Source: Liolophura sinensis (taxonomy: Eukaryota > Mollusca > Polyplacophora > Chitonida > Chitonidae). From it: DNA of 64,000 nt. The translations under genes were made by a program, and so were the position numbers. Of the stretch, positions 1-64,000 are shown in pieces; position 1 is the stretch's first letter, and each line of letters starts with the position of its first letter. Location: the NCBI RefSeq assembly GCF_032854445.1, contig NC_088301.1, forward strand, positions 45,619,187-45,683,186. The letters run 5' to 3'. The notes under the pieces were generated by a model, which worked only from the letters and a program-made list of their open reading frames with translations, had not been told where the DNA came from and made no database searches.

Positions 1-884
1 TAATGTGCTAGGAGAAACGATAAAGCTTATCTAAACCTTTCAAATACAATACGCATGAAAGTTCAAACTATCCATCTGATCAACGATATATCAACTTCAG
101 ACGAATGACAGGTTTGGTCTCAAATAGAAGTGTATACATCTAGAATGTTGCATAAACAGCAGAGAAACAAACACTTGTCAAAATAAAACTAATAAACACA
201 TCAAACTGTTACTATGTGTAAAGAACGTACCTGTCACATGAAATATCCAAAGTGTACAGCAATAGATCGTAACATACTGAAAAAAATGCCTTGGGGAAAC
301 ATCCATTGTGGTGGTATTCCAGTCCACAGAGAAATTTGTTCACGTCCGTTGAATTTCAGAAGACTTTACTGAATTTCCAGAAGCCAGGTTTTCTGAATTA
401 TTCTGAATTGTCGTCTCGTATGAACAAAAAATTAACTTTTACAAGTGGAAGCTGACCTTTCAATCTGTCGAACTTGAGCGTGACTACCTGGAAGGCTGCA
501 ACTCACGGCGTGATGCATAGCCTAGTAACGTATAAACAAATGAGGAGGGGTCGACTAAGCTTAATGATTTACCTTTCGGTGAGTTAAAGCATTTTTTACG
601 TGGTGGTTGATGGAGGTATATTCCGGAATGCGTGTAACCTGACCACATTGTCAGAGGTAACCAGTGGAGACGACGAGTGATCGCCAGGCCAGATCTGACT
701 TCAGAAAAAGCAACATTTTCTCACGAAGTTTCCCCCGTGAATTGTCCTCCCACAGCCCTGGTGAAACGGCGTGGCTGTCTTTCCAAGCTCTGTCGATAAC
801 CTGTTATTAACGTTAGAAACTTACAACAGTTTCTGACACTCACTTGAGGATAACGTTGTCTTCACAGAAGGATCCGAAAAGATC

Positions 885-1060
885 ACTCATGAATGTTGGC
901 GTCAAACAAACATTTGTATACCAGCTGTCAACCAGAATGGATATTACAGATCTATAATTCCAAGGCATGTTCTTAAAACGAGGTTTAATACAAGCCACGT
1001 AAAAAGAGACAAAGACAATGCTACAAGGCAAGGTGTGCACGCCATATGCAATAATCTTTG
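885..1060. repeat. Dispersed repeat R2, copy 1
   Basis: The block has a phrase close to CATTTGTATACCAGCTGTCA, followed by a conserved order of short motifs (GGAC/GGAT, CCAAGG, an AAACG block, AAGCCAC). The same order recurs at about 1735-1910 and 41930-42060. Divergence is high, so these are old copies. The class is unknown. In the 41.9-kb copy the phrase sits inside SINE-like sequence, so R2 may be a variant internal segment of that SINE. Confidence 0.4.
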
Positions 1061-1734
1061 TTATACGGCGTGCACCTTTGTTATATAAAAGGACAATTTA
1101 CAATTTTTTGGAATCCATTAAAGTTGCATAGTGGCAAAGTTGCATAGTGGCATAGCTGCATAGTGGCATAATGCCTTACTTTGAGAAAGGATCGGTGTTT
1201 TAAAAACAATCCCTCCTGAGCGTAGGTCACAATACGTTAATTACTAATAATACACGAAGGAAATGCTTGGGCTCTTTTCCTCTGAGCGTGTAGTGTCTCA
1301 CAATAACTAAACATTTGCGGGTAACCGTCTTTTTCTTCATTGGAAGAATCTGTCGGGCTTCACAAATGGGTCAACAAGCAACAGAGAGGCAATCCTGTCT
1401 CTGCTGTGATATATGTATGTTTTACCTACACTGCTTGACGTGCTGAAAGGAAACAAGGAAACACTGCACATCTCGGGGAATCTCTGCGAAAGACGTGGTG
1501 ATTTTGCCCAAGATAGGAAATATAAGAAAACGATTGATTCATGGTACGCTTCCGGCTATGTGCGCCCAATATTACTAGTATTAAACATCACGATGCTGTG
1601 ATATTTGCAGATGAAAATTGATTGATTGACATTTATCAATCCGTTGTGTCCGTTTGTCGTGTTTAATAAGTAGGACTACAGTAGTTTGATATTTTATCAA
1701 AATGTTGGCTATCAACGATAACGTATAACTGTGT

Positions 1735-1910
1735 TTATTCAGGTTGTGGTTTGTGAATCTCTACGTCGAAACAGTCATTCGTATACCAGCCTTCAACTAT
1801 ACAATATGGACGTTCGAGGTCAATAAGCCCAAGGTCAATTCCCAAAACGGCGTTTAACGCAAACTGCCAAAGAGCAAAGAAGTATATGTACATACCATAT
1901 GCAGGGCCCT
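1735..1910. repeat. Dispersed repeat R2, copy 2
   Basis: It contains CATTCGTATACCAGCC, then a GGACGTTC block, a GCCCAAGGTCAATT block and an AAACTGCCAAAGAGC block. These match the order and spacing of the copy at 41930-42060 more closely than the copy at 885-1060. It has no coding capacity. Confidence 0.45.
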
Positions 1911-3595
1911 ACTATGGCAGGCGATCCGTCAAATAAAACCCTTAGTCTTACCGATGTCAAAATGAATCGTACAAATTGATGAGTGAATTGGAGGAGGCAT
2001 TCGATGTCCCTGAACTTATTCAAAACACAAACAGAAGCTAGGTAATGCCATATGCTTCAACAAAATATGGAATATGAGAGCTGAGTTCATAAAGAACATC
2101 ACTGAGAAGTAGAAATATGTATGTATGTATTTATGTATGTATGATTAGATTATAGGTCGTATTATAGCACGTGGAGTCATTGGATGTATATATATAGTCC
2201 TCGATAATGAACGATTCATATGAGAAAGTAGCGACCTCTAGCTTTCGTTGTTATCATATATACAACAAAGCAAACCACAACATTGACAATGTGATAGCTT
2301 GCAAATGAACACAGCTAACAGGTCAAATCCGGTGTCTTACTAATTTATTTCAATCATGGTTTAATTCTAACAGAGTCGCGCCGAATTATCTCCCTTGAGG
2401 TAACTTTCCCGTTTCAATGGTACGTTGCTAAAAGTAAGCTGTGGTTAGATGGCGCATCACCTAATTACTCAAAATGCTGTGTTGTCACAAATTTGTTATT
2501 GTTAGCAAACAATAACATGAAAACAAAGCCTTCGCTGACAGGTTAGCAACCATATGTGACCCTGATGTGTGTAAGGTATCATAGCGAGTTGCTGCTCAGA
2601 GCAAAGAACTGATGAGTCAATAACATTATACACCCAATTATGACCATTCATTTCTGAGCAAACAGCGTGAAGACTTGTCAGTTGTTCCTTCACACAGTCT
2701 GACATGCCTCCACCTTCGCTCCATGTTATACAATATCAATGCGAAAATGGAGTCATGTAGGACTGTCACCCACCCATAAACCTGACAGGCGTCATATGGC
2801 TGAAAAATTCGTGAGTATGTTATGTGAAAACTTTGTGATCGCACTTGAAAACGTTCATGTCAATACACACTGCCGTTTCACTGGGTACAAAGTAAACGCC
2901 ACGCATTCGCCCTTCGCCAATGCGTCATCATAGTTCCTTGTAATTAAAATTAGTGGTAATGGAATGTAAAATTGTTGAAAACAGCTTCTTTACAGAGTTG
3001 GCTTATTTCGAGATTCGATGCGATCGACAGTGGTGTGGCTTTTGTCCAGAAATACATGAACGTGAACGGGAAATGTACATGTATGAATCTGATACATAGC
3101 GGAGTCCCAGTCGAATAATGCTTTAAGCTGTTTTTCTGCCTCTGGATATTATGGAAGAAGCATGTGTTCACATGTATTTACACTGTGCAACTGACTGACC
3201 GTTTAAGAGCATTTGTCTTCCACCTAATAGTATGTGAGCTGCATAGCTTACGTTCTGGAAACTTAGGTAGTGCTTAATTTATCCCGTGCACTCCTGGGCT
3301 GTCGTAAATGTACATGTACGATAATCGCACATATAGGACAACGGTCGTCGTACGCCACTTTGTGAAAAGGCAAATAATTGTAACAATCATACTAGATTGA
3401 TAGCGTGGATCATGTCAGTTTTGCGGGTCTAAATGATCATTATTTCACTCTTACTGTATGTACAGCTATTAACCGTCAACTCATTACCAGAAGTCACGCT
3501 GATCATTTCCCACGGTTTCCCACATGCTATTCACAGTTATAGCAAGCAAGCAAGCACTCGCCAAAACAACAGTATGGATTGTCAGGAGAGATATC

Positions 3596-3601
3596 TTTAT
3601 T
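3596..3601 (-). terminator. Candidate polyadenylation signal of gene A
   Basis: AATAAA on the minus strand, about 213 bases beyond the gene A stop codon at 3814-3816. It is placed by hexamer and position only. Confidence 0.35.
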
Positions 3602-3813
3602 TGAATGCTTTACATCTCCTTTCTCTTTCCTCTGTTACTGTGGGTATTTACTAACGTTCCATCAAAGAAACTCTTCATAGTCATGAAATAATTCTTCAAT
3701 ATAATTGGTCTCTTTTGACTTCTTAATTCTGCGGATGACTTAGCTTTAGGACTATGCGGATTACAGGTAAGTCATATCTATTGCGATATGCAGAATCCAG
3801 CGAAAGTGATAGT

Positions 3814-6800
3814 CTAGGATTGGAAATCCTCCAGGGCTGCGACATCATCGCCTGGAATTCGGTCGTATTTGTTGCCTGTAAAACAACATAATGGCATTAA
3901 GAAAAGTGTCAAGTCAAAAAATAAAATATATAAATAAATAAAACATGGTCAAATAACATTCTCTGTAGATAAGGACAGTTAAAAAAATTCAGTAACGGCA
4001 TATAAATTTTAGTGAAAGAAATATTGCTGCCCGCAGAGGAAATGACGTAGTAAAGAGTAACCCATTGAACAGATGTCTTGTTGATTACTGTTAACAGCGT
4101 ACTGATGAAGTTTTCGGTAATTCAACGGCTGCCGGTTTATATTATGATCAGGAGTAAAGCACTGTCCTTTTGGCAGTTTAAAATTGCAAACTGTTGGCAT
4201 GGAATCCGTGCAAGGTGAAGTCACGGTGAACAGAGAGATTTGCATGTTATCAGATAGATCCATGATCGTGTTCACATGACAGAGCGAAATTTGCAAACAT
4301 GCCAATCAAATAAACTCATGTTCATATGTCAGTCCTATAATTTTCAGGAAAATAATGTACATGACGATATAGAAAATTCACCTTAAGAAGCAAAATTTCA
4401 CAATACATAAACCGTATTCAAAACTTTCCCATGTGTAACATATGTCATACTGCTGGAAAGTTAGTGGTTTCCAGCAGGTATACGAATGTCTGTTTCAATG
4501 CATAGATTGATCAGAGTAAGATTAAATGAGAAAGCACCAACGACAGCTTGTTGCCACCAAGACCTCAAGAACAATCAGAGAAGAAAAATGTGTCGAGTGA
4601 GATAACCTAATGTACATCGTTTATCACCATAAATGTTTGATTTATCTATTTATTCTTTTGATTGGTGTTTTACGCCGTCCTCAAGAATATTTCACTTATA
4701 CGATGGCGGCGAGTATTATGGTGGGAGGAAACCGTACAGGGAATGTGTGAAACACAAGACATCCGCAGGTTGCTGCCAGAGTGGATAGGAAGTCAGCATG
4801 AGCTGGACTTTAACTCACAGGGATCGCAATGGGTTGTTGAGCCACGCTGGCACACAAATCGCTATTCCACAAAGGCCACTGTTAAATGTTTGACGCTGCT
4901 CTTATTAAAACATATTTTTATCCTTTTTATCTAGTTGTTAATAAGAGACGATTGGGTTCGAGAGCAAATGGCTTGTGTATATCGGTTTGAAGCAATATCA
5001 TGACCATAAAAGCAGTCAGTCAAATTAACTTCATCCATAATAAAGTGTAGTGAACTGCTCAGCTGACGTAAACAACGCGACAAATCTCTTCCATCAGGCA
5101 TACCTTCGTCACATTTTGTCACTATTCAACTAATTTCAAAAGAATAGCAGTATGAACACAAGCTGTGAAAAGAACAAAGCAAGATCTTTCAGCTGATGCA
5201 TGCGTAACGTTTCTCAGGCTATATTCTTCTAATTACTCAATCACGATCTGCTCCTATGTTAAACATCTATAATGTCTTACCTGCATGCTCTTTCAGAACG
5301 CATGTGCCGTACCCAGGAGCCCTCTTCACTTCCTGTACATCATAGCATTCAGGATGGGGGTGACCCATGGCTACATCAGCAGCAGCTGTGGCGAAAGCCG
5401 TCATTCATGAATGTTACATGTCTTACGGATTACTTGTCTGACATATCGTTTAAAAATTATTTTCAGCGCTTTATTTAAATGAATATTGTAAATGTATATA
5501 AAAACAACAACATAACTTTAAAGTATGCAGGAAACAGATTAGGCGCGCTTACGTATCTGTAAATGCACAGACAAAAATCAACAAGGAGATGAATTTCTTT
5601 TGTACTTTGAAATGAATACGGTTCTTCTCAATAAGATATACGGACAAGTTTGGATGGAAGAAAATTCATATCGTACCCCAGAAGAAGCAGTCGTTATCCT
5701 TGTTGCAAGGCACGTCTCTGTGACACTCCTGGTTGTAGCACAGGGCTCTTCCATCGTGGTTGTTGCAGTCTTCCGAAATCACGCATTCACCCTCAGCCTG
5801 AAATGCAAGCGATCAGTTCATAAATCAATGTGTAAATAAAGTACATGTACCATCAATCATATAAGCCATTCATATCGGCATTTTAACCGCAAAAATTACT
5901 CTCTTAAGTTGCTGTCTGTCCGTCGCCATGTCTCGTAAAATTTTGGACATCCCATTTTTTAATAAAGGTCATTCACTTAACATGGGCCTGAGTAGGCCTT
6001 ATCCAGTATGCCCCAGCTATTTCGAAGTTGTGTTTACTAAAATAGGTGGTAGTGTATCAGTTCACGTGGCGATCAGGGCTAATCATTTTGACAATCACAA
6101 AATAATATCCTTTCACACTTGTAGGAGAATCTGACACATATATGCATCAGGTGGAATATAACTAAGCAACATGATTTATTGATTCGTTTGGGTGGTTTCT
6201 AAAAACCCCGCCTTTCTTGTCCTTACTCCATTATAGTACTGGAGTCACGTGACATGATGTTTTTGGTAAGTAGGCTACTACTTGGGCTTAAGAGTGAAAG
6301 ACTTACAGCATAGATGAGAGTAGCGACGACAGTGTAATCTGCAGTAAATGGTCAAACGTAACTAGTGAAATTGTCAACTGTAACCAGTAAATGGTCAAAC
6401 GTAAGCAGTGAAATGGTCAAATGTAACCAGTAAATGGTCAAGTGTAACCAGTGAAGCACGAATTCTTACTAGTTTATTCTAGATAGGATCGTATTCTAGG
6501 TGTTCTTCTAAACGCTTATAAATAGTGACAATTTTCTCGCCTGCCTAGATTCATGGCAGAATTAAGTAAAACAGTGTGGTGATGTTGCCATTTATTAGCT
6601 GCCTTCAACTGTCACACTCTCCTCACCAGTCTGGTTTTACTCTCTATGCATGCTGTAGTGCTCTTTGTTATTTTCTTCTCGCAGTGCCAGTGTGATTTCC
6701 TCAGTGTATATTTCCAGTGTGTGTAGTAAATCTAACAAAAATTGAATTTTATTTCTTATAGTGAAACCGCTAGAATTTAATATATCGGCTTTACAAGAGA

Positions 6801-6973
6801 AAATCTTTTACCAAGCAGAGCCAGGGAAAGATTGTCCTAGTTTGCTTTATCGCTTTCCATTTGAGTGCACACTACCCCAGTTTACATATGTGGCGAAAAA
6901 GCCAAATGACAAATATACTTACCATAGATGTGGCCACGAGGCCAAAAAGGCAGATGGCTACCAGAACCTTCAT
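3814..6973 (-). CDS. Gene A: secreted eight-cysteine protein, four exons
   Basis: I do not recognise the family. Coding exons on the minus strand are 6973-6923, 5797-5677, 5385-5281 and 3875-3814 (stop TAG). All introns are GT-AG, in phases 0, 1 and 1, and the product is 112 residues. Exon 1 is a signal peptide (MKVLVAICLFGLVATSM); cleavage after Ala18 would fit the -3/-1 rule. Mature cysteines are C22, C28, C37, C42, C48, C54, C71 and C86, spaced X5, X8, X4, X5, X5, X16, X14. Exon 2 ends in the motif NKDNDCFFW and exon 3 carries APGYGTC. The exon 4 tail contains RIPGDDVA. Gene B matches in exon number, intron phases, cysteine positions and most motifs, which strongly supports the model. The exon 2 donor (G|GTACGA) is weak; reading through it gives a stop three residues later. 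Intron 1 holds family T sequence and intron 3 holds a SINE. The product is probably an extracellular disulfide-rich peptide; its role is unknown. Confidence 0.85.
4640..4860 (-). repeat. tRNA-derived SINE (family R1) in intron 3 of gene A
   Basis: On the minus strand a decayed tRNA-like head (GTGGCTCA box A region, GAGTTAAAGTCC box B region) is followed by a body with CAGCTCATGCTGACTTCC and GCAACCTGCGGATGTC. It ends with AAGTGAAATATTCTTGAGGA and a TAAAACACCAATCAAAAG tail. The same body recurs at 42510-42745 and, as a fragment, at 24580-24655. I recall similar sequence as common in mollusc genomes, which is the main hint to the organism. Confidence 0.65.
6299..6665. repeat. Family T repeat copy with internal minisatellite
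   Basis: It begins with an AAAGACTTACAGCATA phrase shared with the copy at 38140. At 6346-6453 it expands into five units of about 21-22 bases around AAATGGTCAAACGTAACCAG. Near 6575-6660 the same family appears in the opposite orientation (TGTCACACT, CTGGTTTTACTCTCTATGC). The whole lies in intron 1 of gene A. No protein is encoded, so it looks like a non-autonomous element. Confidence 0.55.
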
Positions 6974-9184
6974 CCTGTCGCTGTTGAGTGTAGTGAGCTT
7001 CTCTCGCGAATGTCTGGTGCATCGGTCCGTTGGGCTTTTTTGTCTGTAATTAATTACATATCTACTAATCACAGGCCATTACTGTGTCGGGTCAGGCCAA
7101 CGAAATACCCGCTGTTGTCAAAGACACTACTGTCAATGAACGGTTAACATGTAATGAGTCATACTGTCAATTACATTGTCATGACCTTGGGGATACATCA
7201 CTGAGTATAAAAGTCCCTAAAACTACACCTTGTATCGCAGATGAATACTAAATATTACACGTTTATTTTAAGTATATGCATTTATCAGATAATTTTCTAT
7301 AACCTTTTTATACTGACATAGCTTTAAGTTTTACTATATTTTCCTTTTGTCATTTTATACTTATCGCTAGATCTTCTATGAGGTAAAACATAAGATACAT
7401 GTATAAAAATTTTCGATTCCGTTTTAGATATCCCCCGCACAGGGTGTTTCATACTGAAACAACATTTATGAAAACACCAAAGTTTTGCTCCCTTATGATG
7501 CACATGATAACATCGAGACTTGTCCAGTCATTGGGCCAGTGATATGGTTTTCTGTAAGAATAAATGGGTAGCAATTTTCTGCCAATCAGCCGATTATTTC
7601 GCTTTTCCATCAAACCATCGGCGCTGCTTTTGCCGCGGTTTTGTGATGTCTAGAATGACCTTGACTTTTCATTAACCTGTAGGTAATGGTGATATTTGTG
7701 GCAAACAAACTTGACATTTATATTCGTCAGCTGATGCATCTGGAAAACGTATACTTATCAAGCTGGCAAAAAATACAGACGCATCTTCGGACTTTAATGA
7801 TATTATGGGGATATCGAGTGTATTCCTGAGAAAAAAAGAACTTGAAACGAATAGAGGATGCAGCAGCTAATAGATACATACAATGCTGTTACCTTAAACA
7901 AGGCAAAATAATAGCTGGCTGATGTTGGTAGATGAATTATATTACAGCGTATCATATATACTTGCCGAAGGAATGTGTCTAAAAAAAACATCACTTCACA
8001 AGGTGCAAAGCGTCACTGTTTTCTTTTCTTTACAACGTTAAAACATAGTAGATTGCATTAGTTAACAGTTATACAGGTTGAAGAACAGGTTGTCCTTACA
8101 CAGAGAAGAGCCGCAGAAAAGATTCTGATTCTATGCTCGAGATTCAATGTGGTGTTTATCATCGTGTCTCCTTAACACGATATAGTATAATGCTACATGA
8201 CTTGAACGCCATGCGGAAGACAACGCCCTATCCTGTCACTGTACTATGACACTGGTTTTGGATGATTTTGACTTAACGTCTCTAAAGCAATATTGTAGCC
8301 CTGAAAACAGGGTTTTTAGGAATGATGCGGTTATGGCTTGAACGTCTCTCCCGCTTACTGTATACTCCCGTTTCTACTTTCGGCTACCTTAGCGTGGACA
8401 TATATAAATAATTAGTGGTCTCAGATTTATCATAAGCTTAATGTACCATTATCTATCTACCATCCTTTGTTGTGTTCATTATTTGTTCCATGTGGGTCTC
8501 CATTTAGCAGGGATAGGTATGATAATGTTTAAATTAGGACCCTCTAAGTTTCAATGAACGGACCAAATTATATTATTAGAATAGCAAATACATTGTAATT
8601 ACTAATACTAATACAAAACTACTATTAACATACTGTGCCACCTATAAATTACTTGAACCTCATCCGGTGGTTGAGCACGTTTTTATCTAATATCTCATAA
8701 AACTGCCCGTCGATAAATACCTGACCTCCAGTTTATCAACTGTCGTTGTCGTTAATATCATAAATAACTTACTAGACAAACAAATATTTGTCGAATTCCG
8801 ACGAAGTTTGAATTACCCGGAGATAACCGAGGGTCAGAGGGAATAATGATTATAGCATTATATACGAACACTTATAGTAAGGTCAAGGATAAAAAGTATA
8901 TCTGCAATTTTTGTTTCCACTCATAAGCATCACGCTGAACCTGACTGTTCAACAAATGAATTTGTAAATACTGTTGTGGACATTGATTAAAGTCATTTCG
9001 CCCAGAGGGTTTTAGTGATGCTCTACCAATATGCAACTTCCTATAAAGCTCTGTATTTTGTATTCACCAAACTTTATAACGTTAAATGACCAAGGATTCC
9101 TCTCACATCGATTGTATGATAAGAGAAATAAGTTTACTATACTGTTATAAAGATATTGTTAGCTAGTCATTTATGATTGGAAAT

Positions 9185-9204
9185 CCCCCCCCCCCCCCCC
9201 CCCC
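9185..9204. repeat. Homopolymer C-run, 20 bases
   Basis: Twenty uninterrupted cytosines followed by a C-rich tail to about 9221. The complementary strand is a G-run. Such tracts are prone to length error in sequencing. Confidence 0.95.
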
Positions 9205-9488
9205 AACACTCCCCCCCACCAGAAAGCCCTTCATATGAATTGGCATATGTATAGCTGCATATGAAATAGCGTATACTAAAAATCAACAATTTCAATCTAT
9301 ACGTCATAAACTTTCTGCTGAAACTTTAAGTCAATTCTTGGCTGTCTAACGCCTCCATTAATTGTTTTCTTATGCCAGCCATTATGCAACTTACAGTCAC
9401 GGCGTTTATACACCTTATATGTGCGGGGGGAGGATCTGTGGGGCTGTATACGTCGTTAGTATTTATAATTCCGGTGGGCTAGTGGTCG

Positions 9489-9492
<4 letters not shown>

Positions 9493-9555
<63 letters not shown>
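9493..9555. repeat. AT dinucleotide microsatellite
   Basis: About 63 bases of perfect alternating AT. Confidence 0.97.
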
Positions 9556-9556
<1 letters not shown>

Positions 9557-11095
9557 GACGCAGTTTTAATTAATCATGTACTAGGTTTATATGAACAATT
9601 GCAACAAATGCGAAACTAAGATACCTTTATGCATTTTCTTGCTTTATATAGCACAATGACGTGTATAAAATACAAATATGGACCTTTCCTTTCATAAACA
9701 TAAAATGTGATGGACTATACATACAGAATGGATCTCATTGGATATTATATACCTCCGACATCGTTATTATTTCTTCTCTTCGTTAAAATTCTATATATGG
9801 TTTTTAAAAAATGGTATGCTAATTTTATTGATGAAACTTGTTTATGGGAATTTCGATATTGTTTTACCGGTGACTTAGATATCATGCACTAACTATTTAT
9901 GGGAATGTTACAATGCATATATTTGTGCAAGGCTTAGTGTACACGAAGATGTGATGGATTTTATCTATCATCTTCTGGTTCGCTGCAATAATCTTATACT
10001 TAAATCAATGAGGCGTTCGAAAAAAGCTCTCGTGGTTTCCGGCTCCAGAATAAATCTAATTTGTAGAAATTCTTGAGCACAGCGTTAAACACTAATCCTT
10101 AAAATGAATCTGTATGTTTCGTTGTTTTCGAGTTTCTTGGAACCCCATTGCTTTCCAGAAGCTTCGTGACAGAGTCTGCTATATATGTACTTAGCACTTA
10201 GAACACATTATCAGTTACACGTATCAGCATACATTGCACATACAAGATTAAGTTAATGAGGAGCCGCAGCAATTCACTCTGTTCAGTGTTATCTGCATGA
10301 GCCAATATATTTCTGCTCATCCTGAATACAGTTATTTGTGAAACCCTTTTTGAAAATCACTACAACCTATCAAACTTACAAGCATTAGTGAGTTTCCTAG
10401 GAAATGTTACTTTTGAATTACAAGAGTACATGTACAAACAATCCATAAATGCAGTGGAAATTAGGTCTGTTCGTCATCTCTTCAGTGAGATGGACCGAAT
10501 TTTCGTTACAAGAGCCGCAGCATCAAGGGGAAGTAAGCCTACAGAGCAGTTGTCAAACTTTCCACCATATCAACACACTACCAAAGGTGTAGTAAATTTG
10601 CTTTTTTTTATGACGTTGTCTCCAATTAGTTGCACTACTTCACTGGAATAAGAGACCAGACCTGATGATCCATCTAAGTACTTTGTAGGGACACTAATTT
10701 GTGGTCTATTCCCTTGCTCAGCGCCAAATTAGGGTCAAATGTGGTAACTCCATAATCAAATACTTTTCTGATACGATGAGCGGTAAGTTTGAAGGTGGCG
10801 GAAACCGGAGTGACCGCTTATTGTCTCAAAGGCCACTCGAACAGAGGCCAACTACATAAATACACAAATAAGCCAATATCATAATGTTACATTCCCTTTT
10901 AACAAAGAACATTGAGCAGACCATTTAGAGTGAGCTATGTAGCACGAAATTAAGTTTTTGGCAGTGTTTGTTGAGGGAAAAACAAAATATAATACTTCAA
11001 CAGAAATTAATCTCTGCACAAAGGAAACTATCCTGTGATAGCAGTATTAGACTAACAGTCTCTTCAGAACTAGAACTGTGTTTACTTATATCTGT

Positions 11096-12073
11096 TTAGT
11101 CATACATGTGCAAACTTTTAGTTGGTCTACTGGCACGACTAGCTCTGTTAATCACAACTGGTGAGGTAATGGACTGTCTCGGAGCTGTAATAGTCATTTT
11201 AAGTTCCCAACTATCACCGGGATGTTTTGCTCGTGACATCGGATCAGGCTGAGAGGTGCATGATGGTTGCTGAATTAAGGGGTAATCACACAGGTCAGGT
11301 ACTCTGTGTTGTGACGCCTCTTTGCGGGTTTGTTCTCTTGTTTCATGGCAATGGGCCTTGAATGTCGACAAGCGAGGAGGACGTTTGTTTCTGCGGTATT
11401 TATTCTAGGATAGCCTATGGTGATGAAGAACAGTAACAGGCTGCCACTGTCTAGAACCTGGTAGAGGTGACATGCGCACGGGGTCACCTGGTAACAATAC
11501 TGTAAGGTCGTCACTGCGGTGTTTGTTGTAATACTCCTGCTCTCTCCTTGTTTAAGGGGCGTTTGACTACAGAGATACAACACTCGGCAATTTATTTCTC
11601 GGCCTACGGTACATGGAAGCTGTGCTGAGGAAAGCCCACAACTTTCTAGCGGGGCTGTTCGTTAGTGTCTTTGCATTTAACTTCACAAGCGTCTGACTAT
11701 CTATACAGCTCGTTCAGCCTCACCATTTGACTGCGGGTAGTTTGGTGATGAAGATGTGTGCGAATATCGTACTGAACACAAAAGTAAATTGTTTTGATGA
11801 AAATTAGGGACCATTATCAGTCCTTAAGGTTTTAGGTATTCCTTGGCGACACACTTCTGACTTAACAGAGGTAGCAGTGACATTTGTACTGAGAACTGTC
11901 AGTTTGTCAACCTCTATAATGTAGTTGACTGTAATCACGGAATTGTTGTCTTCCCAGTGGAAAATGTCAGACGCGATCTTCATACCAGGGGAAATCTTGA
12001 GATGTTGTCGGACGTAGTGTTTCCTTTGGTTGTTTGTTTTGGACATTGTTACACTCATGACAGTCACTAACAA
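11096..12073 (-). pseudogene. Integrase remnant
   Basis: The segment 12073-11804 includes a core-domain-like stretch with SDIFHWEDNNSVITVNYI and ends in KTLRTDNGP, carrying two of the three expected acidic positions. The region containing the third is disrupted (about 11800-11585). The tail at 11371-11096 ends in RASRPTKSLHMYD, which resembles the basic end of gypsy integrases. Confidence 0.7.
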
Positions 12074-12145
12074 AATTTTCTACTTGTTGGGCCATTCCAG
12101 GAAAGTAAACAGCTTCTCTGGCACGCAGGCGACACTTAGTGATAT

Positions 12146-12813
12146 CTACGGGGGCTCAAGTCTTTGGGAGAGCATATCAGCTCTCATACTAGGAGATACC
12201 ACTCTTCTAAGACTCTTATACACGATGCCATCAAGGACAGACAGCTCGTCCCTAATGTTCCAGTACTGTCGAATAGAGTGCAGGGTTTCTGGTTTGGTGT
12301 CTGGCCAACCTTTCAAGGTCATAGAATGTAGTTCATTTGCAGTACACTTCTGAAACTGAGTGTATCTAGCTGGTGTCACAGCTATGTAATGGATCATATT
12401 GATCAACACTGGTGTAATGTCTGGCTCAGTATCTGGGAGATTTGTACGGCTTAACGCATTACCAATGGGAATCACCTTCCTAGACTTGAACTGGACAGTT
12501 AAATCGTACAGTTGTAAACGTAGCATCATTGCTTGTAGTCTCATTGGGGAGGACTGAAGCGGTTTAGAGAAGATCGCCTGCAAACGCTTGTGGTCACCGC
12601 CCACTGTTACTGGCTTTCCAAATATACAATAACGAAACTTCTTGCATGAGCGAGAGTCTTTTCTATCTGTGCATATCTCTTCTCCGTGATTGTCAGTGCA
12701 CGAGAGGTGTATGGGCAGCAACCTTGAAGCAAAAAATCTCCTACTGCATAGCTACTCGTATCACAGTGTATTGTTACCTCTTTATTTGAGTCATGCTTGG
12801 CGCACTGCGGCAC
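12146..12813 (-). pseudogene. RNase H and connection region remnant
   Basis: VTIHCDTSSYAVGDFLLQG marks the first RNase H acidic site. After a frame change come TEKRYAQIEKTLAHA and a long open segment with GKPVTVGGDHKRLQAIF and LYDLTVQF, a classic gypsy order. The open segment at 12721-12146 is the longest intact piece of the element. Confidence 0.82.
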
Positions 12814-12967
12814 AAATCTTTCAGCTTCTCAAGAATGGTTTGTTGTGCACCATTCCAGTAGAGGTTAACCTCAATTACGTCTCTCAGTGGAGCGTCAGCT
12901 TCACTGAGATTTGAAACGAACTTGCTTGGATATTGTACAGTCCAAGAAACTGGCGGATCCCTTCTTT

Positions 12968-13825
12968 TTACTTTGGCACAGGCATTTCTCGCAAGGCACG
13001 CACTTTGTCAGGATCAGGTTTTAGGTCATCTTTGGTAACAATATGACCGGCATACTTCACAGCAGGTAGCTTCACTTGACGTTTGTCAAAGTTAAAACCC
13101 AGATTGTACTCTGTATCACGGTTTACAACGGCTTTGATGATTTTGTCATCTTCATCGTCCACCCCTCCTATCAGGATGTCATCTATCAGTGCTCTTGCAC
13201 TTTAGATGCCTTCAAGCATGTTGTCCATGTTTTGGAGCCGACTTAATAATAAACGGGGTCGGAGCCACCTACATCTGACTATGGGGTTATTATTGAATTG
13301 AATAGTATTCACGTCGTATCGCCTTGTTCAGGTCCATCGGATCAATGCAAATCCGGACTTTGTCAGTCTGCGGGCTCTATGACTTCAGCTATATGACCTG
13401 AACTCTCCATCTCTTTCAGCTTTTCCATTATCTTACCAGTCAGTTCTTTAGACTGACGCCTTGCATCATACACTACTGGGGGACACTAGGTTCAATTTTG
13501 AGGGAACAAGTTCCAGGTAGAGTAGGTGTAGTCAGTTTCAGCTCTGGATATCTATCTGTTTCATATCTGACATTTTGTACGCGTTCAATAAGGCCCAAGT
13601 CACTACTAGCCTGACCAGACAACCACGGTTGCTGGTTTACATACATTGAACATCTAGAAACTTATTTTTGTTGCATGTGGGAAGTGTGACACGCACTTCT
13701 ACTTTTATTGGGTGGCGTGTATACGACTGAAACTTCCTGTCTGCAGGTAGTACTGATTGCTTAATGATCATGGACTAGAACATACTTTATGGTATGAGTG
13801 ACTGAGTAGCACCTGTATCTATCTG
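12968..13825 (-). pseudogene. Protease and reverse transcriptase remnant
   Basis: The protease motif IDTGATQSLIP is at about 13825-13787. RT fragments follow: KVRICIDP at about 13380-13340, a LIDDILIGG box at about 13200-13165, and a thumb-like segment ending KPDPDKVRALREMPVPK near 12968. In-frame stops and shifts separate the pieces. The tyrosine normally preceding x-DD is leucine here. Confidence 0.78.
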
Positions 13826-13973
13826 CATGGTCAGTGTTTGTGATACTACGTGTATTTCTTCTGTCCAGTCTATGGTAATATTGTCAGACACAATGTTCAT
13901 TAAATGTGTAAAGTCTTCATCTGATGAACTGACCTCTTGCACGACATTCGAGCGATTTTTTTTACGAAAAGCT

Positions 13974-14689
13974 TTACTGAACAGCAGGACACTTTCTGTG
14001 TGACTTTTCATAACCACAACTGGAGCACATTTTCATAGAGTTTGTCTGTTTCCCTCTCTGTTTTCTGTAATCGCCCTGTTTCTTCTGCTGACTTCTGTTA
14101 ACAACCTTGTTTAACCTATGTTGCTCCTTCGCCGCACCAGACACAGCATTAATACTTGGATCTTCATCAGCAGTCATTATTTTGAGACTGTTTTGGAAGG
14201 TTTCATAGCTCTGGCCTATCTTGGCCATCTTTTCTATCTCATCATCTTTTCTAGACATCTCTCATACACAGCAGTATTACATGCGCCTATAACAATGGCG
14301 TCACGCAGCATACGCTCAGAATCACTATAACCAGAGTCTTTCTCGAGCAATCTCAGGTCAGTGACAAGGTTGTCAAACTTTTCTCCGTGTCGATGACGAC
14401 GTCTCTGGAAGTTCACAGCTGCTCGGATTTCATTACACTTTGGTGCCACGTACTGTCTGTATTTATTATATACTCCAGCCAGAGTGTCATTCCCTGCGGG
14501 TGTATCACCAACTGCTGGGGTCCATGTGGGAGTGTTATAGATTTCTCTGCCTTTATCTCCAATAATTGTGATTAAGTAGTTCAATTTTACTTTTTCACTT
14601 TTACTTGACAGGGCTTCATTAAAAGTGAACTCACAGTGCTGTCTGAAGCGTTTCCAGTCCTTATCTAAATCGGCGGCCTGCCAGTTCAT
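13974..14689 (-). pseudogene. gag remnant of the gypsy element
   Basis: Two overlapping open segments in different frames (14689-14234 and 14258-13974) cover a gag-like protein beginning MNWQAADLDKDWKRFRQHCE and ending in a cysteine/histidine knuckle. That start and the downstream knuckle are typical of gypsy gags in invertebrates. The frame change near 14240-14258 breaks the protein. Confidence 0.75.
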
Positions 14690-14699
14690 TCATACTATG

Positions 14700-15460
14700 C
14701 TTGCTACTGCATGAGTGACTGTGCCATGGCTTAACACAGATTTCAGCGTTCAGTTTCAGGAAGCACAACCTAAATGTCTGTGACATTCACTGTTAGACAG
14801 TTTTTCACAAACAGATCTACATCAAAATCAGTGGTGTGACATTTAACATGAGTTAACATGGTGTTGTTGTTGTAAGCTTGTACGTGATCAGTACACTAAC
14901 ACACAGTAGGCCTATACGTCATCTGCGTTTGGTGAGCGATTACTTACAACGGCAGGACATGTGGGGATTTGTTTGTAGAATAATATCAAGCACAACTTCT
15001 GACACAACGTAACGTGATAACTGGACCATATTAATGAGACAAACACGATGACATACGTTGACGAGCACGCCGGTTGATATGTGCATTTACTATCGTAAAG
15101 TAATGTCGCCAATGTCGTAAGTGACATGCAGTGTATCAGTACATGTTACACCCGCCACGCAAAACTTGTCAAAAGTCAAAACAAAGCTCCACATCATAGC
15201 ACTGAGGAAGTAAGTCACGCTGGATGAAATAAAGGTATAATCTATGACAGACATAGAGGTGGCAGAGTTTACCGTAGCCATGGTGCTAGGTCGAACAACC
15301 CGCTGGTACTGAGCAATCTACTAGACAGCAACAGCCAAAAGGTACACGCCGCAACCTGATACATGCGCGCAACAAGTGCCTAGCGAAATAGGCAATATGT
15401 AACCGATGTCATAATATAGGACACTATGATGTTTGTTGTTTTACAAAGAACATAGACAGT
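14700..15460. other. Spacer between the two retroelement fragments
   Basis: If the minus-strand element kept a 5' LTR it should lie here. I could not match this stretch to any part of 10400-11090, so no LTR is called. Nothing else is recognisable. Confidence 0.4.
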
Positions 15461-16254
15461 GTGCCCCAGCAAACAAGTGTGGAAACTCTTGATAAGAAGC
15501 AGGAATATTTTCTAGGAGCGGTGCATAATACTGATTTGTCTGAAGCAGTATGTTTTTTTAACTTGAAATGGACCGGCAAATCTGTCCGCTTCAACATTTA
15601 TTCCGGAGTCGATATGACAATAATGACTGAACAGACCTACATATCTCTGCAAACCAAAAACTGGAATAAACCGAGTCCAATCCAAAGAGCCCAGGTGGAA
15701 CAGGGAAACTATTAGACAGTGTGCTACTGGCGTAAAGCTTTACACTAAAGCGGTTTAGCTTGAGCTGTTTGTTATTCAGTGTGCATCAAACAATCTACTA
15801 TGTAGAGACTCAGCCGTGCTCATGGGCCTTATCCAGAGGATATACGACAATGTCTGTAGTGACATTGGTCTAATGTCATGTTCACCAGTGAAAATTGCAC
15901 TTCGTGATGATGCAATTCCGAACGCCATACATGCACCTAGACGGGTAGCCATTCCGTTTTTACCGAAAATCGAAAGAGCCACGGAACCGAGCGAATGGTG
16001 CCAGTTGTTAAGCCCAACGGATTGTTTACGTGGACTTAAGACAATTAAACAAAAGTGTGAAGAGAGAATGTTTTGTATTGTCTACTGTCGACGACATATT
16101 GTATCAGATGTTCGATTCCAAGTATTTTTCCAAATTGGGCGCTGCATCTGGATTTTACCATATTCCACCGGACGAAGAGAACGCCAGTCTCACAACTTTT
16201 TATTGCACCGTTTGGCAGATATCGGTACATAAGGCGGTACATCATGAACGTTAG
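15461..16254 (+). mobile_element. Second gypsy fragment, protease and RT, opposite strand
   Basis: A protease-like segment at 15461-15715 carries FNIYSGVDMTIM, where the catalytic aspartate position reads tyrosine, so it is dead. A linker at 15816-16020 contains PRRVAIPFLPKIE and EPSEWCQLL. An RT start in another frame at 16030-16254 reads MDLRQLNKSVKRE, then FSKLGAASGFYHIP. The order and motifs are typical of gypsy pol, from a different family than the 11-14.7 kb element and in the opposite orientation. It stops before the catalytic Y-x-DD box. Confidence 0.85.
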
Positions 16255-16467
16255 TTTAATAGGATTGAATAAGCCTGATGCACAAGGATTAATGACTATT
16301 TCAAGAGATTATATGTTTGATATACCTTACAGTTTAAGAGAAGGGAGATGTTATACAAGTGACGATATTCTGTAAGAATTGTGTTTGAGTAGGTTATGTG
16401 TTGTGAAACAGAGTATAATGTCATGGCGGTATTGAGTGAGTGAGTGATGACGAAATAAACTTTAGAA

Positions 16468-16735
16468 TGCATGTAATGTGCCTCCTTGATGCAGGACGGA
16501 TTTCCACCGCTCTTTTACTGTTTCAGGCAAGTATGGGAAGTAAGCCGCCCCGCCAGAGCCATTATACTGATACGGGTCAACCTTGCACTATCCCCTTAAC
16601 GCTGAACACCAAACCAGGTTACAAACCAAGTTACAACTTTCTCTTTTAAGGTCTTAGGTGTGACTCGACCCAGGATTGACACTGCATTTACCTCTCCCGT
16701 AGCGGACGCTCTACCAACTGTACTATCGGGGCCGG
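16468..16735 (-). repeat. tRNA-derived SINE S1, minus copy
   Basis: On the minus strand it starts GGCCCCGATAGTACAGTTGG with box A ACAGTTGGTAGAGCG and box B GGGTCGAGTC, then ACCTAAGACCTTAAAAGAGA and a central part with CAGTATAATGGCTC. It closes with AAAGAGCGGTGGAAATCCGT. The plus copy at 40231-40505 matches along its whole length. Confidence 0.85.
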
Positions 16736-17764
16736 ACCCTATGGCGGTAATGGAATAAATCCTAAATTCATCTGGCCAGCGAAGTCAGTCATACCTTACC
16801 CATAGATACACGCGACTGTCTTGATGATCTATTTATCATATATGTATTTATTCAACGAAGTCTACAAGAATGAAATGACAAACTTACAAATTCAACCATG
16901 GCGCCGAAGTGCCTGATCAAGTCACTCGTAAACCCGCAAACAAACATAGTTCATAATAAATATTAAACTACTCAATGTAAAGTAAATGCAGATATTAAAA
17001 CAACTGGAACTAATTCGAAAATATTCCTAAATTTTCTGCTCGATTATGCCTGACGAACAACCATAGTTTTAAACAATATTACAATATAACTGCGCCAAAC
17101 GGATCCCCAGAAACAGTGCTGACGTCACCGTTGATGTTCCGTGGAAATGTCACTAATTGTGTGATTCACAGCAACAACATAAACAAATCAAATGTCAAAC
17201 TGGAACATGACTGAACAAACTTGAATAAAAAATACGATTACTGTGGTTCTCAACAACGCTGAAGATTCATCTTGGAAAGAGTTCGTAGGATTGTCGGTGA
17301 CATTCCATTGCTTGCATGTTTGTCATTGTTGCACTTCGCAAACCTATTTCAGGGGATTCCCCAGTAGAGGGCGCAAGCAAGGTCAGGGTTTTCAAAGTAG
17401 CCCGAGAATGAGTGTTGACGTCATCATCTGATACGAAACGTTTATATCAAAGACAGGTAGGTATATGATAAAGGCTTATATCATGATTTTTCTGCCGACA
17501 CTGCAAGTAAGGTGCATTTGTGATCGTGGTATGCCTTAACATGAAAGAATCGTTAAACGAGACACGCATACCCTTTACTGACACATTTGTTCGTAAAAGT
17601 ATACAGCAAAAACACCTGCGTTTAGATTAACAAACTACTGTCTAGTAACGTGTTGATTGCGCATTTCCTCAACCTGTTTGTCAGACAGGACACAGGCTGG
17701 TGGCTTCCATCGCTGTTTGATCTTTATACCCCATGAATAAACCGGGCTCGAGGGTCATAATATA

Positions 17765-17905
17765 ATAAAAGACATCAGCACAGACATTAAAACCAAGGCA
17801 GTGGCGACAGTGTGATATTCTGCAAATGGTCACACGTATAAGCGACTTTATCTTAGTAATAGGGTTTTACATAAACTGTTTATGCACATGCTTAAATAGT
17901 AGCAA
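17765..17905. repeat. Family T repeat copy
   Basis: It shares GCGACAGTGTGATA, GCAAATGGTCACACGTA, TTTTACATAAACTGTT and a final AGTAGCAAC with the copies at 38140 and 43305. It is non-coding. Confidence 0.55.
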
Positions 17906-17916
17906 CGTTCAATACA

Positions 17917-17934
17917 CCCCCCCCCCCCCCCCCC
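17917..17934. repeat. Homopolymer C-run, 18 bases
   Basis: Eighteen cytosines, followed by a C-rich segment to about 17955. It directly abuts the end of a family T copy. Confidence 0.95.
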
Positions 17935-18990
17935 TCCACCGCCACCTCCACGTCGACAGCTTAGTACCATGGCCTAAGTAGACTTTACTGGGCGTTACTA
18001 GTACTCAAAATTGGCTGATTTAAGCTTAGATATAGCTAAATTTAGAACTGTTTTGTGCTGAAGAGTTATAACCAAATATATTCAATTTTTTATTTTAGCG
18101 CAAAGAATAACTATAATGTGGTCAAACCTAAGAGCTGAGGAATATAGCCTCAAGTTAAGACTATATAAGTTAAACGCGTTAAGCTGGAGACAGCTTTGTG
18201 ATCCCGGTTTGTTATCACAGTTGTGTAAGTGTAATATTTTCGAGAACGCAGTTAAACTTCAATCAAAAAACTTCATTTCCACCTTTTCTTATGGAGCAAT
18301 TATAATGGATGTAACCTAAGAACCGCTGTATTATAAGCAAATTACTCCAAGGAAATAAGACGTATCTTGGCTTAAGCCTCTCTACGGAGCCGTAAAGGTG
18401 ACATGGCTAGAAAGTTTCAATTATGTTTATGTTTATCAAAATTTCGTTCGCATGACTTAGTAAAGATCTCGAGATCACGAGAGAAATACATAATTATATC
18501 GTGAGACATACACAATAATAACACACGAGATAACTGTGTATTTCTATTAGTCGGTTATCCCGTCAGCACGACTTAACTGAAAAGAATATAACTGAAAACT
18601 TAGAAAGTTGTGTTGATATTTTTTCTATTTACAGTCTTCTTTCTGAAGTTGTCACTTTTACGTCTCTGTGCCTCTCGATTAATTGATCATATACTAAATA
18701 AATACTAAATAAGTTGCTACTAAAACAGTAGCAACTTGCACCCGTCATTTCCGTCATTTCCATGACAACATACCTCACCATTGTAAAGGTACGTGACGTG
18801 GTGTAGCGACAGCTTTGTAAAGCCAACTCATTACTTTACTTACATTCGCGTGTCTGGCGTAAAGGCAATCAAGTATATCTCATTTGGATACTCGAAGGGT
18901 CCGTTTGAAAAGTTTGCAAGATGTGAAAAAAGAAAAACAAATAAATAAAATCAAGCAACAAAATTCGGTTCCACATATTGATTTGAATTA

Positions 18991-18996
18991 TTTATT
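18991..18996 (-). terminator. Candidate polyadenylation signal of gene B
   Basis: AATAAA on the minus strand, about 107 bases past the gene B stop codon at 19103-19105. Confidence 0.45.
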
Positions 18997-19102
18997 ACGA
19001 ACTTCTGCACAAGTCGTGATCACCATTGAAGCATACTGTCTATCTTATTATTGTTTTACATGTAGTTGAAAATCCCATTGTTGAAGATTTTGGAACAGCT
19101 TT

Positions 19103-21069
19103 CTATTGCGTAGGATCGTCCTCCTTGATATTCGCGACATCCTCACCGGGTATTCTGTTGAACAGGTGATCTAAAATATGTGAAAACGTGCATACATATA
19201 TACTTCCGCACCACACATATTTACATAAACCTTCTATTTATATGTTTCCAGTTTAAACGATAATGGTCCTGTTGTCGTGTTGCTTAGTATCGTTACTTTT
19301 AATAAGACTCGCCGTAGATTAATGATATGTCTTCGGAATCAACTTTTCGCCGACTGCAATGCATATGGTAATTTATTAACAAAATGGATAAACAGAACAG
19401 TGTATAGAAGGTTTGAAGTGATAACAGTGGCAAATGCATATGGAGATTTAATATGGAGACTTAAAGAATGCTTAGGTAAAATATATATCTTTGATTGTTT
19501 ATTACAGTCTTGCTTCAGTAACATCACTGAAACTAACTGACCACACCGTTGGCATATATGTGTGCATGTCCCTTACCTGCGAATTCGACGAGCAGGCAGG
19601 TTCCGTATCCTGGTTCCCTCTGGACGTGAGGGAAATCATAACATCTGGGGTGAGGGAAATTGTAAGCAACATCCGCAGCACCTACAAAAAAAACCCTTTC
19701 CAATTTACCAATGGATCTATTTTCGTTTTTTTGAGGACTTCGTACAGCTGTCTAAATGGGAGTTTTATATATTCATGGTTTCTTTGGTGTGCGGAGTTTT
19801 CCCTGTCAACGCTACAGTTGGCTACTGTTAACTTGGATCTCATTACAATATACCAGGTAGGTTCAAACCAAATTCTTGGTGCCTGTTGCTGCCTCGCGTG
19901 GTGCTCAACAGGTTGGATTGGTTGGTCCGGTAGTATAATATGACTGGGCGGAGTGTCATGTCTGGCGTCTGCGACGTGATAATTCAGTGGCGCCAGAAGT
20001 TTGGTGGCATGGACTTGCCCTCTCACAATAAGACACAGTATATGCACACACACCTAATGAATCATCGAGGTAATATGACTGCAAAATTTTAAAGTATGGC
20101 GTCCAAAGGCACATCATATTTCAACTAACAAACTTCGAAAAGAATCATAGACACTATGCTAAATCGATGAATTCAAAGTATTGGTGTTAACAGCCAAACC
20201 ATACCCCAGAAGAAACAGTCGTTGTCCTTGTTGCACGGTATGTCTTTGTGGCACTCTTGGTTGTAGCATACTTCTCGACCTTGATTATTCTTGCAATCCG
20301 CAGATATAATGCATTTTTTCTGCAAAAATAAAAAGAAAAGAACCTCATGTGAATGAACAGCTATCAATAGCACATCTACAGAAACGACATAGAACAATTT
20401 GAAAATTAGAACACAATTCGGTTGAAAGATGGAAGCAGGGAATCTAAAATGTTGTGCACGATTGTTAGAGTGTTGGGTGACATTTAGGTAATGAAAGCTC
20501 CATCTCTTTATGCGATAATGAAACTATCTTTAAAATTATAGACACATAAAGCAGAGAATAGGATGAAGCTCAAAGCTAACTCTCAATGCTTATAATGGCG
20601 ATTTTATTCAAAACGATGGACATAAAGCCCACTTACCTTAGGTTAAGTGGAATTAGGCATGAACGAATAAGGACCACATATTCCATATTTGGTCAAGGGA
20701 TAATTATACAGGCGTATACTTATTGTAAATTTAAGAGACTTCAAGTAAAATATGCTAGTTGCACTTTTATGATTTGATGTAATTGTCTTGCGACAATGAT
20801 TTCATCTGTCACACAACACACATAAAATCAAACAAATGTAACAAGGCGAGACATAACACGTCAGAAATATGCCATATTTTCGGTAAATTTTTAACTAAAC
20901 ACAGATGGGTAATTTACAACGCTGACTTTGAAGCTATATATTGTGGTAAAGGCAGGGTGACAGGAAATCGCTGTCGTTTTTGTACAGATACAAGACTGTT
21001 AGAGAAACTTACCGCGCTGGCAATAGCACACAGAATACCAACAAGACACAACTGGATATAAACCTTCAT
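19103..21069 (-). CDS. Gene B: secreted eight-cysteine protein, paralogue of gene A
   Basis: The family is unrecognised. Coding exons on the minus strand are 21069-21013, 20319-20205, 19681-19577 and 19170-19103 (stop TAG). Introns are GT-AG in phases 0, 1 and 1, and the product is 114 residues. Exon 1 is a 19-residue signal peptide (MKVYIQLCLVGILCAIASA) with an AxA cleavage site. Mature cysteines are C22, C28, C37, C42, C48, C54, C71 and C86, exactly as in gene A. From C22 through the FFW motif, 27 of 36 residues are identical to gene A; the exon 3-encoded part matches at 22 of 36 (hand count). The exon 4 tail has RIPGEDVA. The exon 2 donor (G|GTATGG) is weak, and read-through would stop after about ten residues. 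A TATA box lies 54-61 bases upstream of the ATG. Intron 2 contains SINE sequence. It is likely an extracellular disulfide-rich peptide. It could be a defence, signalling, matrix or secretion component; the sequence does not decide. Confidence 0.88.
19840..20010 (+). repeat. SINE S2 fragment in intron 2 of gene B
   Basis: It contains GGTTGGTCCGGTAGTATAAT, ATGACTGGGCGGAGTGTCAT and GATAATTCAGTGGCGCC, matching the copy at 39505-39720. The middle (TATAATATGACTGGG) resembles the central part of SINE S1, suggesting a shared central domain. Confidence 0.65.
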
Positions 21070-21122
21070 CTTGACTGCTCTATCTGGGAAGCTCGAGTCT
21101 GTGTTTAATCGTTGAAGCGCGG

Positions 21123-21130
21123 TTTATATA
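21123..21130 (-). promoter_or_regulatory. TATA box of gene B
   Basis: TATATAAA on the minus strand. With the usual 25-30 base spacing, transcription would start near 21095-21100, leaving a short leader of about 25-30 bases before the ATG at 21069. Confidence 0.65.
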
Positions 21131-23974
21131 CAGAGTGCCTTCATGCAAAACTGCAGGCCATTTAATGGAATAAAAACCCTCTTTAGTAGGTAAAGTTTTG
21201 TGGAAAATGCGTTATTAACCTATTATTGTACCAGTTTTAGTTTTATAATTGTTGCCATGCCTATTTAAGGTAATCTCTGTCACCATTATCGCACCCATCT
21301 GAAATTTTTCTGCCGACAAATCAGTGTAACGCACATTTTCACATGACCTCTCTTGCATTCCACTTATTTTCTGACGAAAATAACGAAACATAGCAATGAA
21401 TTCCCAGTAATGTTCACAGTACTCATAGTGATATCTTATAAATATTTAAACTTCGAGACTAGCTTATTGATGTGTTGTTAATTTCATTACACTCATAAGA
21501 CTCTCTCAGTGTTACAGTTTAAGTATTTTCATTGAATTTAAAAAATAATATGGTTGTAGAAGATTTGAATTATCCTACGTCCCAGCATGCATCAGTTTTG
21601 TTATAGTTTTATTTCGATCTGTTTTGTTGAAAGTCCCTACAGTATTTTCGTATTACCAACCATATGTTATTTTTACCCCAATGAAAACTACCACATGTGA
21701 AAATACCATGTGACCTTATTTGTAGAAAACGAATAACTGACTCATCACTGTAATATCTGTTGTTACTCTGTGGATGCCAACTGCATGAAACACTGCTATC
21801 ATGAAACAAATGTTAGGACACAACCAGTGACGAATCCCTTTCGGTTGTCATTGTGCAGAGTGAGCAAGTGAGCAGAAAGTAAATTAGACATAATAACCGG
21901 AGTTCGAAGTGTCATGTTACAATTAATGCAGCATTGAAAGTCTTTCAGTACAGGTTAGGTTTCACATCATTTGATGAGTAAAATCACAGCAGTAAAGACA
22001 TTGTGGAATCCGATGAAATCCGGCATATATAATCAGGTTACCTCAGGGTTTGATTCTAACTCTTCGCTTATAATGCTTAAATGGCAAATCAATCGGTTCC
22101 TAGTACTGATTAGAATAAGCAAAATTATGTATGGAAAATGCCCACCAGCATTATTCTGGTTTACGCAAGAATACAATATAATTATTTCCATGACGTACAG
22201 CATCTGGAAAAGGGCATGTATACAGTACCCAAGGGTATTACTGTGTAACTATATAGTATTTGCCTTTAACTATTAAGCCATTTACCATTATGTCGTTTGT
22301 CACAGATGCGGCGTAAGAGCAGACACTGGTTTTGGTATCTCATATGAACTGTGTAACGGAAGACTACAATGTGAATTACCTGTATATACCGAAAGTCTTA
22401 CTCTAAAAAAGAATATAAATGTACATGCAAACTACACACTTAGAATAAAAGTTTCTTGCAAGAAACCTATTTAAAACGTGTACTACTACCAGATTTTTGT
22501 TGTAATCGGACGCTTGTCATTTTGTTTATAAATAAAGTTCTACCAGTCGTCCGTAACTGTACTGATTATAGTACAACAAAGGATTTATAGGTTAGGACCA
22601 TAAAAATCCCTTTAAATTGTTTACAAGTTAATTACAGAACAGGCATATGTACGTGAATGTAATGTTGTGTTGGCATAAAGTATAACAAAGTATAGTAACG
22701 AAACCAAAAATGATACACAACTAGAATCCGTTTGTCCGAAATACCCCAACCCATCCCTCAACATTTCCATGAATATAGAGCCAAAAACCACAGAAAACAT
22801 TTTTAAAAACTGACAGGACATCATGTTGGTTTAGTTTGGCTTCACACAGATTGTTTCATGGATCATTCGTGGTGTGTATTGATTGCACACTGGTATATCC
22901 AGTTTGAATGGAGAAATGTAGCAATCAGAAGAGAATACAGCGGGAAATATTTGTGTATGTTTAGAGTAGTCTAAATGACTAATTGAAGTTCTAAGCACAT
23001 AATATAAATGAAAATAATGATCATATTATTATCAAAAGTGTAGATGTTTAGATGATATAAAAGATGTATATGCGCATTGTTTCAGTGAAACTGGTGCCAT
23101 ACTTTAGCTGCTTGAGCTCTATGAACAAAATCTGTGTACATGAAAATCCTTTATTGCACAAAGTACTGGGAGTAATTATGAAAATAATTATCCGATTTGT
23201 GCACAAGTTTAGATGACAGGGAAAATGTATGCTATGTTTCATAGAACAGGTTGAGTACTTTACAGGAGTAGCATGGACAAAACATGAATCATGTAAAAGC
23301 ACAATTAAGCAAAAGTTCTAAATGGGTGTAATTGTCAAAATGTACTATATTACAGGCTAGATGTATGTTAAGTTTAATCAATAAAACCGCCTGCTAAGAA
23401 TCTTGTCTACAAACATTCAGATTGATAGACATAGATGAACATACAGGGTGATTCCTACACCCCCAACACCAGCCCCATCTTCGTTGAGTGGAGTATAATG
23501 ACAAGGGGCAGTATTTCACCGCTTAGTGTGACCATATGGCAATTATCGCAATGTCGTCGATCGCAGCTCTGCTTTTGCTCTGTGCTGTGGGTCATGAACT
23601 TCGAGTGAAAAAGTATGCTTGATCTGAGTTTACCAAAAGGTGTCTCTGTTGCAGAGTCAAGCCAAAGACATAACATGTAGGTGTATTGTGCCGAATGTGT
23701 TTCCACCAATATACGTTTTTTATGGGATATGGCTTTCACGGTCTTTCTCCTTAAACAGTGCGTTTTGGCACAAAAGTGAAATAAAAAAACACTCACCAGC
23801 TCAGACCAAAACCCCTTCCCTAGTTCAAACTAGTCTTGAGAAGTAAACAGTGCAAGACGCCCATCATAAATATGTTAGCTTGCCAGCTGACACAGCACCA
23901 AATAATATACTTTTCATCTGCACTCCATCAGCCCCCAAATCCTGCGTATTCCGCAGCTGGTGACCCATTCGATA

Positions 23975-24230
23975 ACCTTAAGATCACAAGTTTACAAAGC
24001 TGTCTTTAGTTTTACTTAAGCGTAATAATTTTGAATTCAAAATACTTCATTGTGTTAAAATTTAACTTAATGCAGGAATTCTTGTATTAATACTAAGATT
24101 TTTCTTAGACTTTCTTCACAAACTTAAAAATTTGCGTTTAAGGTCAAATTTGAATTCTGTAATAATGCCATAATTTAAGACTAAGTCTGACTTAAATCTG
24201 AGACAGATTCGTGATCCTGGGACCTGGATA
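23975..24230. mobile_element. MITE-like element with terminal inverted repeats
   Basis: The left end reads GATCACAAGTTTACAAAGCT, then GTCTTTAG. The right end, read on the other strand, reads GGATCACGAATCTGTCTCAG. The interior is very AT-rich, with no frame. A related segment lies at about 18116-18240. Target-site duplications were not found. Confidence 0.4.
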
Positions 24231-24579
24231 TTTTTTTTATTTCGAAATAATATATTTCCACAGCCTAATGCGGGGGAGTGTGAGCATCAGTTTTAATATG
24301 AGTTTACAGAGTTTTTACCCGAATGGTTGTGAGTAAATCATTTTGGACACACTTTAGGTGTTTCACGCTGATAGATTCTTTTACAATTTCGAGTTGATTT
24401 CAACTTGATCAGGATTTCAAGTGATTAAGCATTACTTTCGACGAAGTCAGATGAGCTGTCACAAATCTCAATGTAAGGGAGATAATTCGTTCAGACAAAT
24501 AGTGGCTGTCAGCGCCATAACTGACACAAATGATGAAGACCATTGCTAAAGGGGAAAATGCCTCTCACGAATGGGGCTG

Positions 24580-24655
24580 CTGTGAGTTCAAGTTCAGCTC
24601 ATGCTCCCTTTCTCTCACGTTGGCTTTCGCCGCACGTTGGAAGGTCTTCCACAAA
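24580..24655 (+). repeat. SINE R1 fragment
   Basis: It carries GTGAGTTCAAGTTCAGCTCA (box B region), then CATGCTCCCTTTCTCTC and a GCACGTTGGAAGGTCTTCCA phrase, as in the body of the SINE at 4640-4860. Head and tail are missing. Confidence 0.5.
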
Positions 24656-25734
24656 GTGAGCAAATATACACATTTTGTCACAATTGACATGCTCATTTAT
24701 ATATAACTAATAATAAAATAAACATTTCCATGAAAACAGGTAAGAGCTACCGCGTAAGGTTGAGGTGTTTAAGCTGATAATAAGTAGAAGCTGTCGTTTG
24801 TCACAGAGGTCGCAAAGCGACCAAGGTGAAAAAAGAGGGCAAAGGTGAGTGATCATCAAAGTTGGACACCGATTCCTAAGGCGGTAACTTACACATTGGT
24901 TTCATTCTTTGCCAAAAGTCGTTCGATTTTTTTGCAATCAGTATTTTAGCATTTAGTACTTTGAAGATGTCAAAATATGCCTTATGTCATAAACATGTAG
25001 AGCATGTCTTTCACTATTTTTTGAAGAGAGTATATGATCATAGATATTGGGAACAAATCCATATTCACCAATCAAATAAAATTTTATCCATTTGCCACGA
25101 ATGGCTCAAAGTGTTGTCTTTAAGAAAATATCTCACTAATATGTGTAATATTTATTAAAAAGTTTCAAAAAGTTATTAAAGGACCCTCATCATAAGTTTT
25201 GAGAACTTAATTACCGATTGTGAACGGTGAAACGCACAAAGACTTATTTTGTGAAAGGTAATTATTTGGGCTATACTAAAATGATACCAAAATGCGATTG
25301 AACTTGACTCTGATCGATTGTTGACGTGTGTATTTCTTTACAACCATCGAAATCGAATATTTCCATTCGCGATGTTGATGTGGCTTTACATGAAGTTCAT
25401 TACATTATGTTATCCTTTAAACTGATGCCGTTCCTGGGCGGGAGAACGTCAGTGTGTCTTGCGGTGGGAGGCGTAATGGGAGCAGATATCCAGTATATAT
25501 AGAGACATCCGCTTTCAAATTCCACTGTGACACATATAACAAAGCCTCGATAAATCAGAACCTTGGCAAAATTCTCATATATTCTGATGAAGTGATACGT
25601 GTGGAAGGTGGGTTTAGATCAAGGTTTAAATGATTCCTCTCTTCGTATACTTCAAGAGGCTGGTCAAGCCTGACCACTTTAGTGATTTAAAAAAACAGAA
25701 TTGGGTAAAAACAAAAAAAATGCAGTGATGTTAA

Positions 25735-25805
25735 ATGCAATTTATTAGACGTCACTAATCCAGAAGTACTCGAAATGCTGTATTGTCATCACATTTAACA
25801 TACAA
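25735..25805. repeat. Family T tail fragment
   Basis: CACTAATCCAGAAGTACTC, then GAAATGCTGTATTGTCATCA and CATTTAACATA, match the tail of the copy at 38140-38372. Only the tail is present. Confidence 0.35.
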
Positions 25806-26319
25806 TCACATTAACACAATACAAAAGTCATAATATCAATATCTGAAAGAAAAGGTCGAGGAAGGCCATTCATGTTTTGTTTACGTGAATATGGAGACTG
25901 ATCTTAGTTCTAGTTTGAGCAGAAGCAGCAGTTTTTTAGGCTCCCATGTTCTATATCGGATGCATTCGGGAAACATGAAACAAGGGGCATAACCCTTGTT
26001 CGTGCATATTTAACAGCGGACACGGCCATAGCCTTGCACTTACTCCTCCACAGTTTTGATCTTAGTATCCCCTTGGTGTCTGTTGAAATATAACAATAAT
26101 ATAATTATAGTAATATAGGCAACTTATTTCGCAAACAAAAACAGAAAAGATAAATACCGAAATAACTTTCTTTGAAATATAATTATGAGTTGTGATTAAT
26201 AAACATATAATTGGAATAAATAAATGAAGTACCTTCTAATAAAAGATTTTGTAATCAGTACAATTATAACTGCATGTTTTCATCTAATTTGTTCTGCTAG
26301 GGTGTTGTAAGCTGTAAGT

Positions 26320-26390
26320 TTACATGATACGTGTGACCATTTGCCAACTATCACACGGTGTCCGCTGCTATAGCTATATTCTCCGTGCTT
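26320..26390. repeat. Family T fragment
   Basis: ATACGTGTGACCATTTGCCA, then ACTATCACACGGTGTCCGCT. This is the same block, in the reverse orientation, as in the copies at 38140 and 17765. Confidence 0.5.
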
Positions 26391-29300
26391 TATTCTTTAA
26401 GAGATATGTGATGAACTTAGCGTGATGCAGAGATGTACTGTTAGAAATCCAATCTTCGCGTGAAGTGTGAAAAAACAAAATTAGTTTCGATGCTTTAAAA
26501 TATTTCTTTAAATAATCTGCATAACAGATGTCACTTTGGAAGATTTCCGTCTTCATTTTTGTACAGTTACGACACAATGCAACAAGGATGCAATAATAAA
26601 CACGATATCCATTATGCATTCATCTTATTTTAAACATTATCTAGCCATTAGTACATTTGATCTAATAACTATATATCAATCACATAAACTCAAAATGATG
26701 GTAAACTGTATGTTACATTAACACAGGTATACCTGTGTAAACTGAATTTTCCCAAGCCGAAAGTAAGGGCAATTATAATAATAGCAATCCTTTATTACAG
26801 GCAGTGATGTCCATAATATGAACAGTACTACACAAAAATGTAATTAGGTCAACTAAATTTTATTTTATACCTTGATTTTCTTGCCATTTCACCAAACGGA
26901 GCGAATACCACTTACAGCAATATAAGTAGCAGAGATCCCATGGAAATCACGGACAATGATAAAAATAACATTGTTGTTTGGCAACTCGAAATACCGAGGA
27001 ACATATGAAGAAGTTATGTATATATAATCCCACCTTCGTCGTAACTGTGTTGGCTTGGATCAGTTTTACGTAATGCTGTCAAAGTTAAAGAGTCATAAGA
27101 TTCTTTTAGTCGCAGGTGGCATGGTACAAATTGCGTGTGCCCATAAAAGAGGTCAGAAACTCATTGATTTATATATACAAATATAAGTAAATCGTTTTGT
27201 CAAAATTTCAATGTTGCATATCTGTTTGTTAGCTCACTAGAAAAAACGTACTTGCGAAATCTAAATAACTGAACTGCATATACAAGAACACTGTATAGCA
27301 AGCCAAGTTCTCCCAAACACAATGCTGAACTATAGATTTAACCGCTCAGCAAATGATACATTTTGTTGGAATGGTATTTCTATATTTATTTCTATATGAC
27401 ATATAATTACATATTCGCTTCTTTACATATATGTACCAATTAGAAACTGCTTTGTGACTGACTGACTTTTTCTCCATCATTTTATGCAGAAAGCATCAAC
27501 TTTCTAAATGATGTAGCTGTAAATTGGAACTCGGTCTTCACATTCGTCCAGTCTGAATATTCAGATTGACCTCAATAATAATTAGCTGAATAGAAAAGAC
27601 TACCGCATGGCGAGTAAAGTGTACATATTTGTTTTACCATTTATTGAAAAATTATTCGTAAAATATGTACATACACAACTATACGTAAATTAAAAAGTAA
27701 GTGACATAATAATCATCGAAAACACGATACCGTGCACGCATTTTGGTTGTGGTGCATTTCGAAATTTGTATTGAAAATTTTGTTAGTCAGTTTCCATATT
27801 CACTAGTGAAACTTTTTTGAGACATATATTCGTTTCCTTTATGATATGTCTCAATGTTATTGATAAACTATTTTTACTGCACCACGGCAAACAAATCTAA
27901 TTAAAGATATTGAAAGTTGGCTGTTAGGAACCGTTTATACATCAAATGCACCATACTTTTTAATAGTCCATATATTGGACCAGTAGTTAAATCAGATTTT
28001 CATCGCTCTATCTGGCCACCCAGTGTTACTGTCGAATAACACATGTTCTAATTGAAATCAAAATGTAACAGGTTGTCAACAGATTGTGTACTGGGGCTGG
28101 TGTCTGGTGGGTGTCTTCTGTAGTGGTTATTCAATGCAACACCACGCATGGAATTGTAGCAAGAGAAGAAGTATTATGGATGTAAAAATGTCAATCAATT
28201 AATTGAAGGTAAGTCACAGGTCACTTGCGTAATTACCTCATGAATCTCGATGTTGATGTCAACAGATGTTTTACATATAACGGGTATGACACGCCCTTTC
28301 TTTAGCAAAGCTAAAGACAAGGTCTCGCATCTTCCTCTTTTTCGAACTTATTCATGAGTACACCATTCAGGATTCGTAAGGTTCAGTGTTTCGATAAAAC
28401 CACACAGCCCTTACTTTGTTGTATCTGTATGTTTAACTAACATATTGCGACATCTTTGGGAAATAATACTCATTCATACTCAATGATTATATTACTTGAC
28501 AAACACTACAATTTCATATTTACTCAATGGCGGTTTTTACTTTTCATTTGGCGTAATACAGTACCATTGTTTAAAGTATACATAGGGAACAATTTTAAAA
28601 GTTTTATCTACTAAATATATTTGAACGATGCACACATTTAGGTTAATAAGTTTAACAATGTATTGAGGGTAATAGATATCAAAGGTCAATATCATGAACA
28701 TTATGGTAGTAAACAACGCATATTGGAGGTACCTGAATGCTGTCGTTGAAACCTATTAATGTGATGGTGAAATACATTTCATCAGTTATCGCATTTTAGC
28801 GATGACGTTAAACTTTGAACACTTAGGTTCACAAAGTCACGTATAGGCAGATCATAGCATCTGTACGCTTCGTTTAAGCGGAGACGCATTTAAATTATGA
28901 AATGGGTCTATTAGTGCTTTTAGTTAATTGATTGTGATATATTGCACACTGATTGAATTTTCCATTCTATTATTATAGCATTTTAAGCACAAAACAAGCG
29001 TTTTGCGATCTTTGTAATTGCTTTGCAAACAATCAAACTGGAAAGCTGTGAATCCCTTTCTCTCGAGCTTTGAATCTTGTCATATCGCATTGGCTCAGCA
29101 CTCTAACCCGTCTTTACTCTGATGAACCCGTATTGTTTCCGTCGATTTTGATCAGACCCTTACATTATTGTTAAGCCGTTGTTTCCGAACCATGTATTGC
29201 TTTGTAAACACCACTTTGGTACACGCTTTCTGATCAGTCGATTGGGGTTTTCAGATAAAAATCTGTGTTATCAAGCCTCGGTGGTCGAATACCATGAAGC

Positions 29301-32300
29301 GTGCCAGTTTACTCTCGTAAGTAATCGCGTATAGTGGCATAGTGGTGTATTATGAAATGGCGTCTGTATTCTTTACGTCAAAATGGCATTGATTTTTTAA
29401 AGTCATTAACCCAAACTTGTGAAACAGTGTCTTGGATTTGGCACTAATAAATCACACCTTGTGTAGGCGAGCCCATTTTAACACTGACCCGTGCAAAACA
29501 CATAGTGAATTGAAGTTCCATAAAGACTAAAAGCATGTTTTAATTGTAACATAATTTTGTGCTTTCTTATATATTTTTTCGTGCATTTAAATGTGAAAGG
29601 GATTTTTGTTGTGATTTAGTACTGTGTCGAAATCCTCAAACATATATAGCGACTTATCGATCTCCATACTTCGAGGTGTTGTTCTGAATGAGTTATCCCT
29701 CGTCACAAGGATATCTAGCTTCAAACATTGAGCGAACTGTAAGGGCTTAGAGATGACGTTCCAACACGTGTCACTTATCACGCCACCTGGTGACCAAGTC
29801 GTTTAAGAATTGCACGTTATGGAGTATTGTCTAACGCAGCCCGTTGTCCGAACAGGGTAAATATTGGACAGTTTCAGCGTGGCCAAATTGAGTGCGGTTA
29901 GAGAATTATGATTTCAGGTCAACAGCTGGCAATCTTTCGAGAAGATAATGACTGCATAAACAGCCATCTCCTGCGGACAGTCCCCTGGCTCCCGTGGCGA
30001 ATGAGTATATTGTCTTTTCACTTACCGTCATCGTGCTGACCCTGTCCTCTTGTACAAACGCGACACGAACCGTGGCTGAGCTATTCTCAGGCAAGCCTCA
30101 CATTTTTGCATGTGGCAGCAAATTATCACTTTTTTGTTCTCGTAGCCATCAAACTTTTGTTTTGATTGTTCGGAATTGGTCAGATTTTGAAAGGTTTTAC
30201 AGAGCCACGCGAGCATAATATGAAGCACTGAAAACGACTGAAAATGACGCAAATTTATGGGTGAATGATTGGCAGATTTGTTTACGCCAGACGACTAAAA
30301 GCCCATTTCCGCTCTGTTTTATCTCCCCACATCGACCAGAGAGTGCGTTTGCATTTTTCTATTTTTTTTTAAATAAAGCTAGTCGGGCTTTGTTCATCTT
30401 GCGAAATTCTCATTTTGAGAAAGTGCATAAATCAAAAATAGGCCACCATGTAATATTTGACATGTTTATTGTTGATTACAAGTCCCTCGAATCTGACAAA
30501 ATGTGTCTCCTTTGTTTCGAAATGGATGATTTTATTCCTGAAGTTTTTTTATTGAAGAAGTACGAAGGTCTAAGGTACCGTATAAACACAAACTGTGAAC
30601 ACATGCAGCACCATGCTATAGTATATATGATGTATGATATGACCACATTGTAAGGCCAAGACAGCATTATGTCAGCAGTATCCTGGCAATACACAGTATG
30701 AAAAATTCGAAAAAAGCTAAATTTTCCAGTGTATTTTAGATTTAAATTCCACATAAAATATATGAACAGCCACATATGATGAATCAATAAAAGAAAATTA
30801 CACAATAATGAGATAAATAAAATGAGAAATTCATAATGTTTTAAACATAAGTTATTATTGCTGACGTTCAATAGACGATGTAAAAAAGAAGGAAATATTT
30901 CATACGACTTTCAGTAATTAAGAACATTACATAATATTGAAAAATATCATCTCACCAAAGTCTTTTATCAATTTTAACAATACGCAAACTTGTAAGGTTC
31001 ATCATTTTTTCATATTAGAATTTATAATTATTATATTTTTATAAGATATTATATTTCTTATAATTATAAGAATTTTGTGTTTTGAAAATGTCTACTTAAT
31101 CTATTCTGTTTCAACATTGTATATTACAGATTCTTAATCCTTCATTCCCATTAAAATAAGGTATCAGAGAGACACTTTTCTCACCTCTGTTTAGATAAGT
31201 ATTTGTATAGTATGTACTACTTTGCACTGTATTTGTTATACTAATGCACCACTGCCTTAATCAACAATTCACTAAAATCTACATTTAAAATAATGCACAG
31301 TAGTATACAATATTATAAACAGTCCAATATCACAAGCCATCAAAGTCTAACCTAATTCCACAGAAAATTCCACAAACAACTGAAAAAAATCTCAATGGAC
31401 ATGAAGAGAAATGCATTTCATTAATGTTGGAAACAAATATTTTGTCTATTATGCCCAAGTCCGGATTCATCTTCAACAAATGCCTCAGTGCTTATTATCC
31501 TTTCTCCACTATGGTGCCCCCATCGCTGTTAGCATTAAGCTTTGCTTTCGGAATAGGGATGTACAGATCGACATCAAAACCTTAATATGCAGTCTTTATA
31601 TGCCTGTCGGCGAAAGTCGCGTGTTTTTGCCGTCTGTCCAAGCCTATAGCTTTAGGTGCAGTATCGCTCTCATCGTCACAAGTCTCACTCTCTGAACGAC
31701 ATACCTGAGAGCGTCATTAACCCTTTTGTAGAGAGCCATATTGTTCCATATGTCGAGTTGATCAACTCAAAGATTCGCTCTCGACGAAGTTTTTAACAAC
31801 ACTCATTGAAATTCCCGGTTTATGCATGGACAGGCGGCGAATCAACGAGGGCCGTTCACAAAATTCTTAGGCGGGTAAGAAAAACAATCGGGATCGAGTT
31901 AACGAATGTCTCAAGGGAAAAAGACTTCTTCACGTCTCGATCTCGCCGCAGACGATAGCTTGTATTATGCGGTGTTTGTCCCCGGGGAAATTATGTAGTG
32001 ATCTATAACAAGAGATTATGGGCTTTATCGCGCCAAATAAACGTACATATAATGAGGAGTTGGTTTAGCAAGTCTTTGTCATGCAGAAACCGTTGCCAAT
32101 AAAATATCATCAAAAACCGGCCTTTTGGATAGGCACATCGTATAGAAGAAGGTTGACGTACGCGCCGATGCTGCTCTGGCACGATTATGTCGGCCTTTTT
32201 TTCCGACATGAATTATAATTGACTGATACTGTAGAAATTAAGCGAATAATTGGCGCCCACATTTATTTTTAAGGAACATAATAATACTCGACCTTTCAAC

Positions 32301-34198
32301 TTTGACCACAGTTTATCACATCATAGTACGTATAATGGTGTATAATTTGCTTACGTGGAATTCATCACAGTAATAGTCAGCTTCCGGAAACAGTGGACCG
32401 ATAAAATAAAAATTTTCGGTCAGACAATTAGTGTGATTTATTTGGATGTTTGGTGGAAAAGTTCCTGTTAGATTTGTTGTCACGTTCACAATTCACAGGC
32501 ATAAAGAATGTTCCTTTGCATCATCCATATATCGGTTCCAACGAGCTGGCGTGGCACGGGAATGGCCAAGATGAGAACAGTTACAACTGAGATCAGGTTG
32601 TGCATAAAATGATGCCAGTATGTGGCAAATCCACGGTTTGTGGAACATACGGCAGGGCGCAGTTCACGCTGCTTTTTACAGATGTTTTCACCATCATGTC
32701 TTCAGCTGAAACATGTCCCAATTGTTTTCACCAGCTGATAATCATCGCTCCAAGATTAACTCGAGGCTCGTGCGTGAGTAACACGATGGACGTGGCCACC
32801 AGACGACCGCCAAACCTCAAGTGCTTTGGCGAATTAAACAGCTACGAACACGAGGAAACATGCAGGATATTATAACGGTCTCTTTGCGGACTGGGCGCCC
32901 TATCGAAGGCAAGCTGGTCAGCGCAATCTAATTATGAGGTTTAGATCAATTGGAATCAATCTAGGCAGATTAAATCGCAAGCAAATCAGCCAGAGCGACA
33001 TTCAACAATGTAAATAAAGCGAGACATTTCCAAGTCATAGATACAGTTGTTATCAATCAGGGTCTCGAGCTGACAGCTTGGTCGGACACACGCTTCCAAC
33101 CTGTTCACGAAGGAACCGCCATTTGCACGTGCTCTGCCTTATATGGACGAGCCAGCGCGTGCAGATGATAGACTGTCGATCGTTTAACTGACGGCCGGAA
33201 ACCAACACCGTGGGGATTGTTCGCGTTTCTGCTCTTCGCACGCATAAGTAAGACTTGACATTTCTCGAAAAAATGATGATTGATTTGGAGAAATGGCTTT
33301 TAAAATTAAACGTGCACCAACCTCAGGCAATAAAAGATAATTAAAAAAGAAATATTATAGTGCTGTTTTATGACTAATGGTGTCTCTAAATTTATATTTG
33401 ACATTTTTTTCATGTCTTGAATATATTACGTAGGCAACACAGGGAGAAACGTTACAATTATGTGTATGCTTCATGATGTAACTATATGCTTGTCCATTTA
33501 GGTCACGGTGACCGCAGCTATTTTACGTTATATAATACCTATTCACTCAACCTAGTCCAAGCACAATATGAAGAGATCACACTGGAAGACGTTGGTCTGA
33601 GACAAATCATGAAAGACCTTCCCACAGCTCAATTTTATTAGTACCACTTAACTGAACGTGCCATTATTAAGTTAAGTTGACTATTTAAACACTTTAACAC
33701 GAGTTCCCAGTGCTTCGGAAGGAGTTTCTCGTCACATCTGGTGGGTGCATATGCGTGAAGATGTAGCCATTTGTTTGCAGTCTCGGCCTATGTTTCAAAC
33801 AACATTGACTAATAACTGTGCGAAAATCCAAATGTCTGTGTTCCTAACCTCCAAGTGTCAAGAAGGGTAATTTTAAAAAACATTGATAAATGAATTAAAG
33901 AGTCATGAAATGGGAACACTCTATAAGTCGGCTCGTGAATTAACAAATTGTTCTCATCTTTACAAATAAGCAACGCGATGATGCCTGATAAATCCTTCTT
34001 TCGCTGCATCTGTTCAGGCATAAGTCTATATGAACAAGTGAGAATGTAAATAATGCAAGAAATTAAGTAAAAGTATTTACCCTTTCGAGGTTTACAATTG
34101 GTATACGAATATCGGATTTCACGATTAGATTGATCCCGTGACATACGGAAAGAACACAATACATTTTGGTATATAATATGTATTCAATCTGTGTACAT

Positions 34199-35373
34199 AA
34201 ATTGTAGTATTGGTAACTATTCGTGTTCTATATTCCCATATCTGTTAGCTCGATGAATATACACGCCATTAAATTGTAGTAATGGAAAAAGGACGCCAGA
34301 AATTCTTAACGCCGATGATTACAATAATTGTTAACTTCATGTGAGACTCTTATGCACTGTATACTCTTGACTGATTAAGTATGCAATCAACAATTCGTAC
34401 CAATGACTGATTTCATTAGATAATGCCCTGGATATTTGCCCTATATAGCTATAATATCTTATATAATATATAGCTATAATATCTTATAGCTATAGTCTCG
34501 ACTAACATGTTATACATAGATGTTGTATGATAATATGATTAAAATTGAGATGCCGTCCTCTATGACTTTTCTTCTCATACACTTCTGAACAACAGATCCA
34601 ATGATCAAAAAATTTGAATATGAATACATGTGTATGTGCATGGCCTTTTTCTATGGTACCAACATAGAATTTTTTTAAAGTATGCAACGTATCTGTAAAG
34701 CCTTATTCAGTTCTGTACAGTTACATGTAGGAACAAATAGAATATTCCATTAAATCTAGCAAATTGATTTTTTAAAGTATAGGCAAGAAATTGTAGTATT
34801 GGTAACTATTCGTGTTCTATATTCCCATATCTGTTAGCTCGATGAATATACACGCCATTAAATTGTAGTAATGGAAAAAGGACGCCAGAAATTCTTAACG
34901 CCGATGATTACAATAATTGTTAACTTCATGTGAGACTCTTATGCACTGTATACTCTTGACTGATTAAGTATGCAATCAACAATTCGTACCAATGACTGAT
35001 TTCATTAGATAATGCCCTGGATATTTGCCCTATATAGCTATAATATCTTATATAATATATAGCTATAATATCTTATAGCTATAGTCTCGACTAACATGTT
35101 ATACATAGATGTTGTATGATAATATGATTAAAATTGAGATGCCGTCCTCTATGACTTTTCTTCTCATACACTTCTGAACAACAGATCCAATGATCAAAAA
35201 ATTTGAATATGAATACATGTGTATGTGCATGGCCTTTTTCTATGGTACCAACATAGAATTTTTTTAAAGTATGCAACGTATCTGTAAAGCCTTATTCAGT
35301 TCTGTACAGTTACATGTAGGAACAAATAGAATATTCCATTAAATCTAGCAAATTGATTTTTTAAAGTATAGGC
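34199..35373. repeat. Perfect tandem duplication, 589-base period
   Basis: Positions 34199-34784 recur at 34788-35373 with a constant offset of 589 and no difference I could see. Three bases (AAG) separate the copies. The unit is AT-rich and non-coding, and includes nested TATAGCTATAATATCTTATA motifs. Identity this high means either a very recent duplication or an assembly artefact. Confidence 0.95.
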
Positions 35374-35589
35374 CTTCTCTTGCAAACTGGATCTCCAAAG
35401 CTAAAAACCCTGTGTTTTTGTGACAGGGACAAAACATAAGATCAACACCATAACCAGAGAAATTTGTCTCTCAAAAAGGAGACATTGATATATAAAACGT
35501 ATACAGTTGTTTATGCACACCTTGCATTATTGAGTTGAACGAAAAAAAACTTTATAAAATTACATAAACAATGAACGGGAAGGATTTTA

Positions 35590-35670
35590 CCGGTTATACG
35601 TGTGACCATTTGCCAACTGCCATGCAAACTGTCGGCGATGCTATGATTTTATTCTCTGTACTCTCGTCTT
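35590..35670. repeat. Family T fragment
   Basis: It reads ATACGTGTGACCATTTGCCA, ACTGCCATG, then GATTTTATTCTCTGTACTCT, which is the reverse-oriented head block of the family. Confidence 0.5.
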
Positions 35671-38139
35671 ATGTTCTGTTTTTTTTTTTGTGTCTATGTA
35701 ATCACGGTCTGTTTTCGTAAACAACCAGACAATTGGCAATTTCTTTACAGCGTCTTTCTGAAGCTGAAATAAAATGATATTTGTAGTTATGCAATGATGC
35801 CGAATCCATTTTCATTTGAAATTTGTCGAGTGCTATGGGGGTGCACTTCCTAACAACTACACTCTCATGTACCATTATCACGATGCGTGAATGTTGTCTG
35901 TTGTAGATTGTGACAAGACATCAAAATGTCGTGTTTTCATGTTATAAAGTACACCACGCGAAATTCATGCACTGAAAATCATCAAACCACACGCGATCGG
36001 AAAATACAAATTACTATTCTTACGAAATATAACGTTGTCTGAGTGTTGTCTCTGTTTAACCATTTGTGTACTGACAACAGTGTAACAGAATACAGAGATG
36101 TCGTATCGGCGTTGTAGGGAGCAGATTTCAATGGGTATATTGCGTGGCGGAGGGCTAACTGATCGACATGTAGGGAAAAGCCTACTTGTGTCAGGAAGCC
36201 ACTTTCATCTAAACGCGCCTGGGTCATCGCCGATCTTTCGACTTGTGATTGTGCAGGAGAAAAGCAAAGCAAATACTCCATGCAGACCTAATGTTTAAAA
36301 TCTGTCAAGGTATGAGTTTTCACCGGAAGCTCTTTACAAATAACCTATCGAGGTTTGATGAACGATGGGCGGCCATCAACCATGCGCCTTCGTAATGGCA
36401 GATTTCCTTTCAATATCGGGAAGCGGACAACTAATTGGAATATTACAGGTAAAAACACACAGCATAGGAACAATCAAGTTGACCAGGTAAAACTTCGATG
36501 TGATACCTGTTATGTCAACAAGCAATAGCAATAAAGGGTGTAATAACTTTTGTTAGTCGTGACGGGAAATGCACGCGAACCAATATGCGCCCAGGTGTAT
36601 CACGTGATCTCGCACACATCCCACCAATTATCATGTCTTCGTTCGGCTTGACGATTGTCGTCTTTATTGTCGATAAAGAGTAATACATCACCTGGGTTAT
36701 TTCGACCTATGACTAGCTCAAACTTTGAAACTAGTCCATTGAGAAAACACGTGGAATCTGCCACTTATCAACTTTGTATCCGTTGGAAATTGCGAGTCAC
36801 AACCTTCTGTCTTCGGTCTTGATTTTAACCCAGTTCAATGTCACTGGATTACTCCATAAAGATGTCTCCCTTTAGGACAGAAATAACATAAAATTCTGAG
36901 CTTAGAAGTTGTCTCTCCCATCAACCACCGGTTGTAATTGGATAAAATGATCGAATGGGTTAAACAAATGGAAAATTATTCTTTTTTTGGAATGCATTTA
37001 AAAGCCTTTCTTCTAAATTGACAGTGATACGTCTTTTTTAGCCAGCCAACATCGCAACGCTACTTTTCTCTCATTGGGAGACAACACAGATCTTTAGGTC
37101 AATCAGGCCACGTCCCATGATAAACTATACGTGCTTCACGGTGCAGGGAAAGCTTTATCGCCTGGCTTTACTGTTTCCGGAAATCCGAGACCCAGTGGTA
37201 CCCGGAAAAAGCAATGAACCCGGGAAATGTAATAATAGCTAATAATGTACATTTCCAGCGTCCATTTTACGTTCTGAAAGTTCGTCCCAACTGATGTCTC
37301 ACCGTCACGCGAGGTGTCACCCGCCGCCTGCTGCTTTGTAAATACGCCCAGGTAAAAGCTGCTTAAAACCCGCTTTTCAAACAGATTTACGGCATGATAC
37401 AATATGCCCTTTCCATCAAGGTTGGGCTTCAAAGCGTACCAGCTCGCTCGGTGTCTTTCCGCCATGTCAATTTATCACCCCGTCCATTCATTGGCGAAAA
37501 CCCGGGCAATCGTGATTAACTGTGCTCGAACAAAAACGCAATTAAGGTCTTTGAAACCAACACCAGCAGTGGCTTAATGTTAATATAGTCTTTGGTCGGG
37601 ATATTTACATTCTGTAAAGGTTACACTTGAAAAAAAAAAGATGCACGGGAAACACCACTGCCATGCATTCGTTTTGATGAATGTGTCATGGTTGAGTGGA
37701 CAAATCAGTCACAGAATTAATCAAGATTAAACCATGACATTTCCATCACAGCCATAGGTTTTTCGCTCAGTGCGCCACAAATCTAAAGAGTACTAATTGC
37801 TTCGTATAAATTCAAAAGTTGTCTCGCAACGCCAGGTACCTTAGACAGGAGTATAGATTAGACTGGTTTTTCTGGCGATCTGTTTCACAACGATATCTGA
37901 TTCCACTTAGGGGCGTCAATGTATAGTGTTCAATGGCGAAGACATGTTGCGTGTAACGCTTATATAAACATAAATATTAGTTCAAAAGGAATATGTAAGA
38001 AACAATAAATAAATAGTAAATAAAACTAGTAACATGTAAAATAAAAATGCTGTCAGCAGTTTTTGACGATGCAGGGAATTTGGCTAGAGTTTCATTTGAG
38101 ACACAGTCAACCAAAGCTACTTCCTTACAATATGATAAA

Positions 38140-38372
38140 AGACTTACAGCATATAGAGAGTAAAACGAGAGCAGAGACGGCATTGTGATGATTGGCAAAT
38201 GGTCACACGTAACTGGTGAAATACGACCTCTTGTCAATGTTCCTGAGTTAGGGTCTTATTTTAACTGTTCATGTAAAGACTTAAGTAGTAACCCCATAAC
38301 TTCAGCAAAATTAGGTAAGCAAAAATCACTGGTCTATAATTACTCTAATGCTCTGTCATCACATTTAACATA
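38140..38372. repeat. Family T copy, the most complete
   Basis: It runs from GACTTACAGCATATAGAGAG through GGCAAATGGTCACACGTAAC, CGACCTCTTGTCAATGTTCC and TTTTAACTGTTCATGTAAAG to a tail with ATAATTACTCTAATGCTCTG and TCATCACATTTAACATA. About 230 bases, no coding capacity. Confidence 0.55.
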
Positions 38373-38944
38373 AAATACAAACCTCGCTCTCGCAATGGAA
38401 TTTTTCGACGTGGATATTTTATTTCAAACAATACATTAAACGATTGTCTCTTCTCTGTGTGGCAGAATGGATGAATGGACGATCTTCAGTCAAGGATTAA
38501 GCTCTGACTCAGAACTGATGTTTTAGAATCTACCCGAAGGCAGATAGTCGGCTATCTACGAGGGCTGCATGGCCGGATACATGTAGATACCACAACTATA
38601 TTTGCATGAAATCATCACTTTCGAATTATTGTCAGACGGATGTCTGTCAATGTTCTCTGTTTAAGTAAGTATAAGCTTTAAGCTTATTGTTTTGGAAATG
38701 GGTCTTGTGGTTATCGGCTTGCGGCTTCATGATCTACGAGTGGTATACGAATGTCGGACTTGACGCTGATTAACTCACTAACCAAAGGGCACTTAATCTA
38801 TATATATGATTAGCGAGTGAATAAAGCATTGCAAAAGAGTACTTTGCCATATATGTCATGGTGGTGCTAGGGGGCGTGTAAATCGGCACCATTTATGCAT
38901 TTACTGAACAGTTAGAATAAAACCCGGACAGGCAAACTGACTAG

Positions 38945-39010
38945 ATGTCTTATTTCCCCGGTTACATGTGACCATTGGCCAGTTTTACTCTCTATGCTGT
39001 ACATCTTTAA
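38945..39010. repeat. Family T fragment
   Basis: GGTTACATGTGACCATTGGC, then CAGTTTTACTCTCTATGCTG, in reverse orientation. It pairs with the forward copy at 39100-39180, forming a loose inverted repeat. Confidence 0.45.
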
Positions 39011-39099
39011 TTATGATAGAATATCATTGTGAGATTACACATTCACATACAACCTATGCACCGAAAAATGAGACCAGTAATCACAATGTAAAATACTAC

Positions 39100-39180
39100 A
39101 GCATGAACAGTAAAACCAGAGCAGCCATGACAATGTGACGGTTGGCCATATGGTCTCAAGCGTAACCAGTGAACCCAGCG
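39100..39180. repeat. Family T fragment
   Basis: AGTAAAACCAGAGCAGCCAT, GTGACGGTTGGCCATATGGT, CGTAACCAGTGAA: the forward head block. Confidence 0.45.
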
Positions 39181-39504
39181 TCTTCCAAAACAAGAATTGC
39201 CATGTGACACAAAACACATAAACTAAGACTGGTCACAAAGGTCTTACTTACACGCTTATAAGATAGATACTTGTGTTTCATCTGTAATGCACTATTCAAA
39301 TTATACATTTATATCATGCCTTGTTATCTTTTTACGGACTTCTGACGCAAACTTGTCTTAGTCAAGAAAGGAATCATTTCAATTTCTGACGTCATGTAAT
39401 ATCATGCATTGATATAAAATCTAACAATGACGTGAACAGGGTAAAGGATGTGAAAGAGTTGACAAAGGCGCAATTAACTGGACCTGCGTTGGATATACAG
39501 AAAA

Positions 39505-39720
39505 GCTCCAGTGGAAAAGTTGTTGGAGCGTTCGCCTCGAAGTCAAACGATCTTGGATCAAACCCAGGTCGTGTCTTACCAAAAACTTTAAAGATATGGT
39601 TCTCATCGCTGAAAGTTTAGAGCAAGAAAACAGGACTGGTAGGTCAGGTGTCATTATAATGTGACTGAGTGGGGTGTCATGTCTGTTGTCTTGCCCATGA
39701 TACTTCAGTGGTGACATACA
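39505..39720 (+). repeat. tRNA-derived SINE S2
   Basis: The head has an A-box-like AGTTGTTGGAGCG and a B-box-like GGATCAAACCCAG. The body has CATTATAATGTGACTGAGTG, GGGTGTCATGTCTG and GATACTTCAGTGGTGACA. The related fragment at 19840-20010 shares the body. Confidence 0.65.
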
Positions 39721-40230
39721 TACATTTATACCAGAAATGCCAATGAAGAATATAAACTTGTTAACGTATTGGTGTTCTGCAACTGTTTGTTTTATACTGT
39801 AGTTTTATATTTTAATCCTGTATGTGCTAAATTGCATTTCATTCATAACACTGTTCCATTCGTGTGTCACAACGTCTCGCTAACCTTTTGCATTAGCGCA
39901 CCTTAGAGCTCAGAAAATCGCAAAAACGTCACGACATGTGCTGACTTGATTTCTAGTTGCTCCTCGGCCATTCTCGGACGATAATATACACTCATCTTGG
40001 TATGGACTATCTGTCACGAGACCACCTTGGAAAGTCATGTGACCAAACTGGTTGACAACGTGGTTGCACACATAAAGCAGGTATCGTTTTTGTTGAATGA
40101 CATATAGCAAATAGTGACATCGTGTGGAAACTTTTTAGGGACTGGTATAAATCAAGACAAGAGCTGAGATGTACATATGATCGACATTTATTAATAATAA
40201 CAAAGTTAAAATATCTCAAACCAGACACAC

Positions 40231-40505
40231 CGGCCCCGTTGGTTCAGTTGGTAGTGTGCTCGCTTAGGGGAGCAGATAGATCCAGGGTCAATCCTAGCTC
40301 GGGTCATATCTAAGACCTTAAAAGAGGAAGTTGTAGCTTCCTCGCTTGGCTTTCAGCATTAAGGGAATAGTGCAATATCAGTATAATGACTCAGGTGAAG
40401 CGGCTGCCTTGCATTCGCTAAGTCATCTTAGTAAAGCAGCACTAGATAAAAGAGCGGTGGAAATCCGTTCTGCTGTAAGGAGGCACAATGCGCGTACATG
40501 CTCTT
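40231..40505 (+). repeat. tRNA-derived SINE S1, plus copy
   Basis: It starts CGGCCCCGTTGGTTCAGTTG with box A GTTCAGTTGGTAG and a B-box-like AGGGTCAATCC. Then come CTAAGACCTTAAAAGAGGAA, AGTATAATGACTCAGGTGAA and AGAGCGGTGGAAATCCGTTC. It matches the minus copy at 16468-16735 end to end. Confidence 0.88.
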
Positions 40506-41029
40506 TAGGGACTCCTTCGTCGCAAATCAGCCGAGTCTATATGGTTGGCTAAAGCACAGGGTAACCAACGAGGTGTTCCAAGTACTCAGTTGATGATATC
40601 GTGAATCATGACCTCATTTATGGAATTCTATGTTAAGGTTACTTTTAGTAGAGGCGTATAACACAGCTGAAATACCCGTTGCGCACTTGACCATGAGTAT
40701 TTATGTCTTTTCGTCCCAGAAGTGCGATGCCCCTTTCAGCCAGTAGAATGGTAGCTTTAACGACACTGTTAAAATACTGATGTTCCCCATTATACAGCGA
40801 GATAATGGAATACTATATATTGTTAGTTTACTTATTTTTATTTACTTTCATAGACCTTAATGCAAAATGGAAATTATTGTTCTAGTACTAAATGGTGGGC
40901 TATCAGAGTATGTGATGCTCTCAAATGTAAGTGCTTGCGAAGACTAATTTCATGTTGTGAATTGCATATACCTGGTGATATGAGGAAAAGGTCAGTGTGC
41001 CCAGCCCTGTAAATAACAAAAATGTAAGA

Positions 41030-41140
41030 ACAGCGCACGTTGCGCTGTTTTTCCAGCGAAAACATTGGCTACAGTAAGATTCGTACTCACGATTGAGGGT
41101 GTCTTGACTTATTGCTCTGTGAACTGAGCTATCCTGGCAT
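41030..41140 (-). repeat. tRNA-like SINE head with 3' hairpin
   Basis: On the minus strand, GGATAGCTCAGTTCACAGAG (box A) is followed by GTGAGTACGAATCTTACTG (box B). Downstream is a near-perfect hairpin AACAGCGCAACG/TGCGCTGTT. The tRNA fold is not convincing as a functional gene (no clear acceptor pairing), so I call it a tRNA-derived repeat. Confidence 0.5.
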
Positions 41141-41779
41141 ATGGGAACAGCTGGCTTATTAAATTGCTTTTTCAACGCATTTTTTGTTCACAATACAAGA
41201 CACAACCTTCATAGTACAGTGTATTTTTAGTGGGCTGGACATCTTCAAATATTACTTAATGTATTCCCTAGAGATGATTGCAAAAATGTCTTTTGTATTG
41301 CGAAAGAATCCCTGATATTTTACATGTTTATAAATAAGTAAGTGTAGAAACTTTCCAGTGCTTATAGCTCAGTAGCTATTTTGAACTTTATGGAGCACAC
41401 GACCGGCAGTGGAGGTCCGATCTCAAATTCTGGTGTGATGTGGTAGAATCTCTATCCCCCACACTGGTGTCCGTGATGAAGCAGGTTTCGACAAACGTTG
41501 AGCTGGATGGAGGATGAATGAAGGACATTCCTTGCGTCGTTTCAGGATTTAGACTCGATTCTCTACAGCCAACTGAGCCAAGGGAAGTTTCCACAAGCTA
41601 CTGCTAATATTTTTGGACTGAATAGCTGCTGTCGTTACAAATATAGGAATACATTTTATTATAGTACCCCATAAAAACAATGAACATGAACGCTTTCGTA
41701 TTGCTATAGAAAAGAATTGTTTTGTGAGCTCCTCTGTGGAGACGAAGAGAAAAGTAAATTGACAAAATGTTGGATTTCA

Positions 41780-41850
41780 TACTTGTTACCATTTGCCAAC
41801 TGTCACATTGTTGTCGCTGCTCTGGTTTTACTCTCGATGGTGTAGCCTTT
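41780..41850. repeat. Family T fragment
   Basis: GTTACCATTTGCCAACTGTC, ACATTGTTGTCGCTGCTCTG, GTTTTACTCTCGATGGTGTA: reverse-oriented head block. Confidence 0.5.
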
Positions 41851-41852
41851 AA

Positions 41853-42330
41853 ATATATTATTTATTTATTTGATTATCGTTTTAAGGCAAATTCAAAAAT
41901 ACTTCACATATACTTACGGCAGAATCTATACGTTGAAACGGGCATTCGTATACCAGCCGTCAATCAATAAGGACGTTCCAGGTGAATAATCGCAAGGCCA
42001 ATTTCTAAAAAGACGTATAACACAAACCACCAAAGATCTAAGAAAGTATATGAAACACGAAAATTGGACGGAATCATGCAAAAAGAAGCAGTCAACAGTT
42101 TCCATTGAAGTTAGAAAGACGCAAGGTTCTAGGCGGCTGAGAGAAATCCGTATTAAAATCATGTATCACGCTAGAGCCCAGGGATACCCTAGACGATACT
42201 CAGGTTGCTGACAGACCTCACACAAGAGCGCAGAGGGGGGCAAGCATAAGCTGGACTTGAACTCAGAGCGGCCGCATTAATTTAAGAGAAGCTCCTGTCT
42301 TTGTGCTGGACTAGCAGGCTAACCGCTATC
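41853..42330 (-). repeat. SINE R1 copy carrying R2 sequence
   Basis: The outer parts match SINE R1 on the minus strand: GGTTAGCCTGCTAGTCCAGC head, GAGTTCAAGTCCAGCTTATG box B region, and an AAACGATAATCAAATAAATA tail. The interior (about 41930-42060) is R2 sequence with CATTCGTATACCAGCCGTCA. Either R2 inserted into R1, or the two are variants of one element. Confidence 0.5.
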
Positions 42331-42509
42331 CAGATATCCAGACTAGTCCAGATAAGATGTACCATCTGGAGAGTCTGTAGTTCCATTGATATCCAGAGAA
42401 GGTGGGTAAATATCTTCCACAGGATTTGAGTTAATTAAACACGGCTGGCCATCAATCTACCATCTAGTGAAGGAGAAATGTCGAGCCTAATGAAGATTAC
42501 TTTTTTCTG

Positions 42510-42745
42510 CACATGTTTATTAATTTATCTGGATCATGTTTTAGGCCGTACTTGAGAATATTTCACTTATACGACGGCAGTTAAAACTACAGTGGAAGGA
42601 AACCCTGCACGGTGGATACCGACGACAATCCGCAGGTTGCTGCCGACCTACAGCTGTCGAGGAAGCCAGCATGAGCTGGTCTTAAACTCACAGCGAGAGG
42701 ATCATGGTCCATTGTAACGCGATGGCCACGAAGGCCCTCTTCGTG
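42510..42745 (-). repeat. tRNA-derived SINE R1
   Basis: Minus strand: GTGAGTTTAAGACCAGCTCA, CATGCTGGCTTCC, CGGCAGCAACCTGCGGATTG, AAGTGAAATATTCTCAAGTA, then a CCTAAAACATGATCC tail. It matches the copy at 4640-4860. Confidence 0.65.
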
Positions 42746-43304
42746 CACATAGTCGCATTCATATGAGAACAAGTGCAGGTCGGCCAAACTGGTGGCACAA
42801 TTTATACCCATCAAATTACCTATACTTCGTTGATATCTGGTTCAGCTGACGCCTGAATTTTCCCTTTTGATGCGCCCCCGCAAAGAGTGTAGATTCAAGT
42901 TTTTTGTTACAATTTCTTAATCCTGCAATAATAATAAAGCTTTATATCGCTATTTATGCACTTTTGGAATCCAGTAAAGTTGTGGGACACGTACATGGGT
43001 GTGACTATACAGATAAACTCATCAGTTTACTTTGAGAAAGCACTGAAAATACTCCCTCCAGGGTGTAAATCGTTACAGAATACACTAACATGGACTTTGG
43101 TAGTATGGTATATTTATAGCTCTTCAACAAGAACATAATAATAAATGTAATTCTTGCAGACAAATATAATATTTTAGGAGGTTTGTCCACAGGAACAATG
43201 ACGTACTTTCTCTGAGGGCTTTCTGCGGACATACATATTTTAATGCAAAAGCATGGCACACTAGACTGTAAATATGATCCTTATGAAACCGAAGACTACG
43301 TCGA

Positions 43305-43560
43305 GAAAATTAAAACTAGAGCAGTGGACACTGATTTGGCAAATTGTTACATACGTACCCAGTCAAATCCGACCTCCTGGCAATTTACTTCAGAAAGGGT
43401 TGTATTGTTTTAACTGTTCAAGTAATCACTATAAAAAGTAGCAACTTGTGCATCCTCTGGCAACATTTTCTTAAGCAGGATTTTAGGTATATAAAATGGT
43501 GATGTTATGCCGCGACTTAATAGACCTCCCTGGTCTATATAATTACTCAACAGCCCCTAT
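43305..43560. repeat. Family T copy
   Basis: AAAACTAGAGCAGTGGACAC, GATTTGGCAAATTGTTACA, CCGACCTCCTGGCAATTTAC, TTTTAACTGTTCAAGTAATC, AGTAGCAACTTG, TCTATATAATTACTCAACAG, in the same order as the 38140 copy, with extra sequence before the tail. Confidence 0.5.
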
Positions 43561-45497
43561 AAATCTCATATATTTGAATGGTAATTATTTATTTATTTAT
43601 TTGAGTGGAAATATCACATTTGATGTTTTAAACTTGACCGTCGTATCTGTAAATTTGACACTTTTGTAAATGATCATAGATGAATATCGGACTTCTGATT
43701 CGCAACCACTCGGGGCACCGGCTAGCAACCATTTTGTTATATCTAAACAAATCGGAAATCATCTCAAAACCATGTCAGAACTATTCGATTGTCCACGCAT
43801 TTTTCTCGTATCTTTCCGATGCTGACAGGAGCACCTGCCCGTGATCAGTACTGACATATTATAAATAAACAGGGAAAGATTACCTGTATCAAAGGTAATT
43901 AATCCATGTGCTAAGAAAGGTGATATTTTGTTCCTTCACGAGTGACAGCAGTGCTAGTCTCACGCAGGGTCTCGTGTTGAGAAGGGTGGGTGCATGTGCT
44001 GTGGGTTAAAAAGGGCATTGTGGGAGCCTTGAGTTATGTACTACATGAGTCCTCTCACCTCCACCCATATCCCGTATCCCTTTGTTGTTGTGTGTCACAT
44101 GACCCAATAACACTACGCCTAGAGGAAGTGATTAGCAATACCGTGAATTATCCATTGTTGAGCTATAACCCTCTCACAGTTATCCAGAATTTACGGAGTG
44201 AATTTTCTTCAACATTTCATGGATATACAGAAAACTGATACATTAAAGAAAGAAATTTATTAAATAACATATCATTTCATGAAATATACATCTCCAGAAG
44301 TTACCTCAGGAACTTGTCAAATGGTTACAAAGGCCAAAGTGCATTGACGTATAAAAACATAATTTACCGCTGATGTTAACGTCTGAGTTTGATTGCATTT
44401 ATCTATACGCTGCCAGTGTGCTATACAATACCGTAATGTAAGTATAAGTGCGGAATATAACCACGAAGTCTACATAAAGGCAAAATAATCCAAAATACAT
44501 GGAAAAGAATTATCCGCACCTTAGAACTGCATGTAAATGCATATAATACACATTTTAGAAGAAAGAATTCTATATATTTGCGACTATTACATACACGTTT
44601 GTCTTTAAATATTGTCTGAGAGCAGTACTCTGCCTTGCGGAAAGTGGTGGCAGATTGATGTGACTAGAAAGACGTTTCTTGAAAAACAGCTGATTTCTGC
44701 ATTGCATGCATTTGCCTGGTTTGTTGTTTAACTTTTCCTTTTCTTGAAGTTTGCGTAAGGGCAAAGTGGTCAAGATATCTGGATAAGTGTTCCTGTTTTT
44801 GTATCCTGTCTAATAAATAGCGGTGTTATAGGGGATGTATATATGCGGCATATATTCTGCATACCCAAAAGCCACACATTAAGTTTGCTTAAACTAAACC
44901 CTATAAGTGTGATTTGATTTGAATACTACATACATGCGAAATGTTACAATAATTCTTCACTAACACAGCAGTATGGAATAAACAGTTTTCCAAAAGTTTA
45001 TTAGAATGGTATGACAACAGTCACAACTATAGCGTGTAACAAGGGCAATGCCAGATCGACCCAAAATGGTATATTGAATATTTAGAATTCACAATTCTTT
45101 CAAATTAAATAAACATTATTTCGGAAATTGGTTTTCCCATTTGTGAACTGTAATGTTCCTTTGATGTGGTATAAGCATCTAGTTGTCGTATGTATATATG
45201 TATATTCGTAACTTTTCAACCTAGAGACTTACAGGTGAGGAAAGTTGCCATTTGTGTTCGGGTTTATAGTTAGTTTATTTGACACAAATCAGTATTGTAC
45301 GGAATTGAATATACAAAGGTAATTTTAATGCTTAATAAGTATACCATGCACTATTTTCTAAGAATTCTGTGCAATTTTTCAGCACTTCATAGATGGACCC
45401 CAAATTGTATATAATCTTTTCAAACTGAGAAAATATAGAAGGCTAAAAAATGTTGTGGATGCGTAAATATTGAAAAATATGCAGCTTGTATCAAACC

Positions 45498-45535
45498 AAA
45501 AAAAAAACAAAAAAAAAAAAAAAAACAAAAAAAAA
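45498..45535. repeat. A-rich tract
   Basis: Runs of A broken by three single cytosines. It could be the tail of a retroposed element, but no body was recognised upstream. Confidence 0.9.
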
Positions 45536-46482
45536 CCAATGTTAAATAAATAGGAGTAAGAAAGTCCTTAAGAATCTCAAGGCACCGTTGAATCATATTA
45601 AGGTAGCTTAATTTGTCTTGAGTGACACGATGTGGTTTTTGCGTGAACCACCTTTTATTTCTAATCCTATTGAATATTACACAGATTAAACACCACTAAT
45701 CTACCTCCCACGAAGATAGTTTGCTATCGGTGGCATCACCTTCCGTTTACACAAAATGGAATCAAATTTCAGGACAGGCGAAACAGTTGTATAAAATCTA
45801 TAGACAAACATATATTATATCCGTAAACACATTTCATTTTCCTTTTATAATTTAATAGCTGCGGGTCTAACTGTACTAAAAAGATATCTCCTGAACATTG
45901 TGTTTGGGGATGATACTTGACGTATCAGAATCAGGCGTGTCACTTTAACATTCCTTTTGTCTTACAATCAATGCACCTATAATTTCACCTGCTGACCGTC
46001 AATTGATTCGTTGACTATGAAAAACAAAGTGTCAATTATCGTTCACTTGGTTTCAGTCAGCATCACAATGGAATCATCGCGTGCCGGCACAGTTCCCTGG
46101 CACTGATTAAATGAAATTTGTGATACTAGTCGATTGATCTAAATAAAGATCGAAATGTTCTGAGCATCCTTCAGTAAGGGAATAAGCCAAACAGTAAAAT
46201 CTCTGTACCAAGTGCAATTCAGGGAGTTAACATAAGAAATGACGTCCAGATTTAAATTAATAAGATAGTTAACATATTCCTTGAAAACTTCAGTTTATTT
46301 TCAAGGAATAACATATTCCTTGAAAATAACATGAAGTTTGAAACTGCAGTTGGAATATAACAGAATGTAGAATGTTGAGAAGGCGTTTTATTACTTTTTT
46401 CCCTATGTAAATTCTCTTTCACCAGGGGATCTTTCTCTATTTCTTCATATATATTTATATATATAAGTTAGTTTTATTTGAC

Positions 46483-46584
<102 letters not shown>

Positions 46585-48542
46585 CGAGTGATTTATTTGT
46601 GTGAAATAACGATTGAAAGACCTATCTCTGATGCACAAAAATGTTGAATGTTTTTATACGAACAATACATATAATCAGGTTATGTCAGGGAATATATCAT
46701 TTATATATTCCATAATTTATGTATATTTGAAACACGTCTCATGGTAGGATAAAGTGCACAATACTGGAAATTCTCCCAATACTTGCTCGTTTCTAAAATA
46801 GGTCAAGGTAAATGTAAAAAATCCGATTCTTAAAATAGACCAGGTAAGGTCGGTCATAAAGAAAAGTGGTAAACAGGGGAAACGTTGGTCTTTCCAAATG
46901 ACACGGTATTGTTTCTACTATAGCTGCCTCCAATAATAAGCTTCAGCTTAACACTGGATTAATCAACACCTTCTGATCGGAGGGCTCCATGGATGAGGTT
47001 AGTGCTCAACCTCTGTAGTGTGGCATTCCATGTCGCAGGTTATGTGTGATAGAGTGAAAACATACCACCTTGCATACTGTAATTCGGATTACAGACAGCA
47101 ACATAATCGCCGTTTGTTAATCACTCAACCCCACGGGGTATTAAAGTACTGCAAACCATTTCACCTACATCGACAAAACTTTATATATATCTATATAAGA
47201 TAGAGACTATACCTCTACATTTTAATATTTGTAAAAAAAATAGGGAAATGTCTAACATGTTGATGTGAACTGCTGACCACGCAAATGTATACGTTTAATG
47301 TTAACTACAAATGTTGTAATGTGAGAAGCCGTGGCTGATTAATTCATAAACAACAATGGACATGTGTACTGTTCAAAGGCGGATGCAGGCAGGTATTTTT
47401 AAAACAAGCTCCTCCCGCATACCTGGTCACAGGTGAAAAGCTTTGAACTGAATGAAGATCTACTTGTGATATAAAATTTTTGTCAAGTATCAAAATGTGT
47501 ATTACGGATACACCAGTACTATTGACCGTATTAATGAGCACGAATCATCAATCGCGCATGTCAACTACACGATCTTCAGATTGTAGACAGTCCTGAATTA
47601 CAAGATAATAACATCTAAGACTACTAACTTCCAAAACGTTGTCTTTTGGAGATGATGAACAACAATATTATAGTTTAATTCAGTTGAATCAGTTCGATTG
47701 CACAGAACCATTTTTTTTCTCAAGAATGTACTTGTAGGTACTAGTTGAAGTGTCAAAAAATAATCCAGTGTTAAACAACGTGCATAATATACAGCTTCAT
47801 TAGGTTCCAAAATTGTCCATGAATTAAAACCACACTTATGTCCATGATCTTAGCAATGTTTTGATAATCTCTTGACACACACGGAAGTTGAAATGAATTT
47901 TAATTACATACACATCATTAGGGTTAGTCGAATGAGCATCTGCTGTGATATAGATTATCATCTGATTAACACAGTGAACTTTTACTGACACGCTGTAAAC
48001 TGTAACAACTGTCCATCTCCTGGTAAGACGCATATCAACTATATGGTTGACAGAATTTGAGATCATTTGAGAGCATGTGAATGATATGTCTATACCCACC
48101 TAAAACCACCGGTGGATTCAGTCGTTGGTGTATATATACTTTGTATTAACAAAGTAATAAGAAAAAAAATTAATTAAAAATATGTCTTTACTGGCTATAG
48201 GTTTGAAATTTGTTTAAGTCAAGTGGTATGTTAGTTAGCCTTTCAGCTGTTGCACGCTAGACAGTCTTATCTTCACCTTTTCATCATGTGATGATCATGT
48301 TTAGACCGGGTGAAAATTCGAAGTGCTAAATTGCAGTTTGCTTAATCAACAAGCTAGTCTTTAACACGTGCTACTCGAAGATGTAATTCGCTTTTCAAGA
48401 ACGCCTAGATCGCAGGACAATTATGTGTAACAGCGGTTATACATGTACGGAACAGTCTCGCGCTTACCTGGTGGAATGTATCGGAAAGCTATCGGCATTG
48501 TCCTCGGACAAAACCGCGCCACATCTGCCGTGAAGAGTGGCC

Positions 48543-48731
48543 TCAGCGGGGAGACTTTACAGCATCCATCGATGGCATCCACGTAACACCTTCATCGAAC
48601 GATCGCCGTATCTCCATCGACTTCTCTCTGTGACATCGACTCTTGGGAAAGAGATGGTTATCGCATATGCTGCCGCTTAGGCTACTGATCAGAATTTGCA
48701 AGAAAAGCAGCATTACACGTAATCTGCACAT
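48543..48731 (-). CDS. Possible small secreted peptide ORF
   Basis: An ATG at 48731-48729 opens a 62-codon frame to the stop at 48543. The start MCRLRVMLLFLQILISSLSG looks like a signal peptide, with a basic n-region and a long hydrophobic core. The remainder has two cysteines and dibasic sites (RR, KSR). A good donor (CAG|GTAAGCG) lies past the stop at 48473-48472 on the same strand. I recognise no family and saw no homologue in the window. A chance ORF is quite possible. Confidence 0.22.
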   Translation of the reverse strand: MCRLRVMLLFLQILISSLSGSICDNHLFPKSRCHREKSMEIRRSFDEGVTWMPSMDAVKSPR

Positions 48732-50420
48732 TTGCTAGCTTAACAGTTCACATTTGTTTGATTTTTTTGGCAAAAGAAGCAACTGAAATAAAATAATTTC
48801 TGCTAATTTCAAACATACTGTACGTCATTTTTTCTAATTATTAAGCCTTTTAAAATGCATTGCTTGAAAGAGATTGCTTTTGTAAGATAGCACAATCAGA
48901 TGTTGTCTCATCTGACGTGCCGAAAGCACGAAAGTAAAATTAGGCATATAGAATTAAGACATTGTGTAGGACGATGAGAGCGATGAGACATGATTGTTGT
49001 TATGGTGGAGTGTTTTGGGAAGCGGGTGGTCTTTATTCGATAATAATTTGTTGTGTTGGTCTGATAAGTTGCTGATAAGGAAAAGTCAGTGTGGAAATTG
49101 GCGAATAATTCCAGGGTCTGAGAGCCGGTGTTTTCACTGATCTGCCCTTCCCCTTCCCTTATCTGATGACAACAGTTAAGGCGACAAAAACAAGGATAAA
49201 GCCCCGATAAGTTTTCCGAACTCCTTCCCAGTGATATTACTTGATAAGATCTTCCCGTTAATTGGAGGCACTCGCTTGCAGCTGCGAGGAACTGTGACGG
49301 GGCAGTCGGAACTTTGCCAGTCTGGTCGGCCGAGTGTGATCCTGACAGAGAGCTGTGCACCCGTGTGATGGGGCGGAAAATTGATTACTTTACAGGACCG
49401 GGGTCTTTTCATGAAGAGATGTCGTACACCGACAATTAGCACAGGTCCCTCCCACTGTGCGATTATGTTCCATCGTTCTGCCCCTAAATCGGGCCACCGC
49501 TCGCCGCTGAATAACGCCCAATCAACTAAGGTAGACTTGCCGGAGGGGTAGAGAAACCTTTATACAGTGTGAACTGGCAGCAGTGAATCGCCAGAGTGAA
49601 GCTCTCCGCACCTAACATTCCATATACGAACACCATATCATTAACCAGTTACCAGCCAAAGAAAACCATTTAGGGCAGCCCAAATCTTAAATTAATGCTT
49701 GAAAGCTTGACGTTTTTCAAGTTTTCAAAGCGAAACAAATGTCAGCCTAGCTTAAGAGCTATAGAAATACACAGCGTCATAGCAAGGTTAACGCAAACAA
49801 TGCCATTTTGCCTAGAAATTGAGAGAAAAAAAAATCAAATACCAAATGGCGAGTATGAAAGATGCTATATTGCTCGGGTGGCGCTATGAATCAAATCGGC
49901 ACACGCTATACGACTTTTATTATAAATGTTTCAGGCTAAAAGGTCTTTGGATAGCCACAGCTCTTCGTGAACGGAGATAATGAGATGCCTGATAATTTTC
50001 CTTCTCCGCCGTACTCTCCCGCCCTAACTATCTTCTCACCTTGCCCATCAATGAAAAATTCCCTATGCACAATGACATTGCCTGTCAAAACTTCTCGTAT
50101 CAACAAACTGTGCTCTTTATCAAAATGTACAATCCATTTTTTCAAGCTGGCCCCTCCCCATGTGTGTGTGTGTACTATGAACAATGGTAATGTTCCAGGA
50201 AGATAATACCTTGGGAAAGTGAACTGCGATGTGCGGCTGGCAGAAGTTTGAGGGCGCTCTGCTCGCTCATTGGTCCACCTTTCCCGGATTGATCATTTCA
50301 AAGAGCGCACAGTGGCGGTCGTACTTTGGCGTTGACCTATCACAGCCCGTTTCTGAGCAATGAACAACAACATGGGGCGCTGCGCTCTTCTCGCGGCTGA
50401 TTGACACAAGGTTTGTCCGC

Positions 50421-50455
50421 TATAAAAAAGGCCCAGGGACTTAGCATGTCAGTTT
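50421..50455 (+). promoter_or_regulatory. Fezf: Fezf core promoter (TATA and initiator)
   Basis: TATAAAAAAG starts at 50421. An initiator-like TCAGTTT has its A at 50451, exactly 30 bases from the first T of the TATA box. Upstream, an inverted CCAAT (ATTGG) near 50268 and a TGATTGACA homeodomain-type site near 50398-50406 lie in a less AT-rich block (50220-50420). The start site is inferred. Confidence 0.7.
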
Positions 50456-50669
50456 GTCACCGAATACGATGGCCTTCTTGCAAACCACCCCGTTCAGTTT
50501 GCTGTGACTGTCTTATATCTTGTTTGGTTCAAAGTTTTCTGTACTAATTTCGTTAACCGAGTCTGTCTGTGACAGGAACATCAAGGCTTTTACACCAGTG
50601 AGAAGCTCAAAGAAGTCGTTAAATTTCCCTTGACACATAGTATTTAACAAGTGGCCGAATATTCTACAG
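50451..50669 (+). other. Fezf: Fezf non-coding exon 1
   Basis: It runs from the predicted start to the donor CTACAG|GTAATG at 50669/50670. The intron is 50670-51201, ending in a pyrimidine-rich TTTCTTCTATTTACAG. An in-frame stop (TAA, 50645-50647) precedes the splice, with no ATG after it in exon 1, so translation of the main frame must begin in exon 2. A 12-codon upstream ORF (ATG 50469, stop 50505-50507) lies in this exon. Confidence 0.65.
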
Positions 50670-51203
50670 GTAATGTATATTACTGTCATTTTAAATGATA
50701 ATGTGTGTAAAATATTATTTTTAAAAAATCATTAAAAAAAAGTTACTGTTAATATTGACAAACATGCATTTTGCTTTATATTCTAGCTTTTCATTTGAAT
50801 TATGTTATAATTGTATATCAAGATCAGGTTTTTAGTTCAAAACAATTGTATTCAATAGATAAGGTTCTCAACCACTTTATTACCTTTAAAAAAGAGATTT
50901 TCTAGAACATGTGTATTTTAAATCCAGGTAAATTTATTTCATGCTTTAAAATTGGATGTTTCTCATATAAACAGATTTTAGGTAAAACAATTAATTATTT
51001 GCACAAGCTAGTTGATTAAAAAGCAAGGTACAGATATGACAACTAACTGAAACCAGCTACCAGTATTTTATAAGGAAGAAATTATGTGAGCTACAGTAAT
51101 AGGAACGTAAAAAGAATTAATTTAGCTGACACACTTGGAGAAATTAAAAAAATTATGTATAGTTTTTAAATTAAATGAATTCTTATTTCTTCTATTTACA
51201 GAC

Positions 51204-52763
51204 ATGATTATGACGCCAGAAACATCTATGGGTGTGGAGAAATCTATGCCAGAATCTTCAACAACTCCGACCAGGAAGAGAGCTTCCCCGGAAGACGGTG
51301 ATTCGCCCAATTCAGAGAAAGCCGGTAAAGTCAAACTGGCTTTCTCTATCGACAGTATAATTGGGAATACAGCAAAGAAACAGAAAGTGAGTGAAGAGCA
51401 CAGCCCAGAAGTACCCAGAGTATCTAGGACCCATCGTTCTGTTGACCTCAACAACTACAAAAATTCAGGGTTTATATCATACCCCAAATCCGGACTTCTA
51501 TATCCCAAATTAGATGGAAAGGACCCTTCTCTTGCGGAGGGTCTGGGAGCCTCTGGCCGTGACAACTGGGACGTCTATCTTCCCTATCTGCACCCCGCCT
51601 TCCTCATGGGCCGGGTCAACCTGCTAGACTACAATTCCCAACTCGGCTTACTCAGGCAACATGTCCATCCCTTGTATCCAACTGCAGGAACTTTCTGGCT
51701 GCAAAATCGCTCTTTGGCCGGCCAGCTAAAATTCCCTTGCCCCACGGGTGAGCTTTCTACCAGAGGATTAGACCTTTCCCTCACCCAGCACAGAGCATCA
51801 AACAAAGATACGAAATCACAGACCTTCACCAACCAGCCTGAAAACAGCACTGGTGATTCGGACAGTCAGTCGCCGAAAAAGTTGATCCCGGACAATTTTC
51901 GGGCAGGTGTTGCTGGGAAGAAGGCAAGTCCCGACTCGGTGGCACTCCAGAAAGAGGATGACAGCCAGGAAAATGTTGACTGTGACTCTTTGAACAAGAA
52001 CAAAAAAATAGGCACGAAACCACCAAAGACATTCACGTGTCCGGAGTGTGGTAAAGTGTTCAATGCCCATTACAATTTGACCCGCCATATGCCTGTTCAT
52101 ACTGGAGCTAGACCGTTCGTGTGTAAAATTTGTGGAAAGGGTTTTCGCCAGGCAAGCACCCTGTGTCGACACAAAATTATTCACACGTCAGAAAAACCCC
52201 ACAAATGTCAGACGTGTGGGAAATGCTTCAACCGAAGCTCTACACTGAACACTCATATGCGAATCCACGCCGGCTACAAACCGTTTGTATGCGAATTCTG
52301 CGGCAAGGGCTTTCACCAGAAAGGTAACTACAAAAATCACCGACTGACTCACAGCACAGAAAAACAGTACAAGTGTAACATATGTAACAAGGCCTTTCAC
52401 CAGATTTACAATCTCACCTTTCATATGCATACTCATAACGAGAAAAAACCATTCACCTGTCAGGTTTGCGGGAAGGGATTTTGTCGGAACTTTGATTTAA
52501 AGAAACACATGAGAAAGTTGCATGACGGCTCTTCCGTTTCCCCAACATCCTCTCCCACCTCTGATACAAACTTGAACTCGAGTCAAAACTTTAGTCCAAA
52601 TTCCCGGCTGTTTGCCGTTGGCCCGTCCACCGGACCAACTGGCTTTTTGAACCGTCCATCTCTGTTAGCTCAGAGTTCGATTCAGTGTCAACGAAGCCTT
52701 TTTGCTCCTTACATGTTACACAACCCGGGCTCATTTTTACAGAAAGTCCAGCCTCTGATATGA
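51204..52763 (+). CDS. Fezf: FEZ family zinc finger protein (Fezf)
   Basis: A nuclear C2H2 transcriptional repressor of the Fezf1/Fezf2/earmuff family, known in other animals for forebrain patterning and neuronal identity. The 519-residue protein starts at the first ATG after the splice acceptor at 51201; open sequence upstream of it is intronic. An Eh1 Groucho-recruiting motif ([10 protein letters not shown]) is at residues 45-54. A Ser/Pro-rich linker follows, then six C2H2 fingers: C279-H299, C307-H327, C335-H355, C363-H383, C391-H411 and C419-H440. Fingers 1-5 have HX3H spacing and finger 6 has HX4H. Linkers and finger signatures such as [20 protein letters not shown] and [20 protein letters not shown] are near-invariant in the family. 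A Ser/Asn-rich tail ends the protein. All coding sequence is in one exon. Length is close to that of other family members. Identification is secure; Fezf1 versus Fezf2 is a vertebrate distinction and does not apply. Confidence 0.97.
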
Positions 52764-53209
52764 CAGGACAATACTAGAGGTTCGTTCCTTAATTTAAGAG
52801 GAGTTGAACACACTTAACCACTTTTGAGAGTTTATCGATGTTATTGAACACGCGAGCCAGAAATTCGGTGATTTAGAGACTAATTTAATAGTGCCATATA
52901 TGGAAGAGGTTTTCCTTTATTTATTTGGGCTAAATTATTTATCTGTGCAGGTGACTTGAGTGAGGTAAATTTGGGATATGATGGAAAAATATTTTAATGT
53001 GACAGAATCAGACAATGAACATGAGTTGACGCTTTAAAATTCTTGGGAAATTTTTGATCACTGTATAGGGTTTAATTTTGTCAGTTTTATCGTGGTGGAA
53101 AAGTGGTTATTAAAGCTGTTGTTATTATGGTTGTCATATGATGTACATATATATATATGTGGTGTTTGGGTGGCAAATGCTGCCAAACTGACAGTATGCT
53201 GATACTTTC

Positions 53210-53215
53210 AATAAA
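53210..53215 (+). terminator. Fezf: Fezf polyadenylation signal
   Basis: AATAAA, 447 bases past the stop codon, followed within 30 bases by a TG/T-rich stretch (GTTGTTTTGTG at 53242). This predicts a 3' end near 53230-53240. Confidence 0.65.
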
Positions 53216-53239
53216 AATTATCAGTGATCATAATCTAAT

Positions 53240-56200
53240 CAGTTGTTTTGTGATATCATTTTTGTTGTTAGTTTTGCTGCTTATTATTATAATTTTATTT
53301 TTAATTTTGTAAAGGCGGTGTTTATCGGGCATGCAAGGCATAACATAGAAGTTAAAAGATCGATTAAAAATTACCCATTATATCCGAATGACTTTAAAAT
53401 TAAGATGCTGCATACGGAAACGTTGTTATGCAGAAAATTATAGTCCCTGAAAATAATTTCATAATATTTTATAGTAATGAAATAAGTTTTAAGTTAAATG
53501 TACACAACGTACAAGAACTGTCTGCAATTGTCTTAAGGACATAGAAATAAATCGATAGATTTAATTCTCGCTAAATATCCTTTACCCTCTCTTGCTATTT
53601 ATTAATGTTATGTTTTACAATTAATCAACTTAATGCTTCTGTGCCGACCACTGTCAGTTCGCTCTTTCTTATAGCTTAATTGTGTTAAAGACGGTTAAGC
53701 GATGGGGAGTGTTATAAAGCTCTTTATCACCCGGCCAATACTTCAGGTGACTCGAGAGTTTAGCCACTTGATTTGGTGAGCACGTCAGCCCTCGAGAACT
53801 CTCGTGGCCAGGCGCGACCAGTCGATAACACCATTGTCACCTGTCGGAGCCGCTGATTTGGGGCTCTTGAGAAACGCCGTTTGTGTAGAGCTTGTGAAGG
53901 TGGTGGCAGAAAACTGCGACGACTGGGAATAAAAGGGAAACGTTAGTACTATCACAACTATAGGCAGTCAACAATTTGTCAAACTTAAAAGCTTTTGTTA
54001 ATTTAATCATTAACTTCTGTGTGCATGGCAATTTTCGTGTTTCAACAACCACACCTGTGATACGCTGGACGCTGAAGGGATCCAGAGTCAGTTTTTTACT
54101 TGACGTTTACAAGAGCTTGCCGACAAGCATTTTTCTTAGGTCAACCCCCGTGCTGCATGTGTATGACATATGTAAATCTGGCCAGATCAATGGCGCACTG
54201 GTCTCAGTGCTATTATAATACAGGCAACTTTCTTTTGTACAGTATTACATTCATATGTCACTGAGAAACATTATTTCTGGCATCAAACAGACCCCTGTTA
54301 AGAACAAAAGACTACAATGTTTGAATGCTGGTGCATTTGTACACCAATTATGGCATGTACTTAGCAAAAGAAAAAAAGACTGATTTTGAAATTCAGAACA
54401 TGACTAACTTTTATACTAAATATAGAAAATCAGTTTCGTTAGATGTTTCATACATATGTATATAAAACATGTACATTATATTTAATTAATTTATAATTTG
54501 GAATATTATAGAAGCTCCTGCTTTAGAGACAAAAATGATCGTGTTGTTGTAGGACTACTTCTAGTTGTTATGGTTATTTAAAACCTACATTGTAAGATGC
54601 ATGGCCTATAATTCACGTTTGTTTGCACCAAGCAACGATTGCATAATGTATCAGACGTTCAATGCAAACAAAGAAAGAAATGTTTATAATAGAAGCTTTT
54701 GTTCGAAAGTGAAGAACTCTATTAAACCAGGGACAGAACTCCATATTCAACAACACTGACACGGTTTAATCTGTAATACCGCCCTGTTGTTCGTGTGAGC
54801 TTTGGTGTGTGACCTGCTGTACTTTTCACAATGGCCAATGAACGGCAGCCTTGGTGACTTCTTCAGAAGTCAATACGGGTGATAATCTCACGTGACAATG
54901 GTGGTAACAACCCTATGACATAACAACTACGGTCTCTAACAAATTCACTTTGACCGACTGTAACGGAGGAGCTAAAATTAACTCACTGGCAGATATAGGC
55001 CTGGGGGAGGAATTGGTGAGAGACAAACCGATTCTTTTAAAGACAGGGTTAAAGTGTGAAGTTAACATTTGGTCAGGTTTATCAGTATATAGGTATAAAA
55101 CCTGCCGCAAAAGACCAAGCACTTTCGTATTACTGTGACCAAAGTATTTCTATTCCAGTCAAGATATTAAAAGGGGTACCTAACGATAAAAAATCTACCG
55201 AGCAATCTAAATCACGACTAATAGCAACACCCGTCTGTACAAAGACTTCAGTACATAAAAAGGCTATATATACCTACTTTTTTTAGAACTACATGGTTCG
55301 TTTTAACTAGAATTGTGGTTTATGTGACATAACAGGGTTGAAATTAAATTCTGTTAGGATGGAGAATTTAGGTTCTATTTACTTGTAGTTCTCCTTTGTC
55401 AATGTTCATTTTAACTAGCACTGTAGTTTCAACATTTCATTTTTATTTCCATATAAAACATATGGAGTTAAATTAAAATTTGTTAAGATAAAGAGACATG
55501 TGTAGACATCTTCATGTGTAGACATCTGTAATGTCATTTTTTCGGCCTTGCTTTTGTATTTCCTTCTCCCTGGGAAGTGGTCATGAAAAAACTACGGACG
55601 GGAGGGGAGATGTGTGTAAAGAACAGCAGAGTTGTGCAGGCTGGGTGTGTGACCTGCAATGACACGGGCAAGCAAAGAACCCGGAGGCTTTTCAACAGTC
55701 CTTGTTACTTACAGAGGGTCCCAGTGAGAGTGAACGGGGGACGCACGTGGTGAAAGGAAAATTATTTGTCATTAGACGCTGACCATAAAAAGAGCCGGAG
55801 ACGTTTAAGAAACTCTTTTCCTGGTCAAATTTGACCTTGCCACTTTTCATTATTTCTCTGACTATGATGTGGGGCATCATGAACTCTTTGCCATTGTACT
55901 TCACGCTAATAATGATAGGCAGTGCGACAGAGAACACGAGTCGCGTTGGCGAAGTATCACGGCCACAATGTGATGGTTTGCTGAAGAAGCAGTAATTATT
56001 AAGCAAATAATAGGAATTAAGGCCGTAGATGTACGTGAAAAGTCATCCCTATGTAATTATAATTGACGAGGTTACAGCGAACAAAGCGATTGAGCCATGA
56101 TGAGTAAAAGGCCAGGAGAGGCGATCTGTTCAGTTTAATGCAAATTGTATCACCCTAGTCATAACGCAATTAAGCACCTTAGTAAGTCTTATATGGGCTC

Positions 56201-59200
56201 ATTAATTATGGACAGATATTTTATTAATATTTAATGCGGCCAGTTATGGCTTAAATTTGCAATATGTTCTAACGGGATAATGTTGTGTTCACAGTTCCTT
56301 TCGGCTGGAACGTGTTGTGCAAACACGTGGTTTGTTGACGGTCGTCGATTTATGCTAAAACAAGTTGTACGTAGGCTATAAATGAACGGTGTTCTATATT
56401 CATGATATTTCGCCGACATCGCTAGTCCATCGTCAACGTTTTATTCCTGATAACACCACCTCCATGTTTTCATTTATATTATTTCTGGGGTTTCGTAACA
56501 ATACAGGCGCCCATGCATGTTCATAATTTTATCTCATTGTTAGGGGTGTTTTATGAAGTATATATATACATTTTATTTTTCAACATTATTTGGTTTGCGA
56601 TGTTATTGTGACCAACGCATGTTATTTTTAGCTTAGCTAAAACATCTCTGTTTAGAATTATATTTTTCTGCGTATGGTTTTTATACTAAACGTATAATGT
56701 CACAGTAAACGTTTGGTTCTTTTTTTTTCAAATAACAGTCTACAGTTATATTGTATGACTTGTCGTTTATATGATGAAGAAGTACTCTTTTTAAGTATTA
56801 ACAAAAACGTAAGCAGTATAATATAATTTTGAAAGAGTGTGGGATAAACTGGAAAAATCTCCAGATACTCATGCCAACGATCTAGCCAATACCTGAAGTA
56901 GCATCTTAGATTGTGAGACTTATGCTGTGGTGATGCAGGGATGATTTCTTTGGGTTAGGTTTTAACAACCATCTTATGGGCTTCTTCAGACAATACAATG
57001 ACAAAAATTTGCTTAGCACACACCATTTGGGGAGTGTGAAAAGGCAGTATTTAGACCTTATTAGGTGTTTTATGAGACATAAGAAATAAAATTAATGGCA
57101 TGTCTTTGACTCCAAGCTTTAAATCGTTTCATAAATATGACCTTTTCAAATCCTGTTGTTCACAGAATGTACTGAATGTCTGACTGCATGAAACTGCACA
57201 CCAGCAATTTGACATTTTTTTGTTTTTATCGATGGCTGAATATCAAAATTGGCAATTATCACGTTATATTTGCGCAGTCCGATTTCTAAGTGATAACGCA
57301 ATCTTAATATTTTTGCACTTGACTCGTTGTAATTTGGCAGAAATTCGTCCCAGAAGGAGTCGGTTTTGTTAGCATTATTTGCGCAGCACGTTGTTTGATC
57401 TGAAGGATGTGCTATGCAGCCACACGACACAATTGACCATATCAGACTCCGTTTTCAGCAACTATAAACCCAGACACGATGAGCAAGGGTGAATGGTATA
57501 ATAACGAAACCCAAGGAGGCCTTCTCGGGGGAGAATTTGGCTGCTAGAACTGTTGGCGGGCGTCTTCTAAAGACTCTAGAGGCTCTGCTTTTCGGATGTC
57601 AATGAGACAATAAAACTACCGAAAACAGAGAGAATTGGATGAGTAGGCACCCTAGGGAACACCTCCTGGCATTGTCTATCCAGTCTGGAAATATTGCGAT
57701 CAGGGAAAAAACAAATAAGATGGAATTTTGATAGTACGCGTAGCCGTCACGCAAGGGGGCTGGGCAAGAGTCTGCGATCAGTCCTTGTGCCATTCGAGTC
57801 CGTTAAGCGGCAATCTGTCCTAATTTACTCGCCGAGTAACACCATATGGTCGGCAAGGCATCTAAGCCAGAGCAAGCTCTTGTACGTGCATACACGGCGA
57901 TTAATATCTCCATTACCCAGTGCATCATTCAATAAAAGATCCCCCTGCATATAGTTAGCTTTTTATAAGCTACCGAAACGACGTCCTGACTGGCTTACCT
58001 ATCAAACTCCACTAGCAGAGTAAACATCGGTGTGGACTCAAATAATACCTGGTATATACATACATCCCACTTCCAGACTGGGCAACGGAATGGATATTTA
58101 CTCAGGTTGAATTGGGGAAGATCAACGGAAATCTCTAATCCGTTCCACGGAGCGATTATAACCTTTTGTGTTTCACCGTTATTAAACTGACGTGTTTGAA
58201 TTTGCCCTTTTGAAGAAATGAACAATGAATGCCGGGAAAAGTCACAATAGCAAAATAACGCCGACAGACATCGAGCATGCGCATTGAATCGTTAAAGGGG
58301 AATGTAACCAGATATAAACCAGTAGAAATTTATGGCAAGTGCATGTGTATTTTGCATCGAGATAAGTAATGTGAATAAACACCTATATGGAATGAGACAA
58401 TCACTGCATATGTGTATTAGAGTGATAGCATATTAATATAATTCAGAATACCTGTAAAGCTAAATGATACAAACGAATTATTAAATACAGATTAAACAAC
58501 AATATTTGTCTTACAATAGCAAAGAGGATTATTCATACAAAAATTATCAAAAACTTTTTTTTTAATTTTTTTTAAATTTTCATGGGAAAGACTTTCAGTC
58601 GATGCCATTTCACTTTTTCTTAGCTATATAGTTTTAAATGTACACTAGGCTTGGTATCTCTTTTGCATGGAGCATGTGCAGCTTTCCACGTAAAAAAATA
58701 AAAGGTTCAGCCGCGGTAGCCTAAGGTATATACAAAAGACCACTATACTTGAATTCAACCGTACTTGACAGGCCTGGGAGTAGAAAGCAAATCGTTCTCA
58801 AACACGGCTAAACGAGGGGGCGGTGTAAGGTAAAGAAAAGAGCTGGCCTAACAATGTTGTAAAGAATTCATGTAGTTTAGGTACTGTGCTTTACGGGGTG
58901 ATATGCTTGGCGGATTATCGAAGCCAAACAAAAAGCCCCTATAACTACCGAAGCAGTCTCCCTTTTGTTCGGCTTTCTACACGCCGTCGTTTTAAAGAGC
59001 CTCGACGAATAAGGCCCGAAACTTAAAACTGTGTTCGCAAGAAAAGGCCTAAATAAACAATTATGTTATCCTTTCGGACAAAACTTCCGAGGCCAAAACG
59101 AACGAGATGAAAACGTAATACCGTCATCCTTTTCGTAAAGGAAAGACCCATGTTGAAGTTTTTATTATCGAATGAGTGGCATTGTTAGAACTTATTTAGC

Positions 59201-62200
59201 GTAAGGGCAGAGTACTTGTGTTTTGTACAGGAAGGACCCCGACACGGTTAGAAGAAATATGAGTTGATATTCTATAGGATCTGGGCAATATTGTTTTGAT
59301 ATTTTTATCAGCAAATTGCCGGTGATCTAAACCTTGCACCTGGCCGAATGTAATTAAAAGTCGTTCCCCAGCGGACATTATATGGAGAACGGCTTAGACA
59401 CGCTGCATTGGCTCTCTAGTCGATTATGCCCCAACTATCATGCCTTGAATTTCATTCAATTAAGCGCATGGTCATTTCACGGTTTCTTCTAGCGAGAGCA
59501 ACTCAACGATAATTAGATGATCAGAGAGGACTGGACACCATTTCTATGCCGCGTCGCTCGCCATGTGTTGCTGCTTGCCAGGCAAAGGAAACAAGTCTCC
59601 TAGAAATCTCAACGGTTCATCTATAAATGTTTGGAGCCATCGGCTGCTGACAAAGTGTCCTCTTACTACATACCTTTTCATACTTAAACGCATCTTTACA
59701 AAGTAACACTCCTCATTTATTTCCAGGATGTCTGGCCCCGGATAATTCGCGTCTTGAAGGAGTGGATTTCAGCCCGGCAGACAAACGACCAACCACGCCG
59801 GCTAATTCAACACGCCGTCTCCTGATTTATCCGTTGAACTGAAAACCCAATCCTAGACAAGGTCTCGCTTTAACGCAGTGTTAGGTGACATGTGAAAATC
59901 GGTGAAAAGACAGCTCCTCAATTAGTGTAACAACACTGTATACCATAATGAGCAAATAACCACAAAACTGGAATAATGGCATAGTCAGAAAATACGTCAT
60001 TTTGTTACCCTGTGTGGATATAAGGACAAATTGGGCCACAAACGCCATAATTATCTAAGAGAAAATTTGCAACTACACATTCTTCTTTTTTTTCCACAAC
60101 GAGGTCACATGAAAAGTACACTTCAAGACAAATGTAAAATAGAGCTTAAAAACTTACACATGCTGTATTCATTGGAAAACAACACTGGAGCAGTGAAGTT
60201 CCATTTGTAATAATGGAAAGAGTGTAACGTGAAATTTTTGAAATACATTTATGAACTATTGTATTATCACATTTATAACATTTTATACATGGTCAACTTT
60301 CTGTGCATATATATGGGAGTTGCCGAATTTAATGAAAATGTTTGTATAACAATATTTCAATTCGTGTATCTTCGTTAAGCTTGTGCTTTGTCTTGATATG
60401 ATATATAGTACCGTTGGTAGAGTATATAGATCAGTTAGCAAACTGTTATCAGACGTAGTAAATGGTGGATTTTGCTTTCAAAACCTGATTAACAAATTGA
60501 ATCGAAAAATTGTCAGGACTTAAAGCAAAAACTACACGAAACTATTCCATTTGTATGAAAATTCCATTTGTGACGCCCTGGACAGACAACCTTGTATTTG
60601 ATGCTATATGTGCTTTCGAACTTTTCACAACTGTCAAACGTTTTATCACAAATCAAAGGTTGCTATGAATCCATTGTAAGTCCTCAGAGGTAGGGTGTAC
60701 TAAATTATGTAACACTGGTACAAAAATCAGCGGAACAATTTGCCATTATAACTCCTATACATTTTGAATATCTTAAAGGCCTTTCTGTGTGATGTCAAGG
60801 ATAAAAGCAGACCTCGAGTACTCAGGCGATGAATGTAGGCGGAACCACAGTGTGTCAGCTTCATTAGTGAGGCCTTACACATATATACAGACAGTGCCGG
60901 TTACCTGGTCGCCCTTGCTATACCAGGTCATTGTAAGAGGCGTTAACCTTTACTTGTTATCGGCAGCTTGTGTGTGTGTGTGTTTGATCACTAATTCAAT
61001 TTAAAGAACTTGTGAAAGTAGGTAAAAATGAAACATTGAAGTCCATGGGTGCTGTTTTCTTATAACTTCTTTGAACTCACCGCTTTCGTACAAACAAAAA
61101 CAGCCAGGGCGGGTAAAGTCAGGAAGTAGGAAGTACACCATATGCGACATACCTCTACATTATAAGCTGTTTTCCAAATCCTATTGGACACGCATTTATA
61201 TTGTATCTCTCTAAGCTATTTGTAATAGAAGCTAAGTGCATATAGATATAACTTCCTGATACTTTTATTTAACACTCATAAAACAGCATTGAGCTTTGTA
61301 ATAGACAGCTATGTAGCAATAATAAAATGTATGCTGGGCATTCAACAAGAAATCTTTCGGGCACATCGGTGTTATAGGGCAAAGCATAGGTTCTGTAACC
61401 ATACCAGAAGCAAGTATGCTTATCTGTTTTATTATTACAAATGTATTATTATTAAATTCAGACGTCAAAACAGACATTCGTTTACCAATTCAACATTGTA
61501 CCCCAATCCGCCCCCTAACCCGGGTTAAAGCTGAAGTAGACACATTTTCTGACGTCTTATTAGGTGCCTCCCTGGCCGCGCGTGCTTGACTACCCCTAGG
61601 CCTATCACCCGCTCTTGACTATATTAAATGTTCTGTGTTCGAATCCAGTATTCGTTGTATTTAACTGCGACTTTCAGACACAAGGACTGTCTGATTTCTA
61701 CAGTTTAATAAATATTTATACATTTTTAAATTGTGAAATGCTTACATTTAATGAATCATAAAAGCCTATATTATTACATATGATTATATTTATATATTTG
61801 ATCATTGTAGGCCTCTATAAATACAAGATCCTACACCAGGTATGTGGGAAAATTATTTAATGTATTTAAATGTTCGGTTCATTGTAAGAACCAGAAGCTT
61901 GTATACTCGTCTGTGAGCAAATGGTCGAGTTGTGAGAACATTTCTGCAGCATTGCCTGAATAAGTTTTCCAGGGTTGTGTTGTCTTTCTGTGATTCGCCA
62001 TCGGACTGTTTCTGTTGTCTCACATTTCAATGTGTACTTTTCTGCATGTCACTGCCATTGTATGGTGGACGCTTGTGATAAACCCCTTCAGGTAGCGTGA
62101 TAAGCTCAGTGGCTTGTTGGTCAATAGGCAAAAGATATCTTTATTAGTTATGCTTGGTGACAGACCATTTAAACTCCAGCGTTCTAAATATTTATAAATT

Positions 62201-63717
62201 CTTCTGTTCCTTACCAAAAACTACGATCTTGTCGAAGCGCATTTTTGTTGCCGCTAAAAAGACTACTTCAATAATTAATGGACTCGCGGGAGGCTACTAC
62301 CGTTCGCGTTTTCCGACTTGTTGTCCTTGCGCTCCAGAAGACAATAACGAAATCGTTCATGACGTGATTGATGTCAAATACACACACATTTCAGCCGCAT
62401 ACATAATTCAGTGTGTCTTCATGTCGTGTCTACAGCAGTTAATAAGAAACAAATAAACACCTTCAATTCACTGCTGAAAAAAGAACAGCTCGGAGGAACG
62501 TATAAGCAGAATAGCGCCATGTATAAAATTTTTCACAACCTCTCCCAAACCCCCTCACCCCACCCTCCATCTCCACCCTCAACTCACAAACATGTTTAGT
62601 CTTCCAATATAAGATGCCGGAATTCCACACACAAAACATGTGTTTTATTACCGTGTGGGGAATAATTTGTTGAGAATATATTAAGGACAAAAATTAAGCA
62701 TGCATGTAGCTATAGCGGGGATGAGTTATCTCCGCGGTTAGACTGGTTTCAAGCTTCTAGTAGCGTGATCGTCTGATAAAATAAGCGGTACTGCTTGCCC
62801 CAGGTCGCTCCATGTCTCAACGCTAAAAGTTAGGAACGACTGGAGCAAATTCTAATAAATTGTCAATTGTCTATTGTTAGTGACCGTGTTCACTGCAGCA
62901 TGAAATAAAAAGAGCAAACATGTCATTTTGCGTAACAGGCTGATGGCTTTTTTAATTTTTATTATTATTTTTTTTCTTCGTGTCGGAAACAATTATAGGA
63001 ATATGGGCTAATACGTGTATGGCACGTCATGATGAGTGGAATAACTGGTGAATGGACGCAACATCAGAGGGAGTACGGGGTCGTAATGAGAAGTTCGCAA
63101 TTCCCATGGGATTACCAGTGATAGTATCCGGGACAATTTAAACAGTTGACAGAATAGCCACTGTGTGTCTACTTCATGGCACAGTCATTACTATCTATTG
63201 ATCTCCCTTATCATTTCAGACACTCGCACGCATTTCAACTGTTGTTCTGAGGGGCTTTGTCAGGGGTATATCTAATAGTGGTATATGACGATGCGTCAGA
63301 GGTGCCAGCAACAGTTAAACTCGACTATATCTCAGAACAGTCTAGCCAAGCACATATCGTTTTCCAGGCTGGCATAAGTACACAATTCTAATTGCATAGA
63401 TCAAATAAACAGATTCAGCAAAAACAAAAATGTTGACTTGATATCATACAGAAAATTTCAACTGAACCCACATATTTTAAATGTCTGATTCAGCTTGTCC
63501 CATCTTCATAAGTTATTTATACATGTCATACACTACACAAGTTTTTGTGCTTATTCAGCTAACCTTAAAACACTTACTATGTGACTTGAAGTAAACAGTC
63601 ATAGTGTGAAGAAATCCATTAGTATTGTCAAATGTAAATATACCTTTAAATGAGGAAATCCTGCAGCTGGAAGTTAATATTTAACTTGCTAAGAATTTAT
63701 CGAATATTACAACGTGC
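53240..63717. other. Non-coding region downstream of Fezf
   Basis: No gene is supported. Less AT-rich blocks of low repeat content lie at about 53640-53920, 55560-56130, 57340-57950, 58700-59150 and 59390-59880. The first holds clustered CTCGAGA-type and CAGGTG/CACCTG E-box-like sites. The rest is AT-rich, with short runs (GT near 60969-60982, C-rich at 62545-62590). The blocks are candidates for Fezf enhancers, by position and composition only. Confidence 0.4.
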
Positions 63718-64000
63718 CACTTAACTGAAGTAAGAACTTAATGAGCACGATTACATTGTGTTAGTTGACTGAAGTCAGAACTTAATGAGCGCGATTACAT
63801 TGTGTTAGTTCACTGAAATCAGAACTTAATGAACACGATTACATTGTGTTAGTTGACTGAAGTAAGAACTTCATGAGCACGATTACACTATGCGACTTGA
63901 CTGAAGTAAGAACTTAATGAGCACGATTACATTGTGTTACTTGACTGAAGTCTGAACTTAATGAGCACGATTACATTGTGTTACTTGACTGAAATCAGAA
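63718..64000. repeat. 44-base minisatellite, running off the window
   Basis: The repeated unit is built on GACTGAAGTAAGAACTTAAT, then GAGCACGATTACATTGTGTT. The phrase GAACTTAATG recurs at a constant 44-base step. About six and a half units are visible with a few substitutions each. The array continues past position 64000. Confidence 0.95.

Follow-up and report, generated by a model that had tools for sequence, protein, structure and literature searches.

The question raised by this locus in the chiton Liolophura sinensis is whether two sets of short exons, both lying in a 64-kb stretch of DNA (64,000 nucleotides; hereafter the window), represent genuine genes and, if so, whether they are related, whether they are under selection, and what kind of protein they encode. 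The genome was published as that of Liolophura japonica (PMC11068029) and was renamed L. sinensis in a correction (PMC12441733).

Two four-exon genes, here termed A and B, were rebuilt from the window, and the models are correct to the base. Gene A lies on the minus strand at positions 6973-3814 and has an open frame of 112 aa; gene B, also on the minus strand (21069-19103), has an open frame of 114 aa. All six introns are of the GT...AG type, with phases 0, 1, 1 in each gene, and the orientation, exon count, and phases that the initial annotation had assigned to both were all recovered. Exon 1 of gene A (6923-6973, donor GTAAGTAT) carries the ATG and a signal-peptide-like leader of 17 aa, while its counterpart in gene B (21013-21069, donor GTAAGTTT) carries the ATG and a similar leader of 19 aa. 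Exon 2 (5677-5797 in A, 20205-20319 in B) encodes cysteines 1-6, and exon 3 (5281-5385 in A, 19577-19681 in B), which is symmetrical (1-1) and 105 nt long in both genes, encodes cysteines 7-8; these two exons were identified both in the models and by tblastn. Exon 4 (3814-3875 in A, 19103-19170 in B; rebuilt models) encodes a tail with RIPGDDVA in A and RIPGEDVA in B and ends in the stop codon TAG. All of these exons, and the motifs found by scanning around them, are on the minus strand. An AATAAA is present 213 nt past the stop of gene A (3596-3601) and 107 nt past that of gene B (18991-18996). A TATA-box-like TATATAAA lies 61 nt upstream of the gene B ATG (21123-21130), with a second TATA-like match 178 nt upstream; no TATA-like box was detected up to 200 nt upstream of the gene A ATG.

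Repeated DNA occurs within and around the genes. Intron 1 of gene A holds a 43-nt tandem repeat (6342-6455) that partly resembles the stretches 17782-17838 and 38155-38235 and is perhaps a dispersed element. Intron 3 of gene A holds a dispersed repeat (4647-4741; 74% identity with 42518-42612) that we take to resemble a widespread mollusc SINE. Between the two genes, the minus strand at 11804-14689 probably consists of decayed retroelement pieces; of the four frames scanned there, one scored 22.1 bits (E 1.7e-4) for an RNase H-like match, below the cut-off of 24.8, and the other three gave none at E <= 0.01. Elsewhere in the window, two direct repeats of 300 nt (34199-34498 and 34788-35087) are 100% identical and 589 nt apart, and may be a recent duplication, a pair of element ends, or an assembly artefact. 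A 44-nt minisatellite of at least 6.4 copies (63719-64000) runs to the end of the window. The plus strand at 51126-52763 contains a 545-aa open frame with C2H2 zinc fingers (five Pfam zf-C2H2 stretches pass individually), the arrangement of which presumably resembles that of FEZF transcription factors. Rfam and tRNA scans of the 64-kb window found nothing.

The relatedness of the two genes is evident from several comparisons. When A was searched against B by tblastn within the window, exon 2 (E 5.6e-21) and exon 3 (E 4.3e-14) were matched; exon 4 (E 0.13) and exon 1 (E 2.5) were not significant alone. A blastn comparison of the two gene regions returned a single significant piece of 67 nt, with 88% identity, in exon 2. 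The alignment score of the coding sequences (106) was reached by none of 100 shuffles, the highest of which scored 24, and the scores of introns 1, 2, and 3 were reached by 53, 4, and 65 of 100 shuffles, respectively. The likeness of intron 2 is thus borderline; the coding parts are conserved and the introns hardly or not at all. With single bases shuffled within 200-nt blocks, the exact six-cysteine spacing of exon 2, which occurs twice in six frames of 264 kb (the window plus 100 kb on each side), occurred in none of 30 shuffles, and a relaxed version of the spacing, also found twice in 264 kb, had a shuffle mean of 0.03. A looser scan of the same 264 kb for C-x4-D-C followed by two further cysteines returned three places, namely the two genes and an unrelated stretch at 61989 on the plus strand.

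The mature parts of the proteins are identical at 56 of 88 residues, distributed as 27 of 38 in exon 2, 22 of 35 in exon 3, and 7 of 15 in exon 4; the leaders share 6 of 19. Differences among the 88 mature codons number 24, 17, and 50 at codon positions 1, 2, and 3, and the same codon is used at 26 of the 56 identical residues. By the Nei-Gojobori method, mature pN is 0.231 and pS 0.798 (saturated), a ratio of 0.29 (bootstrap 0.20-0.41) and not the dN/dS near 1 that, according to the initial annotation, would have counted against functional genes. A maximum likelihood estimate gave dN 0.26 and dS 6.5, a saturated value that makes the corresponding dN/dS ratio undependable; across estimates dN is 0.26-0.28. 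The leader is weakly constrained (pN 0.487, pS 0.652). The excess of third-position differences and the saturated silent sites beside a low dN thus indicate an old pair under purifying selection, and the proposed paralogy is borne out by the matched exons and phases, the alignment of the coding sequences, and the codon-position bias. That A and B are chance open frames or dead copies is exceedingly improbable: the exons are short, and two of the four (1 and 4) fall short of significance alone, but the four exon pairs match in phase and keep their frames open, and the silent sites are saturated while the protein is conserved. This explanation was rejected on the selection statistics and on the shuffles of the coding sequence and of the cysteine spacing. 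A and B are an old tandem pair, neither chance frames nor dead copies.

Selection is not confined to the cysteines. The description of the pair as having constrained spacing with divergent intervening residues could not be upheld, as A and B agree at 48 of the 80 mature residues other than cysteines and the block CYNQECH-D-PCNKDNDCFFW is nearly invariant between them. With 60% of non-cysteine residues shared, all eight cysteines would be shared by chance with a probability of about 0.6^8, or 1.7%, which is suggestive but not overwhelming. The high identity outside the cysteines thus indicates selection on the whole protein.

Both proteins have their mature cysteines at residues 22, 28, 37, 42, 48, 54, 71, and 86, with the common spacing C-x5-C-x8-C-x4-C-x5-C-x5-C-x16-C-x14-C. 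The identical residue numbers on which the initial annotation placed weight are accurate, but exon 1 of gene A is two codons shorter and its exon 2 two codons longer than those of gene B; since these differences, which flank intron 1, cancel, the shared numbering is partly luck, and only the spacing between cysteines is meaningful. Additional cysteines are present in the leaders (residue 8 in A, residues 8 and 14 in B), both of which read by eye as hydrophobic. The -3/-1 rule for signal-peptide cleavage agrees with a signal exon that ends exactly at the intron in gene B, but in gene A the likeliest cleavage falls one residue into exon 2. The mature proteins would be about 93-95 aa long, with masses of 10.4 and 10.9 kDa, and are acidic (pI 4.6 and 5.0), an argument against a cationic antimicrobial peptide. 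Structure prediction for exon 2 gave models of low confidence both for A folded alone (mean pLDDT 51) and for B. When B was folded with A as an aligned row, the best of five models reached a pLDDT of 61 (the other four 46-50), and in it EVCYN and KDIPC may form a hairpin; a Foldseek search with this better model had no match in the PDB at E <= 10.

Searches of family libraries did not assign the proteins. No Pfam-A model reached its gathering cut-off for A, B, or their exon pieces. The best Pfam match for A was Nodulin_late (E 0.021-0.023 depending on the stretch, 15.6 bits against a cut-off of 30.4), and that for the whole of B was Tachystatin_B (E 1.8; for the exon 2 piece of B, E 0.039, 14.3 bits against a cut-off of 25). 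The exon 3-4 piece of gene A matched two RA-domain models below cut-off (E 0.17 and 0.2), and Dumpy_DPY (E 0.075) and ACI44 (E 0.4) were likewise below cut-off. NCBIfam, a prokaryote library, gave no match at E <= 10, nor did a sequence search of the PDB with gene A alone, in which the query carried one extra residue. A profile of A and B had seven PDB matches at E <= 10, from complement C9 (E 0.34) as the best to a carboxypeptidase inhibitor (E 2.3) as the last, none of which is credible. The statement that the spacing fits no nameable family thus stands, no Pfam, NCBIfam, or PDB sequence match having been accepted. No description of the pair was found in the open-access literature, although it may be listed among the annotated genes of the published assembly, and five peptide fragments of A and B had no mention in open-access text. 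Judged by their residues, A and B form an eight-cysteine family that is recognised by none of the libraries searched.

It was also considered whether A and B could be very diverged members of the known CxxxxDC-type repeats (DUF7107, EB, or dickkopf-N like), a reading that seems rather doubtful. A C-x4-D-C motif opens both halves of both proteins (CVISEDC and CNKDNDC in A, CIISADC and CNKDNDC in B), which hints that an old internal repeat, too short to test, may underlie them. Moreover, DUF7107 (PF23416) weakly matches residues 21-54 of both proteins as well as both exon 2 pieces. These matches have E-values of 0.19-7.7, however, and score at best 12.5 bits against a curated cut-off of 24.6; the model itself, run against the whole genome, found nothing at E <= 1, A and B included. 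That Nodulin_late and Tachystatin_B score as well as or better than DUF7107 suggests noise arising from cysteine spacing. Nodulin_late, Tachystatin_B, ACI44, Dumpy_DPY, and DUF7107, all below cut-off, were rejected as the family of A and B. DUF7107 had no mention in open-access literature text.

Further copies were sought in the same genome and beyond it. A genome-wide protein search (609,464,459 bases in 632 contigs; a query with one extra residue, and only the best candidates scored) yielded five exon matches at E <= 1e-3, all within A and B, a result with which more distant paralogues are compatible. In the window and 100 kb on each side (264 kb), no third copy was detected at E <= 1; the only match other than the exons of A and B was a stretch at chance level (11230-11307, E 0.71). 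Viral and prokaryote contigs contained 32 and 30 pattern matches, respectively, and no relative at E <= 1e-3, as expected for an animal gene.

It is probable that A and B are a selected, secreted, and disulfide-bonded protein pair; selection is observed, and secretion and disulfide bonding are predicted from the residues. The leader would be cleaved as a signal peptide and a small acidic protein exported. Four disulfides may then form in a six-cysteine module encoded by exon 2 and a two-cysteine module encoded by exon 3, with a short tail at the end; the even number of cysteines in each of these exons suggests pairing within exons. Additionally, because exon 3 is symmetrical and contributes two cysteines, skipping it in frame could give a six-cysteine isoform. 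Outside the cell, the mature protein might serve as a small binder, most likely protease-inhibitor-like or in host defence.

A role in inhibition or defence can be offered as a tentative first guess, prompted by analogy. The closest functional analogue that could be documented is the I84 family of protease inhibitors, whose members are described as small (7.1-9.3 kDa), acidic (pI 4.98-6.11), and tandemly duplicated, their exon 2 encoding cysteines 1-6 (PMC9198434). A and B resemble the molluscan members in that description (cvSI-1 and scSI-1 to scSI-14) in being small, acidic, tandemly duplicated, and (as predicted here) secreted, and also in having a first exon that does not extend beyond the signal peptide (a predicted one in A and B), an exon 2 that encodes cysteines 1-6, and C-x5-C and C-x4-C steps (PMC9198434). 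Unlike I84 inhibitors as described there (PMC9198434), which have 12 cysteines with CTC/CxC, three exons with two introns, and masses of 7.1-9.3 kDa, A and B have eight mature cysteines with no CxC, four exons with phases 0, 1, 1, and mature masses of 10.4-10.9 kDa. Since cysteines, exons, and size all differ, the inhibitor reading is one of analogy only. Membership of A and B in I84, assessed from the published description of cysteines and exons, was rejected, as two defining features (12 cysteines with CxC, and three exons) are absent.

Other extracellular roles have to be weighed against this one. A structural or mineral-associated protein of the shell plate, girdle, radula, or mucus matrix, in which acidic residues would bind calcium and cysteines would cross-link, is unlikely. 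Acidic residues do outnumber basic ones in the mature proteins (18 to 8 in A and 16 to 10 in B), as such a role would lead one to expect, but no repeats or low-complexity stretches are visible, and the conserved CYNQECH-D-PCNKDNDCFFW block looks more like a folded binding surface. Further, among 22 cusp-specific proteins described from the Cryptochiton radula, the one without known similarity is a Gly/Ser-rich repeat protein, unlike A and B (PMC6351634). The title of a paper cited in connection with matrix proteins presents the Crepidula repertoire as dominated by conserved genes.

A signalling protein or prohormone, either a cysteine-rich peptide hormone or a water-borne pheromone, is quite unlikely as well. 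Domains of the dickkopf, prokineticin, and colipase type are secreted, as is predicted here for A and B, and begin with C-x5-C; their remaining spacing differs from that of A and B. No Pfam match to any of the three types was obtained in A or B, and it is against a signalling role that the spacing is unlike that of prokineticin or dickkopf. A convertase-like layout is also lacking, each protein having a single dibasic site, which in B lies where the mature part begins. Consistent with signalling, the proteins are small and probably secreted, only two paralogues were found at the search depth used, and molluscs are described as having cysteine-bearing secreted peptides such as prokineticins and dickkopfs, with eight cysteines in the CRD-1 of protostome dickkopf (PMC6425005).

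The verdict reached is that A and B are a real, selected, and old tandem pair of genes for a small eight-cysteine protein of predicted secreted type in a chiton. More speculatively, they may define a disulfide domain family that has not been described before and is limited to chitons or their nearest relatives; in it, a six-cysteine exon would have been joined to a one-disulfide 1-1 exon to make a new kind of extracellular inhibitor or binder. Molluscs commonly have small, cysteine-rich secreted proteins with no known relatives, and one more such protein is by itself no surprise. Annotation easily overlooks genes that have neither a long exon nor a known domain; A and B demonstrate that such genes can be recognised from sequence alone. 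If orthologues occur across chitons, the family would offer a way into the features peculiar to this old lineage of molluscs.
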